From assembly GCA_948144175.1 (NCBI GenBank), contig CANXME010002538.1, positions 620,001 to 684,000 of the forward strand: 64,000 bases of DNA, in the 5' to 3' direction. The position numbers and the translations under genes were made by a program. This document shows, piece after piece, positions 1-64,000 of this stretch. Each line of letters opens with the position of its first letter. Within the stretch, counting starts at the first letter, position 1. Below the pieces are notes generated by a model. It saw only the letters and a list, made by a program, of their open reading frames with translations, searched no databases and was not told where the DNA came from. This DNA comes from Closterium sp. NIES-65. Lineage: Eukaryota; Streptophyta; Zygnematophyceae; Desmidiales; Closteriaceae.

Positions 1-719
1 ATTCAGATATGTTGTAGCCCTAATCCCCAATTTGAATCGTACGATAAGGTGAAGTATTTCTTGAGTTATGAATTTCGGCGCACAGGGGGGTATGCTGCCA
101 TAGAAACTTAAATCAATCACAAGAGTCTCACACAAGTTCACAGAAGAGAATTAGAGTAGCTAGAAACCAGATAGGAGGAGATGAGGAGGACGAGAGGGAA
201 GGTCCCAAGGGAGTCGCCAACCAAGGAAACCCCATGCCACACAATTCCCCTCTCTCTAGGCAACCCCAACTTTGACCTTTGTCATTTCCCCAACTTCCAC
301 AATCCACCTCACCCAAGTTGGCCACACTTGCCAGCCCAATTTGGTTTCTCTCAACCACTTGGCAGCATCTACAGTGATGCGGACAAATTTCCCAACCCCC
401 AAAAGTCTGTACCCCTTATGGAGTCAACCCCACAACTTCCCATAGTCACCACAACCAAATATCAAAAGCATACGACTTTTCAACGTTCGTAACTTTCTTG
501 TTCATGCTCCGATTGAAGCGATACTTGGTTCGTCGGAAAGCTCTTAAGCAGAGAAGTCACTTCAGATATCTGCTCAAGCCAAATAACATTCACACACACT
601 CTGAAAAACCAAACCGCACAAAACACAAATTCTTGCATACGCTCACACTATGCATGCAACGCAAGAACACATGATGGGAGGCAGACAGACGTGAATGCAT
701 ATGATTGCATCACACAACA
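1..719 (-). repeat. Copia-type LTR, truncated by the window edge
   Basis: This segment is the inverted, diverged counterpart of the plus-strand LTR at 14122-14963. Shared blocks include the stretch around 630-700 matching about 14140-14215, and the stretch around 330-390 matching about 14445-14500. Read on the minus strand it begins TGTTGTGTGATGC at 719, like TGTTATGTGAAGC at 14122. No purine tract precedes it on the minus strand, so it looks like a 5' LTR whose internal region lies left of the window. Confidence 0.7.
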
Positions 720-1138
720 TGCGCCACCTAGGTTTGACTCCCTCAATACCGCCTTGTCTAAGTTCATTCATGGCAAAACGGATGTGGAGACGTGGCTCGC
801 CCTTGTAGCTAGAACAATGGCTCATCATCGTGTGTGCGTTACACAAACGTTGTGGTCGCCACAGCCGCACTGGACGAGAAGGCAAGCAAGCTAGTTCATG
901 CGAGCAAGCGCCAAGCCGAGGCCAAACCCCAGCCGCTTGGTTGGAAGGAGTTCTGTACTGCAATAAGGTTTGTATTTTTCGTGCTAGCACCAGAGCTTGA
1001 GGTGCGTAACATTTCGGAGAACACCTTATGCAGCGACAGGACATAGCGTGAGTACGCCAATGTGTGTGAGAGCATTCTACTATTGTTGAAGGACTCCCTC
1101 TCTGAGTGTGAGCTCATTCGTATGTTCGTAGCTAAAAC
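720..1138. other. Unassigned sequence between two repeats
   Basis: There are short open frames on both strands but none has a recognisable domain. I see no RNA gene or tandem repeat. It is probably old transposon-derived or intergenic sequence. Confidence 0.4.
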
Positions 1139-2031
1139 TACCGGAGCTTAATTATGGGGAAGGTACGGGGTGCTGGGGTAATCTCTGCGTTCCACAGTCG
1201 TTTGCTTGTGTATTCTCTACTTGCGCATTTACGGGGAATATTGACAAGAGTTTCACCAGCAAAGATTGACAACAATGATAGAAAGAAGCAAAGCAACAAT
1301 CGACTACATCAGATGCTAGCAGGCGTGCAGGTCGAATGCCAGTGTAGCACGATCGACCGCGTTCCAGCACGACTAGGTCGACCGCACTCCAGTAGTGCAA
1401 AGTAGCAGCCTGCCAACGCTGCAAGTCGACGGCGTGCCAACGCTGCAGCAGGGTGTCTACATAGCGTTGCACCTTGCATGTCAGCAGCGCACCCGCTTCG
1501 CGGGTGCTCGCAGCTGATTGGCGTGCTGTGCCCCGTCACGTGCACAATGCAGACGCCAAGCTGTCCTCGTGCCCACGACTGCACCTGATCCTCCACGTCA
1601 GCATCGGGATACCAGCAGATCCCCGTTGCCCAAATAACTTGGTCGGCCGGGCAACCACCAATCAGCGTCAACTTGTGTGGCCGGCATCGTCCAGCTACTG
1701 TACGTGCCCGTCGAACATCCAGGTCGACATCCGCTAGCTGACTTCACAAAGTCGGCGCCCTCCAAGTCAGCGTCACCAGGTCCGTGCCTCCTAGGTCAAC
1801 ATCGCCAGGTCGATGACCCGAACCCGGTGCCCTCCAAATCGACGCCACTCCCAGGTCAGTGACGACACCTTCCAAAGTCGGCGCCCCTCCCCTCGTCGAC
1901 CACTGGGTCGAAGTCGGCCGCCGGCGTCCCATCGTCGGCAGTGTGGCAGAGTGCAGGTTGACCACACCCGTGGACCTGCGCACCAAAGTCAGCGTTGCCC
2001 ACTGCAGTTGATAGAGTGCTCCCTGTTGACA
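1139..2031 (-). repeat. Putative degenerate 3' LTR of copia B
   Basis: This is a direct repeat of 5643-6650. Both copies contain the same ordered blocks, for example the 'gccaacg(c/t)tgcaagtc(g/c)acggcgtgccaa' region, 'agcgttgcac', and dense GGTCGAC motifs. On the minus strand both copies start TGTCAA, at 2031 and 6650. Flanking the minus-strand gag/integrase remnant B, they look like old LTRs. Alternatively they are a dispersed repeat, because no target duplication is visible. Confidence 0.45.
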
Positions 2032-2668
2032 TTAAGTACTATGCGGAAGCGATTAAAACTGAACCTCAAAATCAAACTTGGCAACACTTAATTTCACTTT
2101 GAACCCTCCGAGTGTGACAGCAAGTCACCTCATAGCCAAGGGCATAAGAAGATCAAAGTGAGCAGTTATGCCTTGCTTGGTTTGTGGTGTAAGGAATCTG
2201 GTCGAACAGTGTTTCGGCAGCACCACGTTACGTCTCTACTCTCGTCAATACGTAGTAGTAGAATTTCAGGCTTAAAAAAAAGCACAATCGCATTGATTGA
2301 CTTCAAGCAGATACAAGCACGCATTCATATAAAGTCCTAAACACGCAAAGGAAAACATATAATGGTTGCTTAACTGGAATCCAGGTCTTTGCTTTGCTAA
2401 TAGAAAACGGCTGTGAAATTGCTGAAGAATTTGGCTTCATCGGCCTCATTAGAATTAAATGTAATCCATTTGTGTTGAAGCCAAACCCCCCTATCGACTT
2501 CCGTCACGAATATTCATGAGTTCTCGTAGGGAATCATGGACACTCGTGTAAGATTCCCGTTTTCCAGTTGTAAAACGACTTTAACCGTTATTAAAACGAA
2601 ATTCACCGTTTTGTACCTGTTCAAAAATCATCACGCTAAGCGGCGTGACTTTCGTGCGAAGGCGATTG
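2032..2668. other. Unassigned AT-richer sequence
   Basis: No supported gene, RNA or repeat was found. This would be the place for the RT and RNase H of element B if 1139-2031 is its 3' LTR, but no such coding is visible, so B is deleted or rearranged here. Confidence 0.4.
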
Positions 2669-2855
2669 TGTCAGAATGTGTAGTTTGTCTAGCTTGCAGT
2701 GGGGTACTCTTTAGTGAGTACGGCCCCTTAGGGTTTCCTATATGTATCCACATGCTTGCTAGTGCAACCCCTCTTCTCCTCTTTTGCCTATTCTCTCTTG
2801 CCTAGCTAGCTAAACCCTAGCTATGGCTCCTTCATTCTAGCTACTGATTCTGACA
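2669..2855 (+). repeat. LTR related to the short-LTR copia family
   Basis: A 187-bp segment starting TGTCAGAATGTG and ending CTGACA. Internal motifs such as GTGGGGTA and AGGGTTTCCTAT resemble the LTRs at 51694 and 58976. A PBS-like sequence follows immediately. The internal region of this plus-strand element is absent: about 25 bases later the sequence becomes the antisense integrase of element B, so this is a chimeric junction or a truncated insertion. Confidence 0.6.
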
Positions 2856-2870
2856 TGCTATTAGAGCGGT
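2856..2870 (+). promoter_or_regulatory. PBS-like site after LTR
   Basis: TGCTATTAGAGCGGT directly follows the LTR end. It is a one-base variant of TGGTATTAGAGC, the complement of the 3' end of initiator tRNA-Met that primes reverse transcription in most plant copia elements. Confidence 0.5.
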
Positions 2871-2879
2871 TACGCTCCA

Positions 2880-5025
2880 GGCCTGTGGGCCCGCCTGCTT
2901 CCGCTGCCATACTGTCTGTCTGCTTCTTCCCGGGCAGCAGTTGGACGGTGTAGTCCCCGGCAGCAGCGTCGACATCTCAAGGCAGTTGCGGACCCAGACG
3001 GCCTGCCGCAAAGCGAGGTGCCGCCAGTGGTGCTGCACGCCCATGTGCAGCAGCATCGTCTGCACGGACTCCACCACTGTCCTCATCTCCCGCTCCGCCA
3101 CGCCATTCTTCTGCGGGGTGTTCGGGCCGGTAAGGTCGTGAACGATCCACATTCCATCCACGAAGTCGGTGAATTCCCTTCCCAGGAACTCCCCTCCTCA
3201 GTCGAAGCATAGCACTAGCACCGACTTTTTTGCCTGCCGCTCCACCAACACCAGCCACTTCTGGAAGTCCAGCACCACATCCGACTTCTTGGCGACTGGC
3301 CTCACCCACACGTAGCGGGTCTTGCGGTCCTTGAGCAACAAGAAGTACATGCTGCCGTCCTTGGCAGCCACACGAAATGGCCCGCACAAGTCTATGTGCA
3401 CAATGGCCAGCACGGCGTCGGCATCGGCGTCGGAGCCCTGGTCAGGGAAGGTGTGCCGCGCCAGCTTCCTACCGACACATGAGACACACGGTGAGGCGGC
3501 GCCTGATGCTGACTTGAGGTCCAGCCCCGTGGCGACGTCGTGCTTCGCCGAGCTCCTGATGGTGTCCATGCTGACGTGTTCAAACCTCGCATGCAACCTG
3601 TCTGGCATCGACTTTGTCTCCGAACCGATTGCTCGTAGGGCCACGACATCCGTCATGGGCGACGTCGACCTTGCCGAGTATGGGCGCAGGTCGGTGCAGA
3701 GGACACGGCCGGTGTAATATCCCCGACCGGACGTCTCCCGCTGCCGAAACAAGCACCATCCCGTTGTCGTCCTTCTGCAGCTTCACACCATTCTTCTTCA
3801 GCTGCCCGGCCAAAAGTAGGTTCGCTAGGACGCCCGGGACGTACAGCATGTCGGGGACCCACTTCTTGGACTCGTCTTAAAGAGCGACAGTGCTGAGGCC
3901 TTGGGCGTCCTGCAGTGCCCCATTGAATCCTCGCACGTGCTTGACGTAGCCGCTCGACTGCAGGTCGACGAAGACCTCCTTCGTCCCCATCAGGTGGTGC
4001 GAACAGCCGCTGTCGAGCAGGACCACCGACGGGTTTGCCTGTAGAGCCGCCGCCACCACCTGGAAGTCCTCTCTAGCCTCTGGCACCAGAGAGGCGGTCG
4101 GCTCCACCAAGCCGACCAGCGAGCACAACGCCTCCTTGTCGTCTCGCCCTTTGCCGCCAGCAGTAGAGTCGGCGTCCCTCGCCGAGGTCGACTTGGTCGA
4201 CTTCTTCTTCTTACGCGGCTTACTCTCTCGGCGAGGGCAAAGCCCAGCTGACCTCCCTCGGCCTCCCTTGGCGTCATCAACGTCTGAGTCACTGCGGTTG
4301 GGACACTCGAAATAGAGGTGGTCGGGGTCGCCGCACAGCCAGCACTCCCGACGTCGACTTCCTCTTCCACGGCCGCTATCCTTGGCCAACTTCTTCTTGT
4401 ATGCATCCTTGGTCAGCTTCGAGCCACTGCTACCACCGCCGCCAGACTGCCCACGCTGCCCTGGTCGACCACCTTGCTTCGCCGGGGCGTCGAAGTTTGC
4501 CTGCGCCAAGAGCTCCTAGGACTGCTCAGCCTCCTACATCGCCTCGTCCTGCAAGATTTACGAGGTCAAGGTGTCCTCGTTGAGCGTTGCCCGTGTGCTC
4601 GGCGCTATCGACAGCCGCTTCAGTAGGTTGTAGCTGCTCAGGAGTCCCTGCATTACATGGGTGACGTACGACACTGTCGCGTTCTGCGCGCCAGCAATCC
4701 TTATGGTGGCGAGAATTCGCCGGGCTTGATTGAAGTAGTCGGTCGCAGTCTCCTGGTCGCCCATCTGCAGGCGCGTCAGCTGCCCCTCAAGTTGGGCAAT
4801 GAACAAGTCGTTGGTGACTTGGTAAGTCAACTCAATGAAATGCCACGCCCGGTGACCGGCGTCGAGGTACTCCCTGCACGACTTCAAGGCGATCTGTACG
4901 CCTGGCAAGCAGCACCACGAGATGACCGTGAAGGTCAACGATTGCATGGCGCAAAACTCCGCACGCAAGTCGGGGTCCTCCGGCGTCGCCACGGTGCCTC
5001 GAGCAAAGCCGATCAGCCCGGCCAA
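2880..5025 (-). pseudogene. Copia B gag-protease-integrase remnant
   Basis: Minus-strand gag-pol pieces occur in order. A gag (UBN2-type) segment lies at 5025-4558. A CCHC zinc knuckle (CWLCGDPDHLYFEC, C-x2-C-x4-H-x4-C) and protease motif LLDSGCSHHLMG lie in 4509-3877. A pre-integrase region with YVPGVLANLLLAGQL starts at 3849. The integrase end, with NTPQKNGVAEREMRTVVES, is at 3161-2841. Stops and frame changes separate the pieces, and RT and RNase H are missing. The different zinc knuckle and gag show that this is a separate lineage from elements G, C, I and H. Confidence 0.8.
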
Positions 5026-5642
5026 TAGCTTCCTTTTACGTGAGTATGTCGGGTCGACTGGCCAGCAGGGGGGTGACCAAGATCCTGTACAACGTAAACT
5101 TGAATTAGCCGTAGCTTGGTGCTATCCCGCCCGCAGTCACGTGGGTCGCCGACATCGGCGACAATCTGTTTCGACGACCTCCGAGGTTGCCGTGCGAGGA
5201 TACTGCAGCCACCGACGATTGCATCTCTCGCGCCTGAACGTCGCCGACTTCATCGGCGTGAATCACACCTCGTTGCCTCGACGCGCCTCTCGCACTGCTG
5301 CCAACTTGGCCACCAGCGAAGTGGACGCCCACGTTGACGCCGCCTTCAGTGTTCACCGGTCGAGGATATGCAGGCTAAGAAGGAGGGTGCTCCGTTGCCC
5401 ACATAGCGTGGATGCCAGCCTCGACGACTGTCCAGGGGAGGTCGTCGTACTCCTTCGCCTCATGGCGTCTCCTTGCATTCTCCAGCCGTGCCTCCAGGGT
5501 GTCCATCACCCATGCGTCACCTACGGCGCCTATCATAGTGACTATCGCACAGCTGCTGGCCTACGAACATGAATTAGGTAAGTGACAACTACGTCGACCC
5601 GACTGAAAGGTAAGTGGTGTACCGTCTATGCTCACCACACCA
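5026..5642 (-). other. Leader region of copia B
   Basis: Lies between the putative 5' LTR (5643-6650) and the gag start on the minus strand. Its minus-strand edge reads TGGTGTGGTGAGC, which could be a degraded PBS. I see no other gene. Confidence 0.35.
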
Positions 5643-6650
5643 TGCGGAGATAATTGCTATTACGGGAGCTAGGCTACGGGCTAGACACGGGTGCTCGTGC
5701 AATCTCTACGTTCATTCACACAGTCGATTACTCGTGCTTGCACTACTTGCTGGTTCACGGGGGAATTTTGGCAAGAGTTCCACTAGCAAAAGTTCACAAC
5801 AATGGTGGCAACAACATTGGCATGCAAGACTACATCAGACCTAGCAAGGCTGCTGGTCAACTTCAAGCGCAACACGGTCGACCGCATGCCAGTAGAGCAA
5901 AGTTGCGGCTTGCCAACGTTGCAAGTCCACGGCGTGCCAATGCTGCAGCTAGTCGACTGCACAGCGTTGCACCCGTAGGACATTGGTGCACCTGATTCGC
6001 AGGTGCGTGCAGCTGGTTAGTGCACTCTTCCTTGTCACATGCACAGCGCAGACGCCTAGGAGACTCCACGCCATCAACTGCGCCCACCAACCATGTTGAC
6101 CTCGGGATACCACTTCCGAGGTTGTCCTCGCAGAACCACCCCCGGCGACCTTGGCACATGTCGCCCGTGATTCCCGGTCGATCGTGCGACCACGCCTGGT
6201 CGACCAGTTCGGTCGGCCGCCACCTGCACAAGCCAGGCGCACTCTTGCTCGATGCCCAGCTGCTCGTCGTTCGACAAATCGACGCCCTCCAGCTTGGCAT
6301 CCCCAGTCTCCCCTGTCGAGGTCGACGTCGGCCCCTCCTTCGTCGACCACACAGCCCTGGTCGACCACCAGGTCGACAACACTCCCGGTCGACTAGCTCC
6401 ACATCAACCAGCACAGCTGTCAACCGACCACCCAAGTCGGCTTCTCCAGGTCGGCGTCACCAAGTCGACGCCACACACAGGTCGACCTCCCAAGTGGACC
6501 TCCCCGAAGTCGGCGCCCTTGCAATGGCCCACGTGCAGGTCGACCAGCCCCGTCAACTCCACTGCTGTAGGTCCGCTGCTCCCTTCACACCCGACCACGA
6601 AGTCGGCTCTGCCCAAGCGAGGACGGGGCCACACCCACTCCCATTGACAT
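5643..6650 (-). repeat. Putative degenerate 5' LTR of copia B
   Basis: Direct repeat partner of 1139-2031, in the same orientation but diverged. It is rich in GGTCGACC palindromes and begins TGTCAATGGGAG on the minus strand. Its 1 kb length makes it clearly different from the 126-133 bp LTRs of the other main family. Confidence 0.45.
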
Positions 6651-6848
6651 AGGCGCTGACGCTTCTATCTAGAGCACGCCACTCGATTATAAGCACCCCC
6701 CTAAAAAAAACCCTTACATATTATAAGCGCACGTTTTTTTTATATACAAAAATGTTTACAACAGTAGCATTTTTCATTTTTTTTCACCCTTTTTCCACTT
6801 TTTTTCTAGAACAGAGGCAGAGCTACGATCACTCCTAGAGTTCATGCC

Positions 6849-6974
6849 TGTGAGAATTACGAGGAATGAATTGACTAGGCAAAATGTTGGTACGAGTAGG
6901 AACCCTAGAAATGTTGTACCCTATAGTATCTACCCAACTGCAGCCTAGAAAGACCATACCATATAAGTTTGACA
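6849..6974 (-). repeat. 3' LTR of copia G
   Basis: 126 bp. Plus-strand edges are TGTGAGAATTAC and GTTTGACA. It is preceded by target duplication ATGCC. The adjoining CACCCCCATAGGC on the plus strand is the complement of the polypurine tract shared with elements C and I. Confidence 0.93.
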
Positions 6975-7242
6975 CACCCCCATAGGCAAAGTGGGGAGAA
7001 CGGGAGGTCACAAGACCAGTCAAGCAAAGCACAGCAAGCTTAGGGTGGATCACAACGTCACCACACATTCCAAGCACACGTTCAAGGCCACAAGGCCAGT
7101 TCACATGCAGGATTATATATAAAGGTAAACAAGCAAGTGCAGGTATAGATAGATCACAGTACAAGCAAGGTCAAGAAGTGAGCAAGTGAGGCCAAGAAGG
7201 CACAAGACCTAGCATCGTACAAAAGCGCTGATGATCACAAGG

Positions 7243-10200
7243 CTAAAGTGCCTTGGTAAAGATATCAGCAGTGTTGGCCCGTGAGGCCACGTAAGCAAGG
7301 CGCAGCTGACCACGCTGCTGCAGCTCACGAGCAAGGAGGTAGCGAAGAGCAATGTGCTTCGTTCTGTGCTCCACTCTGTGCTCCCGACACAAGGCCAACA
7401 TGGCCTTGTTGTCTACGTACAGAACTGGAGGAGAACGAGGAGGCTCTCCTAGGTCAGTCAGCAGGTAGGTGAGCCAGCATAACTCCTGTGCAGCCATGGC
7501 CCCTGCGTAGATCTCAGCCTCATAGCTGGAGCCAAGAACAGAAGACGAGCGGGTAGACCGCCACGAAACAGAGCCGCAACCAAGGCTGCAGGTGTAACCC
7601 TGTGACGACCGCTGCGTAGCCTGGTCGTCAGCCCAAGAAGCGTCTGCGTGACCAATGAGGACAACTGGACTCCGCCCTCAAAGCACGAGCCCCATGCCCG
7701 ACGTACTGCACAAGTAGCGCAACACCCTCTTCACTGCAGCCATGTGCTCTAGTCGGTGTCTCCCAGGAGCAACATAGCGTGCCAAGATGATAAGAGGGTA
7801 TGCAAGGTCAGGTCGAGTGCAGGTCATCGAGTACATGAGGCAGCCAACAAGCTCTGGGTACGGGCCACTCTGCTCTACGGACTCATCCGAAGGCAGAGCT
7901 GAGAGCGAGTGGCGAGTAGACAGAGGAGTGGCCTGAGGCGAGGAGTACGTGAAGTCGAAGCGCTGAAGGACCTGCTGCACCATGTGTGACTGAGTCAGGG
8001 TAATGGTGCACCGTGCCCTGTCCAGGGTGATCTGTCCCGTGCCAAGGCAGCTGCGCAGTTCACCCAGGTCTGTGCACGTGTGTCTCTTCTGCAGCTCGGA
8101 CTTCACGTAGGCGAGTCCAGCAGTGTCAGCAGTAGCAAAGACCAAGTCGTCGACGTACACAAGGATGTAGAACGGCGGCAAGGAAGTGTCGGTGCGTAGA
8201 AACAGCGACGGGTTGGTAGTAGAAGGAGCAAACCCAAGAGCCGCAAGTGTAGTCCTCAGTGTGTCGTGCCACTCACGGGGCGCCTTGCGGAGACTGTAGA
8301 CTGGCCGCCAGAGGCTCCACTAGGTACCTGGAGGAAACGACCCAGTGAAGCCAGGTGGGCGGCGCAGCTAGATCTCCTCGTGCAAGCTGCCCTGTAGGAA
8401 AGCAGTGCTGAAGTCAAGAGAGTGAAGCTCGTAGTCGCGCTGAGTGGCTATGTGGAGCAGCACCCGAAGAGTGGTCATCTTGGGGGTGGGAGAGAAGGTC
8501 TAAAAGTAGTCAACTCCCTGCCGCTGACTGAAGCCTCGAGCCACGTAACGTGCCTTGAAGACAGGCGGAGAACCCGACGGCCACTTCACCCTGAAAATCC
8601 ACATGCCACTGACGATGTTCGCCCCACGTGGGGGAACCTCGTCGAGGTAGGTGCCTGTGGACTTCCAGGAAGCCATCTCTGCGTCCATGGCTGACTGCCA
8701 ATGAGAGGAGTAGGGACCCTCTATCGCCTCTGCGTAAGAGCGCGGGGTCGGGATGTCTGGTGCATCCGGGTCTCCCTTAGGGGCAATCAGAATGGACACG
8801 AGATGAGGCAAAGCAGCAGCAAAACACTGGAAATCCTCCTGCTTGTCCTCAAGGACGTCCGTGCTAAGAGCACACTCACCCCCGACAGACGGAGGACAGA
8901 CAGAGTCAGACTCAGCAACAAGACTAGCAGCGTAGTCTAGACGACAGTGAGCAGCGAAGTCAACAAATCCAGCTACTAAGGCAGACACAGCAGTGGACTC
9001 AAAGGAAGGGTCAGTGACAACAGTAGCCAGGGGACGCGTGACAGTAGGACTTGCAACACGAAGGGAGTCAGACTCCGGGTCAGCAAGAGCAGGAAGAGAG
9101 GACTCTGGAGGAGACGGCAAAGGGATACGCAGTGGAGCAGTGGAAGGACGCAGTGCCATCTGGTGTGTGCCGGGGACCGCGGAAGGACGCGGGCGCGGAA
9201 CACGACGACTAGTGCGAGCAGCAGGAAGAGGCAACGCAGGACGAGACGCAGGCTCACGACGCTCAGCAAGACCCCCAGTAGGACCAGTGTAGGGAGAACG
9301 AGCAGGGAGTGGGGAGGCGGGCTGTAACTGTGACTCGGACCGAACAGGCAGTGGACACTCTAAGGAAGGAGCAGGACCAGTAGAGGGCGGAAGACCAAGA
9401 ACCTGCTCAAGGAGCGGAATGAAGTACGGCCATGGCTGCGCAGCACCTCCACAACCAGCAGGGACAGTACCAGCACCCCCAGTGTCATCCGTGACTCCAG
9501 CATCTCCACCAGCTCCTAGAGCAGCAACTCCAGCACCCACAGGAGCACTGGCAACAGCAGCACCTCCAGCTCCAGCACCTCCAGCAGCTCCAGCTCTAGT
9601 AGGACCACCGGAAGACTCAACAGCCCCAACTCCAGCACCTCCAGCACCGCCAGCAGCTCCAGCACCAGGAGCAACCCCAGGCCCAGCAGCTCCAGTACCT
9701 CCAATACGAGCACCTCCGGGACCCGTGGCGCCAGCACCCCCAGCAGCAGTAGAACCTCCAGCTCCGGCAGCACGGCTCCAGCGCCGAGCAAACCACTCAC
9801 GTAGCTCCTGCGGAGAGGGTAGCTCCCGCCGGGACGAAGCACCCGAAGGACCTCCAGACCTAGTACCGCAAGACTCCACACCCCCAGTCTCAGCACCACC
9901 AGGCTCAGCACCACAAGGCTCAGCACATCCAGACTCAGCACCCCTCGACTCAGCACCCCCAGACTCAGCACCCCCAGGCTCAGCACCCCCAGACCCCGCA
10001 CCCGCAGGCTCAGCACCGCTAGCAGCACCAGAGTCGACAGCTACCTCGACAGGCTCGACCGCGTCTACCTGGGACACACCTGAGGGGGAAGGACCCTGAG
10101 AGGGAAGGGGGTCTACCGGGGGGGGGGACCTGGCGCGAGGAAGAGCAGCGGCGGGGGGAGGGGTGCAGTGCGGTAGGGGAAGAGACGGTATTAAGGAACC

Positions 10201-13092
10201 GACTCGTCAAACGTGACGTCCTAGGAGGACACAACATGTCACGAGGTGGGGTGGTAAAGCTGCCAACCAGGTGCGTCAGGGGGGAAGCCAAGGAAGACGC
10301 AGGGAACAGCACGGGGGGACAGCTTCTCCGCAGACAAGTCGCGGACAAAAGCTCGAGATCCCCAGACACGGAATGCAGACGCATCGCCAACCTTCCCCAT
10401 CCACCGCAGAGTAGGGGAGGTCTCCGGTAAGGAGACCCGGGGCTGAAGGTTGATCTGATGCACTGCGTATTGAACCGCGAACGGCCACGGAAAATGGGGA
10501 GCAGCCGCATGGATCATGGAGGTACGAGCGACATCCATGACCATGCCAATGCGGCGCTCAGCAATCCCAATTTGCCGTGGAGAGGTCAGAAGCGTGAACG
10601 TCTGACGGATGCCTCGTGCACGACAGAAGGAGCGCAGAAGGCCAGAGGAAAAATCTCCGCCTCTGTTGGAGTGCAGACGCAGAACAGGAAAGTCCGAGCC
10701 GAAACTCTCTCTGAGCTAGAGACGAGCAGCGCGGATCCAGTCGATCAACACCTCAGTGACCTCACCCTTGCTGCGCAAGGGGAAGACTGTGGTGTAGCGC
10801 GAGTAGTCGTCAACTACCAACAGGAAGTAACGCTCGTGACCCTGTCCACGGACGCGGGCGGGGCCCCACACGTCCAGGTGAAGTGTCTGCAGCGGAGCCT
10901 CTGTCGGAGGAAACTCGGAGGAGTGAGGAGCGGCGCGCTGCCGCCCCTCGACGCAGGGAACGCAGGTAGGGGCAGGCCCCGGGGGAAGAGGAGGGAGGGA
11001 CCGGGGGAGACCAGAGACAAGGACACGGGAGGCCATGTCTCGGAGACGAGACAGGTAGGGGTGACCAATGCGGTGATGCCAGAGGAGGGTCTGGTGGGAC
11101 AGGAGGCGTCACGAGTAGGGGGCAGACTCAGGACCACACTAGAACGCTGCAGCAAACACCTGACCCAATGCAGCTACCTGACCAAGCGCAGCAACCGGAG
11201 AAGACTCAGTAGTCAGTGTGTACAGGCTCGACCTTGGCTGACGGGTAAACGTGGCCAAGTGTCGGCCCATTTGAGCACACGTGTAGTGGGTGACTCGCTG
11301 ACTCGCAGGGGTGAACTCGTCAACCCCCCCATCCTGTACGTCAGCACCACTCACCAAGTTTGTAGAGAACGAGGGGAGGTAAAGACCTGACTGGGTGCCA
11401 GAAGGGGCCACCGGAGACAGTAAGACAGTGGAGAAGTGGGCAAGGAACGATACCCCAGAGGGGTCTGCCAGGGAGACTGCAACCGGCCAACTGAGCGGCG
11501 TGAGTGTGGTGCGGTCTCGAAAGAAGGAGCGGGAAGCACCCGAGTCAAGGGTGAAGGTGTGCAAAACCTGAGCCGACGTTGTACCTGAGAGAGCAGACTC
11601 ACCAGCACCTAGGGCAGCACACTTACCAGCATATGGAGCAGCAGACGCATTAGCACCTAGAGGAGCAGCCTCACCAGCACCTAGAGTAGCAGCCTCAATG
11701 CGCGGGTTAGGCGGAACACACAGGTAACAGTCACCCTCATCACTAGTAGACACAACATACATGGCAGCAAGAATAGCATCATAATCAAGATCAAAGATAT
11801 CTACCCCCGACCTAAGCAGCTCGCCCCAGCGAGGGATCTTAGTGGCGTCAGGGAATTGGAGACGCCAGGCGTCCGTCAGGCGGCCGAAGCAGCGCTGGGT
11901 GGTGTGCGGGCCACCGCACGGCTCACCAGTGCGGTCGCCGGTACGCAAGACGTAGACACAGGGACCAGCACCCCCACCCCGCTGACGCCTAGCATACCAA
12001 TCACGAAGCTGCTGGGTGGCCGGGGTCTCACGAGCGCGCTGCTGCTGCTAGCGCTGACCACCACCGAAGCCGCCCCGCTGCACAGAGCCACCTGGACCAG
12101 CTCGACTACCGCTACCGCCACCGCCGCCACCTCCACCTCCTCCGCTCCCACCGCCACCGCCGCCGCCGCCTCCGCCTCCACCGTCGCCACCGAAGCCCCC
12201 ACCCCCGCCACCACTCCCACCGCCACCCCCACCCCCTCCGCCGCCTCCACCGCCACCATCACCCCCCCGACAACTCCTCCAGCGCCCTTGCCCCCTTTGC
12301 CCTTGCCGTTGCGGCGTCTCCTGCTAGGGGCAGACGCAGTGCCAACTGACTCGGTGCCAACGAGGTCGACAGCAGCAGCAGAGGCAACAGAGGGAAAAAG
12401 GGGGGAGGGGGAGCACCCCTCCAAGAAGGGGGCACGAGGGTCACCACAAGAGGCTCCTACAGCGATTATGCTCTTCTCGGCTGCAACGAGGCACTCCTTG
12501 AGGAGGTCAACGGTAAGTGCGGTGGGGCAAACAGAGAGGAAGTGGTCCCTGACCGAGCGAAGGGAGTTAGGGAGTCGGGTGACTAGGTAGTTGAGGGTGA
12601 TGTACATGGGGGGGGGGGGGGGGGGGGGGGGTTCTTGGCGCAGAACTCAGTAGGAAGCGCAGCGCGGTAGCGGGTGTCACTAGTGCGGAGGTGTGTAATG
12701 AGGTCAGCGATTGTGGGAAAGGCGGCGAGGTCAGGGAACAGGTATGGCAGCAAGAGGCTACTAAGGGCAGTGGTGGCAGGGGAAGAGTAGCGTGCAACTA
12801 CAGCGTAGTACAAGGTCTTAGCACTCTTGTACTAACTAAAGTGTGCGCGCTCAGTGGATGGCAGGTGACTACGCACAGCAAGACGGGCAGCAGCATTGCG
12901 TGTGGCCCACTGTGAGCAAACAGTACTGTCATTATCGGCAGTAGGGGCAGCAGAGGCGCCAGACGTGAGATAGAACAGTGAGAGACCGTCTTTTCTATCG
13001 CACAGCATGAAAAGCTGCAGATCGTCGACCCAGACCTCAAAGTCGACAGCCCGACCCTTAGCATCAAAGGTGAGCACATTGGGGTTAGCCAT
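7243..13092 (-). pseudogene. Copia G gag-pol pseudogene
   Basis: Gag starts MANPNVLTFDAKGRAVDF at 13092 and hits an in-frame stop near 12832. A 24-base poly-G run (poly-C in the coding sense) at 12608-12631 shifts the frame, and the Gly-rich tail near 12200 is again out of frame. The zinc-binding part and protease (HTFTLDSGASRSFF) lie in 11948-11139. Integrase occupies about 11112-10240. The repeat linker and RT start lie in 10077-8500, the RT YVDD region in 8181-7678 and RNase H in 7664-7243. Multiple stops make it non-coding. Confidence 0.9.
12608..12631 (-). repeat. Poly-C (plus-strand poly-G) tract in gag of G
   Basis: 24 consecutive G on the plus strand. It occupies the same gag position as the C tracts in I (11), C (14) and H (CCCCCCTCCC). 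The length here breaks the reading frame between the N-terminal gag part and the MYITL part. Confidence 0.9.
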
Positions 13093-13479
13093 GACAGCAG
13101 CAGCAGCAGGCTAGTAGTAGTAACAGCAGAGGCAGGTTAGCAGTAGCAGCAACAGGAGGGGTGCGGCTTGGCGGTGCGCTTACCAGGGGCGGGTGGGTAG
13201 AAGCCCGCAAGTGTGGGGCAGGGCCGAGGTGCGCCGGCAGGAACAGGGCCACGACAGGGCGGCAGAGGAGGGCCGCGACTCGGCTGCAGGGTGGGGCCGG
13301 GACGGCGGCGGCGGCTGTCACGGCAGTGGCATTGGCGGTTGTCTCAGCAGCAGCGGCGGGGGCTGTCACGGCAGCAGCAGCGACCGGCCGTGGTGGAAGC
13401 AGTAGCGGCAGCAGGCGCGATGGCAGCTGCTGTTGGGGCGGCGACGACGGGGCGGCAGGGCCGTGAAGAGCCATGGAGG

Positions 13480-13770
13480 GGCCACAAAGGGGCCGCGAGG
13501 AGCCGAGAAGGGGCCGCGGAGGGGCCGTGAAGGGGCCGCGAAGGGCCGCGAAGGGCCGCGGAGGGGCCGCCAAGGGGCCGCGAAGGGCCGCGAAGGGGCT
13601 GCGAGGGGCCGCGAAGGGGCCGCGAAGGGCCGCGAAGGGGCCGCGAGGGGCCGTGAAGGGATCGCGAAGGGCCATGAGGAGGGGCCGCGAAGGGCCAAGA
13701 AGGGGCCACGAAGGGGCCGTAAGGGGCGCGACGGGCCGCTAAGGGCAGGGGACGCGACGGGAGGTAAGGC
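13480..13770 (-). repeat. GC-rich minisatellite leader of copia G
   Basis: Imperfect tandem repeats of an 11-12 base unit (ggggccgcgaa) between the PBS and gag. They keep long frames open on both strands but encode only Arg/Gly/Pro-rich artefacts. Elements C, I and H have repeats of different sequence in the same place. Confidence 0.8.
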
Positions 13771-13873
13771 GCTCGGGGCGCGACTAGGGCAGGTGCAAAG
13801 CGCGCTCCGTGCAGGTAAGGAAAAAAATATTTTCGTAATAGTGGTGGGCCCTAGAAAACGTTCCCACTAGGGA

Positions 13874-13888
13874 ACCTGCTCTATACCA
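13874..13888 (-). promoter_or_regulatory. PBS of copia G
   Basis: The minus strand reads TGGTATAGAGCAGG immediately after the 5' LTR. It resembles the initiator tRNA-Met complement TGGTATCAGAGC with one base missing. Confidence 0.75.
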
Positions 13889-14014
13889 TGTGAGAATTAC
13901 CAGGAATGAATTGACTAGGCAAAATGTTGGTACAAGTAGGAAACCTAGAAATGTTGTACCCTATAGTATCTACCCCACTACAACCTAGAAAGACCATAGC
14001 ATATAAGTTTGACA
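13889..14014 (-). repeat. 5' LTR of copia G
   Basis: 126 bp with the same termini as 6849-6974. It is followed by target duplication ATGCC at 14015-14019. Confidence 0.93.
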
Positions 14015-14121
14015 ATGCCAACCCCCGTAGTCTAGCTCATGCCTATTGTAGTGTAACTCTCCGCATGGTGCGATGAGCGTGGATGGCCCCACAGGTTACC
14101 TTCAGATAGGAGCCAAGTTTT

Positions 14122-14963
14122 TGTTATGTGAAGCTATCATTTGCATTCACGTGCGTCTGCCTCCCATCATATGTTCGTGCTTTGCATGCATTGTGTGAGC
14201 GTGTGCAAGAAATTGTGTGGATTTTCTGAGTTTGTGTGAATTTTATTTGACTTGAGCAGATATCTGAAGTGACTCCTCTGCTCAAGAGCTTTCCGATTTA
14301 CCAAGAATCGTCGCGATCGGCGCAAGAACGAGAAATACATGATCATTCGAAGTTTTGGTTGTGGTGCAGCGACTATGAAAATTTGCGTGTTGACTCAAAA
14401 TGGGGTACAGACCTTTGGGGGTTGGGAAATTCGCCCCTGTCACTGTAGATGCTGCCAAGTGGTTGGGAGAAACCAAATTGGGTTGGCAAGTGTGGCCAAC
14501 TTGGGTAAGGTGGATTGTGGAGGTTGGAAAAGTGGCAAAAGTATAAGTGGGGTTGCTATAGAAAGGGGATTTAATGTGATTATGGGGTTTCCCTGGTTGG
14601 GGACTCCTTGGGGACCTTCCCTCTCGTCCTCCTCTCCCCTCCTACCTGGTTTCTAGCTACTCTAACTTTCTTGTGTGGACTTGTGAGTTTTTTGTTATAG
14701 AGTTAAGTTCTTTTGGCAGCATACCCCCCAATGCGCCGAAATCGATAACTCAAGATTTACTTCACCTCTTAATACGATTCAACTTGGGAATTGTAGCTAC
14801 GGTTTAGAGCTACAACAAGTCCAAAAGTAGTCAAGATTCAACAGTGCGTTTTTCTTCGACGATGTATCTTGTAACGGCGACTTTTCTGTCCAGAATTCTA
14901 AGCCAACGATTTTGAGAAATTTAGGCCCCTAATCTTCGTAGACCTCGTCCTTAGTCTCTAACA
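14122..14963 (+). repeat. 5' LTR of copia E
   Basis: 842 bp from TGTTATGTGAAGC to CTCTAACA, followed two bases later by a PBS. It is homologous, in inverted orientation, to 1-719. The LTR end is defined by the PBS and the start by where similarity to the inverted copy begins. Sequence 14020-14121, between element G's duplication and this LTR, shows nothing recognisable. Confidence 0.75.
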
Positions 14964-14965
14964 AG

Positions 14966-14976
14966 TGGTATCAGAG
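14966..14976 (+). promoter_or_regulatory. PBS of copia E
   Basis: TGGTATCAGAG is an exact match to the usual initiator tRNA-Met-complementary PBS of plant copia elements. Confidence 0.85.
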
Positions 14977-15228
14977 TTGATTAAAGACTTTGTGGAGAGT
15001 CTACTGAAGTGTGAAGACCCTCCTAGAACCACCATGGCCTGTGGGCGTGCCTAAGTGGAGTTCTGGAGGTTGGATGTGACTTCCGCTAAGGGGAAACTCT
15101 GCCGGAATTTCGTTGGCGCCGACACTTGTGAAAATTGTGTGGGGCTTCCGTGTGGACAGCAAAGGGGGAGCTGGAACCTGTGATTGGAACAGAGATGAGT
15201 CAAGGGAGTGGAGAAGCAGCTGAGTAGA

Positions 15229-16407
15229 GAAGTGATCCAAGATTGAGGCGTTTGATGGCTCCAATTACGAGGGATGGAGCGGGCGGATGAGGAGCGTTTT
15301 CAAGCGCTACAAGCTGCTCAAACTTGCAATGGGAGAAGAGAAAATGTCCGAGGAAGGAGCTGCTCGAAAGCGCTGGATCGAGCAGATCATAATGTTGTTC
15401 GACCTCATCTTGCAATCGGTCAATAACGACATGTTCCAGCACATCAAGGACTTGGTTGAGCTGGACGACTCCGGTCCAAAGGTGTGGAAGCTACTGCGCG
15501 ACGTGATTCAGCCCAACACGCTGCCCATAGTAATCGTGCTCAAGGATCTGGCGGCCATCTCCATGCGATTGGGAGATGATGTGAAGCCGCTCCTTGACAA
15601 GATCAAGGACACCTATGCGAGGATGCGGCGGGCAGAGAGGTGTTGCAGATGCAGCAATGCACCAAGATCATCTGGGTGCTCGACAACTCGTGGGACAACC
15701 TCATCCCCACCCTCAACATTCAGCAGGATAAGTGGACGCCTGAGTGGCTACGGCAGCAGATCCTGCAGGAAGACTTCTGCAGGCACCACACGGGAGGTGG
15801 TGCTGCCAACAAAACTGCTGAGGGGTATGGAGCTGCAGGAGGCAGCAGAGGAAGAGGGGGAGGGAGAGGCCGAGGCCGTGGGAGAGGCTTTGGCAGAGGG
15901 AGAGGCCGAGGTGATTATAATGAAGGGCATGGGAGCTCTAGTGATAGGGGGAGCACTCGAATGGAGGGTGCGTGCTGGTATTGCAAGAAGGTTGGACATC
16001 CGTGGTTAAAAAAATTCAGCCGGCCTGAGGGATGGGCGCCCCCAGGCATGAAGCTGCCAAGTGGTGAACGTGCACAAGGTGGCGCTGTGCAATGTTCAGG
16101 TGCACAAGGTGATGGAGCACAAGGTAAATCCGAACCTGGGATGTTCCTGATGGTTGCGGATGTGAAAGGGAGTGAGGGTGATGTGGGTTCGGTTGGGAAG
16201 GTTGTGATGCATCCCCTCACTCACTAGGTGATCGATTTAGGTTGCACAAGTCATATGACCCCACGGACAGATTTGCTTGACGAGGTAAAACCCCCTGGGA
16301 AGATTAAGTTTGTGGGGCTGTCCTCGTGATGGCCCTTCATCATGGGGCAAAGGAGGTTGTGTGGCTGAGGCGTTTATTGGAGGAGATCGGAGTGTGCCAG
16401 AAGGAGC
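15229..16407 (+). pseudogene. Copia E gag-protease joined to an RNase H scrap
   Basis: Gag starts around FDGSNYEGWSGRMRSVFKRY (about 15248) and runs to about 15640, where the frame shifts. The second frame holds an RGG-rich stretch (GGRGRGRGRGFGRGRGRG), a zinc knuckle CWYCKKVGHPWLKK whose final Cys is replaced, and a protease motif reading VIDLGCTSHMT where VIDSGCTSHMT is usual. At about 16325 the sequence jumps to RNase H (MALHHGAKEVVWLRRLLEE). Integrase and RT are therefore deleted. Altered catalytic and zinc residues indicate a dead copy. Confidence 0.8.
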
Positions 16408-16956
16408 CAAGTCTTCGGCCACAATCTGATTGGTTGCGGAAGTTTCTGAATATTTTGCGAAGCCTTGAATCCGTCGCCGTCATTCCCCCCTTGCTGCTCC
16501 TTGTGTATAAAGGGCTGGGGCGGCAGAAACTCGATTCTCCAACACTCCCCCTCGCACCAGACCCGAAGCACACATATGCCTATGCTTATGCTCCTCTTAT
16601 TTCTCCTTAGCATACACTCCATGATGCTGCCCATGTCTCTTCTCCTCACACTCCTCATTCTCCTCAAACTGCTGCACTGCTTCGTGAAGTGTCATGAGAC
16701 CTGCTCTTGCCTTGCACATGTTGAATGCATCATGTGGAAGAACCTTAGTCATGAAATCTGCCACTTGATCGAAGGAACGGCAAAAGTTGAAGGCGAGAAC
16801 TCCCTTCACTAGTTGCTCACGGATGAAGTGGTACTGCACCTCAATGTGTTTTGTATGCCTATGATGAACCGAGTTCTTGGAAAGGGCGATGGCTGAAGTG
16901 TTGTCCACGTAGAGCGGAGTCGGTTGAGTTTGCGGCTGCCTAAAGTGTTGGTGCAA
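16408..16956 (-). pseudogene. Copia F: RNase H end plus partial 3' LTR
   Basis: On the minus strand, RNase H residues PTPLYVDNTSAIALSKNSVH and the following RHTKHIEVQYHFIREQL lead to a polypurine tract (GAGGGGGAG). An LTR then starts TGTTGGAGAATCGAG at 16544 and is cut at about 16408. The LTR matches the D LTR (34736-34873), so F belongs to the D lineage. Confidence 0.82.
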
Positions 16957-18049
16957 CCGTACGGTGAGCGCATGATGTTGAGGGGAGGGTGTTGGGCTGG
17001 GGCACTTGCGCCACTCCGTTCCATGTCATTCGCAACTGTTAAGCGAGACCCAACGCATGCTCGTTGTATGTTCTCCCTCCACCCACCCCACCAGTTTCGC
17101 GAGCTTCTGGTTCTCTGCAACCACCACTGTGGGCAGAGGAACTTCATACCTTCGTGCTGGACCGTGGCACATGACACGGTGGCATTTTCAGCGGCCGCTC
17201 TGCATGCAGCCAAGGCGGAGCTACAGCGGAAGGAGGGGGAGTTGGGATGCAAGGTGTCGTACACTATTGACATCTGGACTGGGCCCAATGGGAAAGCTTG
17301 GTTGGTTGTGTCAGGTCACTGGATCAACGAGTCGTTTCGGCTACGCGAGGCAGTGCTCGAGTTTCGCGAGCTTCCGGGTCGTCATGGCGCAGCACAGATT
17401 GCGCAGATCGTGGAGGACACGGTGGTGATGTGGGGGTTGGAGGGGCGTTGTCTGGGCCTCACCACAGACAACGCCTCAGCCAACATTGCCGCGTACACAT
17501 GGCTGTCGGAGGAGGGTGGTGGTCAGACTTTCTTCAACTCCTTCCTGCACTTCAGGTATGAGTGTGTGTGGTGTGGGGGTGATATCAGTGTGGCAGGCCG
17601 CGAACGGCAGTGTGGGGGTTGTGTGGGTGTATCTGGAGTTTTAGTAATCTCCCATGCCACTTCAACCAAAGACCATGTGCCACTACCTCCCAAATCCCAT
17701 GCCTGTGGTGTTATGGTATGCAGGTGTGTGTCACATATGGTCAACTTGGCAGTGCAGGCAGGACTGAAGGTGGAGGCCGTTCGCGCCTTGTTGAAGGTGC
17801 TCAGAGATATGGCGTCCTGGGTTGGGTACTCGCCTCAACGCTCGGCGGCGTTTCTGGGACTTCAGCGGGGCCTGAACCAGCAGGCCCGTGTCAAGAAACC
17901 AGCCTTGAAGCTGGTGCAGGACAATCCTACCCGCTGGGGCTCCACTCATGCGATGCTCGAGCGCTATCTTGAGCTGGAGAACCCGATCACTGTGTTCTTG
18001 GCCTCGACTCAGGTACAGGATGGGGATGAGACATGGGATTACTGGGAGA

Positions 18050-18945
18050 TGTGGCTGGCATGCGTGCGGCATGTGTGTGGCATGTGTGTGCGGCATGTGT
18101 ATGCCATGTGTATGCCATGTGTGCGACATGTGTGTGGCATGTGTGTGGCATGTGTGTGCCATGTGTGCGGCATGTGTGTGCCATGTGTATGCCATATGTG
18201 CGACATGTATGTGGCATGTGTGTGGCACGTGTGTGCCATGTGTGCGGCACGTGTGTGCCATGTTTATGCCATGTGTGCGACATGTGTGTGGCATGTGTGT
18301 GGCATGTGTGTGCCATATGTATGCCATGTGTGCGGCATGTGTGTGCCATGTGTAAGTCATGTGTGTGGCATGTGTGTGGCATGTGTGTGACATGTGTGTG
18401 GCATGTGTGTTCCATGTGTGTGGCATGTGTGTGGCATGTGTGTGGCATGTGTGTGGCATATATGTGCCATGTGTATGCCATGTGTGTGACATGTGTGTGG
18501 GATGTGTGTGGCATGTGTGTGCCATGTGTATGCCATGTGTGCGGCATGTGTGTGCCATATGTATGCCATGTGTGCGACATGTGTGTGGCATGAGTATGGC
18601 ATGTATGCGGCATGTGTGTGCCATGTGTGCGGCATGTGTGTGCCATGTGTATGCCATGTGTGCGACATGTGTGTGGCATGTGTGTGGCATGTGTGTGCCA
18701 TGTGTGCAGGATGTGTGTGCCATGTGTATGCCATGTGTGCGGCATGTGTGTGCCATGTATATGCCATGTGTGCGGCATGTGTGTGCCATGTGTATGCCAT
18801 GTGTGCAACATGTGTGTGGCATGTGTATGGCATGTGTGCGGCATGTGTGTGCCATGTGTGCTGCATGTGTGTGCCATGTGTATGCCATGTGGGTGGCATG
18901 TGTGCGGCATGTGTATGCCATGTGTATGGCATGGTTGTTGGTTGC
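18050..18945 (+). repeat. 11-bp tandem satellite inside a hAT intron
   Basis: About 80 copies of an 11-base unit, consensus gtgtgtgccat, with variants gtgtgtggcat, gtgtgcgacat, gtgtgcggcat and gtgtatgccat. From about 18120 the variants recur in a seven-monomer order, giving a 77-bp higher-order repeat. Since 11 is not a multiple of 3 and no rotation makes a stop, long frames are open on both strands without being genes. Confidence 0.95.
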
Positions 18946-19601
18946 ATGAATTGCGATACCCATCCCCAAGAACCATCACACTCATATGCCCCACAAAACC
19001 CAAACCCGTCCTGACAAGGCTTGTCAAAGGCGGACAAGGAGAAGGTGGAGAAGATGCGCCTGTCAGATGAGCAGTGTGGGATGTTGAGGGAGCTGAAGAA
19101 TTTTCTCAGCCCCTTCAACAAGGTCTCCAAGGCAGCCGAGGGGACGGCGTACCTGACTCTGTCGATTTTGTCTGCCGTACTATAACGGCCTCATCGACGC
19201 CACTCGCTAAGTGGCCCTCGGCGATGCTGAAGCCACTAGTCGAAAAGGCGCTGAAAATCCTGAAGAAGTACGTGTATATCAGCAGCAACGAGGGCTGGAT
19301 CGCCACCTTTTTGGATCCTTCCATGAAGGCAGCATGGTTCGACGACCCCCACTGGGAGACGCAACATCCAGAGACGGAGGGCAGGGATAGGCCGCGCCCA
19401 CCGTCAAGCGTGGTAATTGCCCTGGTACGAGATCGGGTGGCCGAGTACCAGGCAGCGGCGAGGGAGCTGGTTCCTAGGCCGACGGCACTTCCCACGGTTG
19501 TAGAGGAGGATGAGGGAGAGAGGGGGGGGGGAGGACGACGACGACCTGTATCTCCCTAGTCGCCGAAGCCTTGCGGCGCGTCTGTCTGCGAGCCACGCGG
19601 C

Positions 19602-19627
19602 GGGGGGGGGGGGGGGGGGGGGGGGGG
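19602..19627 (+). repeat. Poly-G run of 26
   Basis: Twenty-six consecutive G within the hAT pseudogene between the LDPS part and the dimerisation part. It is likely a replication-slippage or sequencing-sensitive site. Confidence 0.9.
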
Positions 19628-19970
19628 TGGTCTTGTGCAAGATGATCAGGTTAGCAGGTACTTGTTCGAGAGGGTGCGGTACGACGTGTAAGCGTTAGAG
19701 TACTGGCGCACCTCCACGAACATGGAGACGTTGAAGACGATGGCGAGGGATTATCTTGCAATCCCAGCCATGTCTGCGGCAAGCGAGTGCGTGTTCTCCT
19801 TGGGCCGCAACCTCATTTCATGGAAGCGACACCAGCTGAAATCCGAGAGGGCGCGATCCTGCATGATTCTGAGATCATGGTACGGATCGCACCCTGGCCA
19901 GAGGATCGGTGAGGGCTGCTGTACGAAAGGGGTCGCAGCTCTGGAGATCGCTATTGAGGGCGAGGGTGTG

Positions 19971-20057
19971 GAGGAGGAGGAGGAGGAGGAGGAGGAGGAG
20001 GAGGAGGAGGAGGAGGAGGAGGAGGAGGAGGAGGAGGAGGAGGAGGAGGAGGAGGAG
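19971..20057 (+). repeat. (GAG)n microsatellite
   Basis: About 29 uninterrupted GAG triplets. They would encode poly-Glu at the transposase C-terminus. The opposite strand gives poly-Pro. Confidence 0.95.
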
Positions 20058-20440
20058 TTGGTGGAGGTAGAGGAGGAGGATGAGAAGGAGGCGGAGGAGG
20101 AGGTGGAGGGGGAGGCGGTGGAGGAGGTGTTTGAGGACGCGGCGGAGGGGAGAGGGGCGGACGCAGCAGCGGGAGGCGGCGAGGATGGTGGCGTTGGAGG
20201 CGGGGCTGGGACTGGGCTGTAGTTTTCATTTTGTTAGGGGGGTATGGAGGGACCCTTTTGTGACACTCTCATGTTGATTCCTTTGACTGTGGACATGTTA
20301 TCTTGCGAACTTTATTTATGATCTTTTAAGTTGTTATAAAGACGTCAAGGGTTAGTCAAATCAAAACCAAAGTGAATACCCTTCTAGGTGGAACCCTTTA
20401 CAGTGTTGAACTTATGTTTTTTATTTTGCACAGCCCTCAG

Positions 20441-20640
20441 GGGCGAACACGAACATGTTCCTGTCGAACACGTTTGTGTTCGACTTAGTGTTCGAAATGT
20501 TCGCCTCTGAAGGCGAACATCGAACACCCCTTTGGGCAAAAACCGTTCAACGAACCGAGCAGTGTTCGGTTCGCCGAACGACCTTGTTCCAGCCTAGGCG
20601 AACGCGAACATGTTCGTGTTCGCCTCGTGCTCATCCCTAG
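20441..20640 (+). promoter_or_regulatory. hAT right terminal inverted repeat and subterminal motifs
   Basis: More than a dozen CGAACA / TGTTCG hexamers in both orientations lead to the terminus CTCATCCCTA. In hAT elements, clustered subterminal hexamers are transposase-binding sites; that role here is inferred. Confidence 0.75.
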
Positions 20641-21010
20641 GTGGGCCCAGCTGCTTGGGAGAGCAAGAAGCACGTGGACCAAGCATTGAGCTCGGTGGAG
20701 TCCAAGTACATGGTACTCTTCCGTGCCGTACGGGAGATTGTGTGGCAGTGGCGTTTGCTGGCTGAATTGGGGGAGGAGCAGCAAGGACGTACCCCACTTT
20801 ACTGTGACATCCAGGGTGCCATTGCTCTAGCTAAGAATCCTGTGTTGCACGGCCTACAAAGCACATGAGGGTGAAGTGGCACTACGTGAAGACGACAGGG
20901 CAGCCAGCTGACATGATGACCAAACGGCTGGTGGAGCAGTAGCATTGGAAATGTTGCAAGCTGGCTGGGATGGCTCTGAACCGAGAGAGCAAGTTCCTAA
21001 GGCCAACAAT
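20641..21010 (+). pseudogene. Copia J RNase H remnant
   Basis: The sequence begins abruptly after the hAT end and reads AAWESKKHVDQALSSVESKY, then RTPLYCDIQGAIALAKNPV, the C-terminal RNase H of copia pol. A frameshift near 20865 and stops follow. The polypurine tract CCGAGGGGGAGTT at 21011-21023 leads into an LTR. The hAT element appears to have landed in J, but the left part of J is not found next to the hAT left side. Confidence 0.8.
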
Positions 21011-21023
21011 CCGAGGGGGAGTT

Positions 21024-21640
21024 TGTTGGTGCAACCCTACGGTTTGCACTCGGCTTGTTGTCCATGTGCGTGCACGCGTGTGTGCATGTAATGGTATGAG
21101 GGCATGGGATAATATATATTTTATGCTTATAATAGTGTGTGAATGTTGAGTTATGATGTCAAGTGTGTGTGTCGAGTCAATAGTGAGTTATCGCTAGTCG
21201 CGTGTTACGCGATCATTTGTGTGTCCTGCGCGGTTTCTATTTTGTTGTGTGTCCCGTGCGCGGTTTCTATTTTGTCCTATGTCGAACGTTCGGTGTGTCG
21301 CAGGTGTGTGCAACAGACCCATCAAGAACTCAAGGATGAGTTTGTGATGAAGAACCAGAGCCTTGGTGTCAAGCTTCAAGTGATTTCGAAGCTCGCCAAA
21401 AGGGTACACTTCAAGATGTTGAAGATAGTTACAATACAATGTGTAGTGTAACATTTCTGTTGGTGTAGACCCTTGTGGAGGGTTGTTTCGAGCCCCTTCT
21501 TGGTTGGGGACAGTGTGGCACTGTTCCAAATCACTGTACCTCGGCTCTTGTAGGAGCTGGGAGTCATTCCCAACTTGTAACTCTTCCTAGTTGTGTGTTC
21601 TAGGACTATAGTGGCTGCGATAGTGCCGTTCATTCAAACC
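21024..21640 (+). repeat. 3' LTR of copia J, right end unresolved
   Basis: Starts TGTTGGTGCAACCCTACGG directly after the polypurine tract. The same 13-base start occurs at 16946-16958. I cannot define the right end. Sequence up to about 21770 has no other feature I can name. Confidence 0.55.
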
Positions 21641-21869
21641 AACGCTGTGTCGTCAATATTTGGTGAAATCGTGCGATATAAATTGCCTATTGTAGGCGAC
21701 ACTAGGACGCCCCAGATCCAAGTTGAATCAGGTCATTTGAAGCTGTGATCAGAACGCTATGAACGTTTAAAGCCGCTGTGCAGAAATCCGACTATGCACT
21801 CTATCTTTCGTTTTAGGCACATTGGAGCCTATTGTGACTATAACATCAAGTCCTCCAAGAGTCCACGTA

Positions 21870-24800
21870 ACTAGATTGCCTCCCTTGCTCCTTCGGTCAT
21901 TGCCATGTACTCGGCTTCGGTTGTAGAAAGCGCCACACAACTTTGCTTGCGTGATTGCCAAGAAACAGCGGCACCGCACATGAGGAAGATGTAGCCGCCG
22001 GTGGATTTGCGTGTGCTCAATTCTCCCGCCCATTCTGCATCGTTAAAGCCTTGGAGGGAGCATGCATGTGGGCTGGTTTGGAAGAAAAGACCGAGATTAG
22101 AAGTACCTTCGAGATAACTAAGAGCTCGCTTGGTTGCATGCATATGGATGGATGATGGAGCACTCGTGTTGAGCTAGCTTAGATACCGTGTATGCTAAGT
22201 CGGGCCTTGTGCATAGGGCTGCATACATGAGACACCCAACCTGACTTTGATAGAGAGCTAGGTCTTGTGGGGATACCTTGGGTGAATTCTCACCATGATG
22301 CTCACTCGCCTCAAGACACAACTCCTCAATACCCGTGATGTCAAGGCTTGACTATCTCTCCTGATAGGGCTGATGTGAAGACAAAGGGACAAAGCTGGAA
22401 GGAAGTGGGGTAGGTGATGGCTTGCTATCTTCACGACCAAACCTCTCAAGGACCTTTTGGATGTACCTTTGCTGGAATAGAAAGATGGACTGTGACTTAT
22501 GATCTCTCACAATCTTCATACTAAGATAATGACTCGGCTCACCAAGATTGGTCATCGTGAATGCACTCATGAGAATACCTTTCACCTTGTTGAGGAGATC
22601 AACAGAACCTGAGACTAGGAGGAGGTCATCAACATATACCAAGAGCCAAATGTACTCCCCCTCACTCGTGTGCATGAAGTACAAAGCGTTGTCTCTCATG
22701 GACCTTGTGAAACCGTGCTTGAAGAGTACCTTCTCAAGAGCATGATACCATACTGAGGGGACTGTTTGAGACCATAAAGTGACTTTACCAAGCGACAAAC
22801 TCGACCCATACCATCATCATAACCTTCGGGTTGTGCCGTGGTGTACCTCTTCTTGGTGGTGTACTGTGGTGTACTTCGCTACCGCGGCAAAGGTTTCGGT
22901 GAAGTCTAAACCTGGAATTTGGGAATAACCTTTTGCCACTAGCCTTGCCTTGTACCTATCAAGGCTACCATCACCTATTACCTTAGCCTTGTACACCCAT
23001 TTGACACCAATTACTTTCTTCTCTGGAGGTGGCTCAACAAGACACCATGTACCTTGCTTCATGAGACTCTCAATCTCTTCCTCGGCCTTCAACCAAAGCT
23101 CTCTCTTAGGACTTGTCATTGCCTCACGACGACTCGATGGCTCTCGTGGAAGGTGTGACGCTGCCATGCATATTGCTTCTACCTTCTTGTGAATGAAATT
23201 CTCGCTCTCCTCACATGTGCACCTTGATGACATGTCAACCATGAATGTGAAGGGCTTTTTAACGTTGCGGACTTGTTTACCTTTACCATAAACCTCACTT
23301 AGCTGACACACATCGGTGGTGGGGTTTGGTCTCACAGTGTTTGAATGCATTGATACGGTCATTTGCGGCTGAGAAAACGGCTGCGACACTGGCTGCGACG
23401 GCGCCACGGCTGCATAATCTTCTCCCGGCGTTGAACTCTCTTGATTATCGGTGTCGACTTGAGGAATAGGTGTGGTGACTCGTGGCGGTGAAGCTGAAAC
23501 GTTCGTCGGCATAGTTGTTTGTGATGAAGCTCTTGGTGGGGATCTTGAAACTAGAAGCTTGGGGATCGATGATGACGCTGCGTTGTCGAGAGGTGGTGAT
23601 GATTGGGGTTGTTTTTCAGTGTTGAAGATGGCGGTAACTGAGGACGGCTGATTCTGGGACGTGGTGGTGAAGTTGAGAAAGGTTTTGGGTGAAGTGGGCT
23701 GTTGGAGCTGGTGTTGGTGGTGACTTTCTGAAGTGATCCTCGTGCTATGAGCTGGCTTGAAGTTGGAACCTGAAGTGACAAATGTGTGGTATGAGAACGA
23801 GGTATTGCGGTGACGGTTGACCTGTTGCTAGGAGTAATCGTAGATGGTGTTGACGTAGGTACTTGGGGTCTTGTAGCTGCTGTTTGCTGCTGCATTGGAT
23901 GGTGGTGAGCTTCCGTAGTTGCCTCTGGAGTGACGGCTGGTGATGGGTTTGATGGCGTAGTGGTAGGCCGATCTGGTTGACGTTGAACTTGTGAGGTTGG
24001 TGTTGAAATAGCTGGCTGGTTTGTGACGGTTGGCTGTTGCTCCTTTGGCGGTGATGGAATGGTGACTTCCTGAGGTGAATGGTCTTCATTTGATGGCTGA
24101 ACTTCATCTCCACTTGGTTGAGTAGCTGCTGGTGGCACTAGCGTCGCATGGCTGGTCTCGTTCACAACGGCTTGCGGGAGATCAATGATGGTTCCACTAT
24201 GGTCAGAATCGGTGTCATCTTCTTCCTCCTCTTGTGTTGTTTCTTCAGGTGCTCTTGCTGGTTCCTGTTGGATAGAGGGTGGTAGAGAGGAGGAAGAGGA
24301 AAACTTGTGCCAATCTGCAAGGGACATGTCTTCATAGAAGACCACATGCTTTGAAACCACTTCACGTTTGGTGACGGGATCCCAAAGGAACCATCCCTTG
24401 CTCTCGTTGCTCATGCCGATGAAGAGGCCCCAATGAGCTTTGCTGTCCAGCATGAGAATCTTTGCACCCGGAACATGGTATTGGGCCATGGAACCAAAAA
24501 CACGAGGCATAGACAGATCTGGTTTAACTCCAAACCAAGCGTTATATGGCGTTACACCATCCGATAGGGGCCTTGTGGGTCTCCTGTTGCGAACATAAAT
24601 TGCCATAGTGATTGCCTCACCCCACCAGAGCTTGTCAAGGCCTTTAAACTGAAGAAACGAGGTAACTATAGCTTGAAAAGTGCGATGAAACATCTCTGCC
24701 ACTCTCCATTTTGCTGAGGACTATAGGGACAAGTGAACTGTTGTTTGACGCCCAATGCCAACAAGTGTACTCACCGTGAATGCTTTCCCCGTGTACTCAC

Positions 24801-26766
24801 CTCCTCGGTCCGACCTCAAGGTGAGTAACTTCTTCTCTGACTCTCTCTCAACAAGTGCTAGCCATTGCTTGAAACACTTGTGAACTTCATCCTTGGTGTT
24901 GATGAAAAAGGACCACGAGAAACGACTCTTGTCATCAATGAAGGACACCAAATATCTCTTACCGTTTCCAGTAGGGTCTCGCATGGTTCCGAATACATCA
25001 GTGTGGACCAACTCTAGAAGGTCCCTTGACTAAGACTTAGAAGGGAAAAATGGCATTCTTGCTATCTTACCTTCGATACAAGATGGACATGGAACGAAAG
25101 AAAGGGACTTGACTGCACATTCACTCAAACTCAATCCTTCCACGCTCTTGTGATTTACCAATTCTTTCAATGCTTGCATTCCCAAGTGCCCCAAGTGTGC
25201 ATGCCATACCTCAACTTGGGAGATACTCCCTTTGTTGTTGACTTGATCGGTTGAAATAGCGGGAAGCGAGACAACGTCGTTCTTCATGTTGCTAGAGCCG
25301 CACTTAGAGACCAACTACATCTTGTAGAGCCGCCCGGTACGCTCGCCTTCAGCCACCAAATTTCCTGCACTGTCCCACACTTTGGCAATCCCCCCTTTCA
25401 AGAGTACAAATGCACCTTTCTCTTCCAGACATCCAGCTGAGAGCAAGTTTGCTCCCAAATCAGGAACAAACAAATCATTATTGACACAAAATGACTTACC
25501 ATCCTTTTCGAACTCAAGCTTGCCAACTTTTTTTATAGGTACTTTGCCAAGATCAGCAAGAGTCACAGCTTTTGAGTCATATGAGGGCTGAAAATCCTTG
25601 ACAATGGACTGATAGGGAGTCATGGTTTCAGAACAGCCACTATCAAGAAATAACTTCTCACTACCAGTAGAAAAAACGTGCATGCAAGTAGCAGCGTTGA
25701 AAAGGTCTGGATCGTCACAAAATTTGGACTCATTTTGACTTGAAGAATGACTTGATATATTTGCTATGGCTGCCTTACCCTTTTCAGATAATATCTGCGG
25801 TGGAGGGACCCAATTTGGACGCTTCTTAAGACAAGCATACCACGGGTGACCCCACTCGTGACAACAAGAACACTCAAAATTAAACTTTTTAGCATTTGAC
25901 CCTTGACTGAAGTTATTGACTCTTACTGGATTGGCTCTCACATTCCCAGACTGATATTGATTTGGAATTGAAGAACTTGGCTGAAAATTAGGACTTGACG
26001 TATACGGAGGACTTGACTGAGGAAAACGAGAAGGTTTGTATGGGTTGGAAGGTGACTGAAATTTCGTACCATAGTAAGGTTGAGGGCAGTTTAAGCTGAA
26101 ATTTCCTTGCCTCAGGGATTGGTTGCCATATCTTGTACCTGCTGCAGCACTCCACGTACCTTCGTCACTCCTCTTGTTCCATGCAAGGTCTCGACTCTGC
26201 TACTCGTTAACAAGGGCCTTAAAGATGAACGCACGAGTCTTCATCGATTGCGGAAGCGCTTGTAATGTTGCACGGAAATTGTCCCACTCCGGTATAAGTC
26301 CGGCGAGGATGGAGGTCTTAAACAGTGACTCGGAGATCTCCAAAGCGATCGCTGCTGCTTCCTCCAATACAGTTTCAGCTCGTTGAAGGTAGGCTTGTGC
26401 GGACTCCTTTTCTTCCATCTTCAGATTCATGAAACGGCTCCACATTTAGACTTGGCTGCTCTCTGATAGTGACTGGTGCATGGACTTCAGCGGTCCCCAT
26501 GCCTACTATGCACTGTTTGTCTTGGTAGAGCAGGGTAGGAGAGACTTCAACTGCTGCTCATGAATGCTGTTGAGTAAGTAGAGAAAAGCTTCTTTGTTGC
26601 GCAGCTCATAAAGCCGTTACTCAGCTTCCGAAGCATCTGCTATTGGTTTGGCTGCTTCTCCAGTATAGTAGGGCCACAAGTCCATAAGGGATGCAGTAAG
26701 TTCAAACTGAGTTGCCCATATAGGAAAATCCTTGCTGTTGAACTTAGGAAGGTGAAGCTTGGGCAT
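21870..26766 (-). pseudogene. Copia D gag-pol pseudogene
   Basis: Gag starts MPKLHLPKFNSKDFPIWATQ at 26766. The UBN2 region (AYLQRAETVLEEAAAIALEI) is at 26445-26200. The zinc knuckle is CSCCHEWGHPWYAC, and the protease is LFLDSGCSETMTPY in 25941-25315. Pre-integrase (VWHAHLGHLGMQAL) is at 25314-25030 and the integrase core (SFIDDKSRFSW, LRSDRGGEYTG) at 25011-24721. The integrase C-terminal part and a Ser/Thr/Pro-rich linker occupy 24702-23551. RT is at 23512-22352, including YVDDLLLVSG, and RNase H is at 22143-21871 (ALSTTEAEYMAMTEGAREAI). Frame changes and stops separate almost every block. Confidence 0.88.
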
Positions 26767-26790
26767 CAAGGGAGTGAGTGATAAGTATGT

Positions 26791-26923
26791 TGTGAAAACT
26801 AGAATGAGAGAATGGATGAACTATGAAAGAGTTGGGTACAAGTACTAACCCTAATTGGGTTGTACCCCATATGGGCTACCCCACTACAGCCAACACAAAA
26901 GCACAAGCTATAATGTTCTGACA
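26791..26923 (-). repeat. 3' LTR of copia C
   Basis: 133 bp, plus-strand edges TGTGAAAACTAG and GTTCTGACA. The adjoining CACCCCCATAGGC is the complement of the family polypurine tract. Confidence 0.93.
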
Positions 26924-27137
26924 CACCCCCATAGGCAAAGTGGGGGACAACAAGGGGTCACAAGACCAGTAAAGCAAAGCAAAGCAAAGCAAGCTCAGGG
27001 TGGATCACAAAGTCACCACACATTCCGAGCACAAGTTCAAGGCCACAAGGCCACTTCACATGCAGGAGTACATATATATATATAGAAGGCTAGACAAGCA
27101 AGAGCAGGTATATATGTATGTAACAGTACAAGCAAGG

Positions 27138-30100
27138 TCAAGAGGTGAGCAAGTGAGGCAAGACAGGCACAAGACCAAGCTGAAGACAGAAACGCTGATG
27201 ATGACAAGGCGCAAGCGCCTTGGTGAAGATATCAGCAGTGTTGGCCTCCGAGGCCACGTACGCAAGACGCAGCTGACCACGCTGCTCCAGCTCACGAGCA
27301 AGGAAGTAGTGAAGAGCAATGTGCTTCATTCTGTGCTCCAGTCTCTGCTCTCGACACAAGGCCAGCATGGCCTTGTTGTCTACGTACAGTACTGGAGGAG
27401 AACGATGCGGCTCTCCGAGGTCAGTCAGCAGGTAGGTGAGCCAGCGAAGCTCATGCGCAGCCATGGCCCCGGCGTAGATCTCAGCCTCACAACTGGAGCC
27501 GAGAACAGAAGACGAGCGGGTAGCCCGACACGAAACAGAGCCGGAACCAAGGCTGAAGGTGTAACCCTGTGATGACCGCTGCGTAGCCTGATCGTCAGCC
27601 CAAGAAGCGTCTGCGTGCCCAGTGAGGACCATTGGACTCCGCCCTCCAAGCACAAGCCCCATGCCCGACGTACTGCACAAGTAGCGCAACACCCTCTTCG
27701 CTGCAGCCATGTGCTCCGCTCTGTGTCTTCCAGGAGCAAAATAACGTGCCAAGATGCTAAGAGGGTATGCAAGGTCAGGTCGAGTGCAGGTCATCAGGTA
27801 CATGAGGCAGCCAACAAGCTTTGGGTACGGGCCACTCGACTCTACGGACTCATCCGAAGGCAGAGCTGAGAGCGAGTGGCGAGTAGGTAGAGGAGTGGCC
27901 TGAGGCGAGGAGTACGTGAAGCCGAAGCGCTGAAGGACCTGCTGCACCATGTGTGACTGAGTCAGGGTAATGGTGCGGCGTGCTCTGTCCCGGGTGATCT
28001 GCAAGCCAAGGTAGCTGCGCAGTTCACCCAGGTCTGTGCACGTGTGTCTCTTCTGCAGCCCAGACTTCACGTGGGCGAGTCCAGCAGTGTCAGCTATGGC
28101 AAAGACCAAGTCGTCGACGTACACAAGGATGTAGAACGGCGGCAAAGAGGTGTCGGTGCGCAGAAACAGCGACGGGTCGGCAGTAGAGGGAGCAAACCCA
28201 AGAGCCGCAACCGTAGTCCTCAGTGTGTCGTGCCACTCACGCGGTGCCTGACGGAGACCAAAGAGTGGCCGCCGGAGGCTCCATTGGGTGCTAGGAGGAA
28301 AAGTCCCAGTGAAGCCAAGTGAGTGGCGCAGCCAGATCTCCTCGTGCAGACTACCCTACGAGAAAGCAGTGCTGAACTCAAGAGAGTGAAGCTCGTAGTC
28401 GCGCTTAGTGGCTTTGTGCAGCAGCACCCGAAGAGTGGTCATCTTGAGGGTGGGAGAGAAGGTCTGAAATTTGTCAACTCCCTGCCGCTGACTGAAGCCA
28501 CGAGCCACGTACCGCGCCTTGAAGACAGGCGGGGAACCCGGAGGCCGCTTCACCCTGAAAATCCATATGCCACTGACGATGTTCGCTCCACGTGGGGGAA
28601 CCTCGTCAACGTAGGTGCCTGTGGACTTCCAGGAAGCCATCTCTGCGTCCATAGCTGCCTGCCACTGAGAGGAGTAGGGACCCTCTATCGCCTCCACGTA
28701 AGAGCGCGGAGTCGGGATGTCAAGTGCATCCGGGTCTCCCTCAGGAGTAAGCAGTACGGACACGAGATGAGGTGAAGCAGCAGCCAGACACTGGAACTCC
28801 TCCTGCCTGTCCTCAAGGACGTCCGTGCCAAGGGCACACTCACCCCCGACGGACGGAGGACAGACAGACTCGGACTCAGCGACAAGACTAGCAGCGTAGT
28901 CTAGACGACAGCGAGCAGCAAAGTCGACGAGCTCAGCAACTAGGGCAGACGCAGCAGTGGACTCAAAGGAAGGGTCAGTGACGTCAGTAGCAAGGAGATG
29001 CGTGACAGTAGGACTGGCAGCACAAAGAGAGTCCGACTCCGCGTCGGCAAGAGCAGGAAGAGAGGACTCAAGAGGAGAAGGCAACGGGGCACGAAGAGGA
29101 GCAGTGGACGGACGTAGATACATCCGGTGCGTGCCAGGGACAGGAGGAGGACGCTGACACGTACCACAACCACTAGTGCGAGCAGCACGGACAGGTGACG
29201 CAGGGCGAGACGCAGGCTCACGACGCTCAGCAAGACCTCCAGTAGGACCAGTGTAGGGAGAAGGAGCAGGCAGTGGGGAGGCAGGCTGTAACTGTAACTG
29301 TGACAGGACAGGCTGTGGACACTCTAAGGGAGGAGGAGGACCAGTAGAAGGCGGGAGACAAAGAACCTGCTGAAGGAGCGGAACGAAGTACGGCCGAGGC
29401 CACTCAGTGACTCCAGACACAGCAGGGACAGCACCAGTACCCCCAGCGGCAGCACCAGCGCCAGCAGCACCTCCAGCTCCAGTACCTCCAGCAACACCTC
29501 CGCCAGGACCGACAGCAGAATTCTTAGCGCCAACACCCTCAGCAGTTCCAGCTCCAGACGCACCCGCCGGCCCAGCAGCTCCAGTACCTCCAGTGCGAGC
29601 ACCTCCGGGACCCGCGGCACCAGCACCCTCAGCAATCGAAGAAGCTCCAGCTCCAGCAGTACGCCTCCAGCGCTGGGCAAACCACTCGCGCAGCTAATGT
29701 GGAGAGAGTGGCTCCCGCCAAGACGAAGCACCCGGAGAACCTCTTGGCCCAGCACCGCCGGACGCCTCACAAGCAGGCCCAGCTCCCTCAGGCTCCACAC
29801 CCCCAGGCTCAGCACCTCCAGACATAGCACCCCCAGGCTCAGCACCCCCAAGCGTAGCACCCCAAGGCTCAGCAACCCCAGGGTCAGCACCCCCAGTCGC
29901 AGCACCCCCAGTCTCAGTACCCCCAAGCTCAGCACCCCCAGTCTCAGTACCCCCAGGCGTAGCACTCACACGCTCAGCACCCTCAGAGTCAGCACCCCCA
30001 GGCTCAGCACCCTCATCAGCACCAGAGTCACCAGTGACCTCGACACGCTCGACTGCATCTACCTGGGACACACCTGAAGGGGCCAGACCCTGAGGGGGGA

Positions 30101-32999
30101 GGGGGTCTACCGGGGGGGAACCTGGTACAAGGAGGAGCGGCGGCGGGGGGAGGGACGGAGTGCGGTAGGGGAAGAGGCGGTAGTAGGGGACCGACTCGTC
30201 AAACATGACGTCCTGGGAGGACAGAACACGGCGAGAGGTGGGGTGGTAGAACTACCACCCTGGCGCGTCAGGGGGGAAACCCAGGAAGACGCAAGGAGTA
30301 GCATGAGGGGACAGCTTGTCCGCAGACAAGTCGCGGACAAACGCCCGAGATCCCCAGACACGGAACGCAGACGCATCGCCAACCTTCCTCGTCCACAGCA
30401 AGGCTGGGGAGGTCTCAGGCATGGAGACCCTGGGGTGAAGGTTGATCTGATGCGCCGCGTACCGAACCGCAAACGGCTACAGAAAATGGGGGGCAGCCGC
30501 ATGCATCATGGACGTACGGGCGACGTCCATGACCATGCCAATGCGGCGCTCAGCAATCCCATTTTGCTGTAGAGAGTCGAGAAGCGTGAAGGTCTAGCGG
30601 ATGCCTCATGCACGATAGTAGGCTCGTAGAAGGCTAGAGGAGAAATCTCCGCCTCTGTCAGAGTGCAGACGCAGAACAGGAAAGTTTGAGCCGAAGCTCT
30701 GCCTGAGCTGGAGACGAGCTGCGCGGATCCAGTCGATCAACACCTCAGTGACATCACCCTTGCTGCGCAAGGGGAAGACTGTGGTGTAACACGAGTAGTC
30801 GTCAACCACCAACAGGAAGTAGTGCTCGTGACCCAGTCCACGGACCCGGGCGGGGTCCCACACGTCCAGGTGAAGCGTCTGCAGCGGGCCTCTCATGGAG
30901 GAAACTGGGAGGAGTGAGGGGCAGCACGCTGCCGCCCCTCAACACAGGGGACGCAGATAGGGCCAGGCCCCGGAGGAAGGGGAGGGAGGGACCGGGGAAG
31001 ACCAGAGACAAGGACACGGGAGGCCATGCCTCGGAGACGAAGCAGGGAGGGGTGACCAAGGCGGTGGTGCAAGAGGAGAGTCTCGTGAGACAGGAGGCGA
31101 CACGAGCAGGGGGCAGACTCAGGACCAGACCTGGACGCTGCAGCAAACACCTGACCCAACGCAGCTACTTGACCAGACGCAGGGAAAGGAGGAGACGCAG
31201 TGGTCAGTGTGTACAGGCTCGATGCCGGCCGACGAGTAAACGTGGCCAAGTGTCGGCCCGTCCGAGCGTCCGTGCAGTGGGTCACCCGCTGGCTTGCAGG
31301 AGTGAACTGGTGAACTCCCCCATCCTGTAGGTCAGCACCACTCATCAAGTTCGTAGAGAACGAGGGGAGGTAAAGACCAGATAGGGTGCCAGTGGGAGCC
31401 GTCGGACACGGGAAGACTGTGGAGAAGTGAGTAAGGACAGGACCCCCAGAGGGGTCTGCCATAGAGACTGCAACTTGCCGGCCAAGCACCTGCACCTGAG
31501 GAAACAGACGCACTAGCACCGAGAGCAGCAGCCTCGCTAGCACCTAGAGCAGCAGCCTCACCAGTACCTAGAGCAGCAGTCTCAATGCCCGGGTCGGGCG
31601 GGAAACACCGATAACAGTCACCCTCATCACTAATGGTCACAGCATACATAGCAGCAAGAATAGCATCAAAGTCAAGGTCAAAGATAGCTACTCTCGCCCT
31701 AGACACCTCACCCTAGCAGGGGATCTCTGTGGCCTCCGATAACTGGTGACGCCAAGCCTCCGTCAGGCGGCCAAAGCAGCGCTGGGTGGAGTGCGCACCC
31801 CCGCACTGCTCACCCGCGCGGTCACCGGTGCGTAGGATGTAGATGCACGGACCAGTACCCCCACCCCGCTGGCGTGCAACGTACCACTCACGGAGCTGCT
31901 GAGGGTGGGGGATGTCACGAGTGCGCTGCTGCTGCTGCTGGCGCTGACCACCACCGGAGCTGACCCTCTGCGCAGCGCCACCCCAACCAGCTCCACCTCC
32001 TCCGCCGCTGCCTCCTCCACCGCCGCCACCACCGCCACCTCCGCTCCCACCACCACCGCCGCTCCCACCGCCATCGCCACCGCCGCCTCCGCCTTTACTG
32101 CCGCCACCGACACCTCCACCCCCGCCACCACCCCCACCGCCACCCCCACTCCCTCCACCGCCTCCACCGCCGCCTCCACCGCCCCCGCTAGCTCCTCCAG
32201 CGCCCGTGCCCCCCTTGCCCTTGCCAAGGCGGCGTCTCCCGCTAGGGGTAGACACCGCACCGACCGACTCAAGCCCAACGAGGTCGGCCGCAGCAGCAGA
32301 GGAAACAGAGGGCAAAAGGGGGGAGGGGGAACACCCCTCAAAGATGGGGGTGCGCGGGTCACCACGGGAGGCTCCTACAGCGACTATGCTCTTCTCTGCT
32401 GCTAGGAGGGCCTTCTCGAGGAGGTCAACGGTGAGAGTGGTGGGACAAACTGAGAGGAAGTGGTCCCTGACTATGCGAAGGGAGTCAGGGAGGCGGGTGA
32501 CTATGTAGTAGATAGTGATGTACACGGGGGGGGGGGGGGTTCTTGGCGCAGAACCTTGCAGGAAGCGCAGCGCGGTAGCGAGTGTCACTAGTGCGGAGGT
32601 GCGTAATGAGGTCAGCGACTGTGGGAAAGGCAGCAAGGTCAGGGAAGAGGTACGGTAGCATGAGGCGGCTCAGTGCAGCAGTGGCAGGGGAGGAGTAGCG
32701 CGCAACTACAGCCTCGTATAAGGTCTGAGCACTCTTGTACTGGCTAAAGTGCGCACGCTCAGAGGTAGGCATGTGGCGACGCACAGCAAGACGTGTAGCA
32801 GCATCGCGCGTGGCCCACTGTGAGCAAACAGTGGCATCAGCATCAGCAACAGGGGCAGGAGAGGCACTGGAGGTGAGGTCAAAGAGAGAGAGACCGTCTG
32901 CCCATCGCACTGTAAGAAAAGCTGCAGGTCATCTATCCAGACGTCAAAATCAATGGCCCGATCCTCAGCGTCAAAAGCAAGGACACTAGGGGTAGCCAT
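27138..32999 (-). pseudogene. Copia C gag-pol pseudogene
   Basis: Gag starts MATPSVLAFDAEDRAIDF at 32999 and shifts frame after about 30 residues. The 14-base C tract (32526-32539) shifts it again. The Gly-rich tail and zinc-binding part (EQCGGAHSTQRCF) are in 32636-31713. The protease catalytic stretch TFTLDSGASRSFF is deleted at about 31495. Integrase lies in 31146-30240. The GGAEP-type linker is in 30206-29694. RT runs 29420-28356 and 28145 onward, with YVDD near 28120, and RNase H ends at 27138 (LAYVASEANTADIFTKAL). The RT/RNase H block at 28145-27138 is an uninterrupted 335-codon frame. Confidence 0.9.
32526..32539 (-). repeat. Poly-C (plus-strand poly-G) tract in gag of C
   Basis: Fourteen G on the plus strand at the same gag position as the tracts in G, I and H. 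The following codon is GTG (Val) where the other copies have ATG. Confidence 0.9.
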
Positions 33000-33059
33000 G
33001 ACAGCAGTACACTAGCAGCGCGAACAGTAGGGTGAGGGCAGTGTAGTGACAGAGGCGCT

Positions 33060-33960
33060 GCTCTTACCGGACAGGGCGGCTCGGGCGGCTCGGCTGCAGG
33101 GCGACTCGGCGGCTCGGCAGCTGGGCGGCTCGGCGGCTCGGCTGCTGGGCGGCTCGGCGGCTCGGCTGCTGGGCGGCTCGGCGGCCCGGCTGCTGAGCGG
33201 CTCGGCGGCTGGGCGGCTTGGCTGTTGGGCGGCTCGGCGGTTGGGCGGCTCGGCTGCTGGGCGGCTCGGCTGCTGGGCGGTCCGGCGGGGCCGCAAAGAA
33301 GGCGGCGGAATGGCCGCTGAGAGGGCGGCGTCTGGGGCCGCTGAGATGAGGCGGCAGGGTCGCTGAGAGGAGGCGGCGAGGCCGCTGAGAGGAGGTGGCG
33401 GGGCCGCTGAAAGGGCGGCGGTGGGGCCATGAGAGGGCGGCGACGAGGCCGCTTCCGGGGCGGCGGAAGGGCCGCTGAAAGGAGGTGGCGGGGCCGCTGA
33501 AAGGGCGGCGACGAGGCTCCTGCAGGTGCAGTGGTGGGGCCGCTGAGAAGGGCGGCGACGGGCCGCTGCAAGGGTGGCGACGGGGCCGCTCAAGAGGGCG
33601 GCGACAGGGCCGCTGGAAGGGCGGCTTCGGGGCCATGCAAGGGCGGCGACGGGGCTGCTGGTGAAAGGGCGGCAAGGGGCCGTAGGGGGAGAGCGGCGAC
33701 TGGCCGCGAAGGGCGGCGAATCGAGGCCGTAAGGGCGGCGAATCGGGGCCGCAAGAGGCCGCTAAGGGGCCGTGAGGGCGGCTAGGGCGGCGCGACGCGG
33801 CCGTTAGGGCGGCGCGACGCGGCCGCTAGGGCAGCGCGACGGGGCCGCGAGGGGCTGCTAAGGGGCCTAAGGGGCCGTGAGAGCGGTGCGACGGGTCCGC
33901 TAGGGGTCGTGAGAGGAGAGACCCATGGAGCGCGACTCGGACAGGGACTGAGCGCGCTCC
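33060..33960 (-). repeat. GC-rich minisatellite leader of copia C
   Basis: Tandem GCGGCTCGGCGG/GCTGCTGGGCGGCTC-type units (33080-33300), then GGCGGCGAGGCCGCTGA-type units, between gag and PBS. This is non-coding leader. Its repeat units differ in sequence from those of G, I and H. Confidence 0.8.
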
Positions 33961-34018
33961 GGGCAGGAAAAAAATTCGAATCAGTGGGCCCTAGGAACAG
34001 TTCCCACGAGGGAATCTT

Positions 34019-34028
34019 CTCTATACCA
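34019..34028 (-). promoter_or_regulatory. PBS of copia C
   Basis: The minus strand reads TGGTATAGAGAAGATTCC after the 5' LTR, of which TGGTATAGAG matches the family PBS. Confidence 0.65.
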
Positions 34029-34161
34029 TGTGAAAACTAGAACGAGAGAATGGATGAACTATGAAAGAGTTGGGTACAAGTACTAACCCTAATTGGGTTG
34101 TACCCCATATGGGCTACCCCTCTAAAGCCTACACAAAAGCACAAGCTATAATGTTCTGACA
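34029..34161 (-). repeat. 5' LTR of copia C
   Basis: 133 bp, four differences from the 3' LTR, followed by target duplication TATGT. Confidence 0.93.
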
Positions 34162-34355
34162 TATGTTGTTGAAGAACTGCCTCGTGCAACTGCTTCCATT
34201 AAACCAGTAGCAGCTAATGTTGACTCTGTAGCTCCTGATATTGACTCTGTAGCTCCTCCGGCTGATTGGAGTGTAGGGTTAGACGGATTATCTCCCGCCA
34301 TGGTTGGATAATGCTAGGATAGGAACGTAATAGGCTCGGCTGATCGAAACGACGG

Positions 34356-34368
34356 GCTCTGTTACCAA
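34356..34368 (-). promoter_or_regulatory. PBS of copia D
   Basis: The minus strand reads TTGGTAACAGAGC two bases after the LTR end. It is close to TGGTATCAGAGC. Confidence 0.7.
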
Positions 34369-34370
34369 CT

Positions 34371-34873
34371 TGTAAAACATAGTAGCTGTGACTACTGGAG
34401 GAATGGAAACTTGACTGGAAAGTTTTAGCAGGGCTGCTGGAATTGACTGGATGAGGTAAAACCTCATTATGCTCAAGATTATACAAGCCCACTAAGGCAC
34501 AACTCTATGAGCATAACAAAAAAAGAGAGATATGTAGCTCAAACTAGACTGCTAGACAAAGCAACTTCCTTGGGAACTTGGGCACAATTCAGATTTCATG
34601 AACCTTGAGTGACTTGAGAGCCACATGAGGTGCATGAATAAGAAATCTCTGGAATGTTCTGTTATAGCTGATTCTATTTTTTAGAAACCTGTAGAAATTG
34701 TCGACACTTTTGTTTGAGAGCAATCCCGAACTGTATCGAGTCTTCGGCTGCAATCTGATTGGTTGCAGAAGTTTCTGAATATTTCGCGAAGCCTTGACTC
34801 CGTCGCCGACATTCCCCCCTTCCTGCTCCTTGTGTGCAAAGGGCTGGGGTGGCAGAAACTCGATTCTCCAACA
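34371..34873 (-). repeat. 5' LTR of copia D
   Basis: 503 bp. On the minus strand it starts TGTTGGAGAATCGAG and ends CTATGTTTTACA before the PBS. Its first ~140 bp match the truncated LTR at 16408-16544. Confidence 0.8.
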
Positions 34874-37598
34874 CTTAGCTCTAGGACTATGAAAGGCGAC
34901 ATGAACGACCTGCTCGAGGCGCCATAGCTAGTATCCTAGTATATTAGGATGTATCTCAGATTTGTGTGCCATCATATGAGCTTTGTAAAGCTATCTTGCT
35001 ACTTTCTTTCTGAAATCTCTTGAGAGCGTTTCCTACTACTACTACTCTGCCAAAACAGCTTAGTGGCTGTTTCAGTTAGTGACCTGTTCATTCGTCCTTG
35101 TACCGTCCTGAATTTCGTACCTGTTTGTTCTACTAGCCTCATATTTTGAGTCTCATGTGCCTCATCTATAGTCGCTAAACCCCCGTGTGCAAATGGGCCG
35201 TCCATCTGTATCCACCCTCAATCCCCCATGCCCTGCTTGCCTCTTGTAATCCAGTATCTTGATTCTGCTACTGCCTTCTTCCCTCCCCAGCTGCTGCTCC
35301 ACTATACCTATGCAGCTGCTTCCGCTAGTCCGCTCCCTTCCCCCCTTGCTGCTGCCACTTTTCCCCTCCCTTTCCCCCCTCCTACTGTCGCTATTACCTT
35401 CCCCCCATTTTCCCGCCTTCCCCTTCTGCCCCCCCCTGCTACAGCCTCTCTTCCCCACTCCCGCCCCCTCCTTTCCCACCCTTCTGCTACTGCACGGATC
35501 CCCGTCACCCATGTACTACTACTGTCTCCTGCGACTATTCAGCCCCTAATACTGCGCATGCACCCTCCCCCCTCTCCCCCCCACCCCTTTTCCCCCCTCC
35601 CCCTGCTACTACTGCCACCGCTCCCCTCCCCTCACCAGCTGCTGCCGCTCTTGCCCCGTTTGCCACACAGTCACGCCTTGCATTTGGCTGTCCCCATCAG
35701 CCATGCTCCTGCCTGCCTGTCGCCCTCCCCACTTGCCCTGCTCCTTACCCCCTCCCATCCCATCCCATTTACCGTGGCACTGCCCCCTTGCCAGACCTTT
35801 CTGTACAATACACTTGCTCTGCCACCTGCCCCCCTTCCTCCCCTGCTGCCCCTTTCCATCCCTATGCTCCTGCTGCACCTCAATGTGCAGGCGCTCGCCC
35901 CATCAGCCATGGCTAGGATGACTGTAGTGGCCGTGCTGTTGCCAGCTGGTGCCTTTCCTTCCCAGAGCTGCTATCTCTGCAGTCGCAGTCATCAGCATCA
36001 TACATCAGGCAGAGATGCCTGGCATGCCACCACAGCAGAGGACGTGAGTCGTCAGTGCCATGGCACATGCAAAACCCGATTTGTTTTGCGTTGAGCTGAC
36101 CCGATTTGGATGTAAGTCAAACAGAACCGAACCTGGTATGGGCTGAACCGTTTATGCCACTTTCTGTTCAAGTTTGAGTACAGCTGGTTTGGTCGCCGTT
36201 AGCGTTTTGAGTTAGACTGTGCGAGGTTCGACCTGATCTGGTTCAATTCCGGTCGAATGAGCCTTCATAATACTAGCATTTTTTTTCTATGTATATATTT
36301 GTTTGGGTTTGTTTTCTGCAATGTCTGAAAAGGGTTGTTCTATTGTGTTGTGTATTCTGTAACAACGTTAATGTAATGAGAGCCTCCCTAAATGTCCGAC
36401 CTGTGCAGCCCTAGCGGTATCAAACCGAGAGTGCTTCAACGGCCCAAAAAAGAGTTGACTAAAATCTTTCGATGCACTTTGGGGAGGCCGCCTTGGACTG
36501 ATTGTGCCCGTCGGACTTGAATGCAAGCCTATGGGAGTCAAACCAGACATGGTAAAAAATTGTCAACAATTGAGACACACTAACACCGCATGTATCTTGC
36601 ACTTGCAAGCTCTTTGCATGCGATGAGCATATACCAGTGGTCTCCTTTCTTCCTTGTTTCCTCTTGCCGATTTAACGTGACACCACCAGCCAGCAAGTCA
36701 ACCATCTTGTCATTCTCCCTCTCCTTCCCTCAATCTGTCCTCTGTCTTATTGACCTTATGAGTGTCTTCCTGACTTGACCATTATTGTCTTGTTGCTTCT
36801 GTACATGCTACTCTTAGCATGGATATAAGGAGGGTTGTTTCCCAATGAATCAGCTATTTATATTCTGTTGCATGTGTACCGCCATCATGTCTGCGTATGT
36901 GTGTGTATGTGTTTGGCCCTCTTCGTATGCATGCATGTGTTGTAAACCTCAGTCCACTGACGCCACATGCGGGCCTCCCACTAAAGCCCATACAAGTGCG
37001 GCCTCTGGTCAGCATGCCCGTACCCTCATCGTGCCGCCTCACTCGCTCCCCACCCTGGTGTGTGTACAAAAGAACCGAGGTCTCTGCACTTGCCACCTCG
37101 CTGCACGCAACGTATGTTTCTGTCATGGTCTGGTGTTCTGTTGTGCTGTAACCTGTCACCCTCTAATCGTATCTGTGTTTCACTCTTTCCTCCCTTGTTA
37201 TCCCACGGCCACAGGCTTCAGTTTTTGTATTTTATTCTGCCACCGCCACTCTTGTAGTAGTGCTATGGTGGAAGGACGTGACCCACACGCAAGTCAGAGC
37301 ATGGGTGCATCAGCAGGGCTTGGTTTGACGGCTGGGCTGATGGGGCTGAAGAGTGTAAGCAAGTGCTTCGTAGTACGCCATGTGCTCCGTCCCCCACCAC
37401 TGCAGCTTTGCTGCTCAACAATCTTCTGAGCGCTTAATCCTCCATGCACTCACTTGTGTTTCTTATGCTACTGCATGTTCCTCTCTCGTTCCTTATCCTC
37501 CTCACTCCTAAAAAAAAAAACAGTATTTTGCAATCTTCAGTTATCTTCGCCAGTTCCCCCTTGTTCGCCACCATAGATCATTTGACTGTGTAAGCTTC
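34874..37598. other. Intergenic stretch, pyrimidine-rich core
   Basis: 35230-35900 is strongly C/T-rich (CTGCTACTGCC-like runs), giving a 288-codon Pro/Leu-rich plus-strand frame that I do not accept as a gene. 36100-36250 has several 'gaaccg/ggttcg' words resembling transposon subterminal repeats, without a partner found. 37262-37350 could be a small exon followed by a GTAAGC donor, but nothing confirms it. No RNA gene seen. Confidence 0.4.
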
Positions 37599-37801
37599 TT
37601 GATGCCTAGAGCTGAGGTCTCTCGCTGCTCAGTCCCTCCCTTGCTCGAATTCTTCCAAGTCTCCACTAGCCATTACTCCCTTACCCTCCCCATCTTCTCA
37701 TTTCCTTGCTCGTGCCACGCGCGCCCATGTGGTGCCATGCGTAGGAAGCATGTCAATTCTGTGATGCAGAAACTGGGTAAGGCTGTTAGGACTGTCAGAG
37801 T

Positions 37802-38823
37802 ATGGTCGGAACACTCGAGCTGGGTGAGGCGATGAAGATAAGAATGAAGGCGCTTGGCATGCAACTGGAAGAGACTGAGAGGAGACTAGTGGCAGAGATG
37901 AGAGGGCAGGTGGAGGAGAGGGAGAGGGAATTGGCTGTAGTGAAGGGGGAGTTAGCTGCTCACAAGGATGATGTCATGATGATGAATGTTGACCTGAAAA
38001 TCGTCCAGACTGAAGGCCATCAGGAGATTGCATGGCAGGTGAGTACTGAGTGAAGTGCTTCATGGGCTATGCATGGTTTGACAAGGTATGCATGGTTTCA
38101 GAGGCATGTATTGCTTCGCAGGGCATGGATTGCTTCGCAGGGCATGCATTGCTTCGCACGGCATGCATTGCTTCGCAGCGCATGCATTGCTTCGCAGCGC
38201 ATGCATTGCTTTGCAGTGCATGCATTGCTTTGCAGGGCATGATCACTTGGTAGTTCTTTCTTGTCATTGTGAACATTCCTTTTGTTGTCATATTTCTCCT
38301 CTGAACCAATCCCCTCCAGTAATCAATGCAGCATCCCCAAAGCCCAAACTGGTTCTGAAGAATCTCAGTGGCCTCTCAGACGCCATGCTCGCCCATGTAT
38401 CCATGTTGACCCATCTAACGAGCATCAGCTTAGAGTCTAGCTCAGGCTTCAGTGTAGAGGGCATCAAGCACCTCTACAGGCTGCCACGGCTGGAGACGCT
38501 AGACCTGGATTGGACAGTGCCTTGGAAGGCATTGGGTCCATGACCAGTCTCAAGCACCTCTATTTGCAAGTCACCAAAGTGACTAATGGTGGGCTGAGGC
38601 AGTTGACACGCCTTTCCTCTCTCAAGGTACTGTGGATTTCAGGATGCAAGGGAGTGACGGATGCTGGCATGGTTCATGTGGGGAGGTTGACAGAGCTGGA
38701 GAACCTTTTCCTGCGTGGCACCGCAGTCACGGATCATGTCTTGCAGTAGCTGACTGCTCTGACCAAGATGACATCTCTTTATACTCCCGAAAGGGTTCAG
38801 CTTATGAATGATGATGTGCGTAG
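37802..38823 (+). pseudogene. Coiled-coil and leucine-rich-repeat gene, broken
   Basis: A charged, probably coiled-coil segment starts at 37802 (ALGMQLEETERRLVAEM) and ends at a GTGAGT donor at 38039. After a gap with an 18-bp repeat, the region 38334-38830 encodes LRRs with ~24-residue spacing: VLKNLSGLSDAMLAHV, LPRLETLDLDW, then in another frame MTSLKHLYLQVTKVTNGGL, LSSLKVLWISGCKGVTDAGM and LENLFLRGTAVTD. A frame change near 38515 and a TAG at 38747 break it; the frame continues past the stop to 38823. The donor and visible acceptors do not match in phase. It could be a diverged gene with unseen exons; a pseudogene seems likelier. Confidence 0.55.
38091..38240 (+). repeat. 18-bp tandem repeat in a presumed intron
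   Basis: About eight copies of an 18-base unit, consensus ggcatgcattgcttcgca, lie between the coiled-coil exon and the LRR part. Confidence 0.9.
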
Positions 38824-41194
38824 ACGGATAGGTAGGTTGGACTGATGATGAGAAGGGGTGACTGTGACTTCCTAGGGGTGACTGGGGAAAGGTGTGGAGG
38901 CGTGAAGAATGACGGGGGGCGTGCATGAGGAGGGGTGAGGCGTGGAATGGTGGTTGTGCACGGCTCAACTTGCATGCTGCAGAGAGTTGGAGAATGGTCA
39001 TATGGAACTCATGGCGTCCAGGTGGAGAGAAGCAGGTGCACGGCTGGTTGGATACGAGACCAGGTCGCTAAGGGAAGGCTGACATCTTTCCTGCCTTCAT
39101 AAGGGATTGAGTTCTCAATGAGGAATGTGTACAGGCAGATAGACAGATCTGGTGGCACGCATTGAAGCTGAAGGGGGATTAAGCGATAATGAGGAGAAGC
39201 TTGTACTGTAGACATGGACACTATTGATGAGAGTTTTTAGCTACTTGGTGGTTGGGCAAGCCTTTGGCTACCTGGTCAAGGAGAACACGATTGTGGTGTA
39301 GACGTGTGCCTTTTTTCATGCTTAACTAGTTACACTGTGTGTCAGCCTGTCTCCCTAACAACTTCTCAATGTTCCTATATCAATCAGACTCGTATACAAA
39401 GGCCATCTGGCATTGTAAGAAAACAGAATGCACTTGTACATTTAATTCATATCACAGAACAGCACGGTGGTAGTGGTTGGATTATGGGGCATGCATGAGT
39501 GTGCGATGGCTTGGTGGAGGGCAAATGGTTGGTTGGGCTGAGTAGCAACTTGGCAAGGCAAGGCATCATGCATAGGACGGAGGGTAGAGGTGAAGTAGAA
39601 GCATCCTGGTCTGCATGGGAAAGGGTAAAAGCTGCTGCATCACCCGTCCGTATGGCCCATTCGCTGACATACTAGAGATTGATCAACCTTTAAGTGTTTC
39701 TGCTTCTCAGTATGCAATGCAGACTGCTGGTCCTACTGTAGTGGTTATGCCTTGAAGAGATGGATTGGAGTGGAATGTTGGAGGCGTGCAGCAGGCTAAG
39801 AAGACTTGCATGTTAGAGGAGAGGAGATTATCTCAGTGTACCCTGTATTGGTGCTGCTCTCTACTGAAGGCGTTGTGTATCACCAACAGTCACCACAATG
39901 CAATCATGAATCCAGTACAGCAAGATCAGAAAAAGGTTATTGCAGGTGCATCCCCCCACCAGTCCACCCACTGAATGGGACCCCCACCCTTTTGGTTACA
40001 GCTGCTGACTTAGCTGCTGCTATTGTGTGGCACCAATAACATGTCCTGATCTTGAGGGGATTATGCAGGCAATGAGTGAAAAAGGGCAGGCACGGATGAA
40101 GGGCAGGCATGAGAAAAAGGCAAGGGCGGCGCGCTGAAGGAAGCGAAGTTATGTAAAAAATGCAGTGGTATGTACACTATTGGATGAGGTATGGGATGAG
40201 TTATGGGAAGAGGTATAGGAAGAGGTATGGGATGAGGTATGGGATGAATTAAGGTATGAAATTAGATGTGCATGCAGAGCTGTCTTCCTAATTTTTCCCC
40301 CAAACATATTTGCAAAAACAAAAGATTCTCCTATGATTTATAAAAGAAGAATTCCACCATAATTACCTTACCATACCATACGCACCTCATCTCCTGGCCC
40401 CACCAACCCCCTCCTCTCTCTCTCTCCCCCAACTCACCCCCCATCCCCTCACACACGATTCCCCTCCACACAATCCCTCCTTAAACTACATTCACCTAGC
40501 TGTCTGACTTGCTGCAGCAGCGCCACTCCACACCCCGGCTACTGATAACACATGGGAAGGTGGTAGTGAGAGATGTGGGGGAATGGGAAACACGGAAAGA
40601 GGGCAATGAGTGCAGCAAGATAAATAAGGCTGGGAAGAATTATGGGGTTTTTATCAAAAGAGGGATGGACAGGAAGAGTAGCATAACACGAGGAGAAAGT
40701 GGGGCATGAAGGAGGAAGAGAATGGAGAAGAGTGGGGATGTTGGAGATGCATGGGACATCTTGCTGCATTTCATTTGTTCAAGTTTTGTTCAAGTGTTGA
40801 TGGGGTTGGGGGTGGGGGCGGGCGGTTTGCGGGGTGTCAAGTATACAGTCTAAAGTCCAATTTCATTTGAGGCGCAAGATAACTTTCCCGGCTGCTGCAA
40901 TATCTAGCCTCTGCTTTCTTGTATGCTTTTCTTATTTCCGTATTCTATTTAGGCACCTCTTACTCAGATTGCCGAAGTACCAGTGTGATGGCATGAAATG
41001 GCATGGAACTTCAAATATGTGCAAGCCGAAGTAAGTTTGGAAAGCAGAGTAATACATGGACTCATGTATGCCAGGTCACGTGGTGTGTGCAGGAGGGTGA
41101 GTGGGGCGCGGAGGGTGGGATTGACAAAGAGCAGATTGTCCTGGTGAAGTTGATTTGGGAGGGGAAAAAAAGGTTGCATGAAGGTGCGATGGTT

Positions 41195-41425
41195 AAAGTG
41201 GGTTGAGTGGAGAAGTTAGGGGAAGAGAGAGATGAGGGAGAAAAGGGGATATGGCAGGGAGGGAGTGGTAGAGGGGATATTTGCAGAAAATGGAAAGGCT
41301 GAGGGAGGTTGGATAAGAAGGGTGGAGGGAGGGGACGAGAATGGGGAAGGGGAGGAAGGAAACAGAGGAGGGTGGGTGGGGGCTGAAAACAAACATGTGA
41401 TGCCTGTTATGATCACGCAGAAGGG
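41195..41425 (+). repeat. Dispersed direct repeat, copy 1
   Basis: Shares ordered blocks with 42285-42515, including 'ggcagggagggagtggtaga', 'ggggaaggggaggaa' and 'cctgttatga(t)c...cagaagggtgg'. Its nature is unknown; it is G/A-rich. Confidence 0.6.
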
Positions 41426-42284
41426 TGGCCAGTTCCTTTGCCTACTCCCCACTTTCCATGCTGGTGCCATGCCATAACCACTATTTCAGCTTCACGTTCC
41501 TTGTATGGGTGTGAAAGCTCTCATTCTCCCATGGTGCTCCCATGCATCCATGCCCCCATGCCTCCATGTTCTCATTTTCCGATGCCTCACTGCTCCCATC
41601 CTCCCATGCTCCCATGCACCCATGCTCCTTGCTCCTGCCATCAGTGGCCGATGGAAGGGATGAACGGAAAGGAACAGTGGCCCAGGGGAAACATAATTTG
41701 AATCGCAGTTTAGGGTCATTGCAAAGGAATAACGGCAGATTGAACGATTACTTACGCCAGCAATATTCTCGCTTTAGGCGGAGCACAGGGCTGCACTTTC
41801 TGAGGAAGGAAGTAGAGGTGTGCCTTAGGCGGGTGTGACAGGAAGGGAGGGGCGAGGGTAGCGGAGGTGGCGGGGAAGAGGGAAGGGTAGGGGCGAAAGA
41901 AGCATAGGGGTGGGAGGGTGGGTGCTGCTGCTGCGACAACTTTTTGTGCAGCAGTCATACCAGTTAGCTGCCAGCCACGTCTATTGGAGGAGTTTCAGCA
42001 GTAGCAGGTGGAGGAGCAATGGAGGCGGTCTGGGGGTGAGGAGAGATGGTGCCAGGGAGGCTTGTAGAAGTATCTTCCAGCTCAGCTGCTCCTGCTACTT
42101 CTGCTCCCCATGCCCTGTTGTCCGCCCCCATGGTCCGTCCTTCCCCCATCCACTGGCGCCAATACTGCTGGTGCTGCTGCAGCAGATGCGAAGGGCTCAG
42201 GTAAGGAAGTTGGTGAAGGGTAAGAAAGGGAAGACGTTTGAGCTGAATGTGGGTGTGATAGGTTGAAGGGACGAGTGTGGATGG

Positions 42285-42515
42285 TTGATGTGAGGTGAGT
42301 GGAGCACTTGGAAATGGGAAGTGGAACGACGAGAGTGAAATGGGGATGGCAGGGAGGGAGTGGTAGAATAGTTATGGAATTCTCAGGGATGGGAATGAGA
42401 AGGACAGAGAGATGTTGGAGTGGAGAGAGGGAAAAGAGTGGGGAAGGGGAGGAAGAAAAGGGTAGGGGACGTGGGGGTGAAAGAATTGATGCGACACCTG
42501 TTATGACCAACAGAA
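42285..42515 (+). repeat. Dispersed direct repeat, copy 2
   Basis: Diverged partner of 41195-41425, in the same orientation about 1.09 kb away. Confidence 0.6.
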
Positions 42516-44718
42516 GGGCGGTTGGTTCTCATACACCCATGCTCCTACACACCATGCTTCCATACTCCTTGCTCCCATGCTTACATGCACGCGGGGAAGG
42601 GGGGATGGGGCGAATGGCCGTAGGGGGGGGAATTTGGGGGGGTGGCACTTCTTGTGGGCGAGCGCCATTGCGAGGTTCACTGCAGGTGGGGGGAAGGCGG
42701 GATTAAGGGAAGGGGGAAAGGGGGGGAGGAAGAGAGACGCGAATGGACGGAGGCAGAGGTGAGCAGCCCCACATGCGGGCAAGGACGAGCGCTGCTGCGC
42801 AGTGCACTGCAGTGCATGGGGTGGGAGTAATTTGGGATGGGGAGAAGGGAGAATGGAAGGAATGGGGGATTCATGGATGAGCGCCATTGCGAGGTTCACT
42901 GCGGCGGTGGGCCGACTACTGGACGGGAGGGTGGGGGAAAAGGGGGATGCGGTGGATGGGGAGAAAAGTGGAAAAGCATGGGGAGGTTGCGGGAATGGGG
43001 GGAGGAGAGATCTATGACTGGAAGGAGGGAGGGGTGAGCAGCGCGCGTGAGTAAGCCCGTGTACTCTCAATGAAGGGAAGGAATAAGGGAAATAACAAGG
43101 GTAGGGGGATGGGGTTAGGGGGATCCAGAGGGGGAAGCGGAAAGAACAGGAGGAAGTGGCGAGGGGCACGGCGCTGATACACTGAGGCAGTGAGGCGGAG
43201 AGGCGGAGAGGCGGAGTTGTGGAGAGGCGAAGAGGCACACCGGCAGTGGTGGACTTGCCGATGCAGCCTTTTGCAGATGCCACAGCCGCGATGTGCTTCA
43301 TCGCTGCCAGCGACAGGCTGTCGCGGCCACCACCTTTGCTGCCACTGCCACTTGTATCATTGCTGGCGCTGCTATGTGGAGTCCCACCAGTGCTGGCGAG
43401 CGTGCTGCTGCACATCATATTGCAGCGGAAGGCGCCTTTGCTGCATATACGCACACCAGTGTTGCTGTCTAGCATGCTGCTGCATGTTACGTTACCGCGA
43501 GGGAAGGCAGGGGAATGAAACCGGTCCAGCTTGGGACCGGCGTGCGCGTGAGATTCGGGGGAAGGTGACGGAGAGCCAGGCATGGGGCGTATCCCTGTTG
43601 GAGGCAGTGTGTCTCGTTGGACAAGGAGATGGTCATCGATGGTCTGTGAAGGTTGGGAGACGAGCGAGGTGAGCGAGGAAGGCGGTGGTGTCCATGCTCA
43701 GATGCTCATGGCAGACATTTGGGAAGCACGAGACGGCAGCTGTGGTCTGGGAGCGAAATGACGAGGCTCCATGATGGCATGGAGACCTGTCGGCAAGCCA
43801 GGCAACGTCAGCGCGAGCACATGGAGTCGATGAGGGGATTTGTAGGTGGGGTTTGTGAGAGCGGAAGGAGTTGACAACGAGTTACTAGCAATGGGTGTGC
43901 TATCGTTCCGCTGCAGCGACAATCGTCGCAAGTAGCCGTACAGAGCTCTTTGCCACACGGGTTTTTGGGGTTTCCATCGGAAAAAAGCCGGGAGTGTGTT
44001 GTGCTGGTTTGGTGAGGTTTTGGTTGAGTAAGGTCCTTTCCAACTGCTTACCATTTGTGCCGTAAATCATAGATGGTTTGTTACGAATCATACCCTAGAT
44101 CGGATGTGCGGTCGATCGGGGGTGTTGGTCTGTATCCACGCGTCACTGTATTGATTGGTTTCGACCGTACCCATTCTGTTGCAGATGTGTTGCTATTTGC
44201 AGGCAATCCCAGAAACACGTGGAAACCATCCTTCAACATCGTGTATGCGTACAAGTGGATGTTGGACTAGCTGGAAATGCCAGGTCGTGTTGATTTATCC
44301 AGCAAATGCGTCTATCCCCGCCAGTAAATTTTCTTGCTGGTGATCAGGTTACGCTTGTTAGCGATGAGTTCACGAATGCTACAATCGAAGTAACCGGGAC
44401 GTAAAGTGGTGTCAAGCACACTACATATCGGGATATTTCCCAGATAACAGTAGCAGAACACCTTGCTCAATTTGTTTTCTGCGCTTACAACGCAGAACAT
44501 TAACGGCTGGTTTCTCGTTGTTTTTTTTTTTTTTTTTAGACGCTATTTTCCGAATGGACACTGTCAATAATTTTGATATATACACCTTACTTTTAGTATT
44601 GGCCTACACGTATACACATCAACATTGTCACGCGTTTTTGCTACTGTTACATTTTTTGACATTAATAATTCGCAGTAGTGTTTACTGTAGATTTGATTTC
44701 GTTTTAAATAATAACCAG

Positions 44719-46514
44719 TTAGGAATTGGGAACAAAGCATGTCAAAGCTTCTCTACTGTGCTCAATGAGCCAAGTCACAGGAGGCAATCCGTTGGGAAAA
44801 ATGAGAGACTCATATCCCTCAATGAGAATCTTCAGATTAGGTGACATCCTGAAGCCAGCAGGAGCCACGGGATCCCAAATAGCATGGTCCCCGTTGTCAT
44901 AGGTCTCCTTGATCCACTGCACCACGTGTGAGATCTTCAGATCCACATTCTGCTGGTTGACCGTCTCCAAGGTGTCCAGGGAGGGGTTAGCACAATTTCT
45001 GGCATTTGCCAAGGGCCATTCCACCTGCCAATACACCACTGAATATTAGTCCATGGATATGGGGCAATATAGGCACCACAAAGGGAGAGACACTTACCAC
45101 GTTGCAAGCATATCCCATCGCTGGGATCTTAACCATGATGGTCGTCGCCTTCTTGCTACCAAAACCGCGCAGCAGCACGAGTTCGAAGGTTCGGTTGGCG
45201 AATGGCTGGCCGAGCACAGCGCAGAAATGCCACTTCGATCCAAATCGCACTGCGTACAACAAGCAAACAACACTGTGGAAAAATGATCGACGTTTCCGTG
45301 AACGATAAATTTGGCACACGTTATTATCATTCTAACAAGAAGTTACCATGTAGAAAGAAGAGGGTCCACTCTGCAAGCGTTCGGCTTGTAGTGGGAGCCA
45401 CGCCCTCCTCCGCGAGCTCCTTCCACTTGCTCTCAGCCACACATCCTCCCGGACCGCGACCAAAAACCTTGATGTCACAGTTGTAGTTGCTGCGCTTTTC
45501 CGACACCTTGCGCATGGCAATGTTCTCCTTTGCAGGGAAGTTGCAGATCACGTAGTAAAACATATCCCTCGAGACGCCATCTTTAGCGTACTTCTCTGCC
45601 ATCATCTCGCCCAAGTCGGGCCACGACGGATAGAAGAGAATCTTCCAAGTCGGTGCTGTTGTCGTCATGAAGGTGAAGGCCTCTAGGGCCTTTTTCTGAA
45701 ACAGGGGCATACGTTTGGGGTATGTGTAAGATAAATGGTGAGCATGGACAAAGCAACATCGTAAACACACAATGCTTAGAAATCCGATAGGAAAGTGCAA
45801 CATCGAAGCCCACAAATTTCCAGTGTATAGGCGCATACCCCACACGGATGGTCTTGGTATAGCGTGGCCGGGATGATGACGACGTTGTTGTGGTCCCGTG
45901 GGAGCATCTGCAGGTCGTAGGTCGGCATGATGACAGTGTTGACAACAGCGCCATGAGTGTTGGCGGTGTTTGCAATCTGCTGGCGCAGAGCAAGGATCAA
46001 CGCTTCTTGCTCCTCGAAGCGCAGGGATAGAGATGCATACGCCACCTCCTTCTCGTCGAGCGCGATCTGAACGTCCAGAGCCCACTCCTGCGTTTCTTTC
46101 AATGTCGTCTGAAGGTCATTGATCTCTGAGCGAAGACGCACGACTTCTTGGAATCCTACTGAAGGGGTGGCTGTTGAAGGGTTAGCACGGGAAACAACAG
46201 AAAAAGAAGTCGAAGCTTAACATACTACCATACTCAGAATGCAAGAAACAATAGGGAAAGCAGGGGGACTGTCAAGGGAGAGGGGGGTGGCAAGTTAATC
46301 ACATTAAGCAGGGGGACTGTGAAGGGAGAGGGGGGTTGCAAGTTAATCACATTAAGCAGGGGGACTGTCAAGGGAGAGGGGGGTTGCAAGTTAATCACAT
46401 TAAGCAGGGGGACTGTCAAGGGAGAGGGGGGTTGCAAGTTGACGCAATTGCCAATTATGCGAATCAACGGTTCCTCTCGTACTAAGTTGAATTGCTGCCG
46501 CGGAACCGGTGCAT

Positions 46515-46569
<55 letters not shown>

Positions 46570-46604
46570 ATTGGTGGGTGAACAATCCAACACTTGGTGA
46601 ATAC

Positions 46605-46649
<45 letters not shown>

Positions 46650-49600
46650 AACGTCGCTATGAACGCTTGGCTGCCACAAGCCAATTATCCCTGTGGTAAC
46701 TTTTTTGACACCTCTACCTTCAAGCTCCGAAGAGCTAAAGGATCGATAGGCCCCGCTTTCACGGCTTGTATTCGTACTGAAAATCAAAGTCAAGCGAGCT
46801 TTGCCCTTTTGATCCACACGAGATTTCTGTTCTCATTGAGCTCGCCTTAGGACACCCACGTTATCGTTTAACGGATGTGCCGCCCCAGCCAAACTCCCCA
46901 CCTGACAATGTCATCCGCCTGGATCGGCCGAAGCCTTAAGGCAAGAATCAGGGGCAATGCCCCGCCTCCACCTCACGGATTAAGTAAAATAACGTCAAGA
47001 GTAGTGGTATTTCACCGGTTAAGTGAGGAGGAGGGACTATATGAGGAGAAGCTGCTGGCAGGTTAAGCTGCTAGCTCAAAGGCGGCTGCTTCCTGGAACC
47101 TTCCTCAGTCCTCCAACTCCCCCTTCCACACTCCTTGACAACCCTAGCACCTCTCCCCCAGCTCCCCCACACCCTCACACCCACCCCCCCAAGCGGCAGC
47201 TGCAGCAGTGGGAGAGAAAGGAGGAGGAGGGGAAGGGGATCACACACACCCATCACCACCATACCTGCCACCCCATAGCCTCCGTGCCACGGCTGCACGC
47301 GCAGCAAGGAGACGAAGAAGGGGGGAGGGGGGGGGGGGGGGGGCAGGGGCGACAGAGCAGAACAAAGCGCACAAGGGCGCGAGCAGCAGCAGGGCGCACG
47401 AGGGCGCGGGCAGCAGCAGAGCGCACGAGGGCGCAGGCAGAGCAGAGCGCACAAGGGCGCGGGCAGCAGCAGGGCGCACGAGGGCGCGGGCAGCAGCAGA
47501 GCGCACGAGGGCGCAGGCAGAGCAGAGCGCAAAAGGGCGCGGGCAGCAGCAGGGCGCACGAGGGCGCGGGCAGCACCAGAGCGCACGAGGGCGCAGGCAA
47601 AGGCACGAGCAGCAACGGGCGGCAACAGGCAGCACAGGAACGGGCAGCAACGGGCGGCAACGGGCAGCGCATGCACGGGCAGCAACGGGCGGCAACGGGC
47701 GGCACAGGCACGGGCAGCAACGGGCGGCAACAGGCAGCACAGGCACGGGCAGCAACAGGTGGCAACAGGCAGCACAGGCACTGGCAGCAACGGGCAGCAC
47801 AGGCACGGGCAGCAACGGGCGGCAACGGGCAGCACAGGCACGGGCAGCAAAGGGCGGCAACAGGCAGCACAGGCACGGGCAGCAACAGGCAGCAACAGGC
47901 GGCAACGGGCAGCACAGGCATGGGCAGCAACGGGCGGCAACGGGCAGCAACGGGCGGCAACGGGCAGCACAGGCACGGGCAGCAACGGGCGGCAACGGGC
48001 AGCACAGGCACGGGCAGCAACGGGCGGCAACAGGCGGCACAGGCACGGGCAGCAATGGGCGGCAACGGGCGGCACAGGCACGGGCAGCAACGGGCGGCAA
48101 CAGGCAGCACAGGCACGGGCAGCAACGGGCGGCAACAGGCAGCACAGGCACTGGCAGCAACGGGCGGCAACAGGCAGCACAGGCACAGGCAGCAGCAGGC
48201 AGCAACAGGCGGCAACGGGCAGCACAGGCACGGGCAGCCATACCGAGACCAGGAGCGGCGGTGCATACAGCTGTGGGGTCGGCGCCGTGGGCTGCTCCTG
48301 GGGCGGCTGCTCCAGGCGCTGCTGCTGCTGGGGCGGCCGCTGCAGTGGCGGCGGCTCCACGGGCTGCTGCTGCTGGGGCGGCTGCTCCAGGCGCTGCTGC
48401 TGCTGGGGCGGCTGCTCCAGAGGCTGCTGCTGCTGGGGCGGCTGCTCCAGGCGCTGCTGCTGATGGGGCGGCTGCTCCAGACGCTGCTGCTGCTGGGGCG
48501 GCCGCTGCAGTGGTGGCAGCTCCAAAGGCTGCTGCTATTTGGGCGGCGGCTCCAGGGGCTGCTGCGCTTGGGGCGGCTGCTCTAAGCGCTGCTACTGCTG
48601 GGGCGGCGGCTCTAGAGGCTGCTGCTGCTGGGGCGGCTGCTCCAGGCGCTGCTGCTGATGGGGCGGCTGCTCCAGACGCTGCTGCTGCTGGGGCGGCCGC
48701 TGTAGTGGCGGCAGCTCCAGAGGCTGCTGCTGTTTGGGCGGCGGCTCCAGAGGCTGCTGCTGCTGGGGCGGCCGCTGCAGTGGCGGCAGCTCCAGAGGCT
48801 GCTGCTGTTTGGGCGGCGGCTCCAGAGGCTGCTGCTGCTGGGGCGGCTGCTCCAGGCGCTGGTGCTGAGGTCCAGGGGCGGCGCTGGTGCAAGGTAGGCC
48901 CAGGCTCGGCTGCAACGCTGGCGCGGGCGCGGGTGAGGCAGAGGCGGTGGCCAGGGGGGAGGCGAGGAGCAGAGACGGCGCCCAAGGAGTGCCGCTACGA
49001 GCACGGGCGACGCCCCAGGGGCGCCGCGACGAGTAGGGGCGGCGTCCAGGGGGCGCCGCGACAAGCAGTGGCGTCGCGACGAGCAAGGCGACGCCTTGCG
49101 GGTCCTGCAGGAGCGTCGCGACGAGCAGGAGTGGTGATGCCCGGGTCCCGCAGGTGCGCCGCGACGAGCAGGAGCGGCGCCTCGCAGGGCGCCGCAAAGT
49201 GGAGGGTACGGGCGGGCAAATCAGGCCCGCCCGTGGACGTGAGGCAGGCGCGCAGGCGGCGTGAGGGCAGGCCACGCGCGGGGCAGGAAGACGCCGCGCG
49301 CCCAGGGCGCACGGCAGGCAGAAGCCCGCCGTGCGCCCCGAGCACACGGCGGGCAGAAAATCGCCGTGCGCAATACGCCGCGCGCGCGAGGCGCACGACA
49401 AGACGATAGGCAGCGGAAGCAGGAAAGCAGTAGGAACGTACCTGCTCTGAATACCATGTTAATATACTAGGCATAGGTTGGCTTAGGAGCCATAGTTAAG
49501 GAGGTTCTTAGTAGTTCGAGTTTTAGGGTTGAGGAGAATGTCGTGAAAGTTGAGAAAGGGAAAATGGGGGCTTCACTATAGGTTTGCAAGAACATATAGC

Positions 49601-49737
49601 AAAGTAAGAAAGAAGGTGCACCACCACACTAAGTTTATAATAACTACACTAACTACAGCTACAAGCAGTTACAGATATATTCTGACACGGTTTCCCTCCC
49701 ACTTATGCTACACCTCGTGAGTCATTTCACAATGTCA

Positions 49738-49775
<38 letters not shown>

Positions 49776-49779
49776 GATT

Positions 49780-49813
<34 letters not shown>

Positions 49814-49841
49814 GGATAGTGGGTAGGGACAGTGGGAATCC

Positions 49842-49897
<56 letters not shown>

Positions 49898-50380
49898 ATC
49901 GGTAAAGATTATAAAGACAAATGGATAAAAGAAAAATGACGTACCTGTTCGTGCGCGAGAAAGAACAGTCAGGCCGTGGGTGTTAACACGCTCATCTGTG
50001 CCTGTCGTACCCTCTACAGCATCCGCCAGGGCCCCTGTGAGATCGAGCGGTGCGCCTGTTGCGGTCTTCTGAAGTGAGGAAGTTCCGCCAACGACTGGCA
50101 CGGGAGGCTCTGGTTGAGCTACTGCATGGTCGGAGTCGAGAGCTGACATGTTACCCCTCTTGGGTTTCTTCTTCACTACTTCTTTGGAAAGCATACTATC
50201 CGCCTCCATAAAAGACATGAACGCCTGCATCCTCGCCAAAACATCACCATTGTCGTTTTTCGTCGCAGGCTCGTCCTCGTCCACCCGTAAACCAACATCA
50301 TCCAGCGTAACGACGTCCTCACTGTTTTCTGGGGCCAGTGCTCGTTTCCCACCACACGAAGTCCCCTGCGCACAAGACAT
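44719..50380 (-). CDS. Uncharacterised five-exon host gene, 524 residues
   Basis: Minus-strand exons are 50380-49945, 46170-45839, 45695-45347, 45249-45098 and 45024-44719. All introns are GT-AG and phases agree (1, 0, 1, 0). The sum is 1575 nt including the stop, and this consistency is the main evidence. Residues 70-75 (KKKPKR) resemble a nuclear localisation signal. About residues 155-210 ([20 protein letters not shown]) are likely coiled coil. The C-terminal half has well-formed sequence ([40 protein letters not shown]) but no family I recognise. Intron 1 is 3774 bp and carries an rRNA fragment plus a transposon, so linkage of exon 1 is less certain than exons 2-5. Function unknown. Confidence 0.65.
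46258..46449 (-). repeat. 48-bp tandem repeat, four copies
   Basis: Four head-to-tail copies (starts 46258, 46306, 46354, 46402) of a unit containing 'cagggggactgtcaaggga' and 'ggttgcaagttaatcacatt'. It lies in intron 1 of the host gene, ~90 bases from the exon 2 acceptor. The fourth copy runs directly into the rRNA fragment. Confidence 0.93.
46441..47020 (-). rRNA. 26S rRNA fragment, 3' part (pseudogene)
   Basis: The minus strand matches nuclear large-subunit rRNA from the segment before the peptidyl-transferase region through the sarcin-ricin loop (AGTACGAGAGGAACC at about 46475). Conserved words include GTGAAATACCACTAC, GGTGGGGAGTTTGGCTGGGG and GATCCTTCGATGTCGGCTC. The usually invariant GGGATAAC reads GGGATAAT, changing the base equivalent to E. 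coli C2452, so a functional rRNA is very unlikely. The remaining 3' part of the gene is absent. Confidence 0.92.
47358..47600 (+). repeat. 80-bp minisatellite, three copies
   Basis: Three copies with 80-base period (starts about 47361, 47441 and 47521) built from 'gcgcacgagggcgcgggcagcagcag' subunits. A 15-G run precedes it near 47329. Confidence 0.85.
47600..48240 (+). repeat. 35-bp minisatellite
   Basis: Roughly eighteen copies of a 35-base unit made of acaggcacgggc plus agcaacgggcggcaacgggc blocks. The period is measurable at 47969, 48004 and 48039. A period of 35 rotates the reading frame, so the long frames across it are artefacts. Confidence 0.9.
48290..48870 (+). repeat. 30-bp minisatellite
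   Basis: Imperfect repeats of ~30 bases, core gctgctgctggggcggctgc followed by tccag(g/a). In one frame they would read Gln/Leu-rich, in another Ala-rich. I regard them as non-coding. Confidence 0.88.
49441..49456 (-). promoter_or_regulatory. PBS of the rRNA-embedded insertion
   Basis: The minus strand reads TGGTATTCAGAGCAGG directly after the LTR. Confidence 0.78.
49457..49687 (-). repeat. 5' LTR of the rRNA-embedded insertion
   Basis: 231 bp with TG...CA ends. It borders the CGGTT duplication on one side and the PBS on the other. Confidence 0.8.
49688..49899 (-). rRNA. 26S rRNA fragment, 5' part (pseudogene)
   Basis: The minus strand begins TTAAGGTAGCCAAATGCC and continues through GTGACGCGCATGAATGGATT, GGAACGGGCTTGG and GAAGACCCTGTTGAGCTTG to GTGAAATGACTC. 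This is the large-subunit segment directly upstream of 47020-46441 in a normal 26S gene. The two parts were one ~790-base fragment before the insertion at 47021-49687. Small substitutions relative to the plant consensus (GGAAAAATCAGC for GGCAGAATCAGC) mark decay. It starts 45 bases inside intron 1. Confidence 0.93.
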
Positions 50381-50916
50381 CTTGGTATGTCTGCGACCTG
50401 CACTTGTCGCAAGCGATGTAAAAGTGCTGATTTATGGCACCATCTGTCCGATCGATGCACATGTGCGAGATCATATAGTCTCGTTCCTTTGAAATTTAGC
50501 TCAGAGTGACAATATGCGCGGTTGTCCCGGAGTTTAACTGGGTATATTCGCGGGGCATAGAAACTTACATGCAGTTTGGGAATTAGTCTTCACCAAAATA
50601 GCGCGCAGCCACAACATGTATTGACTCGATTCGACACTAATTCTAGAATTTTGCTCGGCATTCGAGTTTGGGTAACCACTGTCTAACCTCGTCAAAATCA
50701 TTTGCGCCTACAACATTGTGATAATTACATTTCCGTTTGGTGATAACCCCGGCATACAGTCTGCAGCGGTTTCCCATACAGATTCATGAGCAGTTACAAC
50801 TGGCAGATAACATTGACATGGGATTGGCTGCAGCAGAGCAGGTTTCGGAAGGTCAGCATCGTGAAGGTGCGACGCGGTACGACGTGAGGTCGAATCGTGT
50901 TTTGCCAGTGGCGCAC
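50381..50916 (-). other. Upstream region of the five-exon gene
   Basis: Sequence 5' of the ATG at 50380, where a promoter is expected. I cannot identify a convincing TATA box or other motif. Confidence 0.35.
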
Positions 50917-50921
50917 AGTTT

Positions 50922-51060
50922 TCTCAGAATCCCAACCACTAGACCATTGGGATAAAAGGGCTTGTTTCAGTAGCGGGTCAGTGCGCCCATAACCCCCCAG
51001 GCAATCGTGCCTGTAACCCTTCCCTAGGATCGATCGGGGATCACCAGTGGACCTCTGACA
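50922..51060 (-). repeat. 3' LTR of the TRIM
   Basis: 139 bp, identical to 51131-51269 by my reading. Confidence 0.9.
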
Positions 51061-51087
51061 CCCCCCCGCACTGGGATGCCCGAAGTG

Positions 51088-51161
51088 CATACACCGGGAT
51101 TCGAACCCGAGACCTTCGCTCTGGATACCATCTCAGAATCCCAACCACTAGACCATTGGGA
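51088..51161 (-). promoter_or_regulatory. tRNA-Glu-like Pol III promoter in the TRIM
   Basis: The minus strand reads TGGTCTAGTGGTTGGGATTC, nearly identical to the D arm of eukaryotic tRNA-Glu. A 5-bp stem pair TTCTG/CAGAG and a T arm CGGGTTCGAATCCCG follow. The A box is at 51145-51155 and the B box GGTTCGAATCC at 51097-51107. The acceptor stem does not pair and the anticodon loop is about 10 nt, so it is not a working tRNA. It would suit internal Pol III initiation (inference). Confidence 0.75.
51118..51130 (-). promoter_or_regulatory. PBS of the TRIM
   Basis: TGGTATCCAGAGC on the minus strand, one base different from TGGTATTCAGAGC at 49456 and lying directly at the LTR edge. Confidence 0.75.
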
Positions 51162-51269
51162 TAAAAGGGCTTGTTTCAGTAGCGGGTCAGTGCGCCCATA
51201 ACCCCCCAGGCAATCGTGCCTGTAACCCTTCCCTAGGATCGATCGGGGATCACCAGTGGACCTCTGACA
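51131..51269 (-). repeat. 5' LTR of the TRIM
   Basis: 139 bp, from TGTCAGAGG to CTGAGA on the minus strand, flanked by target duplication AGTTT. Confidence 0.9.
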
Positions 51270-51274
51270 AGTTT

Positions 51275-51688
51275 TCCTTTCAAAATATGAATTACAAGCA
51301 AAGTAATGAATTCCTGCCCGTGGTGTCTCGTAATTCTAAAACACCTTGAAATACGGCATTAAGTGTTTTATCCTATGATCTATTTGAGTTAACAGTTTTT
51401 TATGAAAATGTTTTAGGCAGCTTTTTCCGTCAGAATATCATTGGTGCCAATGGCTGACATTTTCATTCATTTTCGTCAGCCATAGCGACGTCACAGACAA
51501 GCACGGTTTGGGTGGCATCATCACTGTACCACGACAAGCTTCGCTTGTTTTACCACCCAATGCGGTGGAATATTCCAATCGAGTATATTTCTTATACAGT
51601 ACGATTTTCATGCCTAACAGGTACGTTTGCTTCCTTTGAGGAAAGTTGTTGACATTATAATTTTGTATTTACACCTTGTTTCCACATG
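51275..51688. other. Intergenic sequence, no feature recognised
   Basis: AT-richer sequence between the TRIM and copia I with no supported gene or repeat. Confidence 0.4.
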
Positions 51689-51693
51689 TAGTA

Positions 51694-51825
51694 TGTCAGA
51701 ACATATAGCTTACCTGTTTGTGTAGGCTACAGTGGGGTATCCCATAAGGGGTACAACACAATTAGGTTTCCTATTTGTACTCATTCTTGACTTAGTCAAT
51801 TCATTCCTCTTCTCACTGTTTCACA
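51694..51825 (+). repeat. 5' LTR of copia I
   Basis: 132 bp, TGTCAGAACATA to GTTTCACA, identical to the 3' LTR. Confidence 0.96.
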
Positions 51826-51840
51826 TGGTATAGAGCTAGG
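51826..51840 (+). promoter_or_regulatory. PBS of copia I
   Basis: TGGTATAGAGCTAGG directly after the LTR. Confidence 0.8.
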
Positions 51841-51899
51841 TCCCTCCAGAACCGATTTTTTGGGCCCACCGAAGCGCGCCCAGAGGCGCGAATTTTTTT

Positions 51900-52570
51900 A
51901 GCGACCCCTCGAGTCGCCCTCTCCCCTGCGGCCTCCCCGCCACTCTGTCGCGGCCCCGCCCTGACCCTTACGCGGCCACGCCGCCTGCTCCTTACGCGGC
52001 CCCGCCCCCGGCCCTTACGCGGCCCCGCGCCGGCTCCTACGCGGCCCTTACGCGACCCCGCGCCGGCCCCTTACGCGGCCCTTACGCGGCCACGCCGCCG
52101 GCTCTCACGCGGCCCCGCAGCTGGCTTCTACGAGGCCCCGTCCCGGCTCCTACGCGGCCCCGTCCCCGGCTCCTACTCGGCCCCGCGCCTGCCCTTACGC
52201 GGCCTCGCCGCCGGCTCCATCGCGGCCCTGCCCCGGCTTCTACGCGGCCCCGTCCCCAGCCCCTTACGCGGCCCCGCCGCAGGCTCCTACGCGGCCCCGC
52301 CGCCGGCTCCTACTCGGCCCCGCGCCGGCCCTTACGCGGCCTCGCCGCCGGCTCCATCGCGGCCCCGCCCCTGCTCCGACGCGGCCCTGCCGCCGACTTC
52401 TACTCGGCCCTGCGCCGGCCCCTACGCGGCTCGGCCGCCGACTCCAACGCGGCCCTGCGCCGGCTCCTACGCGGCCCTGCAGCCGGCTCCAACCCGGCCC
52501 TGCCCCGGCTCCTACGCCGGCCCTAACGCGGCCCCGCCCTGGTTCTCTCACGCGACCCCGCCGCCTCACC
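51900..52570 (+). repeat. GC-rich minisatellite leader of copia I
   Basis: Repeats based on GCGGCCCCGC and GGCTCCTACGCGGCC fill the leader up to about 52570, followed by GAGCCGCC units to about 52700. It is untranslated by position, upstream of the gag ATG at 52828. Confidence 0.82.
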
Positions 52571-52827
52571 TGCACCCGAGCCGCCGGTAGCCGAGCCGCC
52601 CTGCACCCGAGCCGCCCTGCAGCCGAGCCGCCCGGGAGCCGAGCCGCCCTGCACCCGAGCCGCCCTGCCGCCGAGCCGCCCGGGAGCCGAGCCGCTGTAC
52701 ACACGAGCCGCCCGGTCGCCGTTCTGCTTGTCTGTCGAGCTGCACGGCCTGCCCTGCCTGGTGAGCACAGTCCGTCTGTCACTGCGCCCTCTTTCCCTAC
52801 TGCTTGCACTGCTTCACTGTAGTCGTC

Positions 52828-53340
52828 ATGGCCACCCCTAGTGTCCTAGCCTTTGACGCCGAGGGTCGCGCCATTGATTTTGAGGTCTGGCTGGACGACC
52901 TGCAGCTTTTCTTACAGTGCGACAGAGCTGACAGCCTTTCTCTCTTTGACCTCACCTCTGGCGCCTCTCCTGCTCCTGCTGCCGATGCTGATCCCACTGT
53001 CCGCTCTCAGTGGGCCACCCGCGATGCTGCTGCACGTCTTGCTGTGCGTCGCCACCTCCCTACCTCTGAGCGTGCACACTTTAGTCAGTACAAGAGTGCT
53101 CAGACCTTGTACGACGCTGTAGTTGCGCGCTACTCCTCCCCTGCCACTGCTGCACTGAGCCGTCTCATGCTTCCCTACCTCTTTCCTGACCTCTCTGCCT
53201 TTCCCACTGTCGCTGACCTCATTACGCACCTCCGCACTAGTGACACTCGCTACCGCGCCGCCCTTCCTGCTGAGTTCTGCGCTAAGAACCCCCCCCCCCA
53301 TGTACATCACTCTCTACTACGTAGTCGCGCGCCTCCCTGA
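52828..53340 (+). CDS. Gag N-terminal part of copia I
   Basis: Starts MATPSVLAFDAEGRAIDFEV in a good context (gtcATGgcc); copies C and H share the start. It contains a gag helical region (SQWATRDAAARLAVRRHLP, LMLPYLFPDL). After NPPP, encoded by an 11-C tract (53289-53299), the frame runs out at 53340, while the next gag segment continues in the +1-shifted frame at 53300. In copy H the same junction is in frame, so gag was originally continuous. A programmed frameshift is possible but less likely than C-tract slippage. Confidence 0.85.
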   Translation: MATPSVLAFDAEGRAIDFEVWLDDLQLFLQCDRADSLSLFDLTSGASPAPAADADPTVRSQWATRDAAARLAVRRHLPTSERAHFSQYKSAQTLYDAVVARYSSPATAALSRLMLPYLFPDLSAFPTVADLITHLRTSDTRYRAALPAEFCAKNPPPHVHHSLLRSRAPP

Positions 53341-56300
53341 CTCCCTCCGTGTAGTCAGGGACCACTTTCTCGCAGTCTGTCCCACCACTCTCACCGTCGA
53401 CCTCCTCGAGAAGGCCCTCCTCGCAGCGGAGAAGAGCATAGTCGCTGTAGGTGCCTCTCGTGGTGACCCTCGCACCCCCATCTTTGAGGGGTGCTCTCCT
53501 TCCCCCTTGCTGCCCTCTGTTGCCTCTGCTGCTGCGGCCGACCTGCTTGGTCTTGAGTCGGTCGGCGCGGCGTCCGCCCCTAGTGGGAGACGTCGCTCTA
53601 GCAAGGGCAAGGGGGGCAAGGGCACGGGCGGAGCTGGAGGGGGCGGTGGCGGTGGCGGCGGAGGCGGCGGAGGGAGTGGGGGTGGCGGCGGGAGTAGTGG
53701 TGGTGGTGGTGGTGGTGGTGGCAGCAGCGGCGGAGACGGTGGTGGTGGTGGCAGCGGTGGTGGTGGAGGCAGCGGCGGGGGAGGAGGCGGTGGAGGTGGA
53801 GGCGGTGGAGGCGCCGGCGGTGGAGGCGGTAGTGGTGGAGGAGGTGGAGCTAGTCGTGGGGGTACCCAGCAGCGGAGCGGCGGTGGTGGTGCCCAGCGCT
53901 CGCAGCGGCAGCAGCAGCAGCGTTCGCGGGACATCCCTCCGCCTCAGCAGCTTCGTGAGTGGTACACTGCGCGTCAGAGGGGTGGGGGTACTGGTCCCTG
54001 CGCCTACGTTCTTCGCTCCGGCGACCGCGCGGGTGAGCAGTGTGGGGGTGCCCACTCCACCCAGCGCTGCTTTGGCCGCCTGACGGACGCTTGGCGTCAG
54101 CAGTTCCCCGGGGCTAGTGAGATCCCTCGCTGGGATGAGCTCCTTAGGGCTGGTGTAGCGATCTTTGATCTTGATTTTGATGCTATCCTTTCTGCTATGT
54201 ATGCTGTGACTTATAGTGAGGAGAATGAGGGTTACCGGTGTTTCCAGCCCGACCCGGGCATTGGTACTGCTGCGCTAGGTACTTGTGAGGCTGCTGCTCT
54301 AGGTGCCAGTGAGTCTGCGCTCTCAGGTACTAGTGAGACTGCGCTCTCAGGTGCTGGTGAGACTGCGCTCTCAGGTACTGCGTCGCCCTCGTCCTCCCTC
54401 ACTTTCACACTTGACTCTGGGGCTTCTCGCTCCTTCTTTCGAGACCGCACTACCCTTACGCCTCTTGGCCGGCCGGTTGCGGTCTCCCTTGCTGACCCCT
54501 CTGGGGGTCCTGTCCTGTCTCACTTCTCCACTGTCCTCCCGTGTCCGGCTGCCCCTTCGGGCACCCTGTCTGGTCTGTACCTTCCCTCGTTCTCTACGAA
54601 CTTGGTGAGTGGTGCGGACCTACAGGATGCGGGGGTTCACCAGTTCACTCCTGCGAGGCGACGGGTGACCCACTGCACGGACGCAGACACAGGCCGACAC
54701 CTGGCCACCTTTTCGCGTCGGCCGGGGTCGAGTCTCTACACCCTGACCACTTCGTCTCCTCCTGTCCCTGCGTCTGGTCGGGTCGCTGCGTCAGGTCAGG
54801 TGTTTGCTGCTGCTTCCCGGTCAGGTCCTGAGTCTGCCCCCTGTTCTTGTCGCCTCCTGTCTCACGAGACTCTCCTGTGGCACCACCGTCTTGGCCACCC
54901 CTCCTTGCCCCGTCTTCGGAGCATGGCTTCCCGTGTCCTTGTCTCTGGTCTTCCCCAGTCTCTCCCTCCTCTCCCCTCCGGGCCAGGACCTTCCTGTGTC
55001 CCCTGTGTCGAGGGTCGCCTCCGGGCTACTCCTCACTCCTCCCACTTCCCCCCGACAGAGGCTCCCCTGCAGACGCTTCACATGGATGTGTGGGGCCCAG
55101 CCCCCGTCCGTGGGCAGGGTTACGAGCGCTACTTCCTGTTGGTGGTTGACGACTACTCGCGTTACACCACAGTCCTCCCCTTGCGCAGCAAGGGTGCGGT
55201 CACTGAGGTGCTGATCGACTGGATCCGCGAGGCTCGTCTCCAGCTCAGGAAGAGCTTCGGCTCGGACTTTCCTGTTCTGCGTCTGCACTCTGACAGAGGC
55301 GGAGAGTTCTCTTCTAGCCTTCTGCGAGACTACTGTCGTGCACGGGGGATCCGCCAGACCTTCACGCTTCCGGACTCACCACAGCAAAATGGGATTGCTG
55401 AGCGCCGCATTGGCATGGTCATGGATGTCGCTCGTACGTCCATGATGCATGCGGCTGCCCCCCATTTTCTGTGGCCGTTTGCTGTGAGGTACGCGGCGCA
55501 TCAGCTCAACCTTCACCCCCGGGTCTCTCGGCCTGCGATGTCCCCAGTCTTGCTGTGGACAGGGAAGGTTGGCGATGCGTCTGTGTTCCGTGTCTGGGGA
55601 TCTCGGGCGTTTGTCCGCGACTTGTCTGCGGACAAGCTGTCCCCTCGTGCTGCTCCCTGTGTCTTCCTTGGCTTCCCCACTGACGCCCCAGGGTGGCAGT
55701 TTTACCACCCCTCCTCTCGTCGTGTTCTGTCCTCCCAGGACGTCACGTTCGATGAGTCAGTCCCCTTCTACCGTCTCTTCCCCTACCGCACTCCTTCCCT
55801 CCCCCCTCCCCCGGACTTCCTTGTGCCGGTTCCCCCCCCGGTCGACCCCCTCCCCCCTCAGGTTCCTGCCCCCTCAGGTGTGTCCCAGGTAGACGCCGTT
55901 GACCCGGTCGAGGTTACTGGTGACTCTGGTGCTGCTGCGGGTGCTGAGCCTGGGGGTGCTGAGCCTGGGGGTGCTGACTCTGGGGGTGCTGACCCTGAGG
56001 GTGCGGGGCCTGGGGGTGCTACTGCTGGGGGTACTGGGCCTGGGGGTGCTACTGCGGTGGGTGCGGAGCCTGGGGGTACTGAGCCGGGGGGTGCTGTGCC
56101 TGGAGGTGCTGAGTCTGGGGGTGCTGAGTCGGGAGCTGCTGAGCCTGAGGGTACTGAGCTGGGAGCTGCTGAGCCTGGGGGTGCTGCGCCTAGAGTTGCT
56201 GAGCCTGGGGTTTCTCCTGCTGCTGCGTCTTGCCGGGAGCCCCTCTCTCCACCGGAGCTGCGCGAGTGGTTCGCTCGCCGCTGGAGGCGTGCTGCTGAGT

Positions 56301-58771
56301 CTGGAGGTGCTGCTGGAGCTGGAGCTGGAGCTTCTTCGACCGTCGAGGGTGCGGGTGCTGCCGGTCCCGGAGCTGCTGGACCTATTGGTCCTCCTGGAGC
56401 TGGAGCTGCTGAGGGCGTTGGTGCTGAGCCTGCTGCTGTTGGACCTGCCGCTGGAGGTGTGGGTGGCGCCGGTGCTGTCGCTGAGGGTGCTGGTGCTGTC
56501 CCAGCTGAGTCTGGAGCTGCCGCGCGGCCTCGGCCGTACTTCGTTCCGCTCCTGCGGCAGGTTCTTGGTCTTTCTCCTCCAGTAGAGGGTCCACCGCCTG
56601 TCCAGTCGCAGTCCCTACTGGAGCCTTCCTCTCCGCTGCCTGCTCCCTCTCCTTACACTGGTCCTACTGGAGGTCTTGCTGAGCGTCGTGAGCCTGCGTC
56701 TCGTCCCGCGTCGCCTGTTCGTGCTGCTCGCGCTAGTGGTCGCAGTTCGCGTCAGCGTCCTCCTCCTGTCCCTGGCACGCACCGGATGTCTCTGCGTCCG
56801 TCCACTGCTCCTCTGCGTGCCCCTTTGCCTTCTCCTCCTGAGTCCTCTCTTCCTGCGCTTGCGGACCCTGAGTCAGACTCTCTTCGCGCTGCCAGTCCTA
56901 CTGTCACGCGTCTGCTTGCTACTGTCGTCACTGACCCCTCGTTTGAGTCCACTGCTGCGTCTGCTCTTGTCGCTGAGCTCGTTGACTTTGCTGCTCGCTG
57001 TCGTCTCGACTACGCTGCTAGTCTTGTTGCTGAGTCTGTGTCTGGCTGTCCTCCGTCCGTCGGGGGTGAGTGTGCTCTTGGCACGGACGTCCTAGAGGAC
57101 AGGCAGGAGGAGTTACAGTGTCTAGCGGCTGCTTCACCTCATCTCGCGTCTGTACTGCTTGCCCCTGAGGGAGACCCGGATGCACTAGACATCCCGACTC
57201 CGCGTTCTTACGCGGAGGCCGTAGAGGGTCCCTACTCCTCTCAGTGGCAGGCAGCTATGGATGCAGAGATGGCTTCCTGGAAGTCCACAGGCACCTACGT
57301 TGACGCAGTTCCCCCTCCTGGGGCGAACATCGTCAGTGGCATGTGGATCTTCAGGGTGAAGCGACCGCCGGGCTCTCCACCTGTCTTCAAGGCACGGTAC
57401 GTTGCTCGTGGCTTCAGTCAGCGGCAGGGAGTTGACTACTTTCAGACCTTCTCTCCCACCCCGAAGATGACCACTCTTCGGGTGCTGCTGCACATAGCCG
57501 CTCAGCGCGACTACGAGCTTCACTCTCTCGACTTCAGCACTGCGTTCCTGCAGGGTAGCCTGCACGAGGAGATCTGGCTGCGCCGTCCGCCTGGCTTCAC
57601 TGGGACTTTCCCTCCTGGCACCCAGTGGAGCCTCCGACGGCCAGTCTACGGTCTCCGCCAGGCACCGCGTGAGTGGCACGACACACTGAGGACTACGCTT
57701 GCGGCTCTTGGGTTTGCTCCTTCTACTGCTGACCCGTCGCTGTTTCTTCGCACCGACACTTCCCTGCCGCCGTTCTACATCCTCGTGTACGTCGACGACT
57801 TGGTCTTTGCCACAGCGGACACTGCTGGACTCGCCTACGTGAAGTCCGAGCTGGTGAAGAGACACACGTGCACAGACCTGGGTGAACTGCGCAGCTACCT
57901 TGGCTTGCAGATCACTCGGGACAGAGCACGCCGCACCATCACCTTGACTCAGTCACACATGGTGCAGCAGGTCCTTCAGCGCTTTGGCTTCACGTACTCC
58001 TCGCCTCAGGCCACTCCTCTGCCTACTCGCCACTCACTCTCAGCTCTGCCTTCGGATGAGTCCGTAGAGTCGAGTGGTCCGTATGCAGAGCTTGTTGGCT
58101 GCCTCATGTACCTGATGACCTGCACACGACCCGACCTCGCATACCCTCTGAGCATCCTTGCACGCTATGTTGCTCCTGGGAGACACCGACCAGAGCACAT
58201 GGCTGCAGCGAAGAGGGTATTGCGCTACCTGTGCAGTACGTCAGGCATGGGGCTAGTGCTTGGAGGGCGCAGTCCAGTGGTCCTTACAGGCCACGCGGAC
58301 GCTTCTTGGGCTGACGACCAGGCTACGCAGCGGTCGTCGCAGGGTTACACCTTCAGCCTTGGTTCCGGCTCTGTCTCGTGGCGGTCTACTCGCTCGTCTT
58401 CGGTTCTCGGCTCCAGTTGTGAGGCTGAGATCTACGCCGGGGCCATGGCTGCACAGGAGCTTCGCTGGCTCACCTACCTGCTGACTGACCTTGGAGAGCC
58501 GCCTCGTTCTCCTCCAGTGCTGTACGTAGACAACAAGGCCATGCTGGCCTTGTGTCGAGAGCAGCGCTTGGAGCACAGAACGAAGCACATTGCTCTCCGC
58601 TACTTCCTTGCTCGTGAGCTGCAGCAGCGTGGTCAGTTGCGACTTGCGTACGTGGCCTCTGAGGCCAACACTGCTGATGTGTTCACCAAGGCACTGGCGC
58701 CTTGTGACCATCAGCGCTTTTGTACCCAGCTGGGTCTTGTGCCTGTCTTGCCTCACTTGCTCTCTTCTTGA
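53300..58771 (+). CDS. Gag C-terminus and Pol polyprotein of copia I
   Basis: 1823 codons counted from MYITLYYVV. A Gly-rich stretch (53630-53860) is followed by a zinc-binding motif with EQCGGAHSTQRCF. Protease is TFTLDSGASRSFF near residue 372. The pre-integrase HHRLGHPSL region and CVPCVEG lead to integrase from about residue 593 (VVDDYSRYTTV, LHSDRGGEFSS). A GGAEP-type repeat linker spans 55920-56230. RT follows (ARYVARGFSQRQGVDYF, YVDDLVFATAD near residue 1496). RNase H has DASWADDQATQRSSQGYTF, SSSVLGSSCEAEIYAGAMAA, LYVDNKAMLAL and AYVASEANTADVFTKAL. All catalytic motifs look intact. The true start lies upstream in gag. Confidence 0.93.
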   Translation: MYITLYYVVARLPDSLRVVRDHFLAVCPTTLTVDLLEKALLAAEKSIVAVGASRGDPRTPIFEGCSPSPLLPSVASAAAADLLGLESVGAASAPSGRRRSSKGKGGKGTGGAGGGGGGGGGGGGGSGGGGGSSGGGGGGGGSSGGDGGGGGSGGGGGSGGGGGGGGGGGGGAGGGGGSGGGGGASRGGTQQRSGGGGAQRSQRQQQQRSRDIPPPQQLREWYTARQRGGGTGPCAYVLRSGDRAGEQCGGAHSTQRCFGRLTDAWRQQFPGASEIPRWDELLRAGVAIFDLDFDAILSAMYAVTYSEENEGYRCFQPDPGIGTAALGTCEAAALGASESALSGTSETALSGAGETALSGTASPSSSLTFTLDSGASRSFFRDRTTLTPLGRPVAVSLADPSGGPVLSHFSTVLPCPAAPSGTLSGLYLPSFSTNLVSGADLQDAGVHQFTPARRRVTHCTDADTGRHLATFSRRPGSSLYTLTTSSPPVPASGRVAASGQVFAAASRSGPESAPCSCRLLSHETLLWHHRLGHPSLPRLRSMASRVLVSGLPQSLPPLPSGPGPSCVPCVEGRLRATPHSSHFPPTEAPLQTLHMDVWGPAPVRGQGYERYFLLVVDDYSRYTTVLPLRSKGAVTEVLIDWIREARLQLRKSFGSDFPVLRLHSDRGGEFSSSLLRDYCRARGIRQTFTLPDSPQQNGIAERRIGMVMDVARTSMMHAAAPHFLWPFAVRYAAHQLNLHPRVSRPAMSPVLLWTGKVGDASVFRVWGSRAFVRDLSADKLSPRAAPCVFLGFPTDAPGWQFYHPSSRRVLSSQDVTFDESVPFYRLFPYRTPSLPPPPDFLVPVPPPVDPLPPQVPAPSGVSQVDAVDPVEVTGDSGAAAGAEPGGAEPGGADSGGADPEGAGPGGATAGGTGPGGATAVGAEPGGTEPGGAVPGGAESGGAESGAAEPEGTELGAAEPGGAAPRVAEPGVSPAAASCREPLSPPELREWFARRWRRAAESGGAAGAGAGASSTVEGAGAAGPGAAGPIGPPGAGAAEGVGAEPAAVGPAAGGVGGAGAVAEGAGAVPAESGAAARPRPYFVPLLRQVLGLSPPVEGPPPVQSQSLLEPSSPLPAPSPYTGPTGGLAERREPASRPASPVRAARASGRSSRQRPPPVPGTHRMSLRPSTAPLRAPLPSPPESSLPALADPESDSLRAASPTVTRLLATVVTDPSFESTAASALVAELVDFAARCRLDYAASLVAESVSGCPPSVGGECALGTDVLEDRQEELQCLAAASPHLASVLLAPEGDPDALDIPTPRSYAEAVEGPYSSQWQAAMDAEMASWKSTGTYVDAVPPPGANIVSGMWIFRVKRPPGSPPVFKARYVARGFSQRQGVDYFQTFSPTPKMTTLRVLLHIAAQRDYELHSLDFSTAFLQGSLHEEIWLRRPPGFTGTFPPGTQWSLRRPVYGLRQAPREWHDTLRTTLAALGFAPSTADPSLFLRTDTSLPPFYILVYVDDLVFATADTAGLAYVKSELVKRHTCTDLGELRSYLGLQITRDRARRTITLTQSHMVQQVLQRFGFTYSSPQATPLPTRHSLSALPSDESVESSGPYAELVGCLMYLMTCTRPDLAYPLSILARYVAPGRHRPEHMAAAKRVLRYLCSTSGMGLVLGGRSPVVLTGHADASWADDQATQRSSQGYTFSLGSGSVSWRSTRSSSVLGSSCEAEIYAGAMAAQELRWLTYLLTDLGEPPRSPPVLYVDNKAMLALCREQRLEHRTKHIALRYFLARELQQRGQLRLAYVASEANTADVFTKALAPCDHQRFCTQLGLVPVLPHLLSS

Positions 58772-58975
58772 CTTTACTTGTACTGTGACATATATATACC
58801 TGCTCTTGCTTGTCTTGCTTTATATATATGTCTGTACTCTTGCATGTGAACTGGCCTTTGGCCTTGCTCTTGTGCTCGGACTGTGTGGTGACTTTGTGAT
58901 CCACCCCGAGCTTGCTTTGCTTTGCTTGACTGGTCTTGTGACCTCTTGTTCTCCCCCACTTTGCCTATGGGGGTG

Positions 58976-59107
58976 TGTCAGAACATATAGCTTACCTGTT
59001 TGTGTAGGCTACAGTGGGGTATCCCATAAGGGGTACAACACAATTAGGTTTCCTATTTGTACTCATTCTTGACTTAGTCAATTCATTCCTCTTCTCACTG
59101 TTTCACA
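58976..59107 (+). repeat. 3' LTR of copia I
   Basis: 132 bp, preceded by polypurine tract TATGGGGGTG and followed by target duplication TAGTA. Confidence 0.96.
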
Positions 59108-59337
59108 TAGTATTGGGCCAACTGTGAGCAATAAGACAGGATGATATGTCTTGTCAACAAAGCCCGAGTTTGACATCAATTAGACATGTATATCAGAACA
59201 TGAATCTGTTTACAAGCCAACAATCTTCGTTCGGAGAGGTGAGGACCAACTCTACCGCTCGTAAGATACTAGTGACCGCGATCACATAGTCACGATCACC
59301 ACTGGCTGCCCAACGGAGTAGCGTGCAACGAGTTGCA

Positions 59338-59469
59338 TGTCAGAATATTATAGCTTGCTTATTTGTGTAGGCTATAGTGGGGTATCCCATAGGGGGTACA
59401 ACCCAACTAAGGTTTCCTATTTGTACTCAATTCATTCATAGTTCAATCATTCTCGTTCAATTCTTCTCA
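59338..59469 (+). repeat. 5' LTR of copia H
   Basis: 132 bp, TGTCAGAATATT to TTCTTCTCA, clearly related to the LTRs of I and C. 59113-59337 between I and H shows nothing recognisable. Confidence 0.9.
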
Positions 59470-59485
59470 TGGAATCAGAGCAGGT
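59470..59485 (+). promoter_or_regulatory. PBS of copia H
   Basis: TGGAATCAGAGCAGGT, close to TGGTATCAGAGC. Confidence 0.8.
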
Positions 59486-59579
59486 CCCCTCCTAGGGACT
59501 ATTCCTAGGGCCCACCGAAGCGCGCCCCGAGGCGCGCGTTTTTTTTTTTTTAGCGACCCTGCGTGTCGCCCTTACCTTC

Positions 59580-60290
59580 GCGATCCCGCCGCCCTTTAGT
59601 CGCGGCCCCGCTTTACCCCTACGGCCCCGCTTCGGCCCCGCTTAGGCCCCGTCGGCCTCGCTTAGGCCCCACTACGGCCCCGCGTCGGCCTCTCTTAGGC
59701 CCCGTCAGCCCCGCTTAGGCCCCGCTACGGCCCCTCGTCGGCCCCGCTTAGGCCCCGTCGGCCCCGCTTAGGCCCCGTCGGCCCCGCTTAGGCCCCGCTA
59801 CGGCCCCGCGTCGGCCCCGCTTAGGCCCCGTCGGCCCCGCTTAGGCCCCGTTGGCCCCGCTTAGGCCCCGCTTAGGCCCCGCTACGGCCTCGCTACGGCC
59901 CCGTCGGCCCCGCCTAGGCCCCGCCGACCCTGCTACGGCCCCGCTACAGCCCGTCGTCGGCCCCGCTACGGCCCCGCTACGGCCCCGCTTAGGCCCCGCT
60001 GCAGCCCCGCTACGGCCCCCATTGCGGCCCCGCCGCCCGTGCTGCAGCCCGCCGCGCCACCCGTGCAGCCGCCCGTGCGCCGCCCGTGCACCCGCCCGTG
60101 CAACCGCCCGTGCAGCCGCCTGTGCAGCCGCCCGTGCAGCCGCCCACCGTGCCGCCCGTGAGCCGCCCCAGCCGCCCGTGAGCCGCCCGTGCAGCCGCCC
60201 GCGCCGCCCGTGAGCCCCCGCGTCACCCGAGCCGCGCGAGCCGCCCGAGGCGCCCGAGCCGCCCGAGCCGCCCGATCCGTCTACGGTGCC
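59580..60290 (+). repeat. GC-rich minisatellite leader of copia H
   Basis: First GGCCCCGCTTA/GGCCCCGTC units (59600-60020), then CCGCCCGTGCAG units (60040-60210), then GAGCCGCC units. It lies between PBS and gag, as in I but with different units. Confidence 0.85.
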
Positions 60291-60410
60291 GGGAGCCGGA
60301 TCCTGTGGGACTGCTGCTACTCCTGGGCCGGCGGAGTTGCTGAGCTGCTCTGTTGCTGTCCTACTGAGCTGCTCGACCCTTCTTCTCTGGTGAGACTGTC
60401 GGCTGCTATC

Positions 60411-61885
60411 ATGGCCACCCCCAGTGTCATGGCCTTTGACGCTGAGGGTCGCGCCATTGACTTTGCGGTCTAGGTCGAGGACCTGCAGCTGTACTTGCAG
60501 TGCGATTCAGTAGATGACATCTCTCTCTTTGACTTTGCCTCTGGCGCTGTCCCTGCCCCTCCTGCTGATGCTGACCCCACTGTTTGCTCCAAGTGGGCCA
60601 CACGCGATGCTGCTGCACGTCTTGCTGTGCGTCGCCACCTCCCTTCCTCCGAGCGTGCCCACTTTAGTCAGTGCAAGACCGCTCAGGCCTTGTACGACGC
60701 TGTAGTTGCGCGCTACTCCTCCCTTTCCACTGCTACACTGAGCCGCCTCATGCTACCGTACCTCTTCCCTGACCTTGCTGCCTTTCCCACAGTCACTGAC
60801 CTCTTTACCCACCTTCGCGCTAGTGACACTCGCTACCGAGCTGCGCTTCCTGCTGCCTTCCTCGCCGAAAACCCCCCTCCCATGTACATCACCCTCTACT
60901 TTCTAGTCACCCGTCTCCCTGAGTCCCTTCGTGCTGTTAGGGACCAGTTTCTCTCTGTCTGTCCCACCACCCTCACTGTCGACCTCCTTGAGAAGTCCCT
61001 GCTAGCGGCCGAGAAGAGCATAGTCGCTGTAGGGGCCTCTCGTGGTGACCCGCGCACCCCCATCTTTGAGGGGTGTTCTCCTTCCCCCCTGCTACCCTCT
61101 GTCGCCTCTGCTGCTGCGGCCGACCTCGTTGGTTTAGAGTCGGTCGGTGCGGCGTCTGCCCCCAGCGGTAGGCGCCGCTCTGGCAGGAGCAAGGGGGGCA
61201 AGGGAGCGGGTGGAGCTAGCGGGGGCGGTGGCGGAGGAGGTGGAGGCGGCGGGGGGAGTGGGGGTGGCGGTGGGGGTGAAGGAGGGGGTGGAGGTCCTGG
61301 TGGCGGCGGTGGAGGCGGAGGTGGCGGCGGAGGTGGTGGCGGAGGAGGCAGTGGGAGCGGCGAGGGCGAGGGTAATTGATACCGGTGTTTCCTGCCCGAC
61401 CCTGGCATTGGTACTGCTCCGTTAGGTGCCAGTGAGGATGCTGCTCTAGGTGCCAATGCGTCTGTGCTCTCAGGTGCTAGTGAGTCTGCCCTCTCAGGTA
61501 CTGTGTCGGCTTCTGCCTCCCACACCTTCACCCTTGACTCTGGGGCGTCTCGCTCCTTCTTTCGGGACCGCACGACTCTCACGCCGCTTAGTCGGCCTGT
61601 TGCGGTGTCCCTGGCTGACCCCTCTGGGGGTCCTGTCCTGTCTCGTTTCTCCACAGTCCTCCAATGTCCGGCGGCTCCCTCTGGCACCCTGACTGGTCTT
61701 TACCTCCCCTCGTTCTCTACGAACCTGGTGAGTGGTGCTGACCTACAGGATGTGGGTGTCCACCAGTTCACTCCTGCTCGTCAGCGGGTGACACACTGCA
61801 CAGAGGCTAGCACAGGTTGCCACCTAGCTACGTTTACACGTCAGCCAGGGTCGAGCCTGTACACACTGACCACTGCTTCTCCTCT
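60411..61885 (+). pseudogene. Gag and protease of copia H
   Basis: Starts MATPSVMAFDAEGRAIDF, then a TAG replaces the Trp codon at about 60471. The rest of gag is open to 61376, with the NPPPMYITLY junction in frame (CCCCCCTCCC at 60872-60881) and a Gly-rich tail. A TGA at 61377-61379 sits exactly at a deletion joint; compared with I, about 120 residues including the zinc-binding part are missing. YRCFLPDPG and protease TFTLDSGASRSFF follow, ending in LTTASP where the inversion begins. Confidence 0.88.
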
Positions 61886-61886
61886 C

Positions 61887-63274
61887 GGTGCTGAGTCTGC
61901 ACCCTCAGGCAAAGCACCTCCAGGCGGAGCACCCCCAGTCTCAGCACCCCCAGGCTCAGCACCCCCAGGCCCAGCACCCCTAGGCTCAGCACCCCCAAAC
62001 TCAGTACCCCCAGGCTCAACACCCCCAGGCTCAGCACCCACAGGCTCAGCACCTCCAGACTTCGCACCCCCAGGCTCAGCACCCCCAAGCGTAGCACCCC
62101 CAGTCCCAGCACCCCCAGGCTCAGCTCCCGCAGCAGCACCTGAGTCACCAGTGACCTTGACAGGCTCGACCGCGTCTACCTGGGACACACCTGAAGGGGC
62201 AGGACCCTGAGGGGGGAGGGGGTCTACCGGGGGGGGACCTAGTACCAAGAAGAGCGGGGGCGGGGGGAGGGACGGAGTGCGGTAGGGGAAGAGGCGGTAG
62301 TAGGGTACTGACTCGTCGAACGTGACGTCCTGGGAGGACAGAACACGTCGAGAGGTGGGGTGGTAGAACTGCCACCCAGGGGCGTCGGGGGGGAACCTCA
62401 GGAAGACGCAGGGAGCAGCGCGAGGGGACAGCTTGTCCGCAGACAAGTCGCGGACAAACGCCCGAGATCCCCAGACCCGGAACGCCGACGCATCGCCAAC
62501 CTTCCCCGTCCACAGCAGGGCTGGGGAGGTCTCCGGCCTGGAGACCCTGGGGTGGAGGTTGATCTGATGCGCCGCGTACCTGACCGCAAACGGCCACAGA
62601 AAATGGGGGGCAGCCGCATGCATCATAGACGTACGAGCAACGTCCATGACCATGCCAATGCGGCGCTCAGCAATCCCATTTTGCTGCGGTGAGTCCGGAA
62701 GCGTGAAGGTCTGGCGGATGCCTCGCGCACGACAGAAGGCACACAGAAGGCGAGAGGAGAACTCTCCGCCTCTGTCCGAGTGCAGACGCAACACAGGAAA
62801 GTCCGAGCCAAAGCTCTGCCTGAGCTGGAGACGAGCTTCGCGGATCCAGTCGATCAGCACCTCAGTGACATCACCCTTGCTGCGCAAGGGGAAGACTGTG
62901 GTGTAACGCGAGTAGTCGTCAACCACCAACAGGAAGTAGCGCTCGTGACCGAGTCCACGGACGCGGGCAGGGCCCCACACGTCCATGTGAAGTGTCTGCA
63001 ACGGAGCCTCTGTCGGAGGAAACTGGGAGGAGTGAGGGGCAGCACGCTGGCGCCCCTCGACACAGGGGACACAGGCAAGGCCAGGGCCCTGAGGAAGGGG
63101 AGGGAGGGACCGGGGGAGACCAGACACAAGAAGACGGGAGGCCATGCCTCTAAGCCGAAGCAGAGAGGGGTGGCCAAGGCGGTGGTGCCAGAGGAGAGTC
63201 TCGTGAGACAGACGGCGACACGAACAGGGGGCAGACTCAGGACCAGACCTGGACGCTGCAGCAAACACTTGACC
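61887..63274 (-). pseudogene. Inverted integrase block of copia H
   Basis: The minus strand carries SGQVFAAASRSGPESAPC, the pre-integrase and integrase domains (VVDDYSRYTTVFPL, LHSDRGGEFSS, PQQNGIAERRIGM) and the GGAEP-type linker, all in one open frame. In I, G and C the same block lies in the same direction as gag. The joints fall between LTTASP and SGQVF on one side, and within the linker on the other. Confidence 0.88.
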
Positions 63275-64000
63275 AGACAGGTTCTTCGTCTGGAGGTTCT
63301 CCGCCTGGAGGTGCTTCGTCTCGCCGAGAGCCACTCTCCCCACAGGAGCTACGTGAGTGGTTTGCCCGGCGCTGGAGGCGTGCTGCTGGTGCTGGAGGTT
63401 CTTCGGCTGCAGAGGGTGCTGCTGCCGCGCGTCCCGGAGGTGCTCGTGCTGTGGGTGCTGGAGCTGCTGGGCCTGAGGGTTCTCTTGGAGCTGGTGCTGC
63501 TGAGGGTGTTGGCGCTGAGACTACTGCTGGCGGTCCGACTGCCAGTGCTCCTGGTGCTGCTAGGGGTTCTGGAGCGTGTACGTCGACGACTTGGTCTTTG
63601 CCACAGCTGACACTGCTGGACTCGCCTACGTGAAGTCCGAGCTGCAGAAGAGACACACGTGCACTGACCTGGGTGAACTGCGCAGCTACCTTGGCTTGCA
63701 GATCACCCGGGACAGAGCACGCCGCACCATTACCCTGACTCAGTCACACATGGTGCAGCAGGTCCTTCAGCGCTTCGGCTTCACGTACTCCTCGCCTCAG
63801 GCCACTCCTCTGTCTACTCGCCACTCGCTCTCAGCTCTGCCTTCACATGAGTCCGTAGAGTCGAGTGGTCCGTATGCAGAGCTTGTTGGCTGCCTCATGT
63901 ACCTGATGACCTGCACACGACCTTACCTTGCATACCCTCTTAGCATTCTCGCACGCTATGTTGCTCCTGGGAGACACCGACCAGAGCATATGGCTGCAGC
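63275..64000 (+). pseudogene. Linker and RT fragment of copia H
   Basis: The plus strand resumes with the end of the linker (REPLSPQELREWFARRWRRA), then jumps at about 63575 to RT at VYVDDLVFATADTAGLAYVK, so the N-terminal half of RT is deleted. RT continues to the window edge (LVGCLMYLMTCTRPYLAYPL). Confidence 0.88.

Follow-up and report, generated by a model that had tools for sequence, protein, structure and literature searches.

A tRNA-like promoter split by the LTR edge in a miniature LTR retroelement of Closterium that is likely moved by Copia

A complete TRIM in the genome of Closterium sp. NIES-65 carries a tRNA-like promoter that is split by the LTR edge: its A box belongs to the terminal part of the LTR and its B box to the centre, and the PBS separates the two. 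We consider it probable (roughly 0.7) that this TRIM is moved by Copia, that its split tRNA-like promoter drives Pol III, that initiator tRNA-Met acts as its primer and that the anticodon arm of this tRNA possibly forms a bridge. The element would thus be a non-coding LTR retroelement that Copia retrotransposons in its own genome mobilise in trans. It lies at positions 50922-51269 of the window, by which we mean the whole stretch of 64,000 nucleotides that was analysed.

The element comprises 348 bp (LTR, 139 bp; centre, 70 bp; LTR, 139 bp), and its direct repeats, 139 nt each, are 100% identical. Its sense strand is the minus strand, on which the order from position 51269 to 50922 is LTR, PBS, B box, G7 and LTR, with AGTTT at both flanks (Table 1). 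It has the two LTRs, the small total length (below 1000 bp) and the absence of coding capacity that define a TRIM by size. The original prediction had described a 348-bp TRIM with identical 139-bp repeats and a 70-bp centre, and both the coordinates and the LTR identity confirm this; the AGTTT duplication, the PBS after one LTR and the G7 tract before the other were also found at the places that it gave. It had further set an A box and a B box astride the LTR edge, about 40 nt apart. Their placement was correct, in that the A box is present in the LTRs and the B box in the centre only, but the spacing in the window element is 48 nt, start to start. Because the A box TGGTCTAGTGG stops 14 nt short of the LTR end, it is present in both LTRs.

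Table 1. Positions in the window of the parts of the TRIM and of the complete Copia element near it
Feature	Position	Strand	Basis
Target site duplication AGTTT, 3' LTR side	50917..50921	.	exact copy at other flank
3' LTR, 139 bp	50922..51060	minus	repeat alignment
A box TGGTCTAGTGG, 3' LTR copy	50936-50946	minus	sequence
TTTT in 3' LTR, candidate Pol III terminator	50954..50957	minus	matching run in 32/34 sampled units; run was in probe
GGGTTATGGGCGCAC in 3' LTR, candidate second primer-tRNA contact	50981..50995	minus	14/15 complementary to host initiator tRNA-Met anticodon arm
G7 polypurine tract (PPT), directly before 3' LTR	51061..51067	minus	sequence
Centre, 70 bp, without notable reading frame	51061..51130	minus	sequence
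B box GGTTCGAATCC, present once, centre only	51097..51107	minus	sequence
PBS TGGTATCCAGAGC, directly after 5' LTR	51118..51130	minus	sequence
5' LTR, 139 bp	51131..51269	minus	repeat alignment
A box TGGTCTAGTGG at end of 5' LTR	51145..51155	minus	sequence
TTTT just upstream of A box, 5' LTR	51163..51166	minus	sequence
GGGTTATGGGCGCAC copy in 5' LTR	51190-51204	minus	LTR identity
Target site duplication AGTTT, 5' LTR side	51270..51274	.	exact copy at other flank
Complete Copia near TRIM, separate insertion	51694..59107	plus	132-bp identical LTRs, TSD TAGTA, RVT_2/rve/gag_pre-integrs frame

Is the window element one of a family, or a single oddity? The 874-Mb assembly that contains the window was searched with a 358-base query, which gave at least 43 matches, 41 of those at 99-100% identity and near full length. 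We examined 40 close loci, namely the window's own place (L001) and L009-L047. Exact 5-bp target site duplications (TSDs) flank all 40 close copies, window included; 39 were read by script, amounting to 38 different sequences, and one by eye (L038, which the script had misparsed and which has GGGGG at both flanks). The proposal that other copies would have LTRs and differing target duplications was thereby borne out. The LTR pairs are identical in 33 of these 40 copies, with L038 counted as non-identical, and the window subfamily thus looks recently active. Among the close copies, L040 has three LTRs in tandem within one pair of TSDs. In whole counts over the assembly, the PBS junction of the window subfamily occurs 304 times and the A-box 30-mer of the LTR 10,045 times (each with at most two mismatches), and the B-box 30-mer of the centre occurs 5,421 times (at most three mismatches); the reversed-pattern controls for these three probes gave 0 matches each.

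The wider family was sampled in 40 regions, the first in contig order among the first 100 places of the A-box 30-mer, which together contain 79 A-box LTRs. From these regions 34 LTR-centre-LTR units could be parsed, with centres of either 66-70 or 93-95 bp. Exact TSDs were found in 21 of the 34 units and a match of at least 4/5 in 24; of the remaining ten, six have an LTR in common with the unit next to them, and the 5' end of the other four could not be parsed. Seven LTRs appeared to be solo, and five of them are true solos, all five with exact TSDs. The two that were dropped are one that follows a PPT (L100, a composite whose outermost flanks both read GCAGG) and one that proved to be the 3' LTR of a TRIM interrupted by a further insertion (L080). 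The centre of the latter TRIM holds, at L080 1121-1344, a solo Copia-like LTR of 224 bp with TGCAC on both sides. The common LTR end in the family is TTCTGACA and the common PBS is TGGTATCAGAGC; the window form is a variant with TTCTGAGA at the LTR end and one extra C in the PBS.

In view of its small size and tRNA-like boxes, the element might have been taken for a SINE, or else for a chance tandem duplication at one place. A SINE has no LTRs, ends in a 3' tail and, through target-primed reverse transcription, has variable TSDs, whereas here there are paired LTRs, a PBS, a PPT, and 5-bp TSDs that abut the LTR ends directly, with no tail; the solo LTRs have TSDs as well. Nor is there a large excess of B-box copies, as the LTR and centre counts (10,045 versus 5,421) indicate. 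The copy counts, TSDs and solo LTRs lead us to reject both a SINE and a lone tandem copy, which we regard as practically eliminated. Because there are thousands of related copies, 40 close ones among them with exact TSDs, the window element is a TRIM, and it is so on every structural feature tested.

The spacing from A box to B box, start to start, is 44 in 22 of the 34 units, 47 in nine, 45 in two and 48 in one, and in host tRNA-Glu genes it is 44, 44 and 45 (three fetched of 91 tRNA-Glu-like places). On contigs C879, C2084 and C1788, tRNA-Glu-like sites recur every ~10.2-10.3 kb, as if each copy of a tandem repeat of that length contained one. Contigs such as C113, C155, C1956 and C2210 hold organelle-like tRNA genes many times and in both orientations, and this repetition on separate contigs suggests either duplicates in the assembly or concatemers of organelle DNA. 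The best PDB matches of the plastid rbcL point to a streptophyte alga, and plastid-like contigs carry an atpB-like and a chlI-like frame.

A strict B box is present in 26 of the 34 centres, versus 4 of the 34 stretches just downstream of the unit's 3' LTR. The block from A box through PBS to B box is identical between the two subtypes except for a small indel, and parts of U3 and of the centre differ between them. When the common junction was aligned to three tRNA-Glu loci, the scores were 36, 32 and 39, and the best of 500 shuffles scored 35, 34 and 28; one of the three loci thus stays below its best shuffle in this global alignment (32 versus 34). In gapped local matching to sense tRNA-Glu, only 2 of 1000 shuffles did as well as the LTR, 4 as well as the long centre and 3 as well as the short centre; for the reverse-strand control, the corresponding numbers were 731, 131 and 136. 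The label tRNA-Glu-like given in the original prediction is fair for the D-arm part, but the T-arm part is a generic T arm. The position of the anticodon arm is occupied by the LTR end and the PBS. There a hairpin is possible in the common form, with a stem of 5 bp and a 7-nt loop containing the LTR/PBS edge; this stem is absent from the best fold of the window form, and the A-to-B stretch has no folding advantage over shuffled sequences, of which 30 and 165 in 200 were at least as good. A tRNA scanner had been suggested as a check of the tRNA-like region; ARAGORN called no tRNA in the window, nor in the common form of the junction. A tRNA gene at the LTR-centre junction was rejected on this result.

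In 32 of the 34 units a run of four T residues is found shortly before the A box, a count that is partly the product of selection because this run lay in the search probe. No other such run is present in 31 of the 34 units, and the number of T4 runs per unit is about equal to that obtained by shuffling.

Do these boxes act as a promoter? Because their spacing is near that of host tRNA-Glu genes and is kept in both subtypes, and because the T4 run lies upstream of the A box, the anatomy of the element supports the idea that the tRNA-like boxes may act as a Pol III promoter. An ordinary Copia TRIM transcribed by Pol II, whose boxes are relics of a former SINE or tRNA and have lost their promoter function, is a serious though unlikely alternative. 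It is favoured by the fact that the case for Pol III use is drawn from sequence, by the lack of an ARAGORN call and by other LTR stretches that are as well conserved as the boxes. The constancy of the A-PBS-B block between subtypes in which parts of U3 and the centre vary, and a spacing that stays within 44-48 in all 34 units, argue against it. A second alternative is that the B-box-like stretch is merely a primer-tRNA contact, that is, a complement of the T arm of the initiator tRNA, and no part of a promoter. The B box is nearly palindromic and does match that complement weakly; yet a match of this quality was reached by 640 and 431 of 1000 shuffles, as against the few that reached the sense tRNA-Glu match, and the A box would be left unexplained. 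We rejected this explanation, which we consider very improbable, because the T-arm complement match is not above shuffles.

The host genome suggests a candidate for the primer. An initiator tRNA-Met-like sequence occurs at 32 genome places, and its 3' half, read at one of them (L132), ends in GCTCTGATA; the complement of this end with CCA added is the common PBS TGGTATCAGAGC, from which the window PBS TGGTATCCAGAGC differs by one extra C. Elsewhere in the window, TGGTATTCAGAGC at 49444-49456 on the minus strand directly follows ATTAACA and may be the PBS of another LTR element.

The LTR segment GGGTTATGGGCGCAC is complementary at 14 of 15 positions to the anticodon arm of the host initiator tRNA-Met, a match that was noticed before it was tested. 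Its complementarity score was reached by 2 (long subtype) and 1 (short subtype) of 1000 shuffles, and the sense-strand control by 708 and 705. Of 34 LTRs, 33 carry the core 10-mer without a mismatch. In conservation the 15-mer ranks 3 of 125 for the short subtype; for the long subtype its rank is 29 of 128, and there the twelve best-conserved 15-mers shown all fall in the probe region. The sequence match suggests that GGGTTATGGGCGCAC and the PBS together might form a Ty3-like bipartite primer site. According to the accessible part of PMC5371799, Ty3 has a 5'-3' bipartite PBS for initiator tRNA-Met, which contacts both the 5' PBS and a part of U3 close to the RNA 3' end. The far contacts of Ty3 are described there as made by the T and D arms, whereas the contact predicted here would be made by the anticodon arm.

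We propose the following life cycle. Pol III would be driven only from a 5' LTR that is joined to the centre, with a transcript that begins a short way before the 5' LTR copy of the A box and stops at the TTTT at the equivalent place in the 3' LTR. The RNA product would then correspond to roughly a single unit of 209 nt, or 234 nt in the long form, with a terminal redundancy of only perhaps 5-12 nt as estimated from tRNA genes in general, and it would contain the GGGTTATGGGCGCAC segment near its 3' end only. Initiator tRNA-Met, which matches the PBS by sequence, would prime there, and its anticodon arm may pair with the LTR segment near the RNA 3' end. Such a tRNA bridge, like that of Ty3, may hold both RNA ends together for the first strand transfer. 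We also put forward a bolder version, which we think rather unlikely: the element would be a Pol III LTR parasite of Copia with silent solo and 3' LTRs, and one initiator tRNA, with its acceptor end on the PBS and its anticodon arm on the RNA 3' end, would close the RNA into a ring. PBS-to-PBS joining in shared particles would then give rise to TRIM-TRIM and TRIM-Copia concatemers.

Evidence on the helper comes from chimeric insertions. In four of the 40 sampled regions (L082/L122, L083, L095 and L112/L121) a TRIM LTR runs into a Copia-like centre, the Copia label of L083, L095 and L122 being a likeness by eye and not a Pfam assignment. The clearest case, L112/L121 on contig C31, reads Copia LTR, TRIM centre, TRIM LTR, Copia centre and Copia LTR; its outer LTRs are identical at 128 of 129 positions, GCCGA stands at both flanks, and its 1,713-aa frame contains RVT_2, rve, gag_pre-integrs and SH3_retrovirus. 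It is the only Copia chimera read at both flanks with an exact TSD. The flanks match at 4/5 both in the L122 composite (ATATG/ATTTG) and in L104, a dimer of the two TRIM subtypes (GTTGG/GTCGG).

Throughout the genome, junctions of a TRIM LTR with the Copia-type PBS TGGTATAGAGC number 43 when an exact match is required and 88 when one mismatch is allowed; 17 of the 88 read TATCGAGC and may be plain TRIMs. The 43 exact junctions are not a count of events, as some chimeras may copy earlier chimeras. Six of these were fetched, and five have the order Copia-like LTR, TRIM centre, TRIM LTR and Copia-like centre; the five include both TRIM subtypes and several Copia families, and the sixth (L128) has unrelated DNA directly before the TRIM LTR. 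The TRIM units are placed exactly between the Copia LTR and the Copia PBS. The Copia partner in L126 has a PBS region that closely resembles that of the window Copia at 51694-59107. This window Copia, which is separated from the TRIM by about 420 bp, has the gag-pol frame, the domain order and the 5-bp TSD of Copia, and so does the C31 chimera. Similarity between TRIM and Copia LTRs was set aside as a link, because its local score of 16 lies within the range of shuffles (mean 14.3, maximum 23). The window also holds, on the minus strand, a second Copia at 26791-34161 (~133-bp LTR repeats, 97% alike; RVT_2 split over two frames; ACATA at both flanks by eye) and a Copia fragment at 61844-63520 with rve, SH3_retrovirus and gag_pre-integrs.

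Given the GCCGA flanks of the C31 insertion and the single difference in 129 positions between its outer LTRs, Copia is likely the helper that moves the TRIM in trans, as the chimeric insertions indicate. From the exact joining at the LTR/PBS edge we infer strand transfer between PBS ends in one particle. Similar insertions, with three LTRs, two centres and one 5-bp TSD pair, are described in the accessible part of Sabot and Schulman (2007, PMC1950507) for Triticeae and other grasses and explained by template switching in shared particles; the partners there are of one family, whereas here a TRIM unit sits inside a Copia with an unrelated LTR. The fusions could instead have arisen by recombination between integrated copies rather than in shared particles, and would then be uninformative on the helper. 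Most of them were read at one side only, the L122 flanks match at 4/5 only, and unequal crossing-over can yield tandem homodimers. This origin nevertheless seems to us quite unlikely, given that TRIM/Copia LTR similarity is not above shuffles, that the junctions fall exactly at the LTR/PBS edge in several Copia families, and that the C31 insertion has one TSD pair and near-identical outer LTRs, as do insertions classed as complex by the criteria in the accessible part of PMC1950507.

The idea that a tRNA-derived counterpart of Cassandra would be new does not hold in general. The Helenus TRIMs (TRIMp3; Kojima 2024, PMC10886601) precede it: in the accessible part of that paper they are tRNA-type TRIMs with a tRNA-like A box and B box, a PBS and a PPT, and they are described with both boxes inside the LTR. 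The same text has fungal and plant families making 5-bp TSDs, links the fungal families to Copia and lists a Selaginella family, known here by its description and without sequence comparison, with 120-bp LTRs and an 85-bp centre. It also states that Pol III transcription of Helenus was not demonstrated, and it infers the Helenus helper from PBS similarity and one shared centre; in the present case, the helper is indicated by chimeric insertions. The Closterium family shares with Helenus the presence of tRNA-like boxes in a TRIM, 44-48 apart in 34 of 34 units as read from sequence, but only its A box is in the LTR; its B box lies in the centre, with the PBS between the boxes. The element is therefore outside Helenus as defined, although it would function in the same way. 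In the part of PMC10886601 available, no Helenus element is described with boxes divided by the LTR edge. Among literature titles, Helenus was the sole tRNA-type TRIM recognised and none with split A and B boxes was found, in a search that lay mostly outside subscription papers and preprints.

Cassandra, the 5S rRNA TRIMs of land plants, likewise has a Pol III-type promoter and forms tandem arrays (PMC7215508, accessible part), and its helper is stated as unknown in the available text of PMC7215508 and PMC10886601. The 5S-derived promoter of Cassandra lies wholly within the LTR, whereas the promoter here is tRNA-like and split; Rfam detected no 5S rRNA in the window at the gathering score, which sets the element apart from Cassandra. 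A large-subunit rRNA fragment is present in the window at 46526-46999 on the minus strand; among the Rfam models, that of the archaeal LSU fits it best (279 bits).

Since tRNA-type TRIMs as such have already been published, the variant feature of this large family of about 10,000 LTRs is the split, with the PBS between the A and B boxes. The split promoter is an example of how one tRNA-like sequence can accommodate promoter boxes together with a PBS. If it works as proposed, only full elements would be transcribed, and the first strand transfer would have to cope with a very short repeat. The chimeric insertions, for their part, provide a more direct record of a TRIM with Pol III-type boxes meeting Copia in the same particle.
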